Assembly: GCF_000235425.2 (NCBI RefSeq)
Contig: NZ_KI912266.1
Location: 3,725,671 to 3,789,670, forward strand
Length of the DNA stretch: 64,000 nt
Direction of reading: 5' to 3'
Source of the DNA: Pseudofrankia saprophytica
GTDB lineage: Bacteria > Actinomycetota > Actinomycetes > Frankiales > Frankiaceae
The notes beneath the pieces were generated by a model, which was not told where the DNA came from, ran no database searches, and saw nothing but the letters and a program-made list of their open reading frames with translations. Both the position numbers and the translations under genes were made by a program. Of the stretch, positions 1-64,000 are shown piece after piece (the stretch's first letter is position 1; every line of letters starts with the position of its first letter).

Positions 1-108
1 GGCGCGGACGACCGGCGGGTCAAGGCCGACCTGAAGCGGTTCAAGGCGTTCATCGAGAACCGGGGCAGCGAGACCGGTGCCTGGCGCGGTCAGGTAGACC
101 GGCCCTGA
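1..108 (+). CDS. SRPBCC-family protein, C-terminal end (5' truncated by window)
   Basis: The reading frame is open from the first base and stops with TGA at 106-108, giving only the last 35 residues. The tail DLKRFKAFIENRGSETGAWR resembles the conserved C-terminus of actinobacterial SRPBCC (polyketide cyclase/dehydrase-like, START-fold) proteins, which bind hydrophobic ligands. Nothing can be said about the missing ligand pocket or the start. A strong hairpin at 149-184 follows 40 bases after the stop and probably terminates the transcript. The family call rests on recognition of this tail alone. Confidence 0.55.
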   Translation, partial: GADDRRVKADLKRFKAFIENRGSETGAWRGQVDRP

Positions 109-148
109 CGCCGGGTTGACCGACCCGCACACCGGGGCGTTCGCATCA

Positions 149-184
149 CGCGGGACGCCGGCCGATCGTGGCCGGCGTCCCGCG
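149..184 (+). terminator. Strong hairpin terminator after the SRPBCC gene
   Basis: A perfect 15-bp inverted repeat (arms 149-163 and 170-184, loop GATCGT) lies 40 bases beyond the stop at 108. There is no U-tract, as is common for actinobacterial terminators. Confidence 0.6.
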
Positions 185-240
185 GCCGTCTGAGCGGCGT
201 CCGACGGGCGAATCCGAACGACCGAAAGATCCGAGCCGGC

Positions 241-684
241 AGCGGCCTTTCTCGGGCGCTGACCCGGCGGATCGGGTTCGGCGCCGCCCAGGTACCGGAA
301 CCCGTCGTCGACTCGCTCGAGCAGATGGTCGCGAACACGCCGATTCCCGTGGTCGGAGCGTTCCTGCCGACTCTTCTCGATCATGATCGGCTGGCCGCCG
401 TCGGTGTGCTGAGCGCGATCCCCACCCTGTTGCTCGTCGGGGACGAGGACGTCATGACTCCGATCGAGCACAGCCGGATCCTGGCCGAGGCCCTGCCCGA
501 GGCCGAGCTCGTGGTCGAGAAGGGCGCCGGGCACGCGGTGATCCTGGAACGTCCGGACGCGGTCAACGCCCACCTGCGTGACCTCGTGAACCGGGCGGGG
601 CCGAGGCGGCGAATATGCCTGAGGCCGGGCTGGCGGCTGAGCGTTAGGAAGGCGCGTATCACCGCGGCTCCGCTTCCGACCTGA
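241..684 (+). pseudogene. alpha/beta hydrolase remnant lacking its N-terminal half
   Basis: In one frame the translation from about 241 onward matches only the second half of an alpha/beta hydrolase: a cap-like segment, then PTLLLVGDEDVMTP with the acid residue and GAGHAVILE with the catalytic histidine. The first ATG in frame (325) falls inside the homologous part, and family-like sequence continues upstream to about 241, where it meets unrelated sequence just after a terminator. The strand bearing the oxyanion HG motif and the GxSxG nucleophile elbow is absent, so the product could not be a working hydrolase. The last 30 or so residues are arginine-rich and look like read-through. I interpret it as a 5'-deleted pseudogene. 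Confidence 0.6.
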
Positions 685-718
685 CCATCCGGTGCCGGCG
701 GGTGATCCCCCGGGGATG

Positions 719-1765
719 TCAGGCGGCGAGCCGGTATGACGTGCCCGAGCTGCTGGGCACCCAGGCCTGGGGGAGCGCGGTGGCCAGTGCGTGCTGGGCA
801 CGCCAGCCGCTGCAGTGCGCGCTGACGACGAGGTCGGGCGTCATCTCGGTCAGGGCGCTGACCGTCGGTGCGATGATCGGTTCGAAGGCTGGTCCGCTCA
901 GGTGCAGGCCGCCGATCAGCGCGTGCAGCCGGTCGATGCCGGTCAGCCGTAGCGCGTGCCGCGCGATGTTGACGACGCCCGCGTGCCCGCATCCGGTCAG
1001 CACGACCAGGCCCTTGCCGCGTACGTGCACGACGAGCGCCTGGTCGTCGAGTACGAGCGGGTCATGACGCCAGCCGGCACCGTCCCAGGCCTGGTGCGCG
1101 GGTGGCATGCCACGCTCGAAGTCGGTGGTGCGGTCGACCTCGCCGGTGATCAGCACGCTGCCGTCGACCAGCAGCGACGGGGACCGCCGCTCGATCACCT
1201 CGAACCCCTCCGACTCGCACGCGCGCCTGCTCAGCGTCGGCAGCGCGGCCGGGTCGAGGCCGGGGGGCGCCAGCCGCCGGCGTGTCCAGACCAGGGGGTG
1301 CACCGTCATCGGCAGGCCGCGGACCCCGCGGCGGCCGGCCAGGCCCGCGAGGCCGCCCGCGTGGTCGAAGTGACCGTGGCTGAGCACGACGCCCTGGATC
1401 TCGCCGAGATCGAGGCCGAGCCGCTCGGCGTTGTGGACCATCCCGTCGGGTGAGACCCCGGTGTCGAACAGCAGGGTGGTGACCGTGTCGCCACGACGGA
1501 CCCGGACCAGCGCCGAGAACCCGTGCTCGGCGCGCAGCCCCGCCGTCGTCAGCCCGTCCTCGAACTGGGGGGCCTGCGCCAGTCCGGCCCCGCGCGGCGC
1601 CCGCCTGACCCGCTCGTCCCCCGCCAGCAGGGCGTCGAAGGTGTTGTCCATCAGCGTGGTGATGACGACCTCGTCGACCGGGGCCAGCCCGATCGGATCG
1701 ACAGCCGTACCCGTCACGGGCCGCGGAACGGCGGCGAGCACACCCGACGCGTCGTCATCGCACAT
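719..1765 (-). CDS. MBL-fold metallohydrolase
   Basis: The 348-residue protein has the metallo-beta-lactamase-fold metal motif SHGHFDH near the middle, a further histidine in GCGHAGV and another in SAHCSGW, the usual set for a dinuclear metal site. Its length and order of motifs fit the subgroup annotated as dihydropteridine/ribofuranosyl-aminobenzene phosphate synthase-like hydrolases rather than true beta-lactamases; the substrate is unknown. No signal peptide is visible, so it is probably cytoplasmic. It starts 22 bases downstream of the TetR gene on the same strand, which suggests co-transcription. The 3' end converges on the hydrolase remnant. Confidence 0.8.
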   Translation of the reverse strand: MCDDDASGVLAAVPRPVTGTAVDPIGLAPVDEVVITTLMDNTFDALLAGDERVRRAPRGAGLAQAPQFEDGLTTAGLRAEHGFSALVRVRRGDTVTTLLFDTGVSPDGMVHNAERLGLDLGEIQGVVLSHGHFDHAGGLAGLAGRRGVRGLPMTVHPLVWTRRRLAPPGLDPAALPTLSRRACESEGFEVIERRSPSLLVDGSVLITGEVDRTTDFERGMPPAHQAWDGAGWRHDPLVLDDQALVVHVRGKGLVVLTGCGHAGVVNIARHALRLTGIDRLHALIGGLHLSGPAFEPIIAPTVSALTEMTPDLVVSAHCSGWRAQHALATALPQAWVPSSSGTSYRLAA

Positions 1766-1787
1766 GTCTCGACCTTAGGCCGGTGAG

Positions 1788-2360
1788 TCAGCCCGGTTCC
1801 CGCAGGAGCGGGTGGACGAGCTCGGCGAGGGCGAGCCGTGTCTGCTCGGGGTCGAGCCCCATGTCCTGCCTGAGGATCCGCCAGGTCGTGGCGTCGCAGA
1901 CGGCGACGAGCTGGGCCAGGCGTCGCTCCCGCGCGGCCGGGTCGCCTCGGGTGTCGAGGTGCGCGGCGAAGGCGCTTCGACACCAGTCGAGGTGGTACTC
2001 GCGGCCGCGGCCGGCGATCTCCGGGAGTCCGGGTACCAGGTGCGCCTCGGCATACATCTTGAGGATCAACGAGCCGTACTGCTCGTAGTGGGCCGCCAGG
2101 GCATCGATCGTGTCCGCCGGCTCGCCCGGCGCCGCGGCCGAGCGCGCGGCGGCGATCCGGCCGAGCTCCCGTTCGACCGTGGCGGTCATCAGCCCGGGTT
2201 TGCCGCCGAAGCGCCGGATCACCGTCTGGACCGTCACCGCGGCGTCGGACGCGACGTCCTCCAGCCGGATGTGGTCGTACGGGTGCGTGGCGAAGCGGCG
2301 GAGCATCGCGTCGACGATGCGCTCGCCGGTCTGCTCCGCGGCCTGGGCTCGCGCTGTCAT
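1788..2360 (-). CDS. TetR-family transcriptional regulator
   Basis: The roughly 190-residue protein has a typical TetR N-terminal helix-turn-helix (DHIRLEDVASDAAVTVQTVI, then RRFGGKPGL) and a helical C-terminal ligand-binding domain. I take the ATG at 2360, giving MTARAQ; an ATG at 2381 would add seven residues but would place the start inside a palindrome that looks like the operator (2379-2399). The divergent neighbour at 2439 is an alpha/beta hydrolase and the downstream gene is an MBL hydrolase. The regulator probably represses itself and one or both enzymes. The ligand is unknown. Confidence 0.85.
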   Translation of the reverse strand: MTARAQAAEQTGERIVDAMLRRFATHPYDHIRLEDVASDAAVTVQTVIRRFGGKPGLMTATVERELGRIAAARSAAAPGEPADTIDALAAHYEQYGSLILKMYAEAHLVPGLPEIAGRGREYHLDWCRSAFAAHLDTRGDPAARERRLAQLVAVCDATTWRILRQDMGLDPEQTRLALAELVHPLLREPG

Positions 2361-2378
2361 CCGGTAGACACGCGAATT

Positions 2379-2399
2379 CATGTAAGTGAAATTAACATG
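2379..2399. promoter_or_regulatory. Candidate TetR operator
   Basis: An AT-rich 21-bp imperfect palindrome has outer arms CATGTAA and TTAACATG. It sits between the divergent TetR (start 2360) and hydrolase (start 2439) genes, and is the only AT-rich inverted repeat there. Confidence 0.5.
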
Positions 2400-2438
2400 A
2401 AAATTGTCGGAGCCTGGACCCACCTGCCACGGAGCGTC

Positions 2439-3308
2439 ATGACCACCACCTCGCCCACCGAGGAACACGCCGCGGACATCGCCACCCGGCTTGGCCGCCT
2501 CCACGTCCGGATCATCGGATCCGGCCGGCCCACCGTGCTGTGGCCGTCGATGTTCGTCGACAGCCACACCTGGGACCGGTTGCTGCCCCACCTCGTCGGC
2601 CGGGAGCGGCAGTTCTTCCTCGTCGACGGCCCCGGTCTCGGGCGCAGCGAGCCGCTGCTGCGCCAGAGCACCATCACCGAGGCCGCCGACGCCGCGCTCG
2701 ACCTGCTTCGAGGCCTCGAGGTGACGACGCCCGTCGACTGGGTGGGCAACGCGTTCGGCGGTCACGTGGGCTTCAAGCTCGCGGCGCGACCGGGCGTCCT
2801 GCGCAGCCTCGTGGCGATCAGCGCGCCGGCCGAGCCCATCCCCGCCGGGCAGCGCCGCCAGATCCGCCTGCTGCTGCCGCTGCTGCGCACCGTCGGTGCG
2901 ACGGGCCCGGTGCGTTCCGCCGTCCTGGCGGCGATGCTCACCGAGGCTGCCGCGGCCGACGACGAGATCAGGCGCATCGTCGTCGAGAGCCTCGCGCGCC
3001 CGACCCGCCGAAGCCTGGCGGGCGGGGTGCGGTCCTTCATCCTGAACCGGGCCGACGTCACCGCCGAGCTCGCCGATGTCCAGGTGCCGAGCCTCTTCGT
3101 CGCCTCCGACGACCGCGGCGACTGGTCTCCCGAGGACGCCGCCAGAGCGGCCGAACTGGCCCCGTACGCGTCCGCGGTCACCGTGCCGGCGGCACGCACC
3201 CTCGTCCCGCTGGAGCAGCCGCGGCGCCTTCTCGAGTACATCGACGAGTTCTGGCGAACCCTCGGTGACGTCCCGGCAGAGCCGTTCGCGGGCGGCCGTC
3301 GACCCTAA
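2439..3308 (+). CDS. alpha/beta hydrolase
   Basis: The 289-residue protein has an alpha/beta hydrolase layout: a strand with the aromatic-rich FVDSHTWDRLL segment, the DGPGLGRSEPL loop, a nucleophile-elbow region VGNAFGGHVG and a C-terminal PARTL segment. The elbow reads GNAFGG, so the usual nucleophile serine or aspartate is replaced by alanine, and no clear histidine follows late in the chain. It may therefore be a non-hydrolytic member or use another mechanism. The ATG at 2439 is preferred because GGAG lies just upstream; an ATG at 2397 is inside the palindrome. It is divergent from the TetR regulator that probably controls it. Confidence 0.75.
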   Translation: MTTTSPTEEHAADIATRLGRLHVRIIGSGRPTVLWPSMFVDSHTWDRLLPHLVGRERQFFLVDGPGLGRSEPLLRQSTITEAADAALDLLRGLEVTTPVDWVGNAFGGHVGFKLAARPGVLRSLVAISAPAEPIPAGQRRQIRLLLPLLRTVGATGPVRSAVLAAMLTEAAAADDEIRRIVVESLARPTRRSLAGGVRSFILNRADVTAELADVQVPSLFVASDDRGDWSPEDAARAAELAPYASAVTVPAARTLVPLEQPRRLLEYIDEFWRTLGDVPAEPFAGGRRP

Positions 3309-3335
3309 GGACCGTGAGGACCGTGAGGACCGTCA
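3309..3335. repeat. 9-bp tandem repeat, three copies
   Basis: Three copies of GGACCGTGA (the last ends CA instead of GA) fill the gap between the convergent hydrolase (stop 3308) and SHOCT-protein (stop 3339) genes. Confidence 0.8.
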
Positions 3336-3338
3336 AAG

Positions 3339-4118
3339 CTAGAGACGGCCCAGCAGCTCGGTCTTCTTGGCGGTGAACTCGTCGTCCGAGAGCACACCGC
3401 GCTGGTGCAGGTCGCTCAACCGGTCGATCGTGGCCAGGATCGTCTCGGGGTCCGTGCCACTGGCGGCAGCCGGCGGGGCGGGCTCGGGAGCGCTGACGAC
3501 CGGGTCGGAAGCGGGCGCGGGAACGGACGACGGCGGCAGGCTGTCCACGGTGAAGGTGCCGTGCTGGCTGGAGAAGGACAGCGTTCCGGGCGCGGCGCCC
3601 TGTTGCTGCTGCACGCCGCCGATGACGTGGTCGAGCGTGTCATAGGTCCGGACCGGGCCATCGCCGCTCTGTACGGCCAGCCGCCGCACGGCCGGAAAGA
3701 CCGCGTATCGGGAGTCGTTCTGGCCGCCGACGGAGCTCGGCTGCCCCAGCTCGGCAGGCCACCAGGTGCTCAGGTTCGCCAGGGTGCTCAGGTTCGCCGG
3801 GTGGACCGAGCCGGGTCGCCCGCCGGCGTGCGCGGGCTCAGGCGCGTACACCTGCGTCGAGGCCAGCAGGCTCGACAGCTCCGCGGCGAGACCGCTGACC
3901 GTGGCCTTCAGGCCGTGGTTGAACATGTCGCCGACCATCGTCATGCCGCCGGCCATCCACTGCCCACTGCCGCCGAGCTCGGGATGGGAGAACTGCGCCC
4001 GGGTGCCGTTGCCCGCCAGCACCGCCGCCAACAGCGTGCGCACCGCGTCGGTGCTCACGCCGTACCGGTGAGCGAGATCGGCGACGGCCTGCTCGCCCTG
4101 GCCGGTCAACGCGCGCAT
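3339..4118 (-). CDS. SHOCT-domain protein of unknown function
   Basis: The 259-residue protein ends in a clear SHOCT domain (ILATIDRLSDLHQRGVLSDD, then EF..KK.ELL), a short two-helix module often found at protein termini and thought to mediate oligomerisation. The N-terminal 90 residues are hydrophilic and include a helix (EQAVADLAHRYGVSTDAVRT) resembling a DNA-binding or protein-interaction helix, followed by a Gly/Met-rich stretch. The middle is proline-rich and probably disordered. An 18-bp tandem duplication at 3765-3798 encodes a repeated LSTLAN-type motif. The ATG at 4118 follows AGGAG. It is divergent from the sigma-factor gene. Confidence 0.7.
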   Translation of the reverse strand: MRALTGQGEQAVADLAHRYGVSTDAVRTLLAAVLAGNGTRAQFSHPELGGSGQWMAGGMTMVGDMFNHGLKATVSGLAAELSSLLASTQVYAPEPAHAGGRPGSVHPANLSTLANLSTWWPAELGQPSSVGGQNDSRYAVFPAVRRLAVQSGDGPVRTYDTLDHVIGGVQQQQGAAPGTLSFSSQHGTFTVDSLPPSSVPAPASDPVVSAPEPAPPAAASGTDPETILATIDRLSDLHQRGVLSDDEFTAKKTELLGRL

Positions 4119-4445
4119 CGTGGATCTCCTCGTGCCGTGAGGCTCGCCGCGCGGCCCACTCGCTCAGGTTCCGGGGACGTCCCAGATTGTTTCTCACCTC
4201 GCGGGCGAATTTCTCATGATCCGAGGGGCGGGCACCCAGCCGGTCCACATCCACCAACCACCCAGGACGGTCGACACGCAGGGACGCCAGAGCCCGAGCT
4301 GGGCCACCCTTCTGACGCAATTTTTCGCCCCGAGCTCAACCCCACGGGTACCTGCCGGCGTTTAGGACCGCGAACACCACGACGGCGGCCTGGCGAACAA
4401 CCGGGCAACCGGAGACGACGGTGCCCGAGCAGGAGGCGGCGACGC
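4119..4445. other. 327-bp divergent intergenic region (SHOCT protein / sigma factor)
   Basis: No gene is seen. TTTCTCA occurs twice, at 4190-4196 and 4210-4216, exactly 20 bp apart, which could be an activator or sigma recognition pair reading toward the SHOCT gene. The segment before the sigma gene contains CAACCCC near 4340 and CGTTTAGG near 4360, a spacing compatible with an ECF-type promoter, but this is weak. Confidence 0.35.
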
Positions 4446-5090
4446 GTGCGCGATGACGAGGAACGGGCGTTCGAGGAGTTCGTCGAACGCACGGCGGACC
4501 GGCTGCTGCGCTCCGCCGTGTTGCTGACGGGCGACCGCGGCGCCGCCGAGGACCTGCTGCAGGGCGCCCTGGAACGCACCTACCGCCACTGGCGCCGGAT
4601 CGGTGGCGACGCGCCCGAGGCCTACCTCCGCCGCGCCCTGGTGAACGCGGCGACCAGCCGCTGGCGGCGTCGGCGCTTCCACGAGGTGCCCCTGCTCACC
4701 GACGGCGGGTGGACGGCCGACACCAGCGTCGCCGACCACGCCGAGGCGCTGTCGCAACGCGACGGGCTGGTCCGGGCGCTGCTGACCCTGCCACCGCGGC
4801 AGCGTGCAGTGATCGTGCTGCGCTACCTGGACGACCTTTCGGAGGCCGACGTCGCCGCCGCGCTCGGTTGTTCCGTCGGCTCGGTGAAAAGCCACGCCTC
4901 CCGCGGTCTCGCCCGGCTGCGCGAGAACACCCACCTGGCTGCCTCGGCACCCGGTACGGCCGCCGCGGGTCCGGCCCACGGCGCCGTCCCCCACCGGTCG
5001 ACGGCCGGCCGGGCCAGCACACCAACCCGAGCCACCGTCACCGCCGCCGACGGCGATCCCGGGGCGACCGCGAACAGGAGCATGCCGTGA
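4446..5090 (+). CDS. SigE-family ECF RNA polymerase sigma factor
   Basis: The 214-residue protein has sigma region 2 (FEEFVERTADRLLRSAVLLT, then EDLLQGALERTYRHW) and region 4 (LPPRQRAVIVLRYLDDLSEA, then VGSVKSHASRGLARL). This is the SigE-family pattern common in actinobacteria. The GTG at 4446 is preferred because a perfect AGGAGG lies nine bases upstream at 4431-4436. A 60-residue Ala/Pro/Thr-rich tail follows region 4 and is probably disordered. The stop overlaps the GTG of the next gene, a membrane protein with a cytoplasmic N-terminal segment, which suggests translational coupling of a sigma factor and its regulator. Confidence 0.88.
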   Translation: MRDDEERAFEEFVERTADRLLRSAVLLTGDRGAAEDLLQGALERTYRHWRRIGGDAPEAYLRRALVNAATSRWRRRRFHEVPLLTDGGWTADTSVADHAEALSQRDGLVRALLTLPPRQRAVIVLRYLDDLSEADVAAALGCSVGSVKSHASRGLARLRENTHLAASAPGTAAAGPAHGAVPHRSTAGRASTPTRATVTAADGDPGATANRSMP

Positions 5091-6214
5091 CGACGACCCC
5101 CACCTCACCGTTCGAACGGACGGTCGCCGACGCGCTGCACGCCGCCACCGCCGGAATCAGCGCCCGCGGCGGCCTGGCCGACGCCACCCGCCACCGCTAT
5201 CGGCGGCGGCGCGCCCGGCTGACCGCGGCCGCGGCCGCGCTCATGGTCGTGGTCCTCGTCGTCCCCGCCGGCCTGCTGCTGCGCACCCACGGCGGTGCCC
5301 GCGTCGTCCCCGTCACGACACCGCCGGCCACCGCCTCCGCCCAGCCGGGTGGGGTGCCCACGGCCGTGCCGCCGACGCCGGCGCCCGGCGTGTCCGGCCC
5401 CGTTGTCGGCGCCGTGACCGTCGCCTGGCTGCCAGCTGGCCTGCCGCTTGTCGGCACCTCCACCGGCACCGGCGTCACCGTGAACGACACTCGCCCCGGC
5501 GTGCGGGCCTACCGGGCCGACTTCTCGGCGATGATCGACGGGCGGGTCGGCTTCGTGGCGGTGCGGGCCGAATGGGGGCCGACCGGCAGCCTCGACGACG
5601 TCGCCACCCGCGCCCGCGCCAGCGGTTCCGGCTTCGACTCCTACTCCGAAGCGACGGTGCGCGGTCATCCCGCGATCCAGCGGGGCAACGCCTCCAAGCA
5701 GGAGTTCGGGTTCACCTGGATCGAGCGTGACGGCCTGGTGCTCAGCGTCGACGGCGGCACCCCGATCACCCTCGACGAGGTCCGGCACGTCGCCGAGGCG
5801 CTGGTCGTCGACACCGGCCCGCCCGCGGCCACCCCGGAGCTGGACGCCGCGATCCAGGCCGCGGCCAGCCGGGCGCTGCGGGCGGGTGTTCCGGCCGTGG
5901 AGGCGATCGGTGCCGTCGACACCGCCGACGCGCCCGCGCTCGTCGCCGCCCGGCTGTCCTTCGCCGCCCGTTACCCGGGCTTCGCGAGAACCGCCTCCGT
6001 CCGACTGCTGGCCACCGCGCCCCGCGCCGCGGACCGGGTCGACATCGTTCTCACCGTCACCTTCACCGATCCCCGGCTGTCGAGGTTCGTGCCGGGGACG
6101 TCCGGTGGCACTGCCTCCCGCACCTTCCCCGGCGAGGCGGTCCGCACCCCGACCGGCTGGAAGGTCACCGAGGCAACCTATTGCCAGACCATCTCGCTGT
6201 TCTGCAAACCCTAG
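5087..6214 (+). CDS. Membrane-anchored sigma-factor partner (putative anti-sigma-like protein)
   Basis: The 375-residue protein starts with a basic cytoplasmic segment of about 45 residues, then one membrane helix (LTAAAAALMVVVLVVPAGLL), a Pro/Ala/Thr-rich linker and a large extracytoplasmic domain. GTG 5087 overlaps the sigma-factor stop (GTGA) and is preceded by AGGAG. The topology and coupling match partners of SigE-family sigma factors, which hold the sigma factor at the membrane. No zinc-binding HxxxCxxC motif is visible, so anti-sigma function is inferred from position only. The extracytoplasmic domain is not assigned. Confidence 0.6.
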   Translation: MTTTPTSPFERTVADALHAATAGISARGGLADATRHRYRRRRARLTAAAAALMVVVLVVPAGLLLRTHGGARVVPVTTPPATASAQPGGVPTAVPPTPAPGVSGPVVGAVTVAWLPAGLPLVGTSTGTGVTVNDTRPGVRAYRADFSAMIDGRVGFVAVRAEWGPTGSLDDVATRARASGSGFDSYSEATVRGHPAIQRGNASKQEFGFTWIERDGLVLSVDGGTPITLDEVRHVAEALVVDTGPPAATPELDAAIQAAASRALRAGVPAVEAIGAVDTADAPALVAARLSFAARYPGFARTASVRLLATAPRAADRVDIVLTVTFTDPRLSRFVPGTSGGTASRTFPGEAVRTPTGWKVTEATYCQTISLFCKP

Positions 6215-6299
6215 GCGAGGTGGTCTGCCGGCTCTGACACCCGCGGACCGCCGGAGCTGGCGATCGCCGCAGAAGGCGGGGCGCTGGTGGTCCAGGAGC

Positions 6300-6740
6300 T
6301 CAATCGACCAGCGGGTCTGTCCATCGCGGACCTGCCGACGACTGCGCGGTCCCCGCCGTCGCGGTCGAGATGGTTCCGGCGTACCGCGCTCGGGCCGCCG
6401 CGACCTCGGCGGCGTGGGCGACGGACCACTGCAGCAGGGCGTCCAACGGAGCACGCAGGGTGACGCCAAGTGCGGCGAGCTGGTATTCGACGCGGGGCGG
6501 AACCTCGGGATAGACGGTTCGGGTGACGAGCCCGTCCTGCTCGAGATGGCGCAGCGTCTGGGTGAGCATCTTCTCGCTGATCCCCTCGATCCGGTTGCGG
6601 ATCGCGGCGAACCGGTGCGGCCGGCCGTCGGAGAGTTCGCCGAGGATCAGGACGGTCCACTTGTCGCCGATGCGGTCGAGCAGGTCGCGGGAGGGGCAGC
6701 CTCGCGCGTACGGGTCACACGTCTGCGCGTCGATCGTCAC
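6300..6740 (-). CDS. HxlR-family transcriptional regulator
   Basis: The 146-residue protein has the HxlR winged-helix signature: an N-terminal cysteine-containing CDPYARGCPSRDLLDRIGDK segment, WTVLILGELSDG, ISEKMLTQTLRHLEQDGLVT and a beta-wing ending in VEYQL. Members often sense electrophiles or oxidants through the N-terminal cysteines; C8 and C15 are candidates here. The C-terminal 30 residues are Ala/Thr-rich and beyond the family core. It is divergent from an NmrA-type oxidoreductase, a recurrent pairing in which the regulator represses the reductase gene. Confidence 0.9.
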   Translation of the reverse strand: MTIDAQTCDPYARGCPSRDLLDRIGDKWTVLILGELSDGRPHRFAAIRNRIEGISEKMLTQTLRHLEQDGLVTRTVYPEVPPRVEYQLAALGVTLRAPLDALLQWSVAHAAEVAAARARYAGTISTATAGTAQSSAGPRWTDPLVD

Positions 6741-6772
6741 GCCGCGACGATAACAGAACCGCCAGCATGGTT

Positions 6773-6799
6773 AGTAGCTTACTTCAAGGTGGGTACTTC
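6773..6799. promoter_or_regulatory. Candidate HxlR operator
   Basis: A palindrome AGTAGCTTACT (6773-6783) overlaps a direct repeat of TACTTC at 6780 and 6794, 14 bp apart. The site lies midway between the divergent HxlR and oxidoreductase genes. Confidence 0.45.
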
Positions 6800-6862
6800 C
6801 CAATGGAGAGTGTGCGGCATTGGGTGGTGGGGACAGCGTGACCACCACGAAAAGAGTAGATC

Positions 6863-7729
6863 GTGTCCCTTGTGATCACCGGTGCGACCGGGCAGCTCGG
6901 CCGACTCGTCATCGATCAGCTCCTGGCGGCGGGCGTGCCCGCCGGGCAGCTCGTGGCGACCGGTCGTGACGCCGGCAGGCTCAGCGCGCTCACCGCGCGG
7001 ACCGGGGTGACGACCCGTCGGGCGGACTTCGCCGACCCCGCCAGCCTGGCCGAGGCGTTCCACGGCGTCGAGAGGCTGTTGTTGGTCTCGACCACGACCG
7101 TCGGGCACCGGTTCGACAACCACCGGCGCGCCATCGACGCCGCGGTGGCGGCAGGAGGGTCGCTGGTCGCCTACACCAGCGTCCTGAACGCCGGCGCCGC
7201 GCGGACGCGACTGGCCGCGGAGCACCACAGCACCGAGCAGTACCTGCGGGCCGGCGCAATTCCGTTCGTGATCCTGCGCAACGGCTGGTATCTGGAGAAC
7301 TACACCGACCAGCTGCCCGCGATCCGCCAGCACGGGGTCCTGCTGGGCGCCGCCGGGAACGGCCGGGTCAGCGCGGCCGGCCGGGTCGACTACGCCGCCG
7401 CCGCGGCCGCCGTACTCACCGGCGACGGGCACGCCGGCGCGACCTACGAGCTTGGCGGCGCGGCGTTCACCCTCACCGAGCTCGCCGCCTCGTTCTCCGA
7501 GGTCCTGGGCACGCCGATCGCCTACCGTGACCTACCGACCGACGGATATGCCGCCGCGCTGGCCGGCGCTGGGCTGCCGGCCGAGCTCGCCGACGTGCTG
7601 GCCGACGCCGACGCCGGGCTGGCCCGCGGCGAGCTGTTCACCGACCGCCACGACCTGCGCGACCTCATCGGCCGGTCACCCACCACCAGGCTGCGGGCCA
7701 TCCACGCGGCCGCCGGCGCCGCGGGATAG
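6863..7729 (+). CDS. NmrA-like NAD(P)-binding oxidoreductase (QorB-type)
   Basis: The 288-residue protein begins with the Rossmann motif TGATGQLG and an NADP-favouring TGRD after strand 2, and lacks the classical YxxxK catalytic pair, as expected for NmrA/QOR2-type atypical SDR proteins that reduce quinones or act as redox sensors. The C-terminal half carries the YELGGAAFTLTELA segment typical of this group. GTG 6863 was chosen as the first start that leaves the glycine motif close to the N-terminus. The divergent HxlR repressor suggests induction by quinones or electrophiles. Confidence 0.85.
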   Translation: MSLVITGATGQLGRLVIDQLLAAGVPAGQLVATGRDAGRLSALTARTGVTTRRADFADPASLAEAFHGVERLLLVSTTTVGHRFDNHRRAIDAAVAAGGSLVAYTSVLNAGAARTRLAAEHHSTEQYLRAGAIPFVILRNGWYLENYTDQLPAIRQHGVLLGAAGNGRVSAAGRVDYAAAAAAVLTGDGHAGATYELGGAAFTLTELAASFSEVLGTPIAYRDLPTDGYAAALAGAGLPAELADVLADADAGLARGELFTDRHDLRDLIGRSPTTRLRAIHAAAGAAG

Positions 7730-7889
7730 GATTCGCCGAGATCTTGTACGCCCGCGCCGACGCATGACTGGCGTCGGCGCGGGCATATATGCGTTCGGAC
7801 ATGGATGGCTCGAAAACGACGGCTGCGCCCACCGGCCAGCGCACCCTCTGCTGGTCGTGTCCCGTCATCCGTCGGATCGAGGAGACCCG

Positions 7890-8687
7890 GTGGGCAGACA
7901 AACAGAACAGGTGAAACGCGCATCGCAGGGATTCTGGCGGCTCCCGGAACGGGAGCTCGACCGGCTGGTCGAACTGGCGCGCAAGACGGACAGGGTGGAG
8001 CTCAAGCTGATCGTGCCGGAAACCGCGCACGAGGCGGTCCGTGAAAGTCTGCGCATCAGCTTTCGCAATGCCCGCCGGCAACGTGTCTACTATTTCGACA
8101 CCCCCGACCGGATGCTTTTCCGATGCGGCGTCATCACCAGGGTCCGCCGGATGCCGGACCGCCACGACGACGCGGTCGTGAAACTACGCCCCGTCGACCC
8201 CGCCGCCATCTCGCCTGCCCTGCGCCGGTCCAAGCGTTTCACCGTCGAGATAGACGGCATGCCCGGCAGCTACCTTTGCTCGGCGGCGCTGAAGAGCCAT
8301 CTCCTGCCAGGTCACGTCGAACAGGTGGCGCGGGGAAAGCTGCCGCTGCACCGGCTGCTCACGAAACCGCAGCTGCGCCTGCTCACCGCGCACCTCCCGA
8401 ACGGCGTCCGGCTCGGCGAACTCGTGGCGCACGGTCCCGTCGACGCCCGCCGCCGCACGCTCGTCGTTCCCGGTGACAGCCGTCGGCTGCTCGTCGAGCG
8501 CTGGACGTTCCCGGACGGCTCCCAGCTCCTGGAACTGTCGACGCGCTGCCGCCCGGAGGAGGTCCTGCATGCCGCGGCGCGGACCGCGACGGTCCTGCGC
8601 GATCACGGTATCGACCTGACCGGCCCGCAGCAGACCAAGACCGCCACGGCCTTGGCCTACTTCCATGCGCACCCGTCGATGACCTGA
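7890..8687 (+). CDS. CYTH-like domain protein
   Basis: The 265-residue protein contains a CYTH-like fold core: a first strand VELKLIVP (a variant of the ExExK metal/triphosphate motif), a YYFDTPD motif near residue 70, GVITRVRRM and VVKLRPV with the alternating basic and acidic residues that line the triphosphate tunnel. Known CYTH enzymes act on inorganic triphosphate, thiamine triphosphate or ATP; the substrate here cannot be told, and the weak ExExK could mean altered activity. GTG 7890 follows GAGGAG at 7879-7884. It ends just before the convergent VOC gene. Confidence 0.7.
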   Translation: MGRQTEQVKRASQGFWRLPERELDRLVELARKTDRVELKLIVPETAHEAVRESLRISFRNARRQRVYYFDTPDRMLFRCGVITRVRRMPDRHDDAVVKLRPVDPAAISPALRRSKRFTVEIDGMPGSYLCSAALKSHLLPGHVEQVARGKLPLHRLLTKPQLRLLTAHLPNGVRLGELVAHGPVDARRRTLVVPGDSRRLLVERWTFPDGSQLLELSTRCRPEEVLHAAARTATVLRDHGIDLTGPQQTKTATALAYFHAHPSMT

Positions 8688-8694
8688 GAAAGGT

Positions 8695-9111
8695 CTACGG
8701 GTGCGGGAGCGCCGGCCGGGAGAGCGCGTCCGGCTCGGGGGTGCGGCAGACGGCCTCCACGTTGTTGCCGTCCGGGTCGCGGACGAAGGCGCCGTAGTAC
8801 GACGGGTGGTACTGCGGCCAGAGCCGGGCGCTGTGCAGCACCTCCGCGCCGGCGGCGACCGCGGCGGCCTCGAAGGCGCGTACGGCGGCGCGGTCAGGGG
8901 CGGCGAAGGCGATGTGCACCTCCCGAGCGGTCCCGGCCGTCGTCACCGGCCCGATCCAGAAGGTTGACGCGTCGACGCCGAAGCCGACGACGAGGCCGGC
9001 GCCTCTGTCGAACTGCGCCTGCCGCCTGCCGCCGAGGGGAGCCAGAACGACGTCGTAGAAGTCGGCGCTCGTCGAGACGTCGGATACCTGAAGCGCGATG
9101 TGATCGAGCAT
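8695..9111 (-). CDS. VOC-family (glyoxalase/dioxygenase-like) protein
   Basis: The 138-residue protein is a single vicinal-oxygen-chelate module. It begins MLDHIALQVSD with the first metal-ligand histidine, has two beta-alpha-beta-beta-beta halves (VHIAFAAPD in the second) and ends DPDGNNVEAVCR, where the final glutamate is the usual third ligand. Such proteins are metal-dependent isomerases, dioxygenases or resistance proteins, and the substrate is open. ATG 9111 gives the canonical family start. The gene is convergent with the CYTH gene, with a seven-base gap. Confidence 0.88.
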   Translation of the reverse strand: MLDHIALQVSDVSTSADFYDVVLAPLGGRRQAQFDRGAGLVVGFGVDASTFWIGPVTTAGTAREVHIAFAAPDRAAVRAFEAAAVAAGAEVLHSARLWPQYHPSYYGAFVRDPDGNNVEAVCRTPEPDALSRPALPHP

Positions 9112-9553
9112 GCCATCCAGTCTTCCAGGCCGGTCCGGCGGTTTTCGTCTCGAGAGCCACGCGGCGGAGGTGTCCGGTTTCCCGCCGGGACGCCGGGCAT
9201 GCGCGTCGATTGATCGCGCATTAAGGGAATGTGACGGCGGGCACAGTTCGAATGGTGTGCCTGTCCGAAATGCCGGACCGGGTCGGCTGGCGAACCCGCT
9301 ACCTGCGTCGTTGTGTATCGGTTTGAAATCCACCGGTGGACCAACTGTGGCCAGCCTTCCGGAGTCCAATGGGCTGATCGTGGGCCAAGTGTGGCCTGGC
9401 GTATGCAAAGGCGTCTGCACGGGCGTACTGTCCGTAGACAGATCGCTACAACGAAGTGGCGATCAGGCCCGCCGAAGCTATCGGCGCGCACGACGGGTCC
9501 GGGTGAAGGCGGGGGGACGCAGTCCCCCGCCTTCCCTGTCTTGGGAGGTATGA
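9112..9553. other. 442-bp region with tandem RNA hairpins
   Basis: No gene is supported. In the + direction there is a 5-bp hairpin (CTGTC/GACAG, 9428-9441), a 9-bp hairpin with one mismatch (9441-9464) and a perfect 11-bp hairpin (9505-9534), followed at once by a Shine-Dalgarno sequence and a small open frame at 9554. This resembles a structured leader. Confidence 0.4.
9505..9534 (+). terminator. Strong hairpin before a small membrane ORF
   Basis: Arms 9505-9515 and 9524-9534 pair perfectly (11 bp, mostly G-C). It lies eight bases upstream of GGGAGG, so it could act as a terminator or attenuator for the small gene at 9554. Confidence 0.5.
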
Positions 9554-9796
9554 ATGCTGGCTGCCGTCATCCTCGCTCTGGCCGCGCTGGCACTCGCGGC
9601 CGTGGCGGCCGCCGGCTCGGCGACCACCGCGCACAGACTCCGGCGGTCCGCCGACCTTGCTCGAGTACTGGCCGTCATTCCCCGGCGCTGTCCTGACTGC
9701 GGCCGCGGCTGGGATGACAGCCGAGCGCTACGAGGTCCATGCGCCTCGACGCACCGAGCCGTGGCGTCCCTACTGCTACCCCCCAATATCTCCTGA
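9554..9796 (+). CDS. Small hypothetical membrane protein with CxxC motif
   Basis: The 80-residue frame has one Ala/Leu-rich membrane helix at residues 1-25, a basic segment and a CPDCGRGW motif that could bind metal or form a disulfide. A good Shine-Dalgarno sequence (GGGAGG at 9543-9548) sits five bases before the ATG. I know no named family. The RBS, the membrane helix and the CxxC support a real gene, but the surroundings are non-coding and the last 15 residues look unspecific. Confidence 0.45.
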   Translation: MLAAVILALAALALAAVAAAGSATTAHRLRRSADLARVLAVIPRRCPDCGRGWDDSRALRGPCASTHRAVASLLLPPNIS

Positions 9797-10179
9797 CAGC
9801 GGTTCCAGGGCCGTCTGATGCCGCGGCCGCGGGAACGGATTTCCGACGGAGGAAGGTCGTTACTCCTTCTCCGTGGCCGACGGCCAGAATCGGCGATCCC
9901 GTCACGTGGCCCAACGATAAACCCGTGGTTCCGTGACCGGCGGATGTGACCGGCGGATGTGACCAGCAGACCGAGCTGCCGCCTCCGCAACGCCGGATAT
10001 CTCGGCCAGTGGCCAGTTACTCAGATCCCGCAGCCGTGCGCCTGGCCGGGTGTTTCCCCTCTGGGCGGCCGATGAGCTGCCTGTCTCAGCGCCAGACCGT
10101 CGTCGCGGAGCGCCCTGCCCGCGCCCCGGTTCAGCCGTCTCCCGGACGCTTCTGCCCGCAACCGAGAGGACCGCCGACA
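9797..10179. other. 383-bp region upstream of the HTH regulator with 13-bp repeats
   Basis: No gene is seen. Three head-to-tail 13-bp units, GTGACCGGCGGAT twice and a diverged third (GTGACCAGCAGAC), occupy 9933-9971, about 210 bp before the regulator start at 10180. They could be binding sites or replication-slippage products. Confidence 0.5.
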
Positions 10180-11532
10180 ATGACCGTGAACGCCCAGGTA
10201 TGCACCCATCCGCTGACGTTCGTCCGCACCCAGCGGGGCTGGACCTATCAGAAGCTCGCCCGGGTCGTCGCCAAGAGAGCCCGCGATCTCGGCGAGGGGA
10301 ACATGGCTGCCGAGCGGCAGAAGGTGTGGCGCTGGGAGCACCGCGGCGTCGTCCCGGACCGGGTGTCCCAGCTGGCGCTGGCGACGGAGCTGGGAGTGCC
10401 CACCGAGCGGTTGGAGTCCCATCCCTGGCCGTCCTGGCTGCCTACCGGCGACAACGTCCGGCTCGACTACCCCTGGACCCAGGTTGGCAGCCTGACCGCG
10501 CTGACCGACGTCGTCCAGGACGCGGTGACCGACCGCCGTGGCTTCCTGACCATCAGCGGCCCCGGCGTCGCCGCACTCGCGGACGAGTGGCTGGGGCTGG
10601 AGCCGGTGCACCTCGCTGGCGCGTTGGACGGCGGTCTCGTCGACGAGCAGATCGTGCACCGGATCGCGCACAGCATTCCCGGCCTGCGGGTGATGGACGA
10701 CCGGCTCGGCGGCGCAAGCGTGCGCCGGCTCGTCGACGCGGAGCTCGGGGTGGTGACGGAGCTGCTCGCCCGCGGCCGCTACACCGAGCGGATCGGCCGA
10801 GAGCTGCACGTCGTGGCCGCCGAGCTCGCCCGGTTCGCCGGCTGGGTCTCCTTCGACGCCGGGTTCCAGACAGGTGCGCAGCGCTACTGGGTGACCGCGC
10901 TGCACGCCGCGCACGCCGCCGGTGACCGCCTGCTCGGCGCGAACGTGCTGAAGAACATGTCGCTGCAGTGCGTCGACCTTTCCCAGCCCGTCGAGGCGAT
11001 CGGGCTGGCCGAGGCGGCCGTGCGCACCGCGGGCGCCACCACCGGCCGGGTCGGCGCGATGCTGCACATGCGCAAGGCCCGGGCGCACGCGGCGCTGGGC
11101 GACGAGGTCACCTGCATGCGTGAGCTCAGCCTCGCCGAATCCGCGTTCGACCAGGAGACGACGCCGGAGCCGGCCTGGGCGTGCTACTTCGACGAGGCCG
11201 AGTTCCAGGCTCAGGTCGGCTGCTGCTACATCGACCTCGGTCGTCTGCTGTCAGCCGACGGATGGCTCAGCCGGGCACAGGCGGCCCATCCGACCGAGAA
11301 GGTGCGGGACCGGGCGACGTACCTGCTGCGCCGTGCGGGCGTGCAGATCGACCTGGGTGACGTCGACGCCGGCTGCGCGCTGGCCGCTCAGGCCGTCCCA
11401 CTGCTGACGGTCACCCGGTCCCGGCGCAACGCCCGGCGCGCCGACGAGGTGCGCGCCCGGCTGCGCCAGCACGCGTCCCTCCCCGCCGCCCGCGATCTCG
11501 AGCGGCGACTCGCCGAGATCACCACCGGCTGA
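10180..11532 (+). CDS. HTH transcriptional regulator with TPR-like C-terminal domain
   Basis: The 450-residue protein starts with an XRE-like helix-turn-helix: LTFVRTQRGWTYQKLARVVA, the KVWRWEHRGVVPDRVSQLAL recognition part and a following helix (about residues 10-75). A variable middle segment is followed by about 230 helical residues with Ala-rich repeats (AHAAGDRLLGANVLKNMS, GAMLHMRKARAHAAL, DLGRLLSADGWLSRAQAAHP) that look like TPR units. This architecture is widespread in filamentous actinomycetes, where members control development or secondary metabolism. ATG 10180 follows GAGAGGA. No partner gene is adjacent except a membrane protein 175 bp downstream. Confidence 0.82.
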   Translation: MTVNAQVCTHPLTFVRTQRGWTYQKLARVVAKRARDLGEGNMAAERQKVWRWEHRGVVPDRVSQLALATELGVPTERLESHPWPSWLPTGDNVRLDYPWTQVGSLTALTDVVQDAVTDRRGFLTISGPGVAALADEWLGLEPVHLAGALDGGLVDEQIVHRIAHSIPGLRVMDDRLGGASVRRLVDAELGVVTELLARGRYTERIGRELHVVAAELARFAGWVSFDAGFQTGAQRYWVTALHAAHAAGDRLLGANVLKNMSLQCVDLSQPVEAIGLAEAAVRTAGATTGRVGAMLHMRKARAHAALGDEVTCMRELSLAESAFDQETTPEPAWACYFDEAEFQAQVGCCYIDLGRLLSADGWLSRAQAAHPTEKVRDRATYLLRRAGVQIDLGDVDAGCALAAQAVPLLTVTRSRRNARRADEVRARLRQHASLPAARDLERRLAEITTG

Positions 11533-11533
11533 G

Positions 11534-11591
11534 GCGGCAGCCGGGCCGCGGCGCGCGGAAAGGAACGGCGCGCGCACGCCTCGGCTGCCGC
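11534..11591 (+). terminator. Putative terminator after the HTH/TPR regulator
   Basis: Outer arms GCGGCAGCCG (11534-11543) and CGGCTGCCGC (11582-11591) pair perfectly. The interior is very GC-rich and can form a second stem. It begins directly at the stop codon. Confidence 0.5.
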
Positions 11592-11707
11592 GTGACCTGA
11601 CGCGGCGGCCGGCACCGTGGTGTTGAGATGATCGCGGTGACAGCTGGGCATCGACCGCCGGCACCGTCCGCGCAGGATGGGACGCGGCGGACCGGAGAGA
11701 GGCGAAC

Positions 11708-12400
11708 GTGAATCTCAGTCTCGGGGTTTTTGACGTCTTCGCCTACTCGACTCCCGGCTCGCTGTACCTCGCGTTGCTGCTGTATGTCCTGGACCGGGCG
11801 TCGTGGGTCGACCTCGGGCAGGTCGGCGACCTCAACTCCACGCTGCTGATCGCGGGTGGGATCATCGCCAGCTACCTGCTCGGCCAGCTCACTTATGCAC
11901 CGCGCCGGTTTCTGGGGCGGCGGATGCCGCGGTGGCTGGGCCGCGGGCGCAGCGCTCGGCGGGAGTTCCTCGACCGCTTTCCCGCTGCCCAGTCCATGGC
12001 GTTCGTCCAGGTCGACCCGGCGCTCGTCTTCGCCGCCATCGAGGTCAAGGCGCCGGACTCGGCGGTTGAGATAAGCCGGTTGCGGGCCAGCGGAATAGCG
12101 CTGCGTAACGCCGGGCTTGCGTTCCTTCTGTCGGCGGGCGTCGCCGCCGTCGAATTGATCGTCGGTAGTGAGCGAGGTCTTGCCGCGTTCTGCGTGGGGG
12201 CCTTCCTCGTGAGTTTCGTCGGTGCGACGCGAGTAGGGCACGAGCTGTCCCGGTGGGCAGCCCTCAAGACCCTCGAGGTGGCGTTCTGGCTGCCCGACGT
12301 CGAAGCCACCCTGGCCACGACGTCGCCGGTCCCACCGCCGCGGCCGTCGCCCGCACCGCCCGCACCGCCGGGCCTGCCGGGGCCGCCGGGCCCGCCATAG
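11708..12400 (+). CDS. Membrane protein with proline-rich C-terminal tail
   Basis: The 230-residue protein has hydrophobic segments near residues 15-30, 43-58, 138-156 and 158-175, so it is probably a four-helix membrane protein. A basic loop (RRFLGRRMPRWLGRGRSARR) lies between the second and third. It ends in a low-complexity Pro/Gly tail (PAPPAPPGLPGPPGPP) predicted to be disordered. GTG 11708 is preceded by GGAGAGAGG. The family is not recognised. The Pro/Gly tail lies opposite the putative end of the HTH gene on the other strand. Confidence 0.65.
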   Translation: MNLSLGVFDVFAYSTPGSLYLALLLYVLDRASWVDLGQVGDLNSTLLIAGGIIASYLLGQLTYAPRRFLGRRMPRWLGRGRSARREFLDRFPAAQSMAFVQVDPALVFAAIEVKAPDSAVEISRLRASGIALRNAGLAFLLSAGVAAVELIVGSERGLAAFCVGAFLVSFVGATRVGHELSRWAALKTLEVAFWLPDVEATLATTSPVPPPRPSPAPPAPPGLPGPPGPP

Positions 12401-12922
12401 TCCATCGAGTCCGGCGCGGAGGCTCGCGGCTCTTCGGGGTAGGGCGAGCGAGGCCCGGCCGGGCTGGCCCAGGCCGGCGTGCCGCCGAACGTGTACTGCG
12501 CCCGAAGGCCGGCCGTCCGGGCGCCGGCGACCAGGCGGACAGGAACTCGTACGGCAGCCGCCGCCACCGCACCGGCCGCCGGCTCCGGTGCCGCGAGCCT
12601 CAGTGCGGCGGGCTCTGGTGTCGCGGGTCGAGGCGCCTGCTCGTCCTCGTCCCTCGGCCGCCGGCTCGGGCTTGGGCGGCCGCTCGTCGGCACGCGCCTC
12701 GGCCCATACCCGGTAGAGCGCGTCGAGCTCGCTCCGGCTCGCGCCGCAGGCTACGGCGATCTTCTCCACGACGCCGTAGCTCGGCGGGACCGCGCTGCCG
12801 AGGCAGTAGCGGTTCAGGCTGGACCGGCTGATCCCGGTGCGCCGCTCCAGGGAGGTGTACGTGCGACCGCTGCGTTCCCGGAGGTGCTGCAGCAGTTCCG
12901 CGAGAGCGCCGGACGGTGCCAC
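12401..12922 (-). CDS. XRE-family HTH protein, 3' part uncertain (possible frameshift)
   Basis: The N-terminal 75 residues form a good XRE/HTH domain (LAELLQHLRERSGRTYTSLE, RRTGISRSSLNRYCLGSAVP, then IAVACGASRSELDALYRVW). GTG 12922 follows GAGGAG. Beyond about residue 85 the frame becomes Arg/Gly/Cys-rich and stays open far past any sensible end, antisense to the membrane-protein gene. Another frame on the same strand, from about 12690 to 12400, has stronger third-position GC in part of its length and a more protein-like sequence (AQYTFGGTPAWASPAGPRSP). Either a frameshift or a disordered tail explains this. The end given here is a guess. Confidence 0.5.
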
Positions 12923-13019
12923 TCGTCAGGGTCTCCTCTGATCGACGGGAAGGCCCACCGACGGATGATGACAGGAGCCGGACCCCGGCCGCTTCCATCG
13001 GAAGAGGCCTGGAACGGAG

Positions 13020-14423
13020 CTACGCCGTGGGCTCCCAGGCGAGCCAGGCCTCGTCGCCGTCGTTCGCGAGGAGCAGGGCACGAGCCGAGGGCTCGGCCGA
13101 CGGCTTGCGCGCCACCCGCTCGGTGACCAGGGCGCGGGCGAGGCCGGCCTGCCCGGACCTTGTCGCCGCGGCCATCAGAGTCAGGTCGATGATGTCGCGC
13201 TGCGCGTGGCTCCCACCGACCACATGGGCCTCGGGGCGGATGTCGATCAGGAGGTCCACGGTGGCCGCCGGCTCGCCGGCGGTGAACGCCGAGAAGGCGG
13301 TGAGCAGCGTACGTCCGGCCCGTTCGGCCGCCAGTCTGTTCGTGGGGGCGGTCGGGTTCTGGTTGGCGGCGACGACCTGCGCCGCGCGGGCGTGATCGCC
13401 GGCGAGCCCGAAGGTCATGACCGCGTGCCAGTCGTTGAAGAGGTAGGTCGATGCACCCACCAGGTCGGAGATGTCCGCCGCGAGCGCGGCCGCGCGGCCG
13501 GCGACGTCCTTCCCGTACAGCGCCAGCCGCCACAGCAGCGCCGCCGCGTCGACGATGTCCAGCCATTCGGTGGACCTGACCGCGCGGATCCGCTCGTCGT
13601 ACAGCGCGAGCGCGTCGTCGGCCCGGCCCAGCTCCAGCAGGTACAGCCCGAGATGCCACCAGTTGTGCACCGCGAAGTAGCTGTTCCGCCAGTCGGGAGC
13701 TGAGGAGGTCAGGAACGACACGCCCGGGTCGAGACTCCCTTCCATCTCGAACACGTGAGCCAGCGCGTGCACGGCCCAGACGTCCTTCGGGTCACGGGCA
13801 AGGGCGCGGCGGGCCGCGTCCCGCGCTCCTGCGTAGTCCGCGTTCTCCTCGAGGCCGAACGCGTACATGCCCTGGACGAACCCCCAGGCCGGGTCGCTGT
13901 CCGGCCAGGCGGGAAGCACCCGCGCGACGACGTCGCGCAGCTCCTGGCGGTTGCCGAGAAAGAAGCAGAGATCCTGCGCGACCTTCAGGGCCAGCAGGTC
14001 ACGGGGGTTGGCCACCAGGGCGCCCCGCAGCGCGCGGGTGGCCGCCTGCCAGTCGCCGTCAGCCCAGGCCCGAGCGGCGGCCAGGTGGTGGGTCTCGCGC
14101 GGGGCGACTGACGCGGTCGGGGCGACCGGCCCGGTCCGCCTGATCGGGGCCTCGCCGGGGCCGGCCGCGTCGGCCTCCAGCGGCTTGAGGAGAGCGCTGG
14201 CCTCGGCGACACCGTCCGCGGTCGTGGCATAGAGCGACAGGTAGGCGCGAAAGATCCGAGCGAGCGCCAGGTCGCCGTCCGCGGCGATCGCGGCCTCGGC
14301 GCCCCCGACCGGGTCCCCGGCGAGCGAGACGAGGTCCTCGATCGCCTGGTCCAGCAACGTGATGGCGGCCAGGTCGGTGGCCTGCACCGGGACTCCCCAG
14401 CGGTCCGTGAAGGTCTCGCTCAT
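13020..14423 (-). CDS. TTC38-like tetratricopeptide-repeat protein
   Basis: The 467-residue protein is almost all helical. It has TPR-like units (AARAWADGDWQAATRALRGA, ARDAARRALARDPKDVWAVH, GLYLLELGRADDALALYDER) and the segments ALAHVFEMEG, NSYFAVHNWWHLGLYLLELG and YLFNDWHAVM that resemble the tetratricopeptide-repeat protein 38 group. The biochemical role of this group in bacteria is unknown. There is no signal peptide or membrane helix. The ATG at 14423 has no good Shine-Dalgarno sequence and may be read from a near-leaderless transcript. The HTH gene at 12922 lies 97 bases downstream on the same strand. Confidence 0.8.
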   Translation of the reverse strand: MSETFTDRWGVPVQATDLAAITLLDQAIEDLVSLAGDPVGGAEAAIAADGDLALARIFRAYLSLYATTADGVAEASALLKPLEADAAGPGEAPIRRTGPVAPTASVAPRETHHLAAARAWADGDWQAATRALRGALVANPRDLLALKVAQDLCFFLGNRQELRDVVARVLPAWPDSDPAWGFVQGMYAFGLEENADYAGARDAARRALARDPKDVWAVHALAHVFEMEGSLDPGVSFLTSSAPDWRNSYFAVHNWWHLGLYLLELGRADDALALYDERIRAVRSTEWLDIVDAAALLWRLALYGKDVAGRAAALAADISDLVGASTYLFNDWHAVMTFGLAGDHARAAQVVAANQNPTAPTNRLAAERAGRTLLTAFSAFTAGEPAATVDLLIDIRPEAHVVGGSHAQRDIIDLTLMAAATRSGQAGLARALVTERVARKPSAEPSARALLLANDGDEAWLAWEPTA

Positions 14424-14822
14424 GGGGCAATTATCAATCGCTCCGGGGGAGCGGGCATGACCAAGCCCCGAACGTCAGGCGGCACTGCCGCGATCGAGGA
14501 GCGTGGCCTGTTTGAGTGGGTCTCGGGGAGGACGCGGCGCCCGACGACGGCAGAGGCCAGCTCGTCGAAGGTGACCGCCGCGGTCGGCACCTCCCGTTCG
14601 CCCGCCGTGCCGCGCCGCCGAGGCTCCGCGTAGGACGTGCACATAGCTGAAACGCTGTTCTGTGCCTTCGGGCCACGGGATCTGTCAAGAAATGCCAGCT
14701 CTGTTGACTGACCGAACCCACGGCCTCGGTGGAAAAGAACCTAGATCTAGGGTGTGGCGTGCGACATGTCCAGAGTATGGGCCTCGCGGGGCCGGAGGGC
14801 ATCAACCGACGGAGGTACCGAA
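14424..14822. other. 399-bp divergent promoter region with CTAG palindrome
   Basis: No convincing gene is seen. A perfect 12-bp palindrome CCTAGATCTAGG at 14740-14751, containing two CTAG tetramers that are rare in high-GC actinobacteria, lies about 70 bp before the lipoprotein start and is a candidate operator. Confidence 0.4.
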
Positions 14823-16217
14823 ATGCTCGGTGAGGCGGATGCGCGGACGGCCGACGCGGCCTTACCCGGCTCGCGGCGGCGACCGGGCCGCGGCGCGGCG
14901 CGCTCCCGCTCGCGAGACACCACCCGCGGCCCGCGGGTACGACGCGGATTCGAGCTGTCACGGCCGACCGGGTTGGTCGTCGCGCTGGTCGCGGTCCTCG
15001 CCGCGGCCTGTTCGGCGGCGCCGACCGATCACACGAGCAGCGGTCCCGTCGGCGGCACCGGCTGCGACACCCCCGGATACAGCGCGGGCGAGATCCGCCT
15101 GGGCTTCGTCTACCCGGACACCGGCGCGGGCGCCACCGCGTTCACCGCCGCCCGGAGCGGATTCATCGCGAGGATCGAGCAGGCGAACGCGGCCGGCGGG
15201 ATCCACGGCCGCAAACTGGTCTACACCTGGCGCGACGACGGCAGCGTGGCCACCCAGAACCTCGAGACCGTCCGCGAGCTGGTCGAGAACGACGACGTCT
15301 TCGGCCTCGTCGAGGCATCCATCACCGCCTCCGGCGGAGCCGACTACCTGCGGGAGCGAGGCATCCCGGTGACAGGCGTCCCGGCCGAACAGTTCTGGGC
15401 CGACCCGCGATACCGCAACATGTTCGCGTACGCGTACCAGTTCACCGACGGGCCGTCGGTCTCGACGTACGGCGAATACGTCAAGGCGCAGGGCGGCACC
15501 CGGGCAGCCGTGGTCCAGAACGATGTCAGCCCGGTCGACCGGGACGTCACGGGGAGGATCACCAGCAGCCTCGCGTCCGTGGGCATCCCGACCGCGCCCG
15601 GCCGTTTCCTCTACAACCCGAACATCACCAACCCAGTCCAGCTGGGCCAGCAGCTGAGCCAGGCCCACGTCGACGTGGTGATCACCACCTCCAACGGCCC
15701 CGACCTGGCCGCACTCGTGCGGGGCATGAAGACGGCCGGCGCTCCGGTGAAGGTCATCTTCGCGGCCAACGGATATGACGAGAGCCTGCTCAACAAGTAC
15801 GGCAGCGCGCTGAGCGGCCTGAACGTCGCCACCAGCTACGTCCCGTTCGAGATCGGCAGTCCCGCGCACCAGGCCTACCTGGGCGCGATGCGGCAGTACT
15901 CACCCGAACTTCAGCCACCCGACCAGCAACTCGCCCTGGTCGCGTACATCGACACCGACCTGTTCCTCTACGGACTGGACAAGGCCGGTGACTGCCCGAC
16001 GCGCGCCTCCTACATCGATGCCCTGCGGGCCAGCACATACGACGCGGGCGGCCTGCTGCCGGGACCGGTCGACATGACCAAGGACTTCGGCCAGGTCAAC
16101 CTCTGCTACACGTTCATGAAGGTCAACGCCGCCGGCACCCGGTACGACGTCGTCCCAAACCCGGCCGCCACTCCCGACAGCCGCAACCGCTGGTGCGGCC
16201 ACCGGCTTGGCCAGTAG
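14823..16217 (+). CDS. Substrate-binding lipoprotein of branched-chain amino acid ABC type
   Basis: The 464-residue protein has a long basic N-terminus, a hydrophobic helix and a lipobox-like LAAAC before the mature sequence, which starts with SAAPTDHTSSG and CDTPGYSAGEIRLGFVYPDT. The mature part is a type I periplasmic-binding fold of the Leu/Ile/Val-binding family (IEQANAAGGIHGRKLVYTWR, FGLVEASITASGGADYL). ATG 14823 is preceded by GGAGG at 14811-14815. No permease or ATPase for import is nearby, so it is an orphan binding protein that may be a sensor or share a distant transporter. A clear paralogue is cut by the right edge of the window. Confidence 0.82.
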   Translation: MLGEADARTADAALPGSRRRPGRGAARSRSRDTTRGPRVRRGFELSRPTGLVVALVAVLAAACSAAPTDHTSSGPVGGTGCDTPGYSAGEIRLGFVYPDTGAGATAFTAARSGFIARIEQANAAGGIHGRKLVYTWRDDGSVATQNLETVRELVENDDVFGLVEASITASGGADYLRERGIPVTGVPAEQFWADPRYRNMFAYAYQFTDGPSVSTYGEYVKAQGGTRAAVVQNDVSPVDRDVTGRITSSLASVGIPTAPGRFLYNPNITNPVQLGQQLSQAHVDVVITTSNGPDLAALVRGMKTAGAPVKVIFAANGYDESLLNKYGSALSGLNVATSYVPFEIGSPAHQAYLGAMRQYSPELQPPDQQLALVAYIDTDLFLYGLDKAGDCPTRASYIDALRASTYDAGGLLPGPVDMTKDFGQVNLCYTFMKVNAAGTRYDVVPNPAATPDSRNRWCGHRLGQ

Positions 16218-16528
16218 CCCAGGGGCCAGCTGGGTGCCGGAACCGGGAGTGCCTGGCAGGCAGAATGGTATACGTTATCCAACCGAGTCTCGGTGAGGTC
16301 TGATCGGGTGGGAGCCGGGGCCCGTGAGGCTGATGTCGCCGCTCGGCCCAGGTGGCCTGCTCGCACCGCTCGCCGCCGGGCTCGGGGTCGTCCGAACCGG
16401 CGGGAACGGCGGGAACGGGAAGAGGAATGGGGGCGGGTCGGCGTGAGGGTGGCGACTGAGACCGCGCCAGGCGGCCGTCGCGGTGTGCCGGGCGAGGCCG
16501 ATGGCGGCGTGATCGGCGGCGTGACCGG
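16218..16528. other. 311-bp region upstream of the monooxygenase
   Basis: No gene is supported; the only open frame is Arg/Gly-rich low complexity. The left part (16268-16294) holds AT-richer sequence and the palindrome listed separately. Confidence 0.4.
16282..16294. promoter_or_regulatory. Candidate operator upstream of the monooxygenase
   Basis: A perfect palindrome ACCGAG-T-CTCGGT lies next to the near-palindrome GGTATACGTTATCC (16267-16280). Such paired boxes are typical of TetR- or GntR-type sites; no regulator gene is adjacent. Confidence 0.4.
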
Positions 16529-18247
16529 ATGACCGCCGACGCGCATGAGGCGGCGCTCGACCCGGCGCTCGACTACGAGGTCATCGTCATCGGAGCCGGT
16601 TTCGGCGGCCTGTACGCCCTCCACGAGCTTCGCGGAGCCGGCTTCTCGGCCCGCGCGTTCGAGTCCGGCGGGGGCGTCGGCGGCACCTGGTACTGGAACC
16701 GTTACCCGGGGGCCCGCTGCGACGTCGAGAGCGTCGACTACTGCTATTCGTTCTCGCGCGAGCTGACCGCCCAGTGGGCCTGGTCCGAGCGGTTCGCCGG
16801 CCAGCCCGAGATCCTGCGGTACGCCGAGTACGTCGCGGAGCGCTTCGATCTGCTGCCGATGATCACTTTCGACACCCGGATCACCTCCGCGCGTTACGAC
16901 GACGGCGACCACACCTGGACCGTCGAGACCGACCGGGGCCGGCGATTACGCTGCCGGTTCCTGGTGGCGGCGGTCGGCGCGCTCTCGGCGACGCAGGTGC
17001 CGGACATCCCCGGCCGCGACCGCTTCACCGGCCCCATCCACCACACCGGCCGGTGGCCGCACGGGGGAGTCGACCTCGCGGGCAAACGGGTCGGGGTGAT
17101 CGGTACCGGCTCGTCGGGCATCCAGGCCATCCCTGAGATCGCCGCCGAGGCCGCCCACCTCACGGTCTTCCAGCGCACCCCGAACTACAGCCTGCCGGCC
17201 CGCAACCGGCCGATGTCCAGCCGCGAGATCTGGGTCGCCCAGCGCGACTACGAGGGACTGCTCGCCTCCGGCAGCACCAACGCGGGCGTGTACAACGCCG
17301 GGACCGACCGCTGCGCCTTGGCTGACCCGCCTGAGCGGCGCGCCGAGGAGTACGAACACCGCTGGGCCGTCGGCGGTACCGAGCTGATGCGCACCTACAC
17401 CGACACCGGGCGCGACCTCGAGGCCAACGAGACACTCGCCGAGTTCGTCCGCGGGAAGATCCGCGAGATCGTCGCCGACCCGGACACCGCGGCCTCGCTC
17501 GTCCCGACCGACTACCCGATCGGCTCGAAGCGGATCTGCCTCGACACCGGCTACTTCGCGACCTACAACCGTGACAACGTCACGCTGGTCGACCTGCGAC
17601 GCGAGCCGATCACGACGATCACCGAGGCCGGGATCGACACCGTGGCGGCGACGTACGACCTGGACGCGCTGGTCTTCGCGACCGGGTACGACGCCATGAC
17701 CGGCCCGCTGACCCGCATCGACCTGCGCGGCGCGGATGGTGACACGCTCGCCGAGCGGTGGTCCAGCGGGCCGCGCAGCCTGCTGGGCATCGCCGTCGCC
17801 GGGTTCCCGAACCTGTTCACCCTGACCGGGCCGGGCAGTCCCTCGGTGCTGGCCAACGTGATCCGGGCGAACGAACAGCACGTCGACTGGGTCGTCGCCT
17901 GCCTCACCTACCTGCGCGAACGGGGCCTCACCCGCATCGAGGCCGACGCCGAGGCCCAGGACGCCTGGGCAGCCCACGTGCACACGGTCGCGACCCACAC
18001 CCTGTATCTCCACGCGAGATCCTGGTACCTGGGCGCCAACATCGACGGCAAACCCCGGCAGTTCATGCCCTACATCGGCGGCATGGTCGCCTACCGCGAG
18101 GCATGTGACGACTGCGCCGCTGCCGGCTACTCGGGGTTCGCCCTGTCCGGCGCCCGCCGCGGATCCGCGGCCACGACCCCGGGTATGGCCGCGGGCCCGG
18201 CCTCTACCCCGACTTCGGCCCCGGCCCCGGCCGTGAAACCGGCCTGA
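16529..18247 (+). CDS. Flavin-dependent monooxygenase (Baeyer-Villiger type)
   Basis: The 572-residue protein has the FAD Rossmann motif GAGFGG at residues 22-27, the GTWYWNRYPGARCD segment of cyclohexanone-monooxygenase-like enzymes, the Baeyer-Villiger fingerprint FxGxxxHxxxWP at 166-177 and the NADPH motif GTGSSG at 192-197. It should insert oxygen next to a ketone, making an ester or lactone with NADPH and O2. The C-terminal 30 residues are Pro/Ala-rich. It is 36 bases upstream of a mycofactocin-type dehydrogenase, which could supply the ketone by oxidising an alcohol, so the two probably form a catabolic or modifying pair. Confidence 0.9.
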   Translation: MTADAHEAALDPALDYEVIVIGAGFGGLYALHELRGAGFSARAFESGGGVGGTWYWNRYPGARCDVESVDYCYSFSRELTAQWAWSERFAGQPEILRYAEYVAERFDLLPMITFDTRITSARYDDGDHTWTVETDRGRRLRCRFLVAAVGALSATQVPDIPGRDRFTGPIHHTGRWPHGGVDLAGKRVGVIGTGSSGIQAIPEIAAEAAHLTVFQRTPNYSLPARNRPMSSREIWVAQRDYEGLLASGSTNAGVYNAGTDRCALADPPERRAEEYEHRWAVGGTELMRTYTDTGRDLEANETLAEFVRGKIREIVADPDTAASLVPTDYPIGSKRICLDTGYFATYNRDNVTLVDLRREPITTITEAGIDTVAATYDLDALVFATGYDAMTGPLTRIDLRGADGDTLAERWSSGPRSLLGIAVAGFPNLFTLTGPGSPSVLANVIRANEQHVDWVVACLTYLRERGLTRIEADAEAQDAWAAHVHTVATHTLYLHARSWYLGANIDGKPRQFMPYIGGMVAYREACDDCAAAGYSGFALSGARRGSAATTPGMAAGPASTPTSAPAPAVKPA

Positions 18248-18283
18248 CGAGCGAGCTTTGATCGACGAGACAGGAGTTCACCC

Positions 18284-19117
18284 ATGGGGCGGTTCGACGG
18301 ACGTGTCGTCTTCATCTCTGGCGGAGCCCGCGGCCAGGGCAGGTCGCACGCCGTGCGGTTCGCGTCGGAGGGCGCCGATGTGGCGATCTTCGACGCTCCC
18401 CAGCGGCCCGGTTCCATCGTCTATCCGCTCGGAACGCGGGAGGAGATGGCCGAGACGGCCAAGCTGGTCGAGGACCTCGGCCGCCGGTGCCTGACGATCG
18501 TCGCCGACGTGCGCGATCCCGCTCAGGTCGCCGAAGCGGTCACCGAGACGGTCGGTGAGCTCGGCCGCCTCGACTTCTGCCTGGCCAACGCGGCGGTCCT
18601 GAGCAAGAGCACGATCGCGAAGATGACCGACGACACCTGGCGCGACGTCATCGACATCAACCTCACCGGCGTCTTCAACACCCTGCGCGCGGTACTGCCG
18701 ACGATGCTCGAGCAGCGGTTCGGCCGGATCGTGGCCACCTCGTCGCTCGCCGGACGCACCGGCCAGCCCTACCTGGGGCACTATGCCGCCGCCAAGTGGG
18801 GCGTCATCGGCCTGGTCAAGACGCTCGCCCTCGAGGTCGCCACGCAGGGCATCACCGTCAACGCGGTGCTGCCGACCTCGGTGGACACGCCGATGATTCT
18901 CAGCCAGGAGATGCTGCGCGAGATGGTGCCGACCGAGAACCCGACGGTGGCCGACGCCGCGGCCGCCTACGGTTCGAGCCATGCCATCCCGGTGCCGTGG
19001 GTCGAGGCGGCCGACATCTCCGGCGCCATCGCCTACCTCTGCTCGGACGACGCCCGCTACGTCACCGGCGAGACCCTGTCGGTGACAGCCGGGGCCATGG
19101 CCCGGAACTCGGCGTAG
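18284..19117 (+). CDS. Mycofactocin-type SDR-family oxidoreductase
   Basis: The 277-residue short-chain dehydrogenase has the nucleotide motif GGARGQG at residues 13-19, followed by RSHAVRFASEGADV, the insert and wording characteristic of the SDR subfamily whose NAD is held tightly and re-oxidised through mycofactocin. The catalytic S154, Y167 and K171 are present (YAAAK). The substrate is probably a secondary alcohol. ATG 18284 follows ACAGGAG. It lies directly after the monooxygenase gene with a 36-base gap. Mycofactocin biosynthesis genes are not in this window, so the cofactor link is inferred from the subfamily. Confidence 0.88.
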   Translation: MGRFDGRVVFISGGARGQGRSHAVRFASEGADVAIFDAPQRPGSIVYPLGTREEMAETAKLVEDLGRRCLTIVADVRDPAQVAEAVTETVGELGRLDFCLANAAVLSKSTIAKMTDDTWRDVIDINLTGVFNTLRAVLPTMLEQRFGRIVATSSLAGRTGQPYLGHYAAAKWGVIGLVKTLALEVATQGITVNAVLPTSVDTPMILSQEMLREMVPTENPTVADAAAAYGSSHAIPVPWVEAADISGAIAYLCSDDARYVTGETLSVTAGAMARNSA

Positions 19118-19175
19118 GGATCCGGCGAATCGAGCGGCGCCTTCACGAGAATCTGCTCGGTTTTACCTGAGCCTG

Positions 19176-20366
19176 ATGATTTTCTTACCCGGCGGGCGGG
19201 GGCCAGAGGACAGGCTCGCCGCCGTGAGGACATCCGCGACGCGAGGCCCGCGCACGCCGAGGACGGGCGCGACCTGGCGTACGACGAGAACACTGATCGG
19301 AACAGTGGTCGTCGCCGTGCTGCTCGCCGGCTGTGGAGGTGCCGCTGCCAACCGTGGGCCGGGCGCGGTTGTCCCTTCGTCGGGCGCCGACGCGTCGGCG
19401 ACGCCCGGTACGCCCGGCACCGTGACGGCGGGCGTCGACCCGGCCGTCGGGGTGTCGACCCAGCCGGTGTATCCGCTTGTACCGCCCAACCAGGGAAGCT
19501 TCGAGGGCTTCACCACCTACTCGTACATCCCTGCCCATCCCGCGGGGATCATCTATTTCTTCCACGGCTCGGGCGGTGGCGCCAACTTCGCGGTCAAGGT
19601 CGAGAGTGTCGACGTCCTCAACGAGATGATCGGCAGAGGGTTCGGCTATGTGGCCACGGAGAGCACCGAACGCTCCGGAGATCGGCGCTGGAACGTCGAC
19701 GACCCGTCCATGACGTCCAACCCCGACCTGGCTCGGATGGACCGGCTGCGCCGGCACGTCATCGACACCACCGCCGTCGACGCCGGCACACCCACATACG
19801 GCATCGGCATGTCCAACGGCAGCGCGTTCGCCGCGTTGTGGGCCGCGGCCGAGAGCTCGGCCGATGTCCCCATCGGCGCGGTAGCCCTGTACATGGCCGG
19901 TCCGACCAAGGCTGTCGACCGGCTCGGCGGGCTGCGGGTGCCCACCTTCATGGTGGTCGGGGCCAACGACACCGTTACCAGTCCCGCCAAGGAAAAGGCC
20001 GACCTGGCCGCGATCGCCCGCGCCGGATACCCCACCGAGCTGCACGAGGTCAGTCAGCGAGCCGTGACCCCGGCGCGCTATCTGCGCGTACCAGGCGTCA
20101 CCGAGGCGACGGCGACGGCGGTCGTCGCCGCCTACCGGCAGGCCGGGATGATCGATTCCGCTGGCCAGTTGCTGGTCTCCTTGCCCGCAGGACGCGGGAA
20201 CACCGTCAGCGATCCCTTCAGCGGCGTCCGTCTACCCGCAGGCCTCACCGCGGGCCAACGCACCGCGGTTGACGCCGAGACGCTCGCCACGATCGGCGAG
20301 CACCAGTTCAACGCGGAGTTCAAGGCGCAGAACGCGGATTTCTTCGCCGCCCACCGGGCCGCCTGA
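19176..20366 (+). CDS. Secreted lipoprotein of alpha/beta-hydrolase fold
   Basis: The protein (396 residues from ATG 19176; 380 from GTG 19224, which may be the true start) has a basic N-terminus, a hydrophobic helix and the lipobox LLAGC, so it is probably a lipoprotein. The mature domain shows hydrolase landmarks: oxyanion strand IIYFFHGSGGG, nucleophile elbow GIGMSNGSAF, acid-residue strand FMVVGANDTV and a late histidine in GEHQFN. The layout fits esterase or feruloyl/PHB-depolymerase-like hydrolases acting outside the cell. It follows the dehydrogenase by 58 bases and may be co-transcribed with it and the monooxygenase, perhaps to cleave the ester formed. Confidence 0.65.
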   Translation: MIFLPGGRGPEDRLAAVRTSATRGPRTPRTGATWRTTRTLIGTVVVAVLLAGCGGAAANRGPGAVVPSSGADASATPGTPGTVTAGVDPAVGVSTQPVYPLVPPNQGSFEGFTTYSYIPAHPAGIIYFFHGSGGGANFAVKVESVDVLNEMIGRGFGYVATESTERSGDRRWNVDDPSMTSNPDLARMDRLRRHVIDTTAVDAGTPTYGIGMSNGSAFAALWAAAESSADVPIGAVALYMAGPTKAVDRLGGLRVPTFMVVGANDTVTSPAKEKADLAAIARAGYPTELHEVSQRAVTPARYLRVPGVTEATATAVVAAYRQAGMIDSAGQLLVSLPAGRGNTVSDPFSGVRLPAGLTAGQRTAVDAETLATIGEHQFNAEFKAQNADFFAAHRAA

Positions 20367-20428
20367 CGACATCGACCCGGCGGAGGGCGCCGCCGACCGC
20401 CGCTACCGGCGGGCCGCGCCTTCCCGCC

Positions 20429-21223
20429 TCACCCTCCCAGCGTGGTGATCTTGGGTTTCTCGCTGTGGATGCTCCGCTTGTCGCGTACGTAGATGATCCC
20501 GGGCTTTCCGTCGCCAGGGCTGCGGCGACTCACCTCGAACAGGCTGATCGCGGTCAGCAGGTCGCTGAGCTTGGTGTAGCCATAGCTCCTGGAGTCGAAA
20601 TCCGGCTTTCGCTTGGTGATGATGTGCCCCACGGAGGCCAGCGTCGCCCAGCCGTCGTCGTCCGAGGCGGCGTCTATCGAATTGCGCAGCAGGTTGATCA
20701 GCTCGGCATCCCCCTTGAGCTGCAACGTGGGTGGGCGTGTGCTCAGCCTGGGAACCACTCCGGCGGTGGCGATGGGCTCGGCGTCGGTCAGGTTCTCGAC
20801 GTAGATGAACTTGTCGCACGCGGCGACGAAGGCCTTCGGGGTCTTGCGCTCGCCGAAGCCGTACACGGTCAGCCCCGACTCGCGCACACGCTGGGCGAGC
20901 CGGGTGAAGTCGCTGTCGCTGGAGACGATGCAGAACCCGTCGAAGCGGCCGGAGTACAGCAGGTCCATCGCGTCGATGACCATCGCCGCGTCGGTGGCGT
21001 TCTTGCCGCTGGTGTAGGCGAACTGCTGGATGGGCTGGATCGACTGGGCGAGCAACTGGTCCTTCCAGCCCCGCAGGCTGGTTCCGGTCCAGTCCCCGTA
21101 GGCACGTTTGACGTGCGCGGTGCCGTACTTGGCGACCTCGGCCAGCAGCCCCTCGACGCTCGCGGGCGACGCGTTGTCCGCGTCGATCAGTACCGCGAGC
21201 CTGGCTGTGTTCTCGCCGGCCAT
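20429..21223 (-). CDS. NYN-domain putative RNase with C-terminal LOTUS/OST-HTH-like domain
   Basis: The 264-residue protein begins AVLIDADNAS, the first acidic motif of NYN/PIN-like nucleases, and has TDAAMVIDAMDLL and IVSSDSDFTRL with the other aspartates (residues about 10-150). After a linker, the region GDAELINLLRNSIDAASDDD to YTKLSDLLTAISLFEV matches an OST-HTH/LOTUS RNA-binding winged helix. Such DUF88-type proteins are thought to cleave or bind RNA; the target is unknown. ATG 21223 is chosen because GAGG lies eight bases upstream; a GTG at 21229 would sit on that RBS. Confidence 0.85.
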   Translation of the reverse strand: MAGENTARLAVLIDADNASPASVEGLLAEVAKYGTAHVKRAYGDWTGTSLRGWKDQLLAQSIQPIQQFAYTSGKNATDAAMVIDAMDLLYSGRFDGFCIVSSDSDFTRLAQRVRESGLTVYGFGERKTPKAFVAACDKFIYVENLTDAEPIATAGVVPRLSTRPPTLQLKGDAELINLLRNSIDAASDDDGWATLASVGHIITKRKPDFDSRSYGYTKLSDLLTAISLFEVSRRSPGDGKPGIIYVRDKRSIHSEKPKITTLGG

Positions 21224-21313
21224 GAACACACCTCAATCGTCGATACCGGCGCAGGCGTCCGGTGACGTCCAGTATCGACGCGTCCGACGTGCGGTTGGGA
21301 GCGCCCGCCGTTT

Positions 21314-21985
21314 CTATGCGGCCGTGACGGGTGTGGGTGTCGTCGAGGTGAGCCGGTCGCCGCTGGTCGGAACCTGCTCGGTCAGGGGCAGCACGATCTG
21401 CTCGACGACGGAGGTGACGAATTCGTCGGGTAGCAGCGGGCTGTGGAGCAGGGAGTACTGGACCAGCATCGCGGGACCGCTGCTGGCCACCAGCCGGGAC
21501 GCCGCTTCGGGGCGGACCTCGCCGCGCTCGGCGCCGCGCCGCAGCACCTCGAAGATCAGGTCGATGCAGGGCTCGACGACGTGTTGGATGACGGCCTGGC
21601 GAACGAACCCTCGCTCGCAGCCGGCCTCCGCGGAGACGAGCTGGAGCGCCGTCCCTCTGGTCGAGGTGAAGGAGGTCTGCACGCACCGCAACAGTGCGTG
21701 TACGTCCGCGCGTACCTCGCCGGTCAGTACCACGGCGGCGGGCGAGGGCAGCACGTCCCGCAACGCCTCGTTGATCATGTCGTCCTTCGTCGCCCACCGG
21801 CGGTAGAGGACGGTCTTGCTGGTCCGCGCGGCCGCCGCGACCTTGTCCATGGTCAGATTGGCGTAGCCGACCGCCTGTAGCTGCTCGAACACGGCGTCGA
21901 AGATCGCCTTTCGCAGGTTGTCGCCGCGGCGGCGCGTGGCCGTGGTGGCGCCGGGGCGCGAGCCGGGGGTGGGGGCGACCGTCAT
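21314..21985 (-). CDS. TetR-family regulator of the adjacent efflux pump
   Basis: The 223-residue protein has a TetR DNA-binding domain at residues 22-75 (AIFDAVFEQLQAVGYANLTM, then AAAARTSKTVLYRRWATKDD). The C-terminal domain resembles the TetR_C subgroup that controls multidrug efflux (ARTSKTVLYRRW is typical of it). It is divergent from a DHA2-type MFS transporter, with a double palindrome between them that is probably its operator. The expected logic is a drug binding the repressor and releasing transporter expression. Confidence 0.9.
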   Translation of the reverse strand: MTVAPTPGSRPGATTATRRRGDNLRKAIFDAVFEQLQAVGYANLTMDKVAAAARTSKTVLYRRWATKDDMINEALRDVLPSPAAVVLTGEVRADVHALLRCVQTSFTSTRGTALQLVSAEAGCERGFVRQAVIQHVVEPCIDLIFEVLRRGAERGEVRPEAASRLVASSGPAMLVQYSLLHSPLLPDEFVTSVVEQIVLPLTEQVPTSGDRLTSTTPTPVTAA

Positions 21986-22057
21986 GGGCCGGCTACTCCC
22001 ACCCGGTCGTCGCGCTCGATCCTCGCGGCACAGCCTCGATCGTATCGCCAATTTTAA

Positions 22058-22078
22058 GATACTCATTGGTATCCAATG
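22058..22078. promoter_or_regulatory. TetR operator between regulator and MFS gene
   Basis: Two nested perfect palindromes: GATAC-N6-GTATC at 22058-22073 and CATTGG-TAT-CCAATG at 22064-22078. They lie in the AT-rich centre of the divergent promoter region and match the form of efflux-repressor operators in actinobacteria. Confidence 0.7.
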
Positions 22079-22151
22079 GGTCGACGGTCTTGCTAGCATG
22101 CCCGCAAGGTACGAGATCGGACCTTATCTGGGCTCCGTCGAGGAGGTATCG

Positions 22152-23705
22152 ATGTCGACAGCCGCGGCGGCGGCCCCGCGCGAGGAGCGTCCCCCCGGTG
22201 CTCCACCCCGCCGGATCGCTCCACCCGACCGGACGCGGGGCGGCGTCACTCTCGCCGTGATCGTGTCCAGCCAGCTGATGCTGGTCCTGGACACCACGAT
22301 CGTGAACGTCGCGCTGCCCGACATCCAACGGGCGCTGCGCTTCTCACCCACCGACCTGGCCTGGGTGCTCAACGCCTACACACTCGCCTTCGGCGGCCTT
22401 CTCCTGCTGGGCGGCCGGGCCGGCGACATCCTTGGCCGACTGCGGGTCTTCCAGGCCGGCGTCCTGTTGTTCGCCGCCGCCTCGCTGGCCGGCGGCCTCG
22501 GAACCGAGTCATGGATGCTGATCGCCTGCCGCGTCGGCCAGGGCGTCGGCGCCGCCTGCGCGTCGCCGAACGCCCTGGCGCTGCTCACGGCGAACTTCCC
22601 CGAGGGCCCCCGCCGGACGAAGGCGCTCGCGGCCTGGGCCGCGGCCAACGGCGTCGGCGGGTCGATCGGCCTCATCCTCGGCGGGATGCTCACCACCTGG
22701 GTGTCCTGGCGCTGGGTCATGTTCATCAACGTCCCGATCGCGATCGGGGTCGCGGCGCTGGCGCCGAGGTTCGTCCGCGGCCCGACGCGCAGTCCCGGGC
22801 GGTTCGACGTCACCGGCGCGCTCACCGCGACCGTCGGCCTGGCCGCCCTGACGTACGGCTTCATCCGGGCGTCGTCCGACGGCTGGGACGATATTTGGAC
22901 CCTGGCCGCGTTCGGACTCGCGGTCGTCGTGCTCACACTGTTTGTCGCCCACGAGGCCCGGACCGAGCAACCGGTGGTCCCGTTGCGGCTGGTGGCTGAA
23001 CCCGCCCGAGCCCGGTCCTACTTCCTGCTCCTGCTGCTGCTCGGAAGCATGTTCAGCATGTTCTTCTTCACCACCCAGTTCCTCCAGGAGGTGCTTGGCT
23101 TCAGCGCCCTGCGGGCGGGTCTCGCGTTCCTTCCGCTCTCGGTCGGCCTCCTGGTCTCCGCGCAGCGGACGTCCACGCTGCTACCAAGACTCGGCGCGAA
23201 GCTGCTCATGCTCGCCGGTGCCGCGCTCTGCGGCGGCGGGATGGGCTGGCTCACCCAGCTCTCGGAGAACACGAGCTACGCGACCGGGATTCTCGGCCCG
23301 ATGCTGCTGTTTGGTCTGGGGGTCGGCATGCTGATCGTGCCGCTCAACATCAGCGTGGTCGCCGGCGTCGACCCGAAGGGCGCCGGAGCGGCGTCGAGCA
23401 TGATGGTCGTGACGCAGCAGGTCGGAGCCGCGCTCGGCCTCGCGGTACTGGTCACGGTCTACGGCGCCGCGAGCCGCGACGCCGCGAGAAACCCGCCAGC
23501 CGGCCTCGACCCGCGGGAACTGCACCACCACATCCTGGCGGGCGGCATGGCCGGCGCCTTCACCGTGGCGACGGGATTCGTCGCCGCCGTGTTCCTGACA
23601 GTGCTGCTGACCTGGCGAAACCATCAAGGCCAGCCATCGACGGAGATCCAGCCGTCCGAGGCCTCGCCGAGTCAGGCACCGGGCCCGGCGGCAGCCGACG
23701 ACTGA
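22152..23705 (+). CDS. MFS multidrug efflux transporter, DHA2 (14-helix) type
   Basis: The 517-residue protein has about 14 hydrophobic segments and DHA2 motifs: VLDTTIVNVALPDIQ in helix 1, WVLNAYTLAFGGLLLLGGRA (motif A region with GRAGDILGRLR) and the motif C-like helix LIACRVGQGVGAACASPNAL. It should export hydrophobic drugs in exchange for protons. ATG 22152 follows AGGAGG at 22141-22146. The N-terminal 35 residues are a basic, Pro-rich cytoplasmic tail. The divergent TetR gene and operator make this a drug-inducible efflux unit. Confidence 0.93.
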   Translation: MSTAAAAAPREERPPGAPPRRIAPPDRTRGGVTLAVIVSSQLMLVLDTTIVNVALPDIQRALRFSPTDLAWVLNAYTLAFGGLLLLGGRAGDILGRLRVFQAGVLLFAAASLAGGLGTESWMLIACRVGQGVGAACASPNALALLTANFPEGPRRTKALAAWAAANGVGGSIGLILGGMLTTWVSWRWVMFINVPIAIGVAALAPRFVRGPTRSPGRFDVTGALTATVGLAALTYGFIRASSDGWDDIWTLAAFGLAVVVLTLFVAHEARTEQPVVPLRLVAEPARARSYFLLLLLLGSMFSMFFFTTQFLQEVLGFSALRAGLAFLPLSVGLLVSAQRTSTLLPRLGAKLLMLAGAALCGGGMGWLTQLSENTSYATGILGPMLLFGLGVGMLIVPLNISVVAGVDPKGAGAASSMMVVTQQVGAALGLAVLVTVYGAASRDAARNPPAGLDPRELHHHILAGGMAGAFTVATGFVAAVFLTVLLTWRNHQGQPSTEIQPSEASPSQAPGPAAADD

Positions 23706-23858
23706 GGACTGACACCCGGTCGATGGCAATGGGTTCGGACTGTCTGCCGGTCGCAGGGGACGGCTTGCCTGGTTGGACGTAGTTGTTTTGGTTTCGTCGT
23801 CGAAGTTGGGGTAGCTCCTGGTTCGTCGCGGTCGCCGGGCTCGGCGGCTGAAACGGCG

Positions 23859-23886
23859 AACGCCGGCCTGGTGGGGGCCGGCGGTT
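23859..23886 (+). terminator. Possible terminator downstream of the MFS gene
   Basis: CGCCGGCC (23861-23868) pairs with GGCCGGCG (23876-23883), with flanking AA/TT that can pair past a bulge. It lies about 155 bases after the MFS stop. Confidence 0.4.
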
Positions 23887-23985
23887 ATCGCGGGACCGAG
23901 CTGATGCCAAAGCGCTGAGTGAGACTGCGTCGGACATCAGCTTCCGGGTCGCGAGGCACATCGGATCCGGAGAAAGGTGTTGATC

Positions 23986-24249
23986 ATGGCAAGGAATCCT
24001 CGTCAGACCGGCCCTCAGGCCGCCTCGGCCGCGGGCAAGACGCTGACCCGTAAGAACGCACCCAAGAAGGCAGGGAAGGTCGCCGCGGCGAGCGCGCTGT
24101 CGCAGGCACCCGACAGCACCGGGCAGACGGGTGTGAAGGCAGCCTCCGCCGCAGGCAAGACGCTGGCCAGCAAGACTGCGACCAAGGCGGAGAAGTCCGC
24201 CGCTGCCAGCACGCTGGCGCAGACGCCGGCCCGTCCCAAGAAGAAGTGA
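23986..24249 (+). CDS. Lys/Ala-rich small protein with internal duplication
   Basis: The 87-residue basic protein consists of two imperfect copies of a 35-residue unit, each starting QTG and containing AASAAGKTL, a lysine-rich middle and an AAAS.L.Q segment, then a PKKK tail. The composition is like histone H1-type or other nucleic-acid-binding peptides, and similar short Ala/Lys proteins occur in other actinobacteria without known function. ATG 23986 is chosen for the GGAGAAAGG just upstream. A 14-bp stem-loop follows the stop directly. It is monocistronic. Confidence 0.7.
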   Translation: MARNPRQTGPQAASAAGKTLTRKNAPKKAGKVAAASALSQAPDSTGQTGVKAASAAGKTLASKTATKAEKSAAASTLAQTPARPKKK

Positions 24250-24252
24250 TGC

Positions 24253-24285
24253 GCGGCTGCCCGGGTCCCACACCCGGGCAGCCGC
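24253..24285 (+). terminator. Terminator of the Lys/Ala-rich protein gene
   Basis: A perfect 14-bp stem (arms 24253-24266 and 24272-24285, loop CCCAC) begins three bases after the stop codon. Confidence 0.8.
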
Positions 24286-24369
24286 CCCACGGTGTCGCCG
24301 GTCGGCCGGCCGTGCCGAGCGTCGCGCCGCCAAACGCGCCGGCGGTCGCGGCATGGTGTCCTGGGTCAG

Positions 24370-24564
24370 GTGACCGGCGACCTGTGCGTGTCCTGCGAGA
24401 TCGCCGAGGACGCGACGAAGGCGAGCGTCGTCTACGAGGATGACGACGTGCTCGCGTTCATGGACTACCAGCCGGTGACACCGGGGCACCTGCTGGTCGT
24501 GCCGAGGGCACATGCTGTGAGGTTGGTGGAGCACGGTCTCGAACGCGCTTTGTGTGAGCGATGA
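24370..24564 (+). pseudogene. HIT-family protein, truncated before the histidine triad
   Basis: The 64-residue frame from GTG 24370 reads like the first half of a HIT nucleotide hydrolase: CVSCEIAEDATKASVVYEDD, then DVLAFMDYQPVTPGHLLVVP. The homology stops after PRAHAVRLVEHG and the frame ends at 24564, without the HxHxHxx active-site motif that should come some 40 residues later. No continuation is seen in other frames before the DHFR-like gene. It is a 3'-deleted remnant. Confidence 0.65.
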
Positions 24565-24594
24565 GTTCGTGCGGCGGCCCGGGTCCGCCCTGGC

Positions 24595-25212
24595 ATGACC
24601 CGAATCATCGCGGACATCTCGATCTCCCTCGACGGCTTCGTCACCGGGCCCGACCCCGGACCGGACAGCGGTCTGGGCATCGGAGGGGAAGCCCTGCACA
24701 TCTGGGCGTTCTCCGACAGCGCTGACGATCGACAGATCCTGCGCGAGTCGACGTCCCGTTCGGGCGCCGTCATCCTCGGGCGCCGGCTGTTCGACCTGGT
24801 CGACGGGCCGAAGGGTTGGAACGACGAGACCGGCTACGGCGCCGGCGAGGTCGGCAAGCCCGCGTTCGTCGTCGTGACGAGCTCGCCGCCGGAGTCGGTG
24901 CGGCTCTCCGATCTCGACTGGACGTTCATCACCACCGGCCTGCCCGACGCCGTCACCGCCGCGCGCGTGCGGGCGGAGGCGGCGTCGTCGGACAGCGGCC
25001 AGGATCTCGACGTCGTCCTCATGGGCGGCGGCGCCACGATCGGCTCGGCGCTCGACGCCGGGTTGGTCGACATGCTGACGCTGCACCTCGCGCCCGTGGT
25101 GCTGGGCGCCGGGACGCCGCTGTTCACCGGCGCGGCGCCGCGCACGCTGGTGCAGCGGAGTGTGGTCTCGACGTCGACCGCGACACACCTGACCTACGAC
25201 GTCGTCAGATGA
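24595..25212 (+). CDS. Dihydrofolate-reductase/RibD C-terminal family protein
   Basis: The 205-residue protein begins MTRIIADISISLDGFVTGPD, the usual start of stand-alone DHFR-like/RibD_C proteins of actinobacteria, and has GAVILGRRLFDLV, FVVVTSSPPE, VLMGGGATIGSALDAGLVDM and HLAPVVLGAGTPLF, covering the NADPH-binding fold. These proteins are reductases of unknown substrate; a role in folate or flavin metabolism should not be assumed. Its last 26 bases, including the stop, form one arm of a long hairpin (25187-25227). Confidence 0.88.
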   Translation: MTRIIADISISLDGFVTGPDPGPDSGLGIGGEALHIWAFSDSADDRQILRESTSRSGAVILGRRLFDLVDGPKGWNDETGYGAGEVGKPAFVVVTSSPPESVRLSDLDWTFITTGLPDAVTAARVRAEAASSDSGQDLDVVLMGGGATIGSALDAGLVDMLTLHLAPVVLGAGTPLFTGAAPRTLVQRSVVSTSTATHLTYDVVR

Positions 25213-25227
25213 CGTCGTAGGTCAGGT
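25187..25227 (+). terminator. 17-bp hairpin overlapping the DHFR-like gene end
   Basis: Perfect 17-bp arms 25187-25203 and 25211-25227, loop of seven bases. The stop codon (25210-25212) lies at the loop/right-arm border, so the left arm is coding sequence. Confidence 0.75.
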
Positions 25228-25269
25228 CGTCATGGGCTGCCAGCGGCCCGGTCGCCGGCTTCCGCGCCC

Positions 25270-25504
25270 GTCTCGCCACGCTCGAGACCCGCGGGTGGCA
25301 CCGGGCTCCCGGTTCGGCGAGCACGACCGGTTCTTCCGCGTCGGCTTCGGCCACCTGCGCGTCGGCTTCGGCCACCTGGCGGCCCACGACTTCAGCGCGG
25401 TGCTCGACCGGCCCGCCGCCCCCTCACCGGTTGAGCCTTCCCGCGGTCCGGCGCCTGGGGGCACCAGCGGACCAGCAAGGAGCCCGAAGGAAGCCCGCTT
25501 CTAA
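25270..25504 (+). pseudogene. C-terminal remnant of a PLP-dependent aminotransferase
   Basis: The frame passing through 25295 reads VAPGSRFGEHDRFFRVGFGH, then LAAHDFSAVLDR, the typical last strand and helix of class I/II aminotransferases. A further piece (LETRG) just upstream is in another frame, so a frameshift separates them. A 21-bp tandem duplication (25337-25357 and 25358-25378) repeats RVGFGHL. No catalytic lysine region is present. The remnant is short, so the family assignment is tentative. Confidence 0.5.
25337..25378. repeat. 21-bp perfect tandem duplication
   Basis: Positions 25337-25357 are repeated exactly at 25358-25378, duplicating seven codons within the aminotransferase remnant. 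Confidence 0.9.
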
Positions 25505-25523
25505 GAAAATTAAGATCAACATA

Positions 25524-25554
25524 TTGAAAGTTGAACACAAGTCGGATACAACTT
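25524..25554 (+). promoter_or_regulatory. AT-rich promoter/operator of the DUF2089 operon
   Basis: TTGAAA (25524-25529) and GATACA (25545-25550) could be promoter hexamers with a short spacer. AAGTTG (25528-25533) and CAACTT (25549-25554) form an inverted repeat, so a regulator may bind here. The island is strikingly AT-rich for this genome. Confidence 0.4.
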
Positions 25555-25559
25555 GAAAT

Positions 25560-25937
25560 ATGACAGGGCAAGCGATGGACTGGCAGGAACTCACGAACCT
25601 GACCCGGGGTCAGCCGTTCGCCGTCGAGCGGGTGCGCCTGGCTGGGAGCGGCGTCGCGATCGAGGGCGAGTTCGAGCTGCCGCAACTGGCTCAGCTGGGC
25701 GTCGAGGATCAGGTCTTCGTGACGGCGTTCGTGCGGTGTCACGGTTCCATCAAGGAGATGGAGCGGATCTTCGGGGTGAGCTACCCGACGATCAAGTCGC
25801 GACTGAACCGGATCACGCAGATGCTCGACTTCGTCGAGACCGATCCGGCGCCGTCGCGGGCCGACATCATCGATCGGTTGCGCCGCAGCGAGATCACCGC
25901 CCAGCAGGCATTGGCCGCACTGGAGGGTCGCGGATGA
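25560..25937 (+). CDS. DUF2089-family protein
   Basis: The 125-residue protein (120 from ATG 25575, which has AGGG six bases upstream and may be the true start) matches the DUF2089 pattern. A beta-rich first half (RVRLAGSGVAIEGEFELPQL) is followed by an HTH-like segment (FVRCHGSIKEMERIFGVSYP, then TIKSRLNRI) and a C-terminal SHOCT-like helix pair (ADIIDRLRRSEITAQQALAA). The HTH-like part suggests DNA binding. Its stop overlaps the next start (ATGA). It is the first gene of a three-gene operon with a membrane protein and a SHOCT-like protein, as often seen for this family. Confidence 0.8.
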   Translation: MTGQAMDWQELTNLTRGQPFAVERVRLAGSGVAIEGEFELPQLAQLGVEDQVFVTAFVRCHGSIKEMERIFGVSYPTIKSRLNRITQMLDFVETDPAPSRADIIDRLRRSEITAQQALAALEGRG

Positions 25938-26194
25938 TGCCGCAGCTGGTGACCGCGCGGGTCGAACACCCGGACGGTCGTCCCACCCGGATCTGGGTCC
26001 CGGTACTCCCCGTGGTGCTCGTGCTCTCGCCCTTCGTCGTCCTGGCCGTATTGGTGGCCGCCGTGGCCTGCCTCGTCTACCGCGTCAGCGCGGTGCGGGC
26101 ACTCGGCACCGGTTGGCGCTTCGTCTCCGCGTTGCCCGGCACCCGGGTCGACATCGCGCAGGGCCGAACGGCCGTGCTCATAACCATCCGATAG
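25934..26194 (+). CDS. Small membrane protein of the DUF2089 operon
   Basis: The 86-residue protein has a beta-hairpin-like N-terminus (VTARVEHPDGRPTRIWVPVL) and one long hydrophobic helix (VVLVLSPFVVLAVLVAAVAC), followed by a polar tail. The start overlaps the DUF2089 stop. The family is unnamed, but position and topology match the small membrane partners found beside DUF2089 and YvlB/SHOCT-like genes. It may anchor or signal to them. Confidence 0.7.
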   Translation: MMPQLVTARVEHPDGRPTRIWVPVLPVVLVLSPFVVLAVLVAAVACLVYRVSAVRALGTGWRFVSALPGTRVDIAQGRTAVLITIR

Positions 26195-26203
26195 GAGGAC
26201 CCG

Positions 26204-26626
26204 ATGAACGAACAGCGCAAGGACATCCTCGACATGCTGGCCGAAGGAAAGATCACCGCGGTGGAGGCGGAGCAGCTCATCGCCGCGCTCGAACGGGACC
26301 AGCCGCCGACGGCGTCGAGTCTCGACACCCGGCCGAAGGGCAGGGCGAAGTACCTGCGGGTGGTGGTGAACACCCTGGAGAACGGCGAGCCGGGGCGGGT
26401 CAACGTGCGGGTGCCGCTGCAGCTGCTGCGGGCCGGCGTAAGGCTGGCGGCCCTGATCCCCCCACAGGCACTGGGTCGGGCGAACGTCGAACTGAACAAG
26501 TCGGGCGTGCCGTTCGACCTGACGCAGCTCAAGCCCGAACAGCTCGAGGCACTCGTGGAGCACCTCGACGAGATGACCGTGGAGGTCGACCAGCCCGATG
26601 CCAAGGTGCGTGTCTTCTGCGAGTAG
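26204..26626 (+). CDS. SHOCT-like (YvlB/LiaX N-terminal type) protein
   Basis: The 140-residue protein begins ERKDI-like (MNEQRKDILDMLAEGKITAV, then EAEQLIAALER), the SHOCT-like helix pair found at the N-terminus of YvlB/LiaX-type envelope-stress proteins. A beta-rich domain follows (KYLRVVVNTLENGEPGRVNV) with a conserved-looking VRVPLQLLRAGVRLAALIP segment. GAGGA lies before ATG 26204. It ends a three-gene operon and is followed by two hairpins. A role in envelope-stress sensing is an inference from related proteins. Confidence 0.75.
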   Translation: MNEQRKDILDMLAEGKITAVEAEQLIAALERDQPPTASSLDTRPKGRAKYLRVVVNTLENGEPGRVNVRVPLQLLRAGVRLAALIPPQALGRANVELNKSGVPFDLTQLKPEQLEALVEHLDEMTVEVDQPDAKVRVFCE

Positions 26627-26647
26627 GCGCCGTCCAGTCGGACGGGC

Positions 26648-26679
26648 CCTCGAGAGGGTGCTCGAACACCCTCTCGAGG
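26648..26679 (+). terminator. Terminator of the DUF2089 operon
   Basis: A perfect 13-bp stem (arms 26648-26660 and 26667-26679, loop CTCGAA) lies 22 bases after the stop. A second 11-bp hairpin (26740-26763) follows. Confidence 0.75.
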
Positions 26680-26739
26680 CCGCGCCCGCCGCGGCAGAGC
26701 ACGGTCTGAACTGCCACCCCAAAGCCTAGCCGCAGTCGG

Positions 26740-26763
26740 CGGCCCGCAGCTGGCTGCGGGCCG
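26740..26763. terminator. Second hairpin after the DUF2089 operon
   Basis: CGGCCCGCAGC (26740-26750) pairs with GCTGCGGGCCG (26753-26763). It may be a back-up terminator. Confidence 0.5.
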
Positions 26764-26893
26764 TCTGGGCTGATCGACCACACACTTCAGCGGTAATCGC
26801 CATTTCCTGTCAGCTTGCAGGTGAGTCCGGCGGAAACCCGGGTAGGAGCAGACGACGTAGACGCAGAACGGACACGCAGAGAACGGAGTCGAA

Positions 26894-27325
26894 ATGACGA
26901 GGCCCACGTCAGTGCCCGACACCGCGAACTCGCGGGTCACGGACAGCAACCCGTATGCACTGCCGGACGGGGGAGCCGTCCAGAACGCCGATGGCCAGGC
27001 CGCTCCGCATCCCGGGTACCCGGTTCCGCCGGGCGACCAGACCGGGCTCATGCCCTATCCGGAATCCGGGCAGGAGCAGTATGGCCGCTCGCCCCATCGG
27101 TACGGCGCTGACCCCGCCGGCGAATCCTCCGGCGTCCGCGTGCTGTGGATTCTGGGATTCGTCCTGGGCGTGCTCGGTGTCGTGTTCCCGCTCGCCGGGG
27201 TCGCCGGGGTCGTCTGCGGTGCCGTGGCCTGGGGCAAGGGGAGTAGCCGAGGCAAGACGGCGACGATCGTGGCGATCGTGGGCACGGTGGTCGGTGTGGT
27301 CCTCGGGAGCCTGCTGTACATGTGA
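26894..27325 (+). CDS. DUF4190-type membrane protein
   Basis: The 143-residue protein has an 80-residue polar, Pro/Gly/Tyr-rich N-terminus that is probably cytoplasmic and disordered, then two membrane helices separated by a short loop: VRVLWILGFVLGVLGVVFPL and TATIVAIVGTVVGVVLGSLL. The repeated glycine-rich helices with GKTATIVAIVG fit the DUF4190 family of unknown function, common in actinobacteria. It appears monocistronic and is followed by the first copy of the duplicated terminator element. Confidence 0.75.
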   Translation: MTRPTSVPDTANSRVTDSNPYALPDGGAVQNADGQAAPHPGYPVPPGDQTGLMPYPESGQEQYGRSPHRYGADPAGESSGVRVLWILGFVLGVLGVVFPLAGVAGVVCGAVAWGKGSSRGKTATIVAIVGTVVGVVLGSLLYM

Positions 27326-27335
27326 TCCGTGACCG

Positions 27336-27420
27336 CGTCCCGTCCGGCGACGTGGCGGTCGCCCTCCGATCGACGAGGCCCGAACTGGAATGCCCAGTTC
27401 GGGCCTCGTCGCATCAGGGC
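27336..27420 (+). repeat. Duplicated terminator element, copy 1
   Basis: The element contains a perfect 18-bp stem (27371-27388 / 27394-27411, loop AATGC) preceded by about 35 bp that also match copy 2 at 28481-28566. It lies 10 bases after the DUF4190 gene. Confidence 0.85.
27371..27411 (+). terminator. 18-bp stem terminator in repeat copy 1
   Basis: The perfect stem carries GAGGCC/GGCCTC where copy 2 has GAAGCC/GGCTTC, a compensated change that supports pairing. Confidence 0.85.
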
Positions 27421-27481
27421 ATCCGGTTCAGACGGCTGAGGGCGCGGGAAATTTCGCCCGGTTGACGGGAAAGGCCGGTTC

Positions 27482-28444
27482 GTGCGTAGTGCGGGATACG
27501 GGGGTGTGACGGCGGTGCTGCGTTCGGTGTTCGCGCCCGACGCGCTGCGAGTGGTCGTCGAGGAGGCCTACGGGCTGGTGGTCGAGGGATGCATGCTGTT
27601 GAGGTCGTTCGTGAACGACGTCTACGAGGTCCGTTCCGTGGGCGGGCGTCATGTGCTGAAGATTTACTGCCACGGCCGCCGGTCGAATGCCGAGGTGGCC
27701 TGGGAGCTGGAGTTCGTCGCTCATCTGGCGGCGGCCGGCGTTCCCGTGGCCAGGATCGTGCCGCTCGTGGGCGGCCAGCTCGTCGGTGAATTGGCCGCTC
27801 CGGAAGGCCCTCGACCGTTCGCGCTGTCCGAGCATGTCGACGGGTGTAAGCCCGAGGAGCCGTTCGACGGGACCCTCCACCGCGACTTCGGTCGGCTCGT
27901 TGCGCGGTTGCATACCGCTGGGGACTCGTTCCGCGCTGTTCGACCTGGCAGGGGGTTCATCCTGGAGCGGATGTTGGACGAGCCGCTGGCAGCCGTGCTT
28001 TCCGCGCTTCGCGACCAGCCAGAGACGCGGGATGTCGTTCGTCGGGTCGCGGCTCGGGCTCGGCGCCAGATCGTCGAGCATGCCGACGGTCTCGACCGTG
28101 GGCCCTGCCACGGCGACGTGTCGTTGGATAACATTCGTCTCACCAGCGGCGGTCTGGTCATTTATGATTTTGATCTCGCCGGTGATGGGTGGCGCGCGAG
28201 CGACCTGACCGGGGTGCGCGCCACGCCGTTCTGGGACGCGTTCGCCGCCGGATATACCGAGGTCCGCCCGCTCGGCCCGCGCGATCTGGCTGTCCTGCCC
28301 TGGCTCGCGGTCGCGGGTACGGTAGCCAACCTGCGGTTCCATCTCGTCGACAAGCCCCGGTTCCGCGGTACCGAGTCCGTCGACGAAGGCTGGGCCGCAC
28401 GGGAGCTGGCCAGCCTTCAGGCGATCGCCGACGACCTGATCTGA
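27482..28444 (+). CDS. Phosphotransferase (APH/choline-kinase-like family)
   Basis: The 320-residue protein has the small-molecule kinase fold: a nucleotide lobe with HVLKIY (K60), a Brenner-type catalytic loop CHGDVSLDNI (D212, N217) and the metal-binding IYDFDLAG (D229). Such enzymes phosphorylate hydroxyl groups of aminoglycosides, homoserine, choline or other compounds; the substrate cannot be told. GTG 27482 is the first start giving the full N-lobe; no strong Shine-Dalgarno sequence is visible. The gene lies alone between two copies of the same terminator element, which could mark an insertion. Confidence 0.85.
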   Translation: MRSAGYGGVTAVLRSVFAPDALRVVVEEAYGLVVEGCMLLRSFVNDVYEVRSVGGRHVLKIYCHGRRSNAEVAWELEFVAHLAAAGVPVARIVPLVGGQLVGELAAPEGPRPFALSEHVDGCKPEEPFDGTLHRDFGRLVARLHTAGDSFRAVRPGRGFILERMLDEPLAAVLSALRDQPETRDVVRRVAARARRQIVEHADGLDRGPCHGDVSLDNIRLTSGGLVIYDFDLAGDGWRASDLTGVRATPFWDAFAAGYTEVRPLGPRDLAVLPWLAVAGTVANLRFHLVDKPRFRGTESVDEGWAARELASLQAIADDLI

Positions 28445-28480
28445 CCGGTCCAGCCAGGCCGGTGATGGCGGCGACGGCCA

Positions 28481-28566
28481 CGTCCCAGCTGGCGACGCGA
28501 CGGTCGCCTTCCGCGATCGACGAAGCCCGAACTGGATGCCCAGTTCGGGCTTCGTCGTATGTCAGG
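28481..28566 (+). repeat. Duplicated terminator element, copy 2
   Basis: About 85 bp similar to 27336-27420 in the same orientation, with a few substitutions and one- to two-base indels. Confidence 0.85.
28518..28557. terminator. 18-bp stem terminator in repeat copy 2
   Basis: Arms 28518-28535 and 28540-28557 pair perfectly (loop ATGC). It sits just before the end of the convergent kinase gene (28562) and may serve both directions. Confidence 0.85.
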
Positions 28567-29770
28567 GATCGATCCTGGTTGGGAATGTGATCCGCAGGCT
28601 CAGCCCTCCGTCGTTGCCGGGCTGGGCGGTGACGCGCGCGTGGTGGCTGTCAGCGATGGCCTTGACGATCGCGAGGCCGAGGCCGAACCCACGCCGGCCG
28701 GTATCGCCTGCCTGGTTGGGTCGGCCACGCCGGAACGGTTCGAAGAGTCCGTCGATGTCGTGGGGGAGGAGTCGCGGGCCGCTGTTGGCGATGATGAGGT
28801 GCGCGTGGGCGTCGGTCATCTCGGTGCGGATGGTGATCCAGCCGCCGGGCACGTTGTGGTCGATGGCGTTCTCGACGAGGTTGCGGACGAGCTGGTGAAG
28901 CAGGATGGGGTCTCCGAGCACCGGAGCCGCCGTGAGGTTGGCGTCGATCCGAGGGCTCGTCGGATTGTCCGTGCCGGTTTGGATGAGGATGTCCGCCGCC
29001 ATGTCAGCGAGGTCGACGGGCATGGGTTCAGTGAGTTCGTTGCCGCCGTCGGCGAGGGTCAGGAGCCTGTCGACGAGGTCGGCGTTCCTCGCGTTGACGG
29101 CCAGCAGGCGCTCGGCGAGGTGCACGGTGTCTGGATGCGCGCCGGGCTTGGTGGCCGCGAGCTCGATCACGGCTCGTTCGAGTGCGAGCGGGGTGCGAAG
29201 CTCGTGGGAGGCGCTCGCGACGAAACGGCGTTGGCCGTCGAATGCGCGGTCGAGGGACTCGAGCATGGCGTCGAAGGCGTCGGCGAGCCGTTTGATGTCG
29301 TCGCTGGGCCCGGAGAGCCCGATGCGTCGGCCCAGATCGCGCTGGGGGCCGGTGGACCGGGCGATCTGTCCAGCGGCGATGGTGATGGTCTGGAGCGGTC
29401 GTAGGCCGCGTCCGGCGAGGATCCAACCGGTGCCCGCGGTGGCGAGGCTGATGACCAGAACGATGCCGCTGCCCGGCACGAGCAGCGTGTCGAGGGCGGC
29501 GTTCCTGATCTTCTCCTCGTTGTCCCTGATCTGGTCGACGAGCTCGTCGAGGCTGATCCGGTTTCCGTTGGGCGTGGTGATCGTCGCTTCTCTCGACTGG
29601 CCGGCCTTCTGCCGGAGGGCGGCGATGCGGGAGTCGGAGTCTCCGGCGAGCCTGGCATCGAGACGGGCCTGGACGACCAGGTAGAGCAGCGTCAGGATGA
29701 CCGCCCCGGCGAGGAGGGACAGCATTCCGTAGAGAATGGTGAGGCGGGCGCGCAGGCTCAGGCGGCTCAT
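28562..29770 (-). CDS. Two-component sensor histidine kinase
   Basis: The 402-residue protein has membrane helices at about 11-33 and 100-120 flanking a short extracytoplasmic loop, a HAMP region, the H-box ASASHELRTPLA with H189, and an ATPase domain with N-box (LVRNLVENAIDHN), the F-box-like GLFEPFRRG and the G-box GFGLGLAIVKAI. The ATG at 29770 overlaps the response-regulator stop (ATGA). The small sensor loop and the divergent ABC export genes suggest sensing of an envelope-active compound, in the manner of VncRS- or CpxA-like systems. Confidence 0.9.
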   Translation of the reverse strand: MSRLSLRARLTILYGMLSLLAGAVILTLLYLVVQARLDARLAGDSDSRIAALRQKAGQSREATITTPNGNRISLDELVDQIRDNEEKIRNAALDTLLVPGSGIVLVISLATAGTGWILAGRGLRPLQTITIAAGQIARSTGPQRDLGRRIGLSGPSDDIKRLADAFDAMLESLDRAFDGQRRFVASASHELRTPLALERAVIELAATKPGAHPDTVHLAERLLAVNARNADLVDRLLTLADGGNELTEPMPVDLADMAADILIQTGTDNPTSPRIDANLTAAPVLGDPILLHQLVRNLVENAIDHNVPGGWITIRTEMTDAHAHLIIANSGPRLLPHDIDGLFEPFRRGRPNQAGDTGRRGFGLGLAIVKAIADSHHARVTAQPGNDGGLSLRITFPTRIDP

Positions 29771-30438
29771 GGGATGCGGTATCCCGCCGCTGGCAGCGTT
29801 TCGATCAGCTGGGGTGTGCCGAGTTTGCGGCGCAACTTCATCACCGTCACGCGGACGGTGTTGGTGAAGGGATCGATGTTCTCGTCCCAGACCTTCTCCA
29901 GCAGTCGTTCGGCGGACAGGACCCCGCCGTCGGCGCGGAGGAGCTCGACGAGGAGCGCGTATTCCTTGTTCGTGAGCATGACTGGTCGGTCGTCGCGGGT
30001 GACGGTTCGGCTGGTCTGGTCCACCCGCAGTCCGGAGCGTTCGAGAACCGGTGCGGCGGCAGGCAGGGTGCGCCGCGCCAGGGCGTGCACCCGGGCGGAC
30101 AGCTCGGCCAGCGCGAAGGGTTTGACCAGGTAGTCGTCGGCGCCGATCGCGAGTCCTTCGACGCGGGCGCGAATCGCCGAGGCGGCGGTGAGCATCAGGA
30201 TCCGGGTCGGGCGCCTGGCCGCCACGATCGCGCGGCAGACGTCGTCGCCGTGCACGACTGGCAGGTCTCGGTCCAGGACCACGACGTCGTAGTCGTGGGC
30301 GGCGCACTTCTCCAGGGCCTCGCCGCCGTCGTGGGCGACGTCGACCGCGAACGACTCCCGGGCCAACGCCTCGCGCAGCGCGTCGGCGAGCTGCGGCTCG
30401 TCTTCCACGATCATCACCCGAACCACGGCGCTGCCCAC
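29767..30438 (-). CDS. OmpR/PhoB-family response regulator
   Basis: The 223-residue protein has a receiver domain (VMIVEDEP with the acidic pocket, phospho-acceptor D56 in VVLDRDLP, and the conserved lysine in DDYLVKPFAL) and a winged-helix DNA-binding domain (VMLTNKEYALLVELLRADGG, VTVMKLRRKLG). GTG 30438 is supported by AGGAG. It is the first gene of the two-component operon. Direct repeats upstream (30481-30501) are its likely binding site, controlling itself and the divergent export operon. Confidence 0.92.
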   Translation of the reverse strand: MGSAVVRVMIVEDEPQLADALREALARESFAVDVAHDGGEALEKCAAHDYDVVVLDRDLPVVHGDDVCRAIVAARRPTRILMLTAASAIRARVEGLAIGADDYLVKPFALAELSARVHALARRTLPAAAPVLERSGLRVDQTSRTVTRDDRPVMLTNKEYALLVELLRADGGVLSAERLLEKVWDENIDPFTNTVRVTVMKLRRKLGTPQLIETLPAAGYRIP

Positions 30439-30480
30439 CCCTCTCCTGACCGGTGACCTGTGCAGCGTGCCGCACCTCGC

Positions 30481-30526
30481 ATAACCAGCGGATAACCAGC
30501 GCCGCCCGCCGTTACGGCGTGGTTAT
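30481..30526. promoter_or_regulatory. Candidate response-regulator binding site
   Basis: ATAACCAGCG occurs at 30481-30490 and 30492-30501, an 11-bp period as used by OmpR-type dimers, with an inverted GGTTAT at 30521-30526. It is central between the response-regulator gene and the export operon. Confidence 0.6.
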
Positions 30527-30590
30527 CGGCGGCGCCGTCCACTGGGCGGTGTGCTTGGGCGCCGTCCCGGCCTGGTGATGGAGGAAGCGG

Positions 30591-31088
30591 ATGATTCGAA
30601 CCACGACGCGACCGTTTGCGGCCGCGACGGTCGGCCTGAGCCTGGTGGCGGCGGTGCTGGCCGGGTGCGGCTCCGGGGCAGGCGCGAGCGCGGCGCCTGG
30701 CGGTAGTGCCGCGGCGACGCCGCCAGCTCAGACCTACGCCGAGTGTATGCGCGACCACGGTATCGACATGGCTGACCCGGATCCATCCACCGGCGTTCCG
30801 CAGCTCGGCGAGGGCGCCGATCCGGCCGATCCGGCCGTCAAGGAGGCCTTGTCGGCCTGCCAGAGCCTTCTGCCCGCAGGCGGCCGAGGAGAGCCGAGCG
30901 ACGCGGACCTCGACGTCTACGTCGCCTTCGCGCAGTGCATGCGCGACAACGGCCTACCTGACTTCCCCGACCCACAGCCTGGTTCATCCGGTGGCCTGTT
31001 CGCCGGCGCCGATGTCGACCGCGACGATCCGGCGTTCCAGCAGGCCGCCCAGCACTGCCAGGGCATCCTCGACGAGGCCGGCGCGTGA
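30591..31088 (+). CDS. Small lipoprotein of the export operon
   Basis: The 165-residue protein has a signal peptide with lipobox VLAGC (C26) and then a low-complexity segment. Two similar parts each carry a CMRDxG motif (ECMRDHGIDMADPDP and QCMRDNGLPDFPDP) with paired cysteines later (SACQSLL and QHCQGIL). This duplicated, cysteine-containing lipoprotein type is regularly found before MacA-like adaptor genes in actinobacteria. Its role is unknown; it may help capture the substrate outside the membrane. GTGA links its stop to the adaptor start. Confidence 0.75.
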   Translation: MIRTTTRPFAAATVGLSLVAAVLAGCGSGAGASAAPGGSAAATPPAQTYAECMRDHGIDMADPDPSTGVPQLGEGADPADPAVKEALSACQSLLPAGGRGEPSDADLDVYVAFAQCMRDNGLPDFPDPQPGSSGGLFAGADVDRDDPAFQQAAQHCQGILDEAGA

Positions 31089-32302
31089 CCATGGCCGAGA
31101 GCGGGACGAACGAGACAGAGCCGGGGGAGCGGGGCACGACCGCCCCGCCGGCGGCGGCCGAGCGGACGACCGGTGGTCGGCGTGCGCCGAGCGGGCCCGG
31201 CGCGCGGGCGCTGATCGCCCGGCTGGTGGCCTCGCCGCGGCGCCCATCCGGCCGGCACCTGCTCGTCGTCGCGGGCGCGGGAGTCGTCTCGCTGATCGTC
31301 GCCGCCGCGGTGGGATTCGGCGGCGGCTCGCCGGGGCAATCGAGCAACCCGGTTCCCGCGGCGACCGCGACGGTCGAACGGGGCACCCTCACCCAGACCC
31401 AGCAGGTCGGCGGCCTTATCTCCTACGGCGAGCCGGTCGGGCTCGTCGCCCAGCAACAGTCCGGAGTCGTCACCTGGATCGCCGCGCCGGGAACGACGGT
31501 GAAGATCGGCCAACCCGTCTATGCGGTCGACGGCAGGCCGGTCATTCTGCTGCACGGCACCGCGACGCCGTATCGGACGCTCGCCGCTGGCACGGTCGGG
31601 CCCGATGTGAAGGAGCTGGAAGCCAGTCTCAAGGAGCTCGGCTACCTCGGCGCCGGTGTCACCGCCGACGACACCTTCGATGCCGCCACCGTCTCGGCTG
31701 TGCAGGCGTGGCAGGGGAAGAGCGGGCTACCCGTCACGGGGACCGTCCCGCCTGACCAGATCTTCGTCCATGACGGCGACATCCGGGTCGCCCTGCAGAC
31801 CACCCCGGTCGGCAGCCATTTGGGCCTGCAACCCAACCAGCAGGTCATCACGTTCAGCGGCACCAGACAGGTCGCGTCGATCCCGTTGGACGTGTCCCTG
31901 CAGCATCTCGTCCGCACCGGCGACCCGGCGACCGTCACCCTTCCGACCGGTCAGCGGCTTGGTGGCACGGTCAGCAGCGTTGGCACCGTCGCGCAGACCA
32001 TCGAGGAGCAGAAGAAGACCTTCGTCACCGTGATCGTGTCCTTTGATGATCCCTCCGCGCTCGCCGGTGGCTTCGACTCGTCGCCGGTAACACTGACGAT
32101 CGTCACGGGGCAGCGGCTGGACGTGCTGAGCGTGCCGATCACTGCGCTGATGGCGAACCCGCACGGCGGGTATGCGGTCCAGACGGTCCGGGACGAGCAC
32201 GCGACGCTCGTACCCGTCACCACCGGCATGTTCGCGAACGGCAGGGTCGAGATCAGCGGCGCGGGCATCGTCGAGGGCGCCGCCGTGCGCGTCGCCCAAT
32301 GA
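31085..32302 (+). CDS. Periplasmic adaptor-like subunit (MacA/HlyD type) with peptidoglycan-binding domain
   Basis: The 405-residue protein has a cytoplasmic N-terminus, one membrane helix near 60-80 ([20 protein letters not shown]) and an adaptor region starting [21 protein letters not shown] peptidoglycan_binding_1 module is inserted ([20 protein letters not shown], then [20 protein letters not shown]), and the protein ends in beta-barrel and membrane-proximal domains ([20 protein letters not shown]). It would connect the ABC pump to the cell wall. Start GTG 31085 overlaps the lipoprotein stop, and its stop overlaps the ATPase start. Confidence 0.87.
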
Positions 32303-33009
32303 ACGCCGCGGCGACCACCGTCGTCGTCCTCGACCGGGTGTCCAGGTGCTTTGGCCGGGTCAGCGCCCTGGTGGACGTCAGCCTGCGGATCGACCATGGC
32401 GAGCTTGTCGGCATCGTCGGGCCTTCCGGGTCAGGCAAGTCGACGATGCTCAACCTGCTCGGCACCCTAGACGGGCCAACCACCGGAACGGTCACCATCG
32501 AGGGCGAGCCAGTCCACGCGCTGAGTGACCATCAACGGTCGGCGCTGCGCGCCCACCGCATCGGGTTCATCTTCCAACAGTTCCACCTCGCGCCCGGCGT
32601 CCCGGCGTTGGAGAACGTGGCCGACGGCCTGCTGTACGCCGGCGTGCGCCGGGTGGAACGGCTCGAACGCGCACGCGCAACTCTTGCCCGAGTCGGGCTC
32701 GATCACCGGATCCACCACAGGCCGCACGAGCTGTCCGGCGGCGAACGCCAGCGCGTCGCGATCGCCCGCGCTGTCGTCGGCGGGCCCGCGCTGCTGCTCG
32801 CCGACGAACCGACCGGCAACCTCGACTCGTCGGCAGGGGCCGAGGTGATGGCCCTGCTCCGAGAACTCCACCGCGCTGGAACCACCGTCGTGATCATTAC
32901 GCATGACCGCGACATCGCCACCGCCCTGCCAAGACGCATCGAGATGCGAGACGGCCGCAAGGTCGCCGACACCGCCGACATTCCTTCGCTCCGGGGGGCT
33001 CTTACATGA
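32299..33009 (+). CDS. ABC transporter ATP-binding protein (MacB/LolD type)
   Basis: The 236-residue ATPase has Walker A GPSGSGKS (41-48), the Q-loop FIFQQFHL, the signature [14 protein letters not shown], Walker [13 protein letters not shown] and the H-loop TH. The combination with a single FtsX-like permease is typical of MacB/LolD-type mechanotransmission systems. The start overlaps the adaptor stop and its stop overlaps the permease start (ATGA both times), indicating strict stoichiometric coupling. Confidence 0.95.
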
Positions 33010-34235
33010 CCACCGCCCGGCCCTTGGCCGACGCTGGCCGCGCGCTTCGCCCGAGCCATCTCACGGCACGCGACCTTCTTCGGGGCGGCGCCGCCGGTCT
33101 GCGTGCGCGGCCCACCCGCGTCGCGCTGTCCGCCCTAGGCATCGCGATCGGCATCGCGGCCATGATCGCGGTCCTGGGCATCTCGTCCTCCAGCCGGGAG
33201 GACTTCCACCGTGAGATCGCCTCGCTCGGCACCAACCTGCTCACCATCGGCCCGGGTCAGAACCTTTTCGGCGAGCAGGCACACCTGCCGGCCGAGGCCG
33301 TCACGATGATCGACGCCATCGGCGACGTCGAATCAGTCAGCGCCATCGGCCTCGTCCCAGACGCCAGGGTCTACCGCAACGACCGCATCCCAGCCGCGGA
33401 ATCCGGCAGCATCGCCGTCCTGGCGAGCCGGCTCGACCTACCTGCCACCGTCGGCGTCGACCTCGTCGCCGGCGCCTATCTCAACGACGCGACCCAGAAC
33501 TATCCCGCCGTGGTCCTTGGATCGACCGCGGCGGCCCATCTGGGCGTGGACTCGACCGGACCCGACCAGCAGGTCTACGTCGGTGGCCAGTGGTTCACCG
33601 TCGTCGGCATTCTCGCCCCCGTCGGCCTCGCGCCCGAGCTCGACCGCGCGGCCCTCGTCGGCTGGCCCGCCGCGACCGACCTGCTCGGCTTCGACACCTT
33701 CCCGACGACCGTCTACACCCGCGCGAACCCCGGCCACGTCGAGGACACCCAGACTCTGCTCGCCCGCACCGCCAGTCCGTCGGCGCCGAACGAGGTCGAC
33801 GTCTCGCGCCCCTCCGACGCGCTCGCCGCGCAGCACGCCGCCGACTCCACGCTGGGCGCGCTGCTGCTCGGCCTCGGGATGGTGGCCCTGCTCGTCGGCG
33901 GAATCGGCGTCGCGAACACGATGGTCATCTCCGTCCTCGAACGGCGCGGTGAGGTGGGACTTCGCCGCGCGCTCGGAGCCACCCGCGGCGACATCCGCAA
34001 CCAGTTCCTGACCGAGGCGCTGCTGCTGTCCACGCTTGGCGGGATAGCGGGACTTGTCCTCGGCGTCGGCGTGACCACCTGCTACGCCACCCTCCAGAGC
34101 TGGCCCACCGTCGTCCCACCTTGGACGATGGGTCTCGCTCTCGGCGCCGCTGTCACCATCGGCGGGGTCGCAGGGCTGTACCCCGCCATCCGCGCTTCCC
34201 GCCTCCAACCCACCGAAGCCCTCACCGCGCCCTAG
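33006..34235 (+). CDS. ABC transporter permease (MacB/FtsX family)
   Basis: The 409-residue protein has the MacB/FtsX layout: one N-terminal membrane helix ([20 protein letters not shown]), an extracytoplasmic domain of some 220 residues (from [20 protein letters not shown] on) and three C-terminal helices, the first at [20 protein letters not shown], with the family sequence [20 protein letters not shown]. With the ATPase, adaptor and lipoprotein it forms a complete export unit whose expression is probably set by the divergent two-component system. It may expel peptides or antibiotics from the envelope. Confidence 0.93.
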
Positions 34236-34543
34236 CCGTCCGGCACCCGCCGCGGATGGGTTCGCCGTGCTCTGAAGACTGAACGGGGCTGGACGGCGCA
34301 CGGCGGGACGAGGGCGAGATCGACCTTGACCGTCACGATGCTGGATACGCAAGGTCACGAATTGACCGCGCATTGCGCCGAAGTGGCTCGTTGGCAGTCG
34401 GAAGGGTCGTTGCCGCTCCTGGCGGCAACGTCGGCGAACTAACGTCGGCGAACTTCTGTGTTTGGGTGGCGCGACGGGTGGGATAAAGCTCTGGAAATCA
34501 TGACGGGTGATCGTCGAAGTGCTTCGCCTACCTGGAGGCTCCC
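34236..34543. other. 308-bp intergenic region with hairpin and tandem repeat
   Basis: No gene is seen. A 9-bp perfect hairpin (34408-34430) and a 14-bp perfect tandem repeat, AACGTCGGCGAACT at 34427-34440 and 34441-34454, share bases, so the repeat begins inside the hairpin arm. Confidence 0.55.
34408..34430 (+). terminator. Hairpin downstream of the export operon
   Basis: CGTTGCCGC (34408-34416) pairs with GCGGCAACG (34422-34430). It is 170 bases after the permease stop and is a possible operon terminator. Confidence 0.45.
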
Positions 34544-34819
34544 ATGGTCTGGACCATCATCTTCTGGCTTTTGCTCGGCCTTGTTGCCGGCGCGATCGCG
34601 CGTTTCCTCGTGCCCGGCCGTGACCCGATGGGTGTCGTGGCGACCATCGTCGTCGGCGTCGTCGGTTCGTTCATCGGCGGATTCCTTGGATACCTCATCT
34701 TCGGCAAGGACCTGAATGAGGGCGCGCTGCAGCCGTCCGGGATCATCGGGTCCATCATCGGCGCGATTCTCGTCCTGCTGGTCTACCGGGCCGCGAGCCA
34801 CCGCCGCGTCCTGCGCTGA
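34544..34819 (+). CDS. GlsB/YeaQ/YmgE-family (transglycosylase-associated) membrane protein
   Basis: The 91-residue protein has three glycine-rich membrane helices ([60 protein letters not shown]) and the PGRDPMG loop characteristic of this stress-associated family. The function is unknown; related genes are induced by acid or general stress. GGAGG lies seven bases before the ATG. It is monocistronic and ends at a strong stem-loop at 34921-34960. Confidence 0.92.
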
Positions 34820-34920
34820 CGCCGCGGCGCTGAGGATCGATCCCGTCAGCCCATAGGAGACACGGATCGGTCGGCTGGCAGGTCACGCCAGGCAGCCGTT
34901 TGCGGGCGACGTCCACCTGA

Positions 34921-34960
34921 ACGGGCGGTCGGGATGCCAGAAGGCATCCCAACCGCCCGT
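34921..34960 (+). terminator. Terminator after the GlsB-family gene
   Basis: An 18-bp stem with one C/A mismatch (arms 34921-34938 and 34943-34960, loop AGAA). Confidence 0.8.
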
Positions 34961-35064
34961 CGCCGGCATAACCGCATAACCGTCAGCGCGTCGAATTCGG
35001 GATCGTCGAATGCGGGATCGTGGCCGGATTTCGATGCCGATCCAGGCAACCGTGGAGGTGGATC

Positions 35065-35733
35065 GTGCTCATCGCCGAGGAACTACTCCTGCTCGCTCTC
35101 GATCCGGCCAAGGGCTCGTCGGTGAACTCGTCACGGCAGCCGCTGACCACGACGCTGAGCGGCGCGCTCATCGCCGAGCTCGGCCTCGCGCACGTCGTGA
35201 TCCTGGACGGGAAGCGGTTTCACCCGGTGGGGCCGCCACCGTCCGACCCACTGCTGGCGGCGGCGCACCGCGCGATCGGCGAGGTGAAGGGCCGTCGCGC
35301 CGTCGACCAGGTGCGCCGGCTCGACAAGGCGCTGGGCGGGGTGTGGAGCGTGGTGCTCGATCGCCTCGTCGAGGAGAAGGTGGTCGGGCGGGAACGGCGA
35401 CGGATTCTGCTGTTCCCGGTCACCCGGTTCCCGGTGCTGCGGACCGATCTGCGCGACGACATCGTGCGCCGCTCGCGGCAGGCGGCTCGTGGCAGTGGCC
35501 CACTCGACGCCCGTACCGCCGCACTGCTCGCGCTCACCGGACCGTCGCGGCTCCTCGAGGTCGTGGCACCGGACCGCGCCGACCGCGAGCACGCCAAGGA
35601 GCGGATAGCCACCGCCACGTCGGCGACGCCGGTCGCCCCGGTCGTGGTGCGCGTCCTGCGGGAGGCCCAGGCGGCAGCCAGCGCGGCCATCGGCGCCAGC
35701 ACGGCGGCAATCGCGGGGAGCGGCTCGTCCTGA
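35065..35733 (+). CDS. GPP34/GOLPH3-like family protein
   Basis: The 222-residue protein matches the GPP34 (Golgi phosphoprotein 3-like) domain: start LIAEELLLLALDPAKGS, then LSGALIAELGLAHVVILDGK, RRAVDQVRRLDKALGGVWSV and a C-terminal helical part ending with repeated Ala-rich sequence. The eukaryotic relative binds PI4P; bacterial members, common in actinomycetes, have no known function and may bind lipid headgroups. GTG 35065 is supported by GGAGG at 35054-35058. An SRPBCC gene begins about eight bases after its stop. Confidence 0.88.
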   Translation: MLIAEELLLLALDPAKGSSVNSSRQPLTTTLSGALIAELGLAHVVILDGKRFHPVGPPPSDPLLAAAHRAIGEVKGRRAVDQVRRLDKALGGVWSVVLDRLVEEKVVGRERRRILLFPVTRFPVLRTDLRDDIVRRSRQAARGSGPLDARTAALLALTGPSRLLEVVAPDRADREHAKERIATATSATPVAPVVVRVLREAQAAASAAIGASTAAIAGSGSS

Positions 35734-35740
35734 CCCACGC

Positions 35741-36238
35741 GTGAAACCGGTCAACATGAGGCGCATGAGAAACCAGTGGTCCTTCGAGCTGACCAGCGTC
35801 GTTCCCGCGTCCGCGGAAACGGTCTGGCATCGGGTCGTGACGCCCGAGGGCATCAACGACGAGATGCGTCCCTGGATGACGATGACGCTGCCCCACGGCG
35901 TGGGTGAAGTCTCCATCGAAATGATCCGCCTCGGGGTGCCGGTCGGCCGAGCGTGGCTGCGGCTCTTCGGCGTCCTGCCGTTCGACTACGACCGGCTGAT
36001 GCTCACCGAGCTCGAGCCGGGCCGCCGGTTCCACGAGGAATCCACCATGCTCAGCATGCGGCGATGGGTCCACGACCGCACCGTCGAGGCCACGACCGGC
36101 GGCGCGGCCCTCGTCACCGACCGGGTCATCCTGCAACCGCGTGTCGTCCTGTGGCCGGCGGGCCCATTGCTCCGGATCCTGCTCCGCGCCTTCTTCGGGC
36201 ACCGCCATCGCCGGCTACGGCGACACTTCGCGCGGTGA
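35741..36238 (+). CDS. SRPBCC-family (START-like) protein
   Basis: The protein (165 residues from GTG 35741; ATGs at 35756 and 35765 are alternatives) has an N-terminal SRPBCC strand-helix (FELTSVVPASAETVWHRVVT, PEGINDEMRPWM), a beta-sheet core and a C-terminal helix rich in arginine and histidine (LLRAFFGHRHRRLRRHF). SRPBCC proteins enclose a hydrophobic ligand; the function is unknown. It follows the GPP34 gene closely, possibly as an operon. Its stop codon is in a 17-bp tandem duplication shared with the convergent methyltransferase end. Confidence 0.75.
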   Translation: MKPVNMRRMRNQWSFELTSVVPASAETVWHRVVTPEGINDEMRPWMTMTLPHGVGEVSIEMIRLGVPVGRAWLRLFGVLPFDYDRLMLTELEPGRRFHEESTMLSMRRWVHDRTVEATTGGAALVTDRVILQPRVVLWPAGPLLRILLRAFFGHRHRRLRRHFAR

Positions 36239-36264
36239 CCATCAGGGCGCGGTGACCATCAGGG
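36231..36264. repeat. 17-bp tandem duplication at a convergent gene junction
   Basis: CGCGGTGACCATCAGGG at 36231-36247 is repeated exactly at 36248-36264. The + strand stop (36236-36238) is in copy 1 and the - strand stop (36259-36261) in copy 2. Confidence 0.95.
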
Positions 36265-37095
36265 CTTGAGCGCGACCGCGCCGTACAGCCACTCGGTGCG
36301 CGGGCTCTCGTCGTCGCCCGGGTGCCACTGCCAGGGTCGGACGAGGCCGGGCTCGATGAGGTCCAGGCCGTCGAAGTAGCTCTGGATCGTGGCGCGTGGC
36401 CGGAACGTCATGGGTGAGGTGGCGTTGCGGTACGCGGCCTCGGTGCGGGCCACGCCCTCGGCCGGTGGCCCGTCGGTCGTCAGGTGGGACAGGACCAGGT
36501 AGGAGCCCGAGGGGACCGCCTCCAGGAACTGGGCAAGCAGACCGCCCGGGTCCTCGGCGTCCTGGATGAAGTGGAACAGGGCCACCAGGAGCACGGCGAC
36601 GGGCCGCGAGAAGTCCAGCAGCGCGGTGGTTTCCGGATGGGCGAGGATTCCCGCCGGGTTCCGGGCGTCCGCGGTGATGATCGCGGTGGTGTGGTCGTCT
36701 GCCAGCAACGCGCGCCCGTGGGCCAGCACGATGGGGTCGTTGTCGACGTAGACGACGTGTGGGGCGGGAATGACCTGCTTGGCGATCTCGTGGACGTTGC
36801 CCTGGGTGGGCAGGCCGGTGCCGATGTCGAGGAACTGGTCGATGCCCGCGCGGGCGAGCCACCGGGTCGCCCGCTGCAGGAACCGGCGGTTCTCCCAGAC
36901 GACGTCGTGGGTCACCGTCCGGCCGAGCGCGGCGTCGACCTTGGCGGCGGCCTCCCGGTCGACCTCGAAGTTGTCCTTGCCGCCGAGGAAGTAGTCGTAC
37001 ATGCGCGCCGGTGTCGGCTGGTCAGTCCGCAGGTCCGCAACCTGACCACCCGGCGTGCTGTCGGGTGCCGCGGACGTGAAATCCCAGCTTGTCAT
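36259..37095 (-). CDS. SAM-dependent methyltransferase, DUF574 (Methyltransf_19) family
   Basis: The 278-residue protein has the family hallmarks: ARMYDYFLGGKDNFEVDREA near the N-terminus, the SAM-binding motif FLDIGTGLPTQGNVHEIA, VVYVDNDPIVLAHGRALL and TADARNP. Members are abundant in Streptomyces and Frankia; some act in natural-product or peptide methylation but most substrates are unknown. A paralogue lies at 37953-38771 on the same strand, separated by one unknown gene. An inverted repeat (37159-37175) upstream may control it. Confidence 0.92.
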   Translation of the reverse strand: MTSWDFTSAAPDSTPGGQVADLRTDQPTPARMYDYFLGGKDNFEVDREAAAKVDAALGRTVTHDVVWENRRFLQRATRWLARAGIDQFLDIGTGLPTQGNVHEIAKQVIPAPHVVYVDNDPIVLAHGRALLADDHTTAIITADARNPAGILAHPETTALLDFSRPVAVLLVALFHFIQDAEDPGGLLAQFLEAVPSGSYLVLSHLTTDGPPAEGVARTEAAYRNATSPMTFRPRATIQSYFDGLDLIEPGLVRPWQWHPGDDESPRTEWLYGAVALKP

Positions 37096-37158
37096 CGTTC
37101 CGCCTGTCGAGAGCCAAGCCCCGGACGGTCCCGGTGACCGCGGTGGTCAAGTGGGGCA

Positions 37159-37175
37159 TGTCGACAATATCGACA
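37159..37175. promoter_or_regulatory. Palindrome upstream of the first DUF574 gene
   Basis: TGTCGA-CAATA-TCGACA, with a further TGTCGA half-site at about 37107. It is 64 bases upstream of the methyltransferase start and is a candidate operator. Confidence 0.4.
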
Positions 37176-37264
37176 GGCGGTCCGTCGGCGGAGTCGCCTG
37201 CGCGCTCTGGGCGACTCCGTGTCTGCTCGGTGGCGCCAGTCCGTCGCTGGGGCGATACCGGCGC

Positions 37265-37804
37265 CTATTCCTGCTCGTCGGTTCCGGCGTCGGGGCCGCG
37301 GCCGCGCACTCGTTGGACGTGCACGAGCGACTCCTTCAGCTCGTCCAGCCAGTCCCCGGTGTGGCGTTGCACCAGGCGGACGCACCAGAGCAGGGCGTCA
37401 CTGCGGCTGCGTGCCACGCCGCCCTCGACGAGCAGGTCGAGCACCTGCCGCTCGGGCTGGCGCAACCTGGTCATCACCGGCGCGGAGACGTTGCTGTACA
37501 GCCCGCGGGTGCCGGCGCACTCCACGCCCCAGGACACCTTTCGCCCGAACTTCGCCTCGGCCTGACGGGCGACCTCCATCCGGTCCTCGCGGGTGCGCTC
37601 CCGGAACTGGGCGACGCGGCCCTCGATGGCGGCGTTCCGCTCCGTGTCGGAGACGCCCTTGGCGAGCTCGGGCTCCTCGATCCGGCCGATCACGGTGATC
37701 TCCTCGCGATCGACCGTCACCTCCACCAGCTCCTGGAACAGGGCCGCCGGCAGCCGGCCCGTGAACCAGCCTCGCACTTCCTCTGTAATCATGTAATCAA
37801 GCAT
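37265..37804 (-). CDS. Hypothetical protein between two DUF574 methyltransferases
   Basis: The protein is about 180 residues (start ATG 37804 or 37792; a GAGGT sits directly before 37804, so the exact start is open). The N-terminal half is beta-rich and acidic (QELVEVTVDREEITVIGRIE), the middle is a charged helix (AQFRERTREDRMEVARQAEA) and the C-terminus has GVARSRSDALLWCVRLVQRH, reminiscent of ribbon-helix-helix-like helices. I know no family. The protein is soluble. Its position between the two methyltransferase genes on the same strand suggests an association. Confidence 0.6.
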   Translation of the reverse strand: MLDYMITEEVRGWFTGRLPAALFQELVEVTVDREEITVIGRIEEPELAKGVSDTERNAAIEGRVAQFRERTREDRMEVARQAEAKFGRKVSWGVECAGTRGLYSNVSAPVMTRLRQPERQVLDLLVEGGVARSRSDALLWCVRLVQRHTGDWLDELKESLVHVQRVRGRGPDAGTDEQE

Positions 37805-37952
37805 ACCTCGGCGCGCGCCTAGGACTCGATGGACTCGAGGGACTCCAGTCACCACCGTCGTCCAGGCACCGCGAGCCGGGGCGGCCGTGGGCAGCTCGTT
37901 CCTGTCGGCGACGCGCCAGGAGATCCAGGCGAGCTACCGAACAGGACCGGGG

Positions 37953-38771
37953 TTACCGGCGGGCGACTCCGCAGTGGCTGCCGACAGGGGCTGGGTTCGT
38001 GCCGGGCTCCGGTCGCCACAGGGACGTGGAGACCACGCCTGGCTCGATGAGTTCCAGCCCATCGAGGAACCGGGCGATCTGCTCGGGGGTGCGTGGGTAG
38101 TACGGGTCGCCGGCCTCCGCGCGGCGGCGGGCGGCTTCGTCCGCGGCCGGGGCCGCTTCGTCGGTGCGGTTCGTGCCGTCGTTGACGACGAGGTAACTGC
38201 CCGCGGGCACGGCGTCGAGGAGCCGCTTGAGGATGCTGTGGGCCTCGTCGGTGTCGGCGACGTTGCCAAGAATGCCGAGCATTATCAGCGCGACCGGTCT
38301 GGTGAGGTCGAGAGTGCGGGCGGCGGCGGTGAGGATGGTCTCGGGGTCGCGCACGTCGGCGTCGACGTAGGCCGTCGCGCCTTCGAGCGTGCTGGTCAGC
38401 GAGTCCCGGGCGTGGATGAGGACGAGCGGGTCCCGGTCCACGTAGACGACGCGCGAGTCCGGGGCGACGCGCTGGGCGACCTCATGGGTGTTGTCGGCGG
38501 TCGGCAGGCCGGTGCCGATGTCGAGGAACTGGCGGATGCCCGCCTCGCCGGCCAGGAAGCGCACCACCCGGCCCAGGAAGGCCCTCGACTCGCGGGCGAT
38601 GTCGATGATCTCCGGGTAGAGGTCGCGAACCTGGTCCCCGATCGCCCGGTCGACGGGGTAGTTGTCCTTCCCGCCGAGCCAGTAGTTCCACACCCGGGCC
38701 GAGTGCGGAACAGAAATATCGATCATGGGAAGGTGGGCGCTGTCGGGGTCGGGCACAGCGTTCGTGGTCAC
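37953..38771 (-). CDS. SAM-dependent methyltransferase, DUF574 (Methyltransf_19) family, paralogue
   Basis: The 272-residue protein shares the family signature with the gene at 36259: SARVWNYWLGGKDNYPVDRA, the SAM site FLDIGTGLPTADNTHEVA, VVYVDRDPLVLIHARDSL and DADVRDPE. GTG 38771 gives the family-like short N-terminal extension. The two copies are diverged, so they are old paralogues rather than a recent duplication. No substrate can be named. Confidence 0.92.
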   Translation of the reverse strand: MTTNAVPDPDSAHLPMIDISVPHSARVWNYWLGGKDNYPVDRAIGDQVRDLYPEIIDIARESRAFLGRVVRFLAGEAGIRQFLDIGTGLPTADNTHEVAQRVAPDSRVVYVDRDPLVLIHARDSLTSTLEGATAYVDADVRDPETILTAAARTLDLTRPVALIMLGILGNVADTDEAHSILKRLLDAVPAGSYLVVNDGTNRTDEAAPAADEAARRRAEAGDPYYPRTPEQIARFLDGLELIEPGVVSTSLWRPEPGTNPAPVGSHCGVARR

Positions 38772-38971
38772 TGTTGTCTCCTCGGCGCGTCCTTTCTGGT
38801 TACCCTAGACGAGTGACGCGGTACCAGTCACAACGGATTGTCTGAATCGAGCTACTGTAAGCAGACTCCGCCATAGGCCGTGTCTGACCGACACCACGGC
38901 CACCCGCGGGCTTTGACATGCGAAAACCTCGCGATCGCGCGATCCTGCGCGAGGTGCCGGTTGATGTGCGG

Positions 38972-39181
38972 TTACTCGGGCGTTTCCGGAGCGGGCACGT
39001 CGCGGCCGCGGCGGCGAGGGCCGCTGGATCGGCGAGAACGGGTCCCGACGTCCGCGGCCCGGCGGCGGGACGCCTCCGGTGCCTGTGCGCGTTCCTCGGC
39101 GATGTTGCGTGCGATGATCTCGGTCGTCTCGGTGCGGGTCCGGTCGTCGAGCCCGTGCAGGAGGCTGCGCAGCACACTCAT
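38972..39181 (-). CDS. Small hypothetical basic protein
   Basis: The 69-residue frame starts with a plausible amphipathic segment (MSVLRSLLHGLDDRTRTETT, then EIIARNIAEERAQ) and becomes Arg/Ala/Pro-rich. GGAG lies about 11 bases upstream of the ATG. It is not recognised and has no partner; the first 35 residues look protein-like, the rest low complexity. Confidence 0.4.
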   Translation of the reverse strand: MSVLRSLLHGLDDRTRTETTEIIARNIAEERAQAPEASRRRAADVGTRSRRSSGPRRRGRDVPAPETPE

Positions 39182-39446
39182 CAGATTCTGTCTCCGCTCT
39201 CCGGTGATCTGCGCGGTCCCTTCCCCGCCGCTCGCCGACTAACGCTCCCGATCTTGTGCTCGCCTCGGGGCGGGGGCGGCGGAGGATGCTCCAAGCGCCG
39301 CCGACCGCGGGTATCCCCAGCCCAAGAAGTCGATCAAGAGCTGATCCTGGGATAGTCCTGGGGAGAGCCGGGGAACGGGCTGGCGGTCGGAGGACTCCCG
39401 GCGGGATGCTTCCCTGAACGCCCGATGGACTGGAGACTTCCGTTCT

Positions 39447-41402
39447 GTGAGCATCCTCGACGACGCCCGCGAGGGCATGGACCTCGACGTACGACCCCAG
39501 GACGACCTGTTCGGCCATGTGAACGGCCGCTGGCTCGCCGAGTCGGAGATCCCGGCCGACCGTTCGAGCTGGGGCCCGTTCGTGCAGCTGGCCGATGCCG
39601 CCGAGCAGCAGGTCCGCGACATCATCACCGACGTCGCCGCGCAGGACCCGGCGGCCCAGAGCGAGGACGCGCGGAAGATCGCCGACCTCTACAACTCCTT
39701 CCTGGACACCGAGGCGATCCAGGCACTCGGGCTGGACCCGGCGCGGCCGCTGCTGGACGCCGCGCGCGGCGTGCGCGACGTGCGCGACCTGGCCGCGTTC
39801 CTCGGCGAGTTCGAGCGGTCCGGCGGACGTGGGCTGTTCGGCACCTACGTCGACACCGACGACCGCAACTCCGACCGCTACCTGTTCCACCTTCTCCAGG
39901 GAGGCCTCGGCCTGCCGGACGAGTCGTACTACCGGGATGACAGGTTCGCCGAGATCCGGCAGAAGTACGTCGCCTACCTGACCCGCATGCTCGGGCTGGG
40001 CGAGCACCCCGATCCGGAGGGCGCCGCGGAGCGGATCCTTGCCCTGGACACCCAGCTCGCGAAGGGGCACTGGGAACGGGCGGAGACCCGCGACGTCCAG
40101 CGGACCTACAACCTGATGACGGCCGAGGAGCTGGCGGCGCTCTGCCCGGCGTTCGCCTGGGACGTCTACGTGACCGGTCTCGGCGGTCAGCTGACCGGTC
40201 CGCACGCGACGCTGGCGGAGGTGTGCGTGCGGCAGCCGTCGTATCTCGAGCACCTCTCGACGGTGTTGGTCGACACGCCGATCGAGGTGTGGCGTGACTG
40301 GTTGGTGGGCCAGGTGCTGCGCTCGGCGGCGCCCTATCTGTCCGACGAGTTCGCCGAGACTCATTTCGACTTCTACGGCCGTACGCTCAGTGGTACGCCC
40401 GAGCTGCGGGCCCGGTGGAAGCGCGCGGTGTCGTTCGTCGAGGGCGCGATCGGTGAGGCGGTCGGGAAGGAGTACGTCACCCGTCACTTCCCGCCGCGCG
40501 CCAAGGCGCAGATGGACGAGCTGGTCGCGAACCTGCTCGCGGCCTACCGCGAGTCGATCTCCCGGCTGGACTGGATGACCGAAGAGACCAAGGGGCGGGC
40601 GTACGAGAAGCTCGCGACGTTCCGGTCGAAGATCGGCTATCCCGACCAGTTCCGGGACTACTCGCAGCTGCGGGTCCGCCGCGACGACCTGATGGGCAAC
40701 GCCCTGGCCGCCGCCGCGTTCGAGACCGACCGGGAGCTGGCCAAGATCGGTTCGCCGGTCGACCGTGACGAGTGGTTCATGCTCCCGCAGACCGTCAACG
40801 CCTACTACAACCCCGGCACCAACGAGATCTGCTTCCCGGCCGGCATCCTGCAGAAGCCGTTCTTCAGCCCGGAGGCTCACCCGGCGGAGAACTACGGCGG
40901 CATCGGCGCCGTCATCGGTCACGAGGTGGGACACGGCTTCGACGACCAGGGGGCGCAGTACGACGGCGCCGGCAACCTCAACGACTGGTGGTCACCGGCC
41001 GACAAGGCCGCCTTCGAGGTGAGGTCGAAGACGCTGGTAGAGCAGTACAACGCCTTCGAGCCGCGCAACCTGCCGGGGGAGAAGGTGAACGGCGCGCTCA
41101 CCGTCGGTGAGAACATCGGCGATCTCGGCGGTCTGACCATCGCGCACCGGGCCTACGTCATCTCCCAGGACGGAACGGCGGCGCGCGATGACCGGCGGCG
41201 GCTGTTCACGAACTGGGCCTACGTGTGGCGCACGAAGCGCCGGCTGGAGCTCGAGCGGCAGTACCTCACCACCGACCCGCACAGCCCGCCGGAGTTCCGC
41301 GCCAACATCGTGCGCAACCTGGACGAGTTCCACGAGGTCTTCGACACCGCGCCCGGCGACGGGCTGTGGCTCGAGCCGCCCGACCGGGTGCGCATCTGGT
41401 AG
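39447..41402 (+). CDS. M13-family zinc metallopeptidase (PepO/neprilysin-like)
   Basis: The 651-residue protein is full-length for the family. An N-terminal M13 domain begins DDLFGHVNGRWLAESEIPAD, and the catalytic domain has NAYYNPGTNEICFPAGILQK, the zinc motif HEVGH at 492-496 and the third ligand glutamate E555 in ENIGDLGG. It cuts short peptides. No signal peptide is present, so it acts in the cytoplasm as other actinobacterial PepO-like enzymes do. GTG 39447 is the only suitable start. The gene is monocistronic. Confidence 0.94.
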   Translation: MSILDDAREGMDLDVRPQDDLFGHVNGRWLAESEIPADRSSWGPFVQLADAAEQQVRDIITDVAAQDPAAQSEDARKIADLYNSFLDTEAIQALGLDPARPLLDAARGVRDVRDLAAFLGEFERSGGRGLFGTYVDTDDRNSDRYLFHLLQGGLGLPDESYYRDDRFAEIRQKYVAYLTRMLGLGEHPDPEGAAERILALDTQLAKGHWERAETRDVQRTYNLMTAEELAALCPAFAWDVYVTGLGGQLTGPHATLAEVCVRQPSYLEHLSTVLVDTPIEVWRDWLVGQVLRSAAPYLSDEFAETHFDFYGRTLSGTPELRARWKRAVSFVEGAIGEAVGKEYVTRHFPPRAKAQMDELVANLLAAYRESISRLDWMTEETKGRAYEKLATFRSKIGYPDQFRDYSQLRVRRDDLMGNALAAAAFETDRELAKIGSPVDRDEWFMLPQTVNAYYNPGTNEICFPAGILQKPFFSPEAHPAENYGGIGAVIGHEVGHGFDDQGAQYDGAGNLNDWWSPADKAAFEVRSKTLVEQYNAFEPRNLPGEKVNGALTVGENIGDLGGLTIAHRAYVISQDGTAARDDRRRLFTNWAYVWRTKRRLELERQYLTTDPHSPPEFRANIVRNLDEFHEVFDTAPGDGLWLEPPDRVRIW

Positions 41403-41449
41403 CCGCCGAAAAAGATCGATCATGCTCCGGTCGGGGTACTGGTCCGATC

Positions 41450-41752
41450 ATGGCGAACATACTGCGCCGGGCCGCGGCGGCCGTGGGACTGGGTGGCCGG
41501 GCTGGGCGGGCAGGGCAGGGCGGATCGGGTGGCGCGGACAGCCGGGCGTGGAACCCGACCGGCTGGTGGTGGTGTATGGACCACCAGCGCCCGGAGAACC
41601 CGCCGGACGTTCCCGGCCACCGCCGGCTTGGTCCGTATTCGAGCGCGGCCGACGCGGCGGCCTGGCGGGAACGCGTCGACCAGCGCAACGAGGCCTGGGA
41701 CGGGCCGGACCACGACGACGAGGACACCCGGTCAAAGGCGCACCGGCGCTGA
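41450..41752 (+). CDS. Hypothetical protein with conserved tryptophan-rich core
   Basis: The 100-residue frame starts with an amphipathic helix (NILRRAAAAVGLGGRAGRAG), then a WNPTGWWWCMDHQRPE segment and a C-terminal RLGPYSSAADAAAWRERVDQ helix with an acidic tail. The LGPY and WRERV spacing resembles small actinobacterial proteins of unknown function. No clear Shine-Dalgarno sequence precedes the ATG. It is convergent with the GMC oxidoreductase gene, with a long hairpin between. Confidence 0.55.
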   Translation: MANILRRAAAAVGLGGRAGRAGQGGSGGADSRAWNPTGWWWCMDHQRPENPPDVPGHRRLGPYSSAADAAAWRERVDQRNEAWDGPDHDDEDTRSKAHRR

Positions 41753-41808
41753 CACCCCACGTTCGCGCCGGCTGATCGAGCTCGCGAGCGCGACGACGCC
41801 ACGGCCCG

Positions 41809-41858
41809 GCCTCGGGACCGCGGCCAGTCGAACTCCTGACTGGCCGCGGTCCCGAGGC
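41809..41858. terminator. 21-bp bidirectional terminator
   Basis: Perfect 21-bp arms 41809-41829 and 41838-41858 with an eight-base loop. It is placed between convergent genes ending at 41752 (+) and 41864 (-). Confidence 0.9.
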
Positions 41859-41863
41859 ACCTG

Positions 41864-43507
41864 CTAGAAGACCCTTCCGATGTCCTGGCTGACGATCCTC
41901 GCCATGCTGTGCTCGGCGAGCGCCGCGATGGTCATGGACGGGTTGCAGGCGCCGGTGGAGCCCGGAATCCGGGCGCCGTCGAGGACATAGAGGCCGCTCT
42001 GCCCGAGGACGCGGCCATAGAGGTCGACAGCCGACCCCATGGGAACACCCCCGAGAGCGTGCCACGTCGACGCCTGGGTCGCGTTGGTGTCGGTCATGGT
42101 GCCACCGCCCGCCTGGGCGATGGCGTTCATCTTGTTGCGGATCAACGTCTGGAGCGCGGCGTCGGCGTTGGTGGGCCAGGTCAGCTTGGCGTCATCCGTG
42201 CTTGAGTCGTAGGCCCAGGTCCCAGGAGCGGGGACGATGCCGAAGCCGACCACGGTCATGAAACGCCCGCCGGTGAGGGCCGCCGGAGGCGCGCCGGCGT
42301 GGATGATCCGCAGCGGGATCGCGCTGAGCGGGTCGATGCCGCCGACGGCCGCCGGGCCACCCTCCTTCGTGCCCGGGTCGTCGTTCATGCCGGTCCACGA
42401 GTAGATGCGGTCGCCGTTGTTTCCCCACTGGGTGCCGACCGCGTCCGGCAGGTTCGGGATGAGGTTCTTGCCCTTCGCCTTGACCAGCAGCCGCGTCGTT
42501 CCCGGCGAACCGGCGTTGAGGAACACCGCGTTCGCGGTGATGTTCTTGTGCTCCAGGACGGCTCCGCCGGTGTCGATGCGGTCGACCGACAGCACCCATT
42601 TCTTGTCGGCGCCCAGTTTGATGTCGCGGACGACGTGGAGCGTCTGCACCTGCACCTTGCCCGTCGCCTCCGCGGCGGCAAGGTAGGTGACATCGATCGA
42701 GTGCTTCCCGCCGTTGTTGACGCCGAAGGCGATGTCGCTGTTGGTGTAGGCGGCGTTGTACTGGCCGTTGAGCTCCCCGCGTACGAAGTTCCAGTCGACC
42801 GGCAGCGGCACGCGGAACGTCTGGAGGCCCGCCTTGGGGGCGACGTTCAGGAAGATCCGGGAGGAGGCGTACGGGCTCGAGTTGAGGACGTCGTTGGGAA
42901 TGGTGGAAATTCCCAGCATCGAGGCGACGGTGGGATACCACGTCGAGTTGAGCTCGGGATACAGGCCGGTCGCCAGCGGCATGGACCGGGCGAACTCGGT
43001 GATGCTTGGCTGCAGCGTCATCCCGTGGTACATGATGGAGCCGCCGCCGACGCAGGCGCCGCAGTTGACCGTTATCCCGTTGCCGTTGATGACCTCGAGG
43101 ACACCGGTGTAGGGCGACCAGAGCGGGAAGGGCGGGGCTCCCGGCACCGGAGCGTAGGGGGACAGCCAGGCCGACCGGTTGTCGAGGTTCGCGAGCGTCG
43201 CGAAGGTGTTCGAGTTCGGGCCCGTCGGCCACCGCAGGCCGCGTTCCAGGACAAGCGTGGACACCCCGGCCTTGCCCAGCCGAAGCGCCGTGACACCGCC
43301 GCCGAAGCCGGTGCCGACGATGACGGCCCGTGCGCTCACCTCGGTCGTCGTCACCGCCCGTGCCGGCGTGGCGCCGGCCACCAGCCCGCCGAACGCGACC
43401 GCGCCCGCGCCCGCCGCGGCGGCACCCATGAATCCCCGGCGGCTGAAGCGGGTGGAAGGTTCCGGACGGGCTGGCTCGGATAATGCGGGGGTTACCTCGT
43501 CGGACAT
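41864..43507 (-). CDS. Tat-exported GMC oxidoreductase (cholesterol-oxidase-like)
   Basis: The 547-residue protein has a twin-arginine signal (RFSRRGFMG, RR at 23-24) with a cleavage site after ATPARA near residue 51. The FAD motif GTGFGG (65-70) follows, then WPTGPNSNTFATL, VNCGACVGGGSIMYHGMTL, LNAGSPGTTRLLVKAKG and the C-terminal GMC site PGSTGACNPSMTIAALAE. The architecture matches secreted cholesterol/alcohol oxidases that use O2 and make H2O2. ATG 43507 is supported by GGAGG six bases upstream. The large non-coding region begins behind its start. Confidence 0.92.
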   Translation of the reverse strand: MSDEVTPALSEPARPEPSTRFSRRGFMGAAAAGAGAVAFGGLVAGATPARAVTTTEVSARAVIVGTGFGGGVTALRLGKAGVSTLVLERGLRWPTGPNSNTFATLANLDNRSAWLSPYAPVPGAPPFPLWSPYTGVLEVINGNGITVNCGACVGGGSIMYHGMTLQPSITEFARSMPLATGLYPELNSTWYPTVASMLGISTIPNDVLNSSPYASSRIFLNVAPKAGLQTFRVPLPVDWNFVRGELNGQYNAAYTNSDIAFGVNNGGKHSIDVTYLAAAEATGKVQVQTLHVVRDIKLGADKKWVLSVDRIDTGGAVLEHKNITANAVFLNAGSPGTTRLLVKAKGKNLIPNLPDAVGTQWGNNGDRIYSWTGMNDDPGTKEGGPAAVGGIDPLSAIPLRIIHAGAPPAALTGGRFMTVVGFGIVPAPGTWAYDSSTDDAKLTWPTNADAALQTLIRNKMNAIAQAGGGTMTDTNATQASTWHALGGVPMGSAVDLYGRVLGQSGLYVLDGARIPGSTGACNPSMTIAALAEHSMARIVSQDIGRVF

Positions 43508-44530
43508 CTTGCCCTCCAAATTCGGCGCATTGCGGTATCCGCCTCCCTGCCCGGCCATGGCGAACGCCAACACCGTGTGCCGACGCCACCATTGCGGTGC
43601 TGGCCATGCATCGGGGCGATGGCCGGCTCGGGTGGGCCGGAGGAAGCGGACGATGGCACGAAGAAGATGGCTGGCTACTTTCCACACCATCTCAAGAAGT
43701 CCGGTGAGCACGACGGGAGGACAGCCCGGCCTGCCTTGCCGGGCTGGCGCGTCCCCACCGGATGAAAACGATGTCGAGCCGGGGGCCCGTGCGACACCGG
43801 AAATATGAATAGCACCCTGCTGTCGCACCGTCAAGAAGATTGTCGTCGCTATTGTATAAGATATTCGCTCATCGACCTCCCTGGAGCGATGAGGCGCGCG
43901 GACGGCGCGGACCGTGCGGGTGGTCCCTTCGCAACGGCATCACCGCGCGCTTCCATGGACACGCGAAAATGGCCGGTCGCGGCCTGCCGAACCGGCTGGC
44001 CAGGATCGCGGCGGCCTGCTGAATCTGGGTCGGCGAAGGAAGAGATGCCATTCGACATCGTGGACGCGCCGCCTACCCGGTGATGGCAGCCAATGGTGAT
44101 CTCACCGTTGGCCTGGCGCATCGGCAGGCGGGGTCGTTGCCGTCAGGCGTCGCCGGCGTGGGTCTTCTCGTGCCCGATTGCGGTCCGGTCACCGGACGCG
44201 GTGACTCTAGGGGTACCGGTCGGTAGGACGAGATTGACCAATGAATTCGCCCCGGCTTCGATTTCTGTGTTTGTGTTTTGGATTCTTCTAGAAGGCAACT
44301 CCCCTCTCTGACCCGGTCTTCGGTGGCACATCCGTGCCGTTCGTCGACCTGAGGAACCCCGAAGACAACCGGCGCGACGATCGCCGCCGCCTTTGTGATC
44401 TTCGCGTTCAGGAGCATCGATGCGACGCGTCGCGGGAGCAACTTTTTCGCGCGGTGCCGGGAGACCAGAAAGGCTCTGACCCCGGAAAACGCCGCCGCGC
44501 GCCGATGGCACTTTGGTGCCATCAAGGGGG

Positions 44531-44560
44531 GTGGTGCCGCCCCCCCCCGGGCGGCACCAC
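44531..44560. terminator. Hairpin with all-C loop
   Basis: GTGGTGCCGCCC (44531-44542) and GGGCGGCACCAC (44549-44560) pair perfectly around six cytosines. It is a terminator-like element in a gene-free stretch. Confidence 0.6.
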
Positions 44561-44927
44561 GGCTGGAGGCGTGACGGCTCCGCGACGGGGACGGGATGGT
44601 GGGAGCTTCTGGAGGGGGCAGTGCGGATCGGCGGGCGCCGTGCTGGCGAGGGAGGCGGTTCACCTCCGTCGTCCAGGTCCGACCGGGTAGGGCCGGGTAT
44701 GCCCGCTCGTCGCGGTTTCGTCCTCTTTTGGTCCCGCGTCTGGTCGCACGTCGGTTCGCCTCGATATCTGCAGCCGGCTCCTGCCGGCCGCGCGGCAGAC
44801 CGGGCTGGGGAATCGTGGTGGAAGTGGTCGTGAGCCGGTCGAGGAATTCGCGCCTTCGGGAATGTCGCCTGCATGACCGGCCAGACTTCGTAATGCCCGG
44901 CGCTCGTATGGTGGGGTCATAAATTTG

Positions 44928-44941
44928 TGAGTGTTCACTCA
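44928..44941. promoter_or_regulatory. TetR-like box 1 (TGAGTG-TT-CACTCA)
   Basis: A perfect 14-bp palindrome in an AT-rich stretch, the same motif as box 2 at 45511-45524. Confidence 0.55.
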
Positions 44942-45508
44942 TCTTGCGGGCGGTGTGACACTTGTTAGTCACGTGTAGTAGATAGCTAGCGACGTAGCGA
45001 GTTCAGTTTGTCGAGGTGTGGGGGTTCCTGGCGCAGCCCCCAGGGCTGACTCGCGCTGGGCCTTGCCAGCGGTGCCCGTCCGGGATCCTGGCTGTCCGAG
45101 TCGAGCGCGTCGCGTCGGTGGGTGGGCGGCGGGCAAGCCGCCGCGCAGGCGCCGGCGGCATTCCCTCGCGCCGCGTCGACCGGGCCCGCCGTGGCCACGC
45201 CGCCAGCCCGCGCGGAGCGCCGCAGGTCCCGGTCGCCGTAGGACCAGTTGGCAACCGATCCTCCCCGGAGACCGAATGCCGGCGGTGTGCCCGTTGTGCG
45301 CTCGTGACGCCCGTCGGGGGTGGTCGGTCGGGTACGCCTCGGGCGTGCGGAGGCGGCGGGTGGTGTGACCGCCTGGCGCGGGTCGCGCGGAGCCTCGGCG
45401 CGAGACGGCAACTCGCAGTGACGATTTCTTGTGGTCATCTGCTCTCTGAGCGTAATCAGTCGTGGTGGTGACCGTGTGTGTAGCTGGCCTTCATCACCGC
45501 GCTACATC

Positions 45509-45524
45509 AGTGAGTGCTCACTTG
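45509..45524. promoter_or_regulatory. TetR-like box 2 (AGTGAG-TG-CTCACT)
   Basis: A perfect palindrome at 45509-45522 that contains TGAGTG-CT-CACT, the motif of box 1. The boxes are about 580 bp apart. Confidence 0.55.
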
Positions 45525-46193
45525 CGCGGATTTGGTCCTTCGTTTACTGTCTGTCCTCGTTGACGGCGAATGGGGGTAACGAGGCGCTTCCACGGAGTAT
45601 GGCCAACATGGCCGCGGGCCACGGTTCCTCAGTGATTCGTCGTTTTGTCGAACGCTAAACATCTGCATAGTTCGGCCCTTCTTGCCTCGCCGCTCCGGCA
45701 GGTTCTCGTCGGGGGGCCGGGTGTCGCCGGTGGGCAAGGCGGCGGAACCGAGGCGGGGACGCGGCCCCGACGTCGCCCCGACCGTTCGGGGTGACGTCGA
45801 GCGCGCCGGCTGGGGGTGGCCGTGCATGCCTGGTCGCCTGTGGTGAGACTGACGCCCTTTCTCACCTCCAGGTGTGGAGCGCAAGGCCTTCCTGCGCGAT
45901 GGATATTGACGGCCTCATTCGTTCGACCGCGAACTTCTTCGGTCCCCTCGATTCGCCTCGTGTCCACGCCGGTGTTACGAGGTCGCCCGCGCCGATGTGC
46001 GGCCTCGCTGGTTGGCGCCTGTTCCCTGACGAACTTCCTGGTCCTCGGTCGCGTCGCCCAGGCGCCGCCGCCAGGCCCGCTCGCCCACCAGTCGGACGTG
46101 TTGTCGACGCCGACCGGCGCGGCGCGGCGGGCTGGGTAGAAGGTCGTTCTTCCTAATCGGAAACTGGAGTCCATCGGCGGTCCGCACGGTCTG

Positions 46194-46266
46194 GAACGCC
46201 ACCTCCGAGATGGCGTTCGCCAAAGGCGCTTCCTGAGAGGGCGTTCGCCAAGAATGGCGTTCGCCA
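46194..46266. promoter_or_regulatory. Iterated TGGCGTTCGCCA motif upstream of the synthase operon
   Basis: An inverted half GAACGCCA at 46194-46201 is followed by palindromic units at 46211-46222, 46239-46250 (GGGCGTTCGCCA) and 46255-46266. The cluster lies 220 bp before the start of the first synthase gene. Confidence 0.6.
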
Positions 46267-46485
46267 AAAAAGCAGCACCAGGCTCATTCGCTGGACACGT
46301 GGGCGGCGAGCACCGCGCCGGACTCGCCGCCCGACGTCGGCCGCACGTCACGGCCGTTCGTCCCCAGCCGGCGCCCTCTCGTCGCCGGTGCCGCCGGCCG
46401 AAAGCCCCTCGCTGGGGGCACCGGCGACGCATCGCCCACTCCCGGCCGGCATCGCCGGCCGCATGGACACCTCTGGAAGTGATCT

Positions 46486-49400
46486 GTGAAACACAGTGCT
46501 GCGCCCAGGCCGGTCGTCGGCGGCCTCGGGGTGACCGACGCGGGACGCCGCGCCGTCGGGAGCCGGGACCACGTCATCGGGGTGAGCCCGTTGGGAGAAC
46601 CAGACCCGAGGCTGGTCGCGGCGGTCAGCGGCGCCGGAGCCCTGGGCGTGCTGGACCTCGGGCCCGATCCAGCCGGCGCGGCCAGGGCACTGCGATTGAC
46701 CGCCCGGCTGACGGAGTCGTCGTTCGGCGTGCGAATCTCCCGGCCGGAGGCGGTGGACGCGGACGAGCTGGCGCGGCACCGCGGCCGGATCGACACGCTG
46801 CTGGTGGCGGGTGACACGCTCGCCGATGCCGGCAGCCAGCGGCTGCTGGACGCGCTGCCCGGCGCCCGCGTCCTGGCCGAGGTCACGAGCGTTCGCGAGG
46901 CGGTGGCGGCGGTGGCCGCCGGAGCCGACGGCCTGCTGGCCCGGGGCAACGAGGCCGGCGGCCGCGTCGGTGAGCTCAGCTCCTTCGTCCTGTTGCAACA
47001 GGTGCTCGTGCAGCGGGACCTGTTCGGGGACGAGGGGGCGTCCCCGCGCGTCTGGTGCTGGGGCGGGGTGGGTGTGCGCACGGCGGTCGCGGCGGTGGTC
47101 GGGGGCGCGGCCGGAATCGTCCTGGACACCCAGCTCAGCCTGCTGCGCGAGGCCACCGTGACCGAATCGGTCGGCGCCGCGCTGCGCCGGATGGACGGCA
47201 CCGAGACGGTCGTCGCGGCCGGGTACCGGGTCTACCAGTTACCCGCCGCCCGCCAGGCGAGTGGGAGCGCCGAGGACTGGTCGGCCGAGGCGGTCGTCGC
47301 CCGGCTCGGTGGGCACGACCCCGGTCGCCAGCTGTTGCCGGTCGGGCAGGATGCCTTCCTCGCCCAGCTGTTCGCCAACCGGTTCGGCACCACCGCGCGG
47401 GTCGTCCAGGCGATCCGCGGGGCCCTGAGCGCCGCGGCGGACCCGGCCGAGCTCGCGGCCGCCGAGTCCGTCCTGGCGTCGGACTCGCCGCTGTGCGCCT
47501 CCTGGGGAACCACCCGGCCCGTCGCGCAGGGGCCGATGACCCGGGTCAGCGACCAGGCCGGGTTCGCGCGCCGCGTCGCCGACGACGGCGCGCTGCCGTT
47601 CCTCGCGCTGGCGCTCGCGGACGAGCGGCAGTCCCGCCGGCTGCTGCTGGAGACCCGAGACCTGCTGGGCGACCGGCCCTGGGGGGTCGGACTGCTCGGC
47701 TTCGCCCCCGAACAGCTGCGGGCCACCCAGCTCGGCGTGGTGCGCGAGATCCGGCCGTCCTGCGTGATCGTCGCCGGCGGCCGGCCCTCCCAGGCCGCCG
47801 ACCTCGAGGCGATCGGCATCCCGACCTTCCTGCACGTGCCGTCGCCGACGCTGCTGCGGCAGTTCCTCGACGCGGGCGCCCGGCGCTTCGTCTTCGAGGG
47901 CTCCGAGTGCGGCGGCCACGTCGGCCCGCGCGCGAGCTTCCCACTCTGGGAGGCGCAGCTCGACGTCCTGCTCGACCACCTCGACAGGACCTCGCCAGGC
48001 GCGCGGACCGCGGGAGCCGGCCCGCGGGACCGGACCGGCCACGGCCTGCAGGTCCTGTTCGCGGGCGGAGTGCACGATGCCCGCTCCGCGTCCATGGTGG
48101 CCGCGATGGCGAACCCGCTCGCCGCCCGTGGCGTCGGCGTCGGCGTGCTGATGGGCACCGCCTACCTCTTCACCCGGGAGGCCGTCGAGGCGGGCGCCAT
48201 CCAGGACGAGTTCCAGCGGCAGGTGCTGGCCGCGGAGGGCACGGCCCTGCTGCGGACCGGGCCGGGTCACGCGACCCGCTGCGTGTCGAGCCCGTTCGTC
48301 GACCGGTTCCACGCCGCCCGCGACGAGTTGCGCGCACGGGGCGTGCCGGATCAGCGGGCGTGGGAGGAGCTGGAGCAGCTCAACGTCGGCCGGCTCAGGG
48401 TGGCCAGCAAGGGCCTGGAGCGCAGCGGCGACGACCTCGCCGCGGTCGACGGTGAGCGACAGCGTGCCGAGGGCCTGTTCATGGCGGGGCAGGTCGCCGT
48501 GCTGCGGTCGGCCACCACCACGATCCACGAGCTGCACGACAACGTCACGGCGGGCGCCCGCCAGTACCTGCGCGACCAGGCCGAGCGGCTGCGGGACGGG
48601 CCCGGCCCGGCGACCGCTGGGCGGACGGCCGACGCGGCTCCCCTGGACATCGCCGTCGTCGGCATGGCCTGTGTGCTGCCGGGCGCCGCCGACCTGGCCA
48701 CCTACTGGGCGAACGTCGTGTCCGGCAAGGACGCGGTCTCGCTCGTGCCACCCGAGCGGTGGGATCCCGAGATCTACCTCGACGCCGACGGTGGCCCCGA
48801 CGGCGGCCCGAGCGGGGAGAAGACCCGTTCGAAGTGGGGCGGCTTCCTGCCCCGGATTCCCTTCGACCCGTTGCGCTACGGCATCCCGCCGGCGTCGCTG
48901 GTGAGCATCGAGCCGGTCCAGGCGCTGGCCCTGGAGACCGCCCGGCGAGCGCTCGACGACGCCGGGCTCGATCCCGACCGCGTCGACCACATCCGCACCG
49001 GCGTGGTGTTCGGCACCGAGCCCAACAGCGACCTGTCCGCCGCGATCACCCTGCGCGCGCTGCTGCCGGCGTACTACGGCGAGGTGCCGCCGGAGCTGCG
49101 GGACATCCTCCCGCACATCACGGCGGAGACGTTCACCGGCATCCTCGGCAACATCGTCGCGAGCCGGATCTCCAACCGGCTCGACCTGGGCGGCCCGGCC
49201 TATGTCGTGGACGCCGCCTGCGCCTCGTCGCTGGCCGCGCTGGACATGGCCTGCAAGGAGCTGCGGTTCGGCGGCGCGGACGTGATGATCTGCGGCGGCG
49301 CCGACCTGCACAACAGCGTGCTCGACTACCTGCTGTTCTCCTCCGTCGGTGCGCTGTCACCGAGCGGCCGGGCCCGGCCCTTCGCCGCCGATGCGGACGG

Positions 49401-52400
49401 GACCACGCTCGGCGAGGGCGTCGCCTGCGTCGTCCTCAAGCGGCTCGCCGACGCCGAACGCGACGGTGACCGCGTCTATTCGGTGATCAAGGGGCTGGGC
49501 GCGGCCAGCGACGGCCGGTCCCTCGGCCTGACCGCGCCCCGGCCGGAAGGCCAGCAGCTCGCGCTCGAACGCGCCTACCACAACGCCGGCGTCTCGCCGG
49601 CCGACGTGGGACTCGTCGAGGCGCACGGCACCGGCACGGTCGTCGGTGACCGCACCGAGCTCACGACGCTCACCAAGGTGTTCACCGACGCCGGCGCCCG
49701 GCCGGGTACCTGCGCTCTCGGGTCGGTCAAGTCGCAGATCGGCCACACGAAGACCGCCGCCGGCCTCGCCGCCCTGGTCAAGGTGTCGCTGGCTTTGCAC
49801 CACGGCGTCCTGCCGCCGACGCTGCATGTCCAGACGCCGAACCCGGCCTGGGAGCCCGACGCCAGCCCGTTCGTCTTCGCCGGCACGGCGCGGCCGTGGA
49901 CCCGGCCCGTCGCCGGTCGGGTGGCCGGGGTCAGCGCCTTCGGTTTCGGCGGAGCGAACTACCACGCGGTCCTCACCGGTCATGCCGGCGCGGTCGACGC
50001 CCGGCACGCCCTCGACCAGTGGCCGGCGGAGCTGTTCGTGTTCCGCGGCGCGGACCAGGCGTCGGCCCTCGCCGGGGTGACAGAGCTGCGGCGGCTGCTG
50101 GTCGCGAACGACGCCGGTGGCCGGCCGTGGCCGCTGCGCGACCTGGCCGCGACGGCCACCCGCCGGGCGCGACCGCGGCGAGGGCCCGTCCGGATCGCGG
50201 TGGTCGCGCGGGACCTGGACGACCTCGCCCACCTGCTGGAACGGGCGGCCCACGGCGAGTCGGACGCGCGGGTGGGGCTGTTCGCCGTCGGGGACCCCTC
50301 GCCGGTCGCCTCGGCCGCCCCGGGCGGCGGGAGCGGCGCGGGTGACCTGGGGGGCGCCGGCGCGGTGGCCGTGCTGTTCCCGGGGCAGGGCAGCCAACGG
50401 CCGGGCATGCTGGCCGAGCTGTTCGTCGCCTTCCCGGAGCTGCGGGACTATCTGCGGCTCGGCGAGCCGTGGCTGGAGGCGATCTTCCCGCCGTCGACGT
50501 TCGACGGGCCGCCGGGTTCGCCGTCGGGCGGCGCTGGGAGCGCTGGGAGCGCCGAGGAGCGGCTGCGGGACACCCGGGTCGCGCAGCCGGCGCTCGGGAT
50601 CGCGGGCCTCGGCGCCTACCACCTGCTGTCCCGGCTGGGCCTCGTGCCCGACATGATCGGCGGTCACAGCTACGGCGAGCTGGTCGCGCTGTGCGCCGCG
50701 GGCGCCTGCGCCCCCGAGACGCTCCTCGACCTCTCGGCCGCCCGGGGCGAGGCGATCGTCCGCGCGGTCACCGGCGCCGGATCCCGGGAGTCCGCCGGCG
50801 GCGCCGAGTGGCCGGACCAGGGCGCGATGGCGGCCGTGCGGGCGCCCGTGACGGTCGTGGCCACGACGCTGGCCGAGGCGCGCCTCGACGGGCAGGTGGT
50901 CGTCGCCAACCACAACGCGCCCGACCAGGTCGTGATCTCCGGGGCGACCTCGGCGGTCGAGGCGGCGATCCGGCTGTTTCGCGCCGCCGGGCACAGCGCC
51001 GTCCGGCTGCCCGTCGCCTGCGCGTTCCACAGCCCGCTGATCGCCGAGGCCGGCGCGGAGTTCGCGCAGCGGCTGGCGGGCGCCCCCCTGACCGACCCGC
51101 GGCTGCCGGTGTGGGCGAACCGCACGGCGGCGCCCTACCCGGCCACCGACGGCGACGCCACGGTGGGCGACGCCGTCCGGGCCGAGCTCGCCGCGCAGGT
51201 GGCGGCGCCGGTGCGGTTCGTCGAGCAGATCGAGGCGATGTACGCCGCCGGAGCGCGGGTGTTCGTCGAAGCGGGTCCCGGCCGGGTGCTTACCGGCCTG
51301 GTCGACTCCATCCTCGATGGCCGGCCGCACCTGGCAGTCGCCTGCGACGGCCGGCGCCGTGGGCTGACCGGCTTCCTGGACGCGGTCGCGGCGCTGCTGG
51401 TCGCCGGCGTGCCGCTGTCCGTCGACTGGCTTGTCGACGGCCGCGACGCCGTGGACCGGGACGGCGCGACGGCGCCGACCCCGCCGCGGTGGAGCGTGGA
51501 CGGCCGCAGCATCTGCCGCGCGGACGGTACGCCGCTGCCCGGCGGCCTGCTGCCGGCCCACCAGGTACGCCGGACAGGCCCGCCGTCGCCCGTGCCCGCG
51601 CTGGCCGGCGCCTCGGCCCCGGCTGACCACACGATGCCGACCGGCGCGGCGGCGAACGGCCCGGTCGACACCGCGACCCGGGAGACGCTGGTCAGCCAGT
51701 TCCTGCGGACCTCCCGGGACAACCTGGCCGCGCAGCGCGACGTGCTGATGTCCTATCTGGGCTCGGGCCGGGACGTCATCACGGCGCTTCCGACGGCGGC
51801 GCTCCTCCCGGCGGCGCCCGCACCCGCGGCCGACGTTCCCATCACCACCCCGGCGGCGGTCGCCGCGCTGGCCCCATCACCGGCCGGCACGCCGCAGGAC
51901 GTGACGACCACCGTGCTCGACCTGATCGCCGAGAGCACCGGCTACCCGACCGACATGATCGACCTCGACCTCGACCTCGAGACCGACCTGTCCGTCAACT
52001 CGCTGAAGCGCACCGAGCTCGCCGGCCAGCTCGCCGACCGCTTCGCGTTCGCCGGCACTGGCACCGGCGGCGTCGACGAGCTCAGCCGGCTGCGCACCGT
52101 GCGCGCCATCGTGGGCTGGCTCACCGAACGGGGACCAGGTCGTGACGTGTCCGCCGACCTGTCCGTCTCCGCCCCGGCGGGGGAGGCCCGACAAGCGGGT
52201 GAGGCGCGCGGCCGTGGTCCGACGCGGTTCGTCCTCACCAGGCGGCCGACGTCTCCCGGCCCCGGCCAGGTGGACCTGACGGGTACCACCTGGATGGTGT
52301 TCGGCCGCGCCGCCGACGTTCCCGGCCAGGAGACGGTCATGCGCCGGCTGACGGAGCTCGGCGCCGAGGCGCGCTTCAGGCTGGTCGACGAGCTGGCCGA

Positions 52401-53688
52401 CAGGCCGGCTGACGGCGACCGACCGGCCGTGGACGGCGCGGTATACCTGGCCGGCTGGGGGGACGACGCCGGGGAGCCGGAGCTGCCAGACGCCTTCGGC
52501 GCGCTGCGCGCCGTGCTGCACGGCGGCCCTCGCTGGCTGCTGGCCGTGACCCCGCCCGATGCCATGCCCGCCATCGGCCTGCGCGGCCTGTTCCGCACGC
52601 TTGGCCGCGAGTACCCGACAACCACGGTCAGGCTGGTCGAGACCGACGCGGCCGCGGGCCCCGCTCTCGCCGCCATCGTCACCGCCGAGCTGGGCGAGCC
52701 TCCCGGCGGCCCGGTGGTCGTCGTCCACCGCGACGGCGCGCGCCTGACCGAGGAGCTGACGGCGGTGGCCGCCGGGCCGCTCGCGACGGCCGGGGCGGGG
52801 CCGGCCGACGACGGCACCGCCGAGGCCACGGCGCTCGGCCTGGACCGTGACGCCGTCGTCGTCCTGGTCGGGGGGGCCCGTGGGATCACGGCGGGGTTCA
52901 CCGCCCTGCTCGCGGGTGCCGCCGGTTGTCATCTGGAACTGGCCGGGCGCACCCCCGAGCCGGCGGGCGACGAGGACCCGCGGCTCGCGGCCGCGCTCGA
53001 CCGGACCGCCCTGCTCGACGCCGTCCGGGAGCTCGGGCACCGGTCGCCGCGAGAGGCGAGCCGCGAGGTCGCGCGGGTCCTGGCGCAGCGGGAGATCCGG
53101 GCGACGCTCGCCACCGTCGCGGCCCGTGGCGCTGACGCCCGCTACCACCAGCTCGACGTCCTGGACACCGAGGCGGTCCACCGGTTCGTCAAGGAGCTGT
53201 TCGCCCACCACGGTCGGATCGACGCCGTCGTGTACTCCGCCGGAGTGATCGAGGACCGGCTGGTCGCGGACAAGGAGCCGGAGTCGTTCCGCCGGGTGTT
53301 CGACACGAAGGTGGCCGGGGCGCTGGCGCTGCTGGCGGCGTTCGACGAGTTACCGGTCCCGCCACGCACCCTGGCGTTCTTCGGCAGCATCGCCGGCGTC
53401 CTGGGCAGCCGGGGCCAGAGCGACTACGCCGCGGCGAACGACGCGCTGGAATCCCTCGGCGCTGCCTGGGCGGGGCGGACCGGGGCGCGGGCGCTCACCG
53501 TCCACTGGGGTCCCTGGGCGCCGGACGAGAGTCATCCCGGCATGGTCAGCGCCGACCTGGAGCGGGACTTCGCCCGCCGCGGGGTCGACCTGATCGACCC
53601 GGAGGAAGGGCACCGGTGCCTGCTGCGCGAGCTGGCCTGGGGCCCGCGAGACCTTCGCGGTGTCGTCTACACCGCGTCCGGCTGGTAG
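46486..53688 (+). CDS. PUFA-synthase-like type I polyketide synthase: PfaD-like reductase-KS-AT-ACP-KR
   Basis: The 2400-residue enzyme carries, in order: two nitronate-monooxygenase/PfaD-like flavin TIM-barrel segments (about 20-270 and 320-640; the second has FEGSECGGHVGPR with H478); a ketosynthase (about 720-1165; C912 in DAACASS, H1047 in EAHGTG, H1087 in QIGHTK); an acyltransferase (about 1293-1620; S1395 in GHSYGE); one ACP (about 1805-1870; S1839 in LSVNSLKR); and a ketoreductase (about 2120-2400; GGARGITA at 2129, Y2314 in YAAAN). KS plus PfaD-like reductase is the hallmark of PUFA-type synthases; fusing PfaD at the N-terminus with only one ACP is unusual. GTG 46486 is preceded by GGAAG. 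It leads a six-gene operon and shares three intergenic bases with the next gene. Confidence 0.93.
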   Translation: MKHSAAPRPVVGGLGVTDAGRRAVGSRDHVIGVSPLGEPDPRLVAAVSGAGALGVLDLGPDPAGAARALRLTARLTESSFGVRISRPEAVDADELARHRGRIDTLLVAGDTLADAGSQRLLDALPGARVLAEVTSVREAVAAVAAGADGLLARGNEAGGRVGELSSFVLLQQVLVQRDLFGDEGASPRVWCWGGVGVRTAVAAVVGGAAGIVLDTQLSLLREATVTESVGAALRRMDGTETVVAAGYRVYQLPAARQASGSAEDWSAEAVVARLGGHDPGRQLLPVGQDAFLAQLFANRFGTTARVVQAIRGALSAAADPAELAAAESVLASDSPLCASWGTTRPVAQGPMTRVSDQAGFARRVADDGALPFLALALADERQSRRLLLETRDLLGDRPWGVGLLGFAPEQLRATQLGVVREIRPSCVIVAGGRPSQAADLEAIGIPTFLHVPSPTLLRQFLDAGARRFVFEGSECGGHVGPRASFPLWEAQLDVLLDHLDRTSPGARTAGAGPRDRTGHGLQVLFAGGVHDARSASMVAAMANPLAARGVGVGVLMGTAYLFTREAVEAGAIQDEFQRQVLAAEGTALLRTGPGHATRCVSSPFVDRFHAARDELRARGVPDQRAWEELEQLNVGRLRVASKGLERSGDDLAAVDGERQRAEGLFMAGQVAVLRSATTTIHELHDNVTAGARQYLRDQAERLRDGPGPATAGRTADAAPLDIAVVGMACVLPGAADLATYWANVVSGKDAVSLVPPERWDPEIYLDADGGPDGGPSGEKTRSKWGGFLPRIPFDPLRYGIPPASLVSIEPVQALALETARRALDDAGLDPDRVDHIRTGVVFGTEPNSDLSAAITLRALLPAYYGEVPPELRDILPHITAETFTGILGNIVASRISNRLDLGGPAYVVDAACASSLAALDMACKELRFGGADVMICGGADLHNSVLDYLLFSSVGALSPSGRARPFAADADGTTLGEGVACVVLKRLADAERDGDRVYSVIKGLGAASDGRSLGLTAPRPEGQQLALERAYHNAGVSPADVGLVEAHGTGTVVGDRTELTTLTKVFTDAGARPGTCALGSVKSQIGHTKTAAGLAALVKVSLALHHGVLPPTLHVQTPNPAWEPDASPFVFAGTARPWTRPVAGRVAGVSAFGFGGANYHAVLTGHAGAVDARHALDQWPAELFVFRGADQASALAGVTELRRLLVANDAGGRPWPLRDLAATATRRARPRRGPVRIAVVARDLDDLAHLLERAAHGESDARVGLFAVGDPSPVASAAPGGGSGAGDLGGAGAVAVLFPGQGSQRPGMLAELFVAFPELRDYLRLGEPWLEAIFPPSTFDGPPGSPSGGAGSAGSAEERLRDTRVAQPALGIAGLGAYHLLSRLGLVPDMIGGHSYGELVALCAAGACAPETLLDLSAARGEAIVRAVTGAGSRESAGGAEWPDQGAMAAVRAPVTVVATTLAEARLDGQVVVANHNAPDQVVISGATSAVEAAIRLFRAAGHSAVRLPVACAFHSPLIAEAGAEFAQRLAGAPLTDPRLPVWANRTAAPYPATDGDATVGDAVRAELAAQVAAPVRFVEQIEAMYAAGARVFVEAGPGRVLTGLVDSILDGRPHLAVACDGRRRGLTGFLDAVAALLVAGVPLSVDWLVDGRDAVDRDGATAPTPPRWSVDGRSICRADGTPLPGGLLPAHQVRRTGPPSPVPALAGASAPADHTMPTGAAANGPVDTATRETLVSQFLRTSRDNLAAQRDVLMSYLGSGRDVITALPTAALLPAAPAPAADVPITTPAAVAALAPSPAGTPQDVTTTVLDLIAESTGYPTDMIDLDLDLETDLSVNSLKRTELAGQLADRFAFAGTGTGGVDELSRLRTVRAIVGWLTERGPGRDVSADLSVSAPAGEARQAGEARGRGPTRFVLTRRPTSPGPGQVDLTGTTWMVFGRAADVPGQETVMRRLTELGAEARFRLVDELADRPADGDRPAVDGAVYLAGWGDDAGEPELPDAFGALRAVLHGGPRWLLAVTPPDAMPAIGLRGLFRTLGREYPTTTVRLVETDAAAGPALAAIVTAELGEPPGGPVVVVHRDGARLTEELTAVAAGPLATAGAGPADDGTAEATALGLDRDAVVVLVGGARGITAGFTALLAGAAGCHLELAGRTPEPAGDEDPRLAAALDRTALLDAVRELGHRSPREASREVARVLAQREIRATLATVAARGADARYHQLDVLDTEAVHRFVKELFAHHGRIDAVVYSAGVIEDRLVADKEPESFRRVFDTKVAGALALLAAFDELPVPPRTLAFFGSIAGVLGSRGQSDYAAANDALESLGAAWAGRTGARALTVHWGPWAPDESHPGMVSADLERDFARRGVDLIDPEEGHRCLLRELAWGPRDLRGVVYTASGW

Positions 53689-53691
53689 ACG

Positions 53692-56600
53692 ATGACCACT
53701 TCCTCCGCGGATTCCTCCTCCTCGGACTGGCGGTCGCCGCCGGTCGCCATCGTCGGCATGGCGGTGCTCCTGCCGGGCGCGCCCGACCTGGAGACGTACT
53801 GGCGGAACCTCGTGGACGGCAACGACGCCATCGCCGAGGTGCCGCCCGGTCGCTGGGACCCGGCGTTCTACGACCCGCGCGCCGCGTCGGGGCCGGCCCG
53901 CGCCGACCGGATCTACTGCCGGCGCGGCGGGTTCGTGGACGAGTTCGCCTACGCCGACCCGCTCCGCTTCGGTATCCCGCCGAGCGACGTGCGCAGCATC
54001 GAGCCCGACCAGCTCCTCGCGTTGCGCGTCGCGGCCGCCGCGATCGACGACGCCGGCGGCCCGTCCCGGTTGGGAGATCCCGGCCGGGTCGGAGTCATCC
54101 TCGGCCGGGGCGGCTACATCGGCCCGGGCATGGCCCGCCTCGACCAGCGGCTGCGCACGGCCCACCAGCTGGTCCACACCCTCGGGACGTTGCTGCCGAC
54201 GCTCGGCCCCGACGACCTCGACCAGGTCCGGGCCGCGTTCACCGAGCAGCTCGGGCCGGAGGCGCCGGACGCGGCGATGGGCATCGTGCCGAACCTGGCC
54301 GCGGCCCGGATCGCGAACCGCCTCGACCTGGGCGGGCCGGCGTTCACCGTGGACGCCGCCTGCGCGTCGTCACTGGTCGCCGTGGACTGCGCCGTGGCCG
54401 AGCTGGCCTCGGGCCGCTGCGACACGGTGCTGGCCGGCGGGGTCCACCACTGCCACGACATCACCCTGTGGAGTGTGTTCACGCAGCTGCGGGCTCTGTC
54501 GAAGGCGCAGCGGATCCGGCCGTTCGACCGCGGCGCGGACGGCACCCTGATCGGCGAGGGAACGGGCGTCGTCGTCCTCAAGCGGCTCGCCGACGCGGAA
54601 CGCGACGGGGACCGGGTCTACGCGGTGGTCCGTGGAACCGGTGTGTCCAGCGACGGCCGGGGCGGCGGGCTGGTCAGTCCTGACCCGGCGGGGCAGCAGG
54701 TGGCCGTCGAGCGGGCCTGGCGCGCGGCCGGTCTCGACCCGCGCGAGCCCGGCGCGGTCGGCATGATCGAGGCGCACGGCACCGCCACGCCGGCCGGCGA
54801 CCAGGCCGAGCTGACGACCCTGGCTCGCGTGTTCGGGCCCGGCGGCGGCGACCGGGCGGGACCGGGCGGGCTCGGCGCGCTCGGCTCGGTGAAGGCGATG
54901 ATCGGGCACGCCATGGCGGCCGCCGGCATCGCCAGCCTGGTGAAGGCGGCCCTGGCGCTGCACCACCGGGTCCTGCTGCCGGCGGTGAACTGCGACGATC
55001 CGCATCCCGCGGTCGCCACGACCCGGTTCCGTCCGCTGCCGGCCGCCGTGCCGTGGGAGTCCGTCGGTCCTCGCCGGGCCGGTGTCAACGCGTTCGGCTT
55101 CGGCGGCACCAACGCGCACGTGCTGCTGGAGGAGGCTCCGGCCGCCGCGGCCGCCGCGGCCGCCGCGGGCCCGGCGGTCGTGGCTCCGGCGGCCGCCCCG
55201 GGCGCCGGCTCGGCGGTGGCCACGGTCGTCGAACCCGAGCTGGTGCTGCGGCTGGCGGCGGCGACCCCGGACGAGCTGGGCGTCCTGCTCGAGGTCGAGG
55301 ACGTGGTGCTGCGGGCCCAGGCCGAGACCACGCCCGCGTACACCGGGACAGGGGCGCGGCTCGGCCTGGTGAACCCGACCGCGCGGCGGCTGGCGTCCGC
55401 GCGCTACGCGGTCGGCGGGATTCGCCAGGGGGCGTGGAAGGCCTGGCGCGGCCGGAGCGAGGTGTGGGCCAGCGCCGAACCACTGCTGGCCGGCCCGGAC
55501 GCCGGCCGGACCGCGTTCGTGTTCCCCGGGCTGGAGGCGGAGTTCGCCCCACAGCTCGACGACGTCGCCCGCCGCTTCGGGTTCGCCCTCCCGGCGGAGC
55601 TGTCCAGCGCCGACCTGGGCCGGCACGGCACCGGTGTCCTGCTGGTGAGCCGGCTGCTGGACCGGGTGCTGCGGCGGATGCGGATCGCGCCGGACGCGCT
55701 GGCCGGGCACAGCATCGGCGAGTGGAGCGCGATGTTCGCCGCCGGGATGTTCGACGACGACGCGGTCGACGCCGACATCTTCGCCGCCGATCCCTACGAG
55801 GGCGACGTCCCCGAGGTCGACTACGCGTCGCTGGCCTGTTCGAGCGACCAGGCCAGACAGGCCCTCGCCGACTACCCGGACATCGTCCTTTCCCACGACA
55901 ACGCGCCCCAGAGCTCGGTCGTCTGCGGGCCCCCGGCCGCGATCGCGGACCTGGCCGGCCGGCTGCGGCGCAAGAACGTGGTCGTGCAGGTCCTGCCGTT
56001 CCGGTCCGGCTTCCACACCCCGATGCTGCGGCCCCATCTGCCGGCGCTGCGGGCCCGCACGGACCGGCTTCGGCTGCGCCGGCCGGCGCAGGTCGAGCTG
56101 TGGTCGGCGACGACGGCGTCGCCGTATCCGGCCGACCTGGCGGCGGTCCGGGAGCTGTTCGTCCGTCACCTGGTCGAGCCGGTCCTGTTCCGCCAGACCG
56201 TCGAGGCGATGTACGCGGCCGGTGTGCGGGTGTTCGTCCAGGTCGGGCCGGGGCGGTTGGGCGGGCTCGTCGACGGCGTGCTCGAGGAGGCGCCCCACCT
56301 GACCATCGCCGCGAACTCGGCCCACCGCGACGGGCTTGGCCAGCTTCGCCGGCTCGCGGTCGCGCTGTGGGTGGAGAACGGCGACCCCGACTTCGCCGTG
56401 CTCGACGAGCCCGGCACCGACCACGCCGGTCCCGGCGGCCAGCCCGGCGCCGACGTCACGGCCCACGCGACGGTCCCAGCGCCGGACGGTCCTCGCGAGC
56501 ATCCGGTTCGGCTCGACCTCGGCGCGTCGACGATCGCCGTCGACCCCGCCAGGCTCCCGCGTCTCGGCCTCGTCGGTGCCGGCCCGCCGCGACCAGGCGA

Positions 56601-58551
56601 TGCCCAGACCGGCGGCGGGCTGGCTGCCGAACTGCCGGGGTGGTCCCTGCCCGCCGATCACCCGCTGGCCGTCCGGGCGGACCGGGACCCGCTGGCCAGG
56701 GAGCTCATGGCGCTGCTGGCCGAGACCGCCGACACGGCCGCGGCCGTCCTGACCTATCCGGCCGGCGACGCCGCGCCGAGCCGAGCAGCATCCGCCGGGC
56801 CGGTATCCGTCGGACCGGCTACGGCGCCGGCCCCAACCGGCCCGGACGACCTGCGCGAGGAGCCCGGGGGAGCGGGCTGGACGGCGACGATGCGGGTGTC
56901 CACCGCGACCATGCCGTACCTGCTCGACCATGCGCTGACCCCGCAGCCGCCGGGTTGGCCGGACCTCGCCGACCGGCGTCCGGTGCTGGCCGCGACCACC
57001 ACCGTCCGGCTGATGGCCGACTACGCGCAGCGGGCGTCGGGCCGGACCGCCGTCGGCGCCTACGACCTGCGCTTCGACAACTGGCTCCCGGCGGAACCGG
57101 CTACCGACGTGGCCGTCAGCCTGCGGCCGGAGGGGCCGGATCGGTATCGGGTCACCTTCGCCGGGTTCGCGAGCGGTCTGGTCCGGCTGGCCGACACCTT
57201 CCCCACGCCGCGGCCGCCGCGCTGGCCGGTTGACGCCGACGCCGAGCAGCCGCCGACGATGACCGGCCGGGACCTGTACCGCGAACGGTGGATGTTCCAC
57301 GGCCCCGCCTTCCAGGGCGTGACCACCTTGCTCGGGCATGGGCCCTCGCATGTCCGCGGCGTCCTCACTGGCTCCCGTACGCCAGGTGCGCTCCTGGACA
57401 CGGCCGGTCAGCTCCTCGGCTACTGGGTGCGCATGCGGGAGTCGGACCGTTTTCTGATGTTCCCGGTCAGGATCGGAGGCGTCGAATTCTTCGGCCCCGA
57501 GCCCGCGCCGGGTACGCCGGTCTCCTGCCACGCCTGGGTCAGGGAGTTCGACAACGAGTGGGCCGAGGCGTACATGCAGCTCGTCGACGGCAACGAGGTC
57601 TGGGCGAACGTCTATGGCTGGGTGAACCGCAGGTTCGATCTGCCCGCGGAGCTCGACGAGGCATTCCGCTGGCCGGAGCGGCGGCCGTTCGCCGGCCTCC
57701 GCCCTGGCGGCTGGGTGATGGCCACCGAGCGCTGGTCCGACCTGGCCGTCCGCGAGATGGTGCTCAGCCGCTATGTCGGTTCGGCCGAACGCGCGCGGTA
57801 TGACGTGCTGCCGCCCGGCCTGCGCCGGGAGTGGCTGCTGCGGCGGATCGCGATCAAGGACGCCGTCCGCGCCCGGCTCTGGGGGCCACAGCGCCCGGAG
57901 ATCTTTCCCGCTGAGATCCAGGTGTCGGACCCGTTCGGCACCGCGGCCGCCGGGTGGGACGGCAACGGCTGCCGGGCCGGCACGGGCACCGGTGCCGGCC
58001 CGCCGGTGACCGTGTCCGGCGCCCCCGGCTACCCGCTGGCGCCCTTCGAGGTCCGCGTCGCGAGCGTCCAGGATCTCGCGGTCGCGCTCGCCGTGCCGGT
58101 GGCCGTGCCGACCCGGGCCGAGCACGCCGGGCCGGGCCCGCGGGCAGCCGTCGGCCTCGCCATCGAGCCGGTCATGGCGGACCGGTCGAACCCGCTCCCC
58201 GGCCCAGCCCGGCGGCCGCCGGTGGGCGTCGATCCCGACGACCCGTGGTGGCGTTGCCGCCTGGCGGCCGTGACGGACGCCGCCGCGCGGGCGGCCGGGG
58301 TCGACGGGTCCCGGCCGCGGGTCACGTCGGCGGCGCGGGCCGCCGACGACCGGGAACCGGTAACCGCCGCGGTGACCGTGGACGGCACCCGGTACGCGGT
58401 GAACTGCGTCGAGGTGGCCACCAGCCCGCCAGGGCTGCCCGCCCGCGGATACGTCGTGGCCTGGACGACCGGCGCCCAGCCGGCGAACGACGACCGTAAC
58501 GACGACAAGAACGACCAGAGACACGTGGAATGGAGGGGAGTCGACGCATGA
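53692..58551 (+). CDS. Polyketide synthase: KS-AT-DH with PPTase-like C-terminal region
   Basis: The 1619-residue enzyme has a ketosynthase (about 15-470; C224, H362, H406, all intact), an acyltransferase (about 605-930; S674 in GHSIGE, SGFHTPM in place of the HAFH-type motif) and a product-template or dehydratase region (about 1060-1300; H1080 in LLDHAL and D1236 in LLDTAGQ, the usual spacing for a double hot-dog dehydratase). The C-terminal part has RRIAIKDAVR (K1389, D1390), resembling the W-x-x-K-E-A motif of phosphopantetheinyl transferases, as in enediyne-type synthases. There is no ACP in the chain, so it must use the ACPs of the neighbours. It starts three bases after the previous stop and its stop overlaps the ACP start (ATGA). 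Confidence 0.9.
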   Translation: MTTSSADSSSSDWRSPPVAIVGMAVLLPGAPDLETYWRNLVDGNDAIAEVPPGRWDPAFYDPRAASGPARADRIYCRRGGFVDEFAYADPLRFGIPPSDVRSIEPDQLLALRVAAAAIDDAGGPSRLGDPGRVGVILGRGGYIGPGMARLDQRLRTAHQLVHTLGTLLPTLGPDDLDQVRAAFTEQLGPEAPDAAMGIVPNLAAARIANRLDLGGPAFTVDAACASSLVAVDCAVAELASGRCDTVLAGGVHHCHDITLWSVFTQLRALSKAQRIRPFDRGADGTLIGEGTGVVVLKRLADAERDGDRVYAVVRGTGVSSDGRGGGLVSPDPAGQQVAVERAWRAAGLDPREPGAVGMIEAHGTATPAGDQAELTTLARVFGPGGGDRAGPGGLGALGSVKAMIGHAMAAAGIASLVKAALALHHRVLLPAVNCDDPHPAVATTRFRPLPAAVPWESVGPRRAGVNAFGFGGTNAHVLLEEAPAAAAAAAAAGPAVVAPAAAPGAGSAVATVVEPELVLRLAAATPDELGVLLEVEDVVLRAQAETTPAYTGTGARLGLVNPTARRLASARYAVGGIRQGAWKAWRGRSEVWASAEPLLAGPDAGRTAFVFPGLEAEFAPQLDDVARRFGFALPAELSSADLGRHGTGVLLVSRLLDRVLRRMRIAPDALAGHSIGEWSAMFAAGMFDDDAVDADIFAADPYEGDVPEVDYASLACSSDQARQALADYPDIVLSHDNAPQSSVVCGPPAAIADLAGRLRRKNVVVQVLPFRSGFHTPMLRPHLPALRARTDRLRLRRPAQVELWSATTASPYPADLAAVRELFVRHLVEPVLFRQTVEAMYAAGVRVFVQVGPGRLGGLVDGVLEEAPHLTIAANSAHRDGLGQLRRLAVALWVENGDPDFAVLDEPGTDHAGPGGQPGADVTAHATVPAPDGPREHPVRLDLGASTIAVDPARLPRLGLVGAGPPRPGDAQTGGGLAAELPGWSLPADHPLAVRADRDPLARELMALLAETADTAAAVLTYPAGDAAPSRAASAGPVSVGPATAPAPTGPDDLREEPGGAGWTATMRVSTATMPYLLDHALTPQPPGWPDLADRRPVLAATTTVRLMADYAQRASGRTAVGAYDLRFDNWLPAEPATDVAVSLRPEGPDRYRVTFAGFASGLVRLADTFPTPRPPRWPVDADAEQPPTMTGRDLYRERWMFHGPAFQGVTTLLGHGPSHVRGVLTGSRTPGALLDTAGQLLGYWVRMRESDRFLMFPVRIGGVEFFGPEPAPGTPVSCHAWVREFDNEWAEAYMQLVDGNEVWANVYGWVNRRFDLPAELDEAFRWPERRPFAGLRPGGWVMATERWSDLAVREMVLSRYVGSAERARYDVLPPGLRREWLLRRIAIKDAVRARLWGPQRPEIFPAEIQVSDPFGTAAAGWDGNGCRAGTGTGAGPPVTVSGAPGYPLAPFEVRVASVQDLAVALAVPVAVPTRAEHAGPGPRAAVGLAIEPVMADRSNPLPGPARRPPVGVDPDDPWWRCRLAAVTDAAARAAGVDGSRPRVTSAARAADDREPVTAAVTVDGTRYAVNCVEVATSPPGLPARGYVVAWTTGAQPANDDRNDDKNDQRHVEWRGVDA

Positions 58552-58856
58552 CCATGGACGACGGTCGGACCAGTGCGGTCCTTGCCGAGGCCAACGACAT
58601 GATCAACACGATCACCCGGAAGTACGGGTCGCCGCCCGTCCAGGTGACCATGGACACGCTTTTCCACAGCGAGCTCGAGCTGGAGAGCATCGACCTGGTC
58701 ACGCTCGGCGTGATGCTCGCGGAGCGGTATGGCGACGAGGTCAGTATGGCCGAGTTCCTGGCCGACAAGGATCTCGGCGACGTCATCGCGCTGCGCGTCG
58801 GCGAGGTGGTCGACTACGTCGTGTCCTGCCTGGACGTCCCGACGGCCGTCGACTGA
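58548..58856 (+). CDS. Free-standing acyl carrier protein
   Basis: The 102-residue protein has a four-helix ACP fold with the phosphopantetheine site LELESIDLV (S47; DSL variant ESI) at the start of helix 2 and acidic recognition residues after it (LAERYGDEVSM). It should carry the growing acyl chain for the two synthases. ATG 58548 overlaps the synthase stop and is preceded by GGAGGGGAG seven bases upstream. A separate ACP beside a single ACP domain may hold a starter, an edited or a finished chain. Confidence 0.9.
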   Translation: MTMDDGRTSAVLAEANDMINTITRKYGSPPVQVTMDTLFHSELELESIDLVTLGVMLAERYGDEVSMAEFLADKDLGDVIALRVGEVVDYVVSCLDVPTAVD

Positions 58857-58858
58857 GC

Positions 58859-59674
58859 ATGCCGACCATCCACGTCAACGACACCGACATCCACTACCTG
58901 CACACGCCGGGCAGGCCGTCGCGGAACCCGGCGCCGACCCTCGTCTGCATCCATGGCCTCGGCACCGACAGCCTCGCCAGCTTCTACCTGACGCTGGCCG
59001 CGCCGCTGGCCGCCGCCGGCGTCGACATGCTGTTCTACGACCTGCGTGGCCACGGCAACAGCGAACGGCCGGCCAGCGGCTATCAGGTGAACGACTTCGT
59101 GGCGGACCTCGACGGGCTGCTCGGCGCACTCGACGTGCGGCCGCCGGTGCACCTGATCGGCAACAGCTTCGGCGGCACCGTCGCGTTCGCGTTCGCGGCG
59201 GCCCACCCGGACAAGGTCGCCAGCCTGGTCTCGATCGAGTCCGAGCCGCCGACCGACCAGTGGGCGCGGCGGGTGGGCGAGGTGCTGGAGAACTCCAGGC
59301 GGGAGCTGTCGCGCGAAGAGACCTATCAGCTGATCTCGCTGCAGTTCGGCGACCACCACGCCCGGCTGTCGCGGCAGGCCTACCGGCGCCTGTCCGAGAC
59401 CTCGATGACCGACGAGATCCCGACCGGGCCGATGCTCGACCTGACCGAGCTGAGTCGGATCACCGTCCCCGTTCTGAGCATCATCGGCAGCGACGGGTTC
59501 CAGGCCGACGACCCATACCAGCTCGAGAGCCTGCTGCCCAACTGTCAGACCGTGGTCATCCAGGACCAGGACCACTCCGTGCTCGTGGAGGCCCACCGGC
59601 AGGTGCGCGCGCTGCTCCTGGACTGGGTCTTCGCCCACCACCCCGCCGCGGTGACGCCGGGAGGGCAGGCGTGA
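58859..59674 (+). CDS. alpha/beta hydrolase (possible thioesterase or acyltransferase)
   Basis: The 271-residue protein has the oxyanion strand CIHGLGTDSL, the DLRGHGNSERP loop, nucleophile S in GNSFGG, the acid residue in IIGSDGFQADD and histidine in DQDHSVLVEA, giving a complete catalytic triad. In this operon it most likely releases or transfers the acyl chain from the ACP, but a tailoring hydrolase acting on the glycosylated product is equally possible. ATG 58859 follows the ACP stop by two bases. Its stop overlaps the GTG of the glycosyltransferase. Confidence 0.85.
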   Translation: MPTIHVNDTDIHYLHTPGRPSRNPAPTLVCIHGLGTDSLASFYLTLAAPLAAAGVDMLFYDLRGHGNSERPASGYQVNDFVADLDGLLGALDVRPPVHLIGNSFGGTVAFAFAAAHPDKVASLVSIESEPPTDQWARRVGEVLENSRRELSREETYQLISLQFGDHHARLSRQAYRRLSETSMTDEIPTGPMLDLTELSRITVPVLSIIGSDGFQADDPYQLESLLPNCQTVVIQDQDHSVLVEAHRQVRALLLDWVFAHHPAAVTPGGQA

Positions 59675-60939
59675 GCACTTTCCTGCTCGTCGTCCCGCCG
59701 CTCACGGGACACATCACCCCGCTTGTCGCCGTGGCCGACCGGCTGCACGCCCTCGGTCACCGCGTCGACTGGTGTGGCGAGCCGTCGCTGGTCAGGCGCC
59801 TCGCCGGCCCGGACGCGGTGGTGCACCCGGCCCTTGGCGGCCCCGTGGACGCCGGGAGCGGTCTCGGCCTGCGCGGCTACGCCGCGGTCAGGTTCCTCTG
59901 GGAGGAGCTCCTCATCCCGCTCGCCGAATCGACCCACGAGGCGGTCGCCGACGCGGCCAAACGGTCCGGCGCCGACCTCGTCGTCGCCGACATGCAGGCC
60001 CTGGCCGGCCCGCTCGCCGCGGCGCGGCTGGGCATCCCGTGGGTCACCTCCGCCAGCACATCCGGCTCGTTGCGGGATCCCTTCGCCGCCACGCCCAAGA
60101 TCCGCGACTGGCTCGACGGCCTGTTCGCGGACCTGATCGCGCGGCTGTGCCCGGACGCGGCCGTGTCGCTGGCGCCCGTGCCACTGACGCCCGCGACGCT
60201 CGAACGCTCCCCGTTGCTCGTGCTCGCCTTCACCACCGAGGCGCTCGCCGGCCCGGCCGACGCGACGGGTCCGCCGACCGCCTGGGTCGGCCCGGCGCTG
60301 CGCCGGCGGGCCGCCGCAGGGGCGGCGGCGATCGCGGCGGCGGTGACCGCGGCGGCGGTGTCGCCGGACGTCGCCCTGACGCCCGAGGTGCCGTTCCCGT
60401 GGGACTGGCTCGACCCGAGGAGACCGCTGGTCGTCGTCAGCCTGGGCACCGTCAACGGTCCCGTCGGCGGCCGCTTCCTGCGGGCCTGCGCCGACGCGCT
60501 GGGCCAGCTCGGTGGCGGGGTGCAGGCCGTGGTGGCCGACCCGGCGGGCGCGATCGCGGCGGCGCCCGACAACGTCCTGCCCAGGCCGTACCTGCCGATC
60601 CGGACGCTGCTGCCCCACGCGGCCGCCGTCGTCTGCCACGGCGGGCACAACACGGTGTGCGAGGCGCTCGCGCACGGTCTGCCGCTGGTCGTCGCGCCGA
60701 TCCGCGACGACCAGCCGGTCGTCGCGCAGCAGGTGGTCGACGCGGGAGCGGGCGTCCGGCTGCACTTCGGCCACGCCACGGCGGACCTCATCGGGGCCGC
60801 GGTCACCGACGTCCTGGGTGACCCGCGGTACCGCGACGACGCCCGACGGGTCGGCGCCTCGTTCAGGGCCGCGGGCGGGGCCGTCGCGGCGGCGGACCAC
60901 CTGGTGGGGCTCGCCGCGAAGCACGGCCGGCCCGGATGA
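59671..60939 (+). CDS. GT1 family glycosyltransferase (macrolide/UGT-like)
   Basis: The 422-residue protein has the two Rossmann domains of GT-B fold enzymes: N-terminal VVPPLTGHITPLVAVADRLH with the acceptor-site histidine, and C-terminal WDWLDPRRPLVVVSLGTVNG, then CHGGHNTVCEALAHGLPLVV and PIRDDQPVVAQ, the nucleotide-sugar donor signature. It should attach a sugar from a UDP or dTDP donor to a lipid or polyketide hydroxyl. No sugar-biosynthesis genes are in the window, so the sugar is from primary metabolism or from elsewhere. The start overlaps the hydrolase stop, and its stop overlaps the next start. Confidence 0.93.
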   Translation: MSTFLLVVPPLTGHITPLVAVADRLHALGHRVDWCGEPSLVRRLAGPDAVVHPALGGPVDAGSGLGLRGYAAVRFLWEELLIPLAESTHEAVADAAKRSGADLVVADMQALAGPLAAARLGIPWVTSASTSGSLRDPFAATPKIRDWLDGLFADLIARLCPDAAVSLAPVPLTPATLERSPLLVLAFTTEALAGPADATGPPTAWVGPALRRRAAAGAAAIAAAVTAAAVSPDVALTPEVPFPWDWLDPRRPLVVVSLGTVNGPVGGRFLRACADALGQLGGGVQAVVADPAGAIAAAPDNVLPRPYLPIRTLLPHAAAVVCHGGHNTVCEALAHGLPLVVAPIRDDQPVVAQQVVDAGAGVRLHFGHATADLIGAAVTDVLGDPRYRDDARRVGASFRAAGGAVAAADHLVGLAAKHGRPG

Positions 60940-62873
60940 GCGGGATGAGCGAAACGAGGGCGGGCGAGCTCGGTGACTCCGCCCCACGGCACCGGCCGAG
61001 CGGTCGCCTGGACATGGTCCTCCGTTACACCGCCGGTTTCCGGAGCCGCCTCGCCCTCGGCGGCGTGCTGACGCTCTCGGGTACGGCGCTGTCGCTGGCG
61101 CAGCCACTCATCGCGCAGCGCATCCTGGACCGCATCGCCCGCCATCAGCCGGTCACCGGTCTGCTTCTGGTTCTGGGCGGCGCCGTCGTCCTCGGGACGG
61201 CCGTCGGCGCCGTGGGCTACTACGTCGTCGAGACGGTCGGCGAGTCCGTCGTCCGAAGCGTGCGGCGGCAGCTGGTGACCCGCATCCTGCGGCTGCGACC
61301 GGGGGTGCTCGACGAGGTCAACCCCGCTGACCTGATGTCCCGGCTGGTCGCCGACACGACGTTGCTGCGGCAGGTTACGACCCAGTCGATGGTCGCCTCC
61401 GTCACGGCCGTGGTCGCCCTGCTGGGGTCTCTCGTCCTCATGGGCCTGATCGACCCTGTGCTGCTGGCGGTCACGCTCACCGCGGTCGTGACGATGAGCG
61501 TCTCGGTGCGCTGGGCCGCGGCCCGGATCGGACAGGCCACCGGCAGGACGCAGGAGTCCGTCGCCTACCTGGCGATGCTGCTCGACCGCGACCTGGGCGC
61601 CTTCCGAACGGTGAAGGCGGCCGGCGCGGAGGCCAGGGAGATCGGCCTGCTGACCGGCGCGGCGGACACCGCCTGGCGTCGCGGCCTGCGGGTGGCGGCC
61701 TGGCAGGCGGGCAGCGGGGCGTCCGCGAGCCTGCTGATGCAGACGTCGTTCCTCGCCGTGCTCGGTGTCGGCGGTGCCCGGGTGGCGTCGGGACGACTGT
61801 CGCTCGCCGACCTGATCGCCTACCTGCTGTACATGTTCTTCCTGACGCAGCCCGTGACGGCCCTGGTCAGCGCCTGGGGCCAGGTCAAGGTCGGTGGTGG
61901 CGCCGCCGAGCGCATCGAGGCCGTGCTCAGGCTCTCCGTCGAACCCGTCCCCGTGCCCGCCGTCCGTGCGCGACCGCCCGGCACCCTCGTCACGGTGCCC
62001 GCTCATGCCGTCTCCCTGTCGGCGAACGGCGTCGGAGCGAGCACCGAGGGGAACGACGGGCCTGGTGCGAACGGCACGCACGAGTTCGCGCGTCCTGGCC
62101 CGGAGGATCCTGCCCCCAGCCAGGTGGCTGCCTGCGCCACCGTGGCGTTCCAGCAGGTCGTGTTCAGCTACCGGACCGGTCTGCCGTTCGTCCACCAGGG
62201 CGTGACGTTCACCGTCCCCGCCGGCGGCATGACCGCCGTCGTCGGGCCGTCCGGAGCCGGCAAGTCCAGTCTGTTCGCCCTGTTGGAGCGGTTCTACGAC
62301 GTGACGGCCGGCCGGGTTCTCGTCGACGGCCGGGACGTCCGTGACTGGCCGCTGACCGACCTGCGCCGGTCGATCGGCTACGTGGAGCAGGAAGCCCCGG
62401 TCCTCGCCGGCACCCTGCGGGAGAACCTGACGCTCGGGCTTTCCGGCGTCGACGAGGAACACCTGTGGAACGTGGTCGGCCTCGCGCGGCTCGGCGACGT
62501 CGTCCAGACCCTGCCGGGCGGCCTGGACGGCTGGATCGGCCATCGCGGCGGCACCCTGTCCGGCGGTCAGCGGCAGCGAGTCGCGATCGGGCGAGCCCTG
62601 CTGCGCAGGCCGCGTCTGCTGCTGCTCGACGAGGCGACGTCGGCGCTGGACGCGGTCAACGAGGCCGCGCTGCGCGACGCGCTCGCGGCCGCGGCCGAGA
62701 CGACGACGGTGCTGGTCGTCGCCCATCGGCTGTCGACCGTGGTCAACGCCCGCCAGATCGTCGTTCTGGAGGCGGGACAGGTGCGTGCCGTTGGCACCCA
62801 CGCCGATCTGCTTTACTCCGACCCCATATACCAAGAACTCGCGACGAACCAACTTCTTCTGCCCGGCACCTGA
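60936..62873 (+). CDS. ABC exporter half-transporter (fused membrane and ATPase domains)
   Basis: The 645-residue protein (alternative start 60945) has about six membrane helices in the first 330 residues, then a roughly 60-residue low-complexity linker, and an ATPase domain with Walker A GPSGAGKSS, signature LSGGQRQRVAIGRA and Walker B LLLLDEATSALD. It is a half-transporter that should work as a homodimer and export lipid-like or peptide cargo, here presumably the glycosylated operon product. The start overlaps the glycosyltransferase stop (ATGA). A 44-bp palindrome follows 50 bases after its stop and marks the operon end. Confidence 0.95.
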   Translation: MSGMSETRAGELGDSAPRHRPSGRLDMVLRYTAGFRSRLALGGVLTLSGTALSLAQPLIAQRILDRIARHQPVTGLLLVLGGAVVLGTAVGAVGYYVVETVGESVVRSVRRQLVTRILRLRPGVLDEVNPADLMSRLVADTTLLRQVTTQSMVASVTAVVALLGSLVLMGLIDPVLLAVTLTAVVTMSVSVRWAAARIGQATGRTQESVAYLAMLLDRDLGAFRTVKAAGAEAREIGLLTGAADTAWRRGLRVAAWQAGSGASASLLMQTSFLAVLGVGGARVASGRLSLADLIAYLLYMFFLTQPVTALVSAWGQVKVGGGAAERIEAVLRLSVEPVPVPAVRARPPGTLVTVPAHAVSLSANGVGASTEGNDGPGANGTHEFARPGPEDPAPSQVAACATVAFQQVVFSYRTGLPFVHQGVTFTVPAGGMTAVVGPSGAGKSSLFALLERFYDVTAGRVLVDGRDVRDWPLTDLRRSIGYVEQEAPVLAGTLRENLTLGLSGVDEEHLWNVVGLARLGDVVQTLPGGLDGWIGHRGGTLSGGQRQRVAIGRALLRRPRLLLLDEATSALDAVNEAALRDALAAAAETTTVLVVAHRLSTVVNARQIVVLEAGQVRAVGTHADLLYSDPIYQELATNQLLLPGT

Positions 62874-62923
62874 CGCCGGACGGCGTTGACCCTAGGACCG
62901 GAACAGGTCCTTCGCCTACCAGG

Positions 62924-62967
62924 AGGTCGGCGAGCAGACCAACAGCTGTTGGTCTGCTCGCCGACCT
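62924..62967. terminator. Perfect 44-bp palindrome at the operon end
   Basis: Each base from 62924 pairs with its mirror to 62967 around the centre 62945/62946. It lies between the ABC gene (stop 62873) and the next start (62977), and its right end touches that gene's GGAG ribosome binding site. Confidence 0.85.
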
Positions 62968-62976
62968 GGAGTTCAC

Positions 62977-64000
62977 ATGCATCGGCGACTGTTATTGTCC
63001 TTATCCCAGCTTCGCCGGCCCACGGCCCGACGATGGGGCCGAGTCACGGCCGCGGCGATGGCCACCATCTGTGTGGCCGCGGGCTGCTCGGGCTCGTCCG
63101 ACGCGGCGCGCCAAGCAGAAACATGCGACACACCCGGAGTTTCGGCCGGGGAGGTGCGTCTGGGGCTCATCTACCCGGATTCCGGGCTCATCGGTGACGT
63201 CCTGCGGGCCGCGCGCAGTGGCGTCGATGCCCGATTAAAACTGGCGAACGCCGAGGGTGGCGTGAACGGCCGACGCGTCAGCTACGACTGGCAGAACGAC
63301 GAGGCCAGCGTGAGTGCCAACAAGGTGGCCACCGCCAAGCTGGTCAGTCAGGGCGTCTTCGGGTTCCTGGAGATGACGACGGCCGGCTCCGGCGGTGCGG
63401 AGCTGCTGCGATCGCAGGGTATCCCGGCGGCGGGCCTGCCGAGCGAGCGGGTCTGGGCCGATCCGGCCTACCCCAACATGTTCACCTTTCCGTCCGACCT
63501 GACGAGTGAGCACGCGACCGACATCATCGGACGTTATGTCAAAGCGCAGGGCGGGACCAGGGCGATCATCGTCAGGAACGACACCGAGGAGTCGTCCCGG
63601 GGCTATGGCTCGTTGCTCGAACGCAGCGTTACCTCGGTGGGCATCCCGGCCCGCGTGATCTCGTTCAGCTCCGTCATCTCGAGTCCCGAGCAGCTCGCGG
63701 CCCAGATCCGCGCCGACGGCGCCGACGCCGTCCTCATCGCCATGGGCGGGGATGACATCGAGCGGGTCACCGCCGCGGCTCATTCCGCCAGCAGCGCCAT
63801 CAAGACCGTCATCGCGGTCAGTGGATACGGCCCGGATACGATCGAACGGTATGGCCGCACTGTCGCCGGGCTCGCGATCTTCGCCGCCATCACGCCGTTC
63901 GAGGCCGACATCCCAGCGCAGAAGACGTATCTGGGCGCGATGGCCCAGTACTCGCCGGAGTTCCAGCCGCCCAACGACGCCGTCGCCTACTCCAGCTACA
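62977..64000 (+). CDS. Substrate-binding lipoprotein (branched-chain amino acid type), 3' truncated by window
   Basis: The frame is open to the window edge (341 codons). ATG 62977 follows GGAG at 62968-62971. The N-terminus is basic with a hydrophobic helix and lipobox VAAGC. The mature part is a Leu/Ile/Val-binding fold: CDTPGVSAGEVRLGLIYPDS, LANAEGGVNGRRVSYDWQND, FGFLEMTTAGSGGAELLRSQ, YVKAQGGTRAIIV. It is clearly paralogous to the gene at 14823 (shared CDTPG, SAGE, AQGGTRA and FQPP blocks). There is no import permease next to it. Position beside the exporter operon suggests a binding or sensing role, but the palindrome implies separate transcription. Confidence 0.88.
   Translation, partial: MHRRLLLSLSQLRRPTARRWGRVTAAAMATICVAAGCSGSSDAARQAETCDTPGVSAGEVRLGLIYPDSGLIGDVLRAARSGVDARLKLANAEGGVNGRRVSYDWQNDEASVSANKVATAKLVSQGVFGFLEMTTAGSGGAELLRSQGIPAAGLPSERVWADPAYPNMFTFPSDLTSEHATDIIGRYVKAQGGTRAIIVRNDTEESSRGYGSLLERSVTSVGIPARVISFSSVISSPEQLAAQIRADGADAVLIAMGGDDIERVTAAAHSASSAIKTVIAVSGYGPDTIERYGRTVAGLAIFAAITPFEADIPAQKTYLGAMAQYSPEFQPPNDAVAYSSY

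Follow-up and report, generated by a model that had tools for sequence, protein, structure and literature searches.

What is made by six tightly packed genes of Pseudofrankia saprophytica that place a large acyl synthase next to a glycosyltransferase (GT) and an exporter? The first-pass annotation of the window, as we call the whole 64,000-nucleotide stretch analyzed here, described them as a PUFA-synthase-like operon. Our analysis points to a secondary-lipid glycoside operon, combining an iterative acyl synthase with sugar transfer and export, that belongs to the Type M synthases or to a sister lineage, a reading we consider probable.

The six plus-strand ORFs (46486..62873; Table 1) are separated, from gene 1 to gene 6, by +3, −22, +2, −4, and −4 bases, in line with the tiny overlaps and gaps noted earlier; coordinates and Pfam domains confirm the six genes. 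The five ORFs retained by a composition screen have a third-position GC of 0.90-0.95, and the GT ORF, which the screen dropped, is supported by Pfam and by conservation; its start at 59671 is a chosen one, the ORF list giving a longer frame (58729-60939). The six-gene order is found again in the same genus and in two other Frankiaceae genera (single matches 51-91% identical), a recurrence that argues against a chance run. Loss of synteny in all relatives had been named as grounds for abandoning the proposal, as had a known cluster with the same order and a known product: the order is conserved in relatives, and no such cluster was found in the open-licence literature among the matches listed.

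Table 1. Features of the operon and its upstream region (window coordinates).
Feature	Position	Strand	Description	Evidence
Gene 1	46486..53688	+	2400 aa; ER-ER-KS-AT-ACP-KR	Pfam, motifs
Gene 2	53692..58551	+	1619 aa; KS-AT-DH-degenerate PPTase	Pfam, alignment, motifs
Gene 3	58530..58856	+	108 aa; free acyl carrier protein, ESIDL	Pfam, motif
Gene 4	58859..59674	+	271 aa; alpha/beta hydrolase, GNSFGG; candidate trans thioesterase/esterase	Pfam, motif
Gene 5	59671..60939	+	422 aa; GT1 / macrolide-type glycosyltransferase	Pfam, NCBIfam
Gene 6	60936..62873	+	645 aa; MsbA-like half-size ABC exporter	Pfam, NCBIfam, motifs
GMC oxidoreductase	41864..43834	-	possible associated gene; exported and cholesterol-oxidase-like	by eye
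Palindrome GTGAGTGTTCACT	44927..44939		candidate TetR-type operator	inferred
Palindrome GTGAGTGCTCACT	45510..45522		candidate TetR-type operator	inferred

Pfam matches and alignments place two tandem FabK/NMO-like domains at the start of gene 1 (about residues 17-330 and 334-690), followed by KS (721-1115), AT (1297-1605), ACP (1809-1878), and KR (2124-2345) domains, and the KS Cys-His-His, AT GHSYGE, ACP Ser, and KR Tyr motifs are all found. Motif counts here and below are regular-expression matches, and the scored motifs (KS, AT, ACP, KR, PPTase, and ABC) are read with their usual meanings. The tandem takes the place of the PfaD-like part assigned in the first-pass annotation, as the window gives no hit to the PfaD model TIGR02814 at E<=0.1; its best score in the genome, 23.5 bits, lies outside the window and compares with a cut-off of 449.25. 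Gene 2 carries a single KS (17-434) with the active-site Cys (DAACASS) and, by Pfam and motif, no CLF and no KS-CLF pair, an AT (663-853), and a PS-DH domain, which scores 26.1 bits against a cut-off of 23.7 when searched as a fragment and is not listed by the whole-protein search. The earlier KS-AT-DH assignment of this gene stands, with a C-terminal stretch overlooked: a degenerate 4'-phosphopantetheinyl transferase (PPTase)-like tail that is recognizable only by alignment, with no ACPS match at E<=1 in the Pfam profile search and no match to PDB sequences. For the DH and the degenerate PPTase, the predicted folds are assigned from profiles and alignments. Gene 6 combines TMD and NBD with Walker A, LSGGQ, and Walker B all present. 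Overall, Pfam and motifs support the gene set originally proposed: a single run that encodes an iterative acyl synthase together with functions for release, glycosylation, and export.

A polyunsaturated product, by contrast, probably has to be given up. The PfaA model TIGR02813 is the top NCBIfam match for both large proteins, and a PfaA-like KS-AT-ACP-KR core is shared with the marine PUFA synthases (pfaABCDE), but the scores of 833.8 and 462.6 bits fall under the curated cut-off of 1010.1. Unlike those synthases, the operon has no CLF domain, a single ACP in gene 1 rather than several, the FabK tandem in place of PfaD, and no FabA-type DH/isomerases; a genome-wide search for the FabA family (PF07977) came back empty at E<=0.1, a threshold that a very divergent domain could escape, and it found matches in 10 of 14 control genomes. 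We therefore reject the PUFA reading and regard a true PUFA synthase with a polyunsaturated glycolipid as its product as very unlikely.

The architecture fits a Type M secondary lipid synthase or a sister lineage. Type M synthases have been described from Frankia, Actinosynnema, Renibacterium, and S. avermitilis (Shulse & Allen 2011), with Renibacterium listed as a member in PMC3098273, and the Renibacterium cluster is described as having a fused pfaDA and a fused pfaBC with PPTase (PMC13291983), the statement on which our use of the ER-KS-AT-ACP-KR fusion as a Type M trait rests. The first fusion is present here, pfaD with pfaA as one 2400-aa ER-ER-KS-AT-ACP-KR protein, whose ER is FabK-like and lacks a PfaD-model match. 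For the second, gene 2 has the KS-AT-DH fusion, with a PPTase tail that is seen only by alignment and has lost its motifs. Occurrence in Frankia and an uncharacterized product are further points in common, whereas the one ACP in gene 1, the loss of PPTase motifs, and the ABC exporter as sixth gene set the operon apart. It is a distinct version of a known, product-uncharacterized lipid-synthase family. Type M synthases have been on record since 2011 without a product, a Type M cluster was still termed uncharacterized in 2026, and we found no characterized product of an actinobacterial hglE-KS/Type M synthase in the open-licence literature among the matches listed.

The coupling of synthase, GT, and exporter was first noted as an unfamiliar arrangement, but counterparts exist. 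On Beijerinckia pBIND02, one run holds the gene for an ArsA-like synthase along with two KAS III-domain genes and DH-PPTase, GT, and ABC genes. Such ars-type systems (Type P; Azotobacter, Beijerinckia), in which Type P synthases are reported to make C22-C26 chains (PMC3098273), share a tandem FabK-like ER-KS-AT-ACP-KR protein and a DH-PPTase protein with our operon, and in Beijerinckia GT and ABC genes likewise follow the synthase. The Beijerinckia run differs in its two KAS III-domain genes, which its Type P assignment leads us to read as type III PKS and of which Pfam finds none among the six operon genes, and in a DH-PPTase protein without KS-AT; our operon has a free ACP and a hydrolase. 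The cyanobacterial hgl islands are described as uniting a Pfa-like PKS with the glycosyltransferase hglT and the ABC genes hgdBC (PMC11804610), a likeness drawn from description; their hglC is given as KS-CLF-AT (PMC3098273), whereas Pfam finds no CLF here. Also by description, an Ottowia hybrid lipid cluster combines a GT with fused pfaDA and with a fused pfaBC that has no KS-CLF, but is joined to PKS-NRPS genes (PMC13291983).

The five-gene core, GT included, is also found in six further actinobacterial families. Its order is the same in 16 of the 17 non-Frankiaceae loci examined (of 19 matched, 17 were retrieved, the other two being G100:C136 and a G115 locus) and in all 16 loci examined of a Frankiaceae paralogue, B. 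Clusters of the type described here (A) occur in 10 of 35 Frankiaceae genomes and B-type matches in 32 of 35, gene order having been inspected in 16 of those 32; outside the family, matches to the core are also patchy, with 17 genomes in the class sample having one. An A-like core is also present on Streptomyces linear plasmids (L003 and L004, which, like L029 and L030, are outside the 17). The architecture is not uniform, since in L101 and L109 the gap between matched pieces is too short for the gene 2 KS, and tblastn finds no GT in L100 or in L029 (Virgisporangium). In L069, both large genes and the GT are each split over two frames. Three Frankiaceae B loci, L110, L112, and the two Streptomyces plasmids carry a methyltransferase gene next after the GT.

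From 94 KS domains (matches of at least about 360 residues, non-duplicate loci), 49 KS1 rows were used for a tree built by quick search, with no bootstrap. The 11 Frankiaceae A rows form one clade (SH-aLRT 100), as do the 12 B rows (100), and A falls inside a 22-row set (89, not starred) separate from the B clade. A genome that we take to be F. alni ACN14a carries both A and B, and one presumed to be CcI3 carries B only. Both strains are named as Type M hosts (PMC3098273); because A stands apart from B in the tree and the presumed CcI3 genome has B only, the published Type M may correspond to B rather than A.

Among the loci examined, two features are confined to the A lineage: an ABC exporter gene in sixth place and, together with it, the loss of PPTase motifs. 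The ABC gene adjoins cluster A in all 11 loci with readable downstream DNA, the window included, and GhDhE and WxxKEAxxK are both missing by pattern search from every one of the 11 readable A loci, counts that omit L070 and L032, which lie at contig ends. The LSGGQ signature was unmatched by pattern in L069 and L071, and Walker B in L039. Both PPTase motifs are kept in 11/16 B loci and 15/17 non-Frankiaceae loci, as well as, by pattern, in L029 and L030, with L003 and L004 retaining GhDhE only. Because the fused tail is without its motifs, the ACPs of genes 1 and 3 would have to be activated in trans by a PPTase encoded outside cluster A, perhaps between paralogous synthases of one cell. Two loci in the genome exceed the PPTase family cut-off of 25 (54.3 and 30.9 bits, profile search); the PPTase-family matches of the CN3 genome are at C1:6.857 Mb and inside paralogous cluster B.

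Building on the domains, motifs, gene order, conservation, and PPTase motif loss read from the sequence, we propose a pathway for which we infer the chain chemistry, step order, sugar, trans activation, and export substrate. Genes 1 and 2 would form an iterative type I synthase in which the ATs charge both ACPs, that of gene 1 and the free one, with malonyl units and the two KS domains carry out condensation, with ketoreduction assigned to the KR, dehydration to the PS-DH, and reduction of the double bond to the tandem FabK-type domains. A long acyl chain, saturated or in some cycles beta-hydroxylated, would result, rather than a PUFA. The alpha/beta hydrolase may then free or transfer the chain, GT1 may put a sugar on a hydroxyl or carboxyl, and the ABC exporter may export the glycolipid. 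Our best guess at the product is a glycosylated saturated or hydroxylated long-chain acyl lipid. Because the synthase is accompanied by GT1, hydrolase, and free ACP in several actinobacterial families, this product class, a glycosylated secondary lipid, is directly testable.

The GT could also act on a different acceptor and the ABC protein could serve as a self-protection pump. One rival product is a polyketide glycoside antibiotic, polyene or polyol, from a partly reducing synthase that rarely uses its ER and has its own GT and efflux pump, the GT/ABC pair serving for self-protection. The best NCBIfam model for gene 5 is a macrolide GT family (TIGR01426, 147.1 bits, under its cut-off of 260), and the plasmid-borne A-like cores and the patchiness of A within and of the core outside Frankiaceae would suit such a compound. 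The breadth of B-type matches in Frankiaceae is, however, unlike a typical antibiotic cluster, and the KS1 tree groups the KS with secondary lipid synthases and not with the enediyne reference, albeit on long reference branches; we consider the antibiotic unlikely. A vesicle-envelope or nitrogen-fixation glycolipid, by analogy with heterocyst glycolipids, seems most improbable to us. The hgl islands are analogous, and an undefined glycolipid is given for Frankia CpI1 in PMC4365757, citing a 1989 vesicle-lipid paper, but CN3 and EuI1c carry A although both are rated negative for vesicles and for nitrogen fixation (PMC9680954), and the presumed draft genome of M16386, a strain scored positive there, has a B-type match only. 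The distribution of A thus disfavors this role.

More speculatively, and with little expectation on our part, the actinobacterial five-gene core might be the missing pathway for macrocyclic antivirals built from glycosylated hydroxy fatty acids (fattiviracin, cycloviracin, glucolypsin, and their relatives). These are described as long-chain hydroxy acids linked to glucose, from Streptomyces, Kibdelosporangium, and Nocardia (PMC4365757), and no gene cluster for them was found in the open-licence literature among the matches listed; their link to the core is our hypothesis. Products of the fattiviracin type are dilactones composed of glycosylated hydroxy acids. On this reading the hydrolase would be a dimerizing macrolactonase, the methyltransferase that several relatives carry behind the GT would give methoxylated sugars as in cycloviracin, and the Frankiaceae version would be an exported member without its own PPTase, relying on another, possibly that of paralogue B.

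Upstream, the GMC oxidoreductase gene adjoins the operon in six of the nine A loci in which upstream DNA was searched. Scanning 43800-63100 gave no sigma-70-type promoter and two terminator-like sites, fewer than the shuffle mean of 3.4, and the window has no Rfam match and no tRNA. The ORFs at 43.8-46.5 kb look non-coding by eye. Exact copies of GTGAGTGCTCACT also precede the operon in L118/L027 and L068.

Open reading frame calls place all six genes (two large synthase genes, ACP, alpha/beta hydrolase, GT1 glycosyltransferase, and ABC exporter) on the + strand at 46486..62873, as the first-pass annotation had them, in a genome of 9,978,592 bases in 2 contigs. The spacings within the run are +3, -22, +2, -4, and -4 bases, and this tight packing suggests that the six genes probably form one transcript. 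Gene 1, described earlier as PfaD-like/KS-AT-ACP-KR, is strictly speaking no PfaD-KS fusion; Pfam places KS, AT, one ACP, and KR after the reductase stretches. Residues 1-333 and 334-710 each separately match nitronate monooxygenase (NMO; Pfam) and also FabK enoyl reductase (NCBIfam), the latter far under cut-off, and FabK and NMO are the PDB sequence relatives. A Beijerinckia ars-like protein, which likewise contains two NMO stretches, aligns to gene 1 with 41.8% identity over query residues 19-709.

Using the DH region as query against 35 Frankiaceae genomes, we found a close form, the cluster of the window's lineage (A), in 10 genomes (12 loci) and a weaker, paralogous form (B) in 32. The synteny that the first-pass annotation had proposed to look for is conserved: ACP, hydrolase, and glycosyltransferase (GT) keep their order at all 16 B loci examined (L033, L041-L045, L072-L081), the order of genes 1-5 including GT recurs in 16 of 17 non-Frankiaceae loci (17 fetched of 19), and the ABC exporter is present in 11/11 A loci whose downstream DNA could be read (window, L025-L028, L031, L037, L039, L068, L069, L071). 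The one exception, L100, lacks the GT, as does its neighbor in the tree of gene 1 KS domains, Virgisporangium L029. At L101 and L109, gene 2 leaves no space for its KS, and in several loci the stretch ends within gene 1. Among 296 genomes sampled evenly at class level and scored on the best few candidates per genome, 42 matched, 25 in Frankiaceae and 17 in six other families; outside Frankiaceae the core is thus scattered and uncommon. The gene 3' of GT varies: a methyltransferase in B loci L041, L072, and L073, in L110 and L112, and on two Streptomyces plasmids; an ABC ATPase of another kind nearby, with a second GT, in L099 and L102; and other genes in the remaining loci. The linear plasmids of Streptomyces NBC_00984 and NBC_01243 (L003, L004; 0.85-0.87 Mb) carry an A-like five-gene core plus methyltransferase, with transposase genes nearby, and are a possible transfer route. 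In the KS tree, a quick search with reference rows on long branches, the 11 A rows and 12 B rows form separate clades (SH-aLRT 100 each), A lying apart from B, grouped with 11 further actinobacterial rows in a set of 22 (89, not starred).

Gene 2 comprises KS-AT-DH followed by a C-terminal tail, which can be aligned with the intact PPTase domains in homologues from Streptomyces AV19 and Virgisporangium. The PS-DH match (26.1 bits vs cut-off 23.7) came from a fragment query and is absent from the whole-protein listing. The catalytic motifs of PPTase are G-h-D-h-E and W-x-x-K-E-A-x-x-K. Both are gone in 11/11 readable A copies, the window included, and the tail is short in L026, L037, and L068; the motifs searched for in the synthase, hydrolase, and ACP are retained across A copies wherever readable. 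Both PPTase motifs are kept in 15/17 non-Frankiaceae loci and 11/16 B loci examined; the five B loci missing one or both count against a loss confined to one lineage. In L077-L079, B loci of Frankiaceae genus g6, the fused PPTase motifs are missing as in A. The tail diverges faster than DH: across five Pseudofrankia rows, identity to the window is 45-77% for the tail and 75-90% for DH. Given the lost motifs, the synthase would be activated in trans by a PPTase encoded elsewhere. Two loci of the genome exceed the PPTase cut-off, one of them inside its cluster B (L033, L082; C2, ~1.716-1.733 Mb). Both large synthase genes of that cluster are split across overlapping frames in the assembly, through either decay or sequencing error.

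The first-pass annotation had suggested a polyunsaturated, polyol, or phenolic glycolipid, from an arrangement not known to it. Profile searches found no FabA-family match anywhere in the genome and no PfaD-family match within the window; the synthase genes contain no CLF, and the PfaA model scores under its cut-off. From what is known of how pfa synthases work, a polyunsaturated product is therefore unlikely. Type P synthases yield C22-C26 chains (PMC3098273, excerpt), and a long, saturated or hydroxylated chain would therefore be our default guess. Actinomycetes are also producers of macrocyclic glycosides built from long hydroxy acids, namely fattiviracin, cycloviracin, and glucolypsin (PMC4365757, excerpt); a search of open-licence literature turned up no gene cluster for these compounds. 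The parts expected for such glycolipids are present in the five-gene core, yet that it is their candidate pathway strikes us as a long shot.

Nor is the coupling of synthase, GT, and exporter new in kind; it is a variant on known systems. The hgl islands hold a Pfa-like PKS, the GT hglT, and ABC genes together (PMC11804610, excerpt), and on Beijerinckia pBIND02 an ArsA-like synthase lies together with two KAS III-domain genes (taken as type III PKS from the Type P assignment) and with genes for DH-PPTase, GT, and ABC proteins. Type M synthases, conserved in the three Frankia genomes finished at the time, are listed there as product-unknown (PMC3098273, excerpt). Two clusters are described in a 2026 paper (PMC13291983, excerpts): in Renibacterium, fused pfaDA and pfaBC-PPTase, a secondary lipid synthase that the paper calls uncharacterised; in Ottowia, fused pfaDA with CLF-less pfaBC and a GT. 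A vesicle role for A is disfavoured because A is kept in vesicle-less strains, such as Frankia (Pseudofrankia) saprophytica CN3, for which vesicles and nitrogen fixation are both scored as absent, and because the draft genome taken as vesicle-forming P. asymbiotica M16386 gave a B-type match only (PMC9680954, excerpt, for both traits).

A GMC oxidoreductase gene lies beside A in 6/9 loci searched upstream, divergent in the window, L118, L113, and L026 and on the same strand in L025 and L114; no such gene turned up close to A in L068/L117, L115, and L116, from other genera. The gene-poor 2.65-kb gap upstream of the operon holds two palindromes, a number reached in 1/100 window shuffles. Upstream of the operon, L118 has one exact copy and one with one mismatch, L113 one copy with one mismatch, L068 one exact copy, and L026 and L025 weaker ones; no copy with one mismatch or fewer lies there in L114, L115, and L116, and none with two or fewer in the DNA upstream in L003, L029, L030, and L032. 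The palindromes may represent a TetR-type operator. The window also has TGGCGTTCGCCA-type inverted repeats (table), and L027 has two copies of GGCGTTCGCCAA.

Features upstream of the operon, in window coordinates
Feature	Position	Strand or placement	Remark
GMC oxidoreductase	41864-43834	-	exported and cholesterol-oxidase-like by eye
TGGCGTTCGCCA-type inverted repeat (further copy)	43558	-	
Palindromes GTGAGTGNTCACT, GTGAGTG(T/C)TCACT	44927-44939, 45510-45522	upstream of operon	both exact
Three TGGCGTTCGCCA-type inverted repeats	46211-46266	just 5' of operon	one with mismatch

Elsewhere in the window, two S-adenosyl methyltransferase (Methyltransf_19) genes lie close together on the - strand (36259-37095 and 37953-38771), and a single protein encoded at 20429-21229 (-) joins an NYN domain to an OST-HTH/LOTUS domain.
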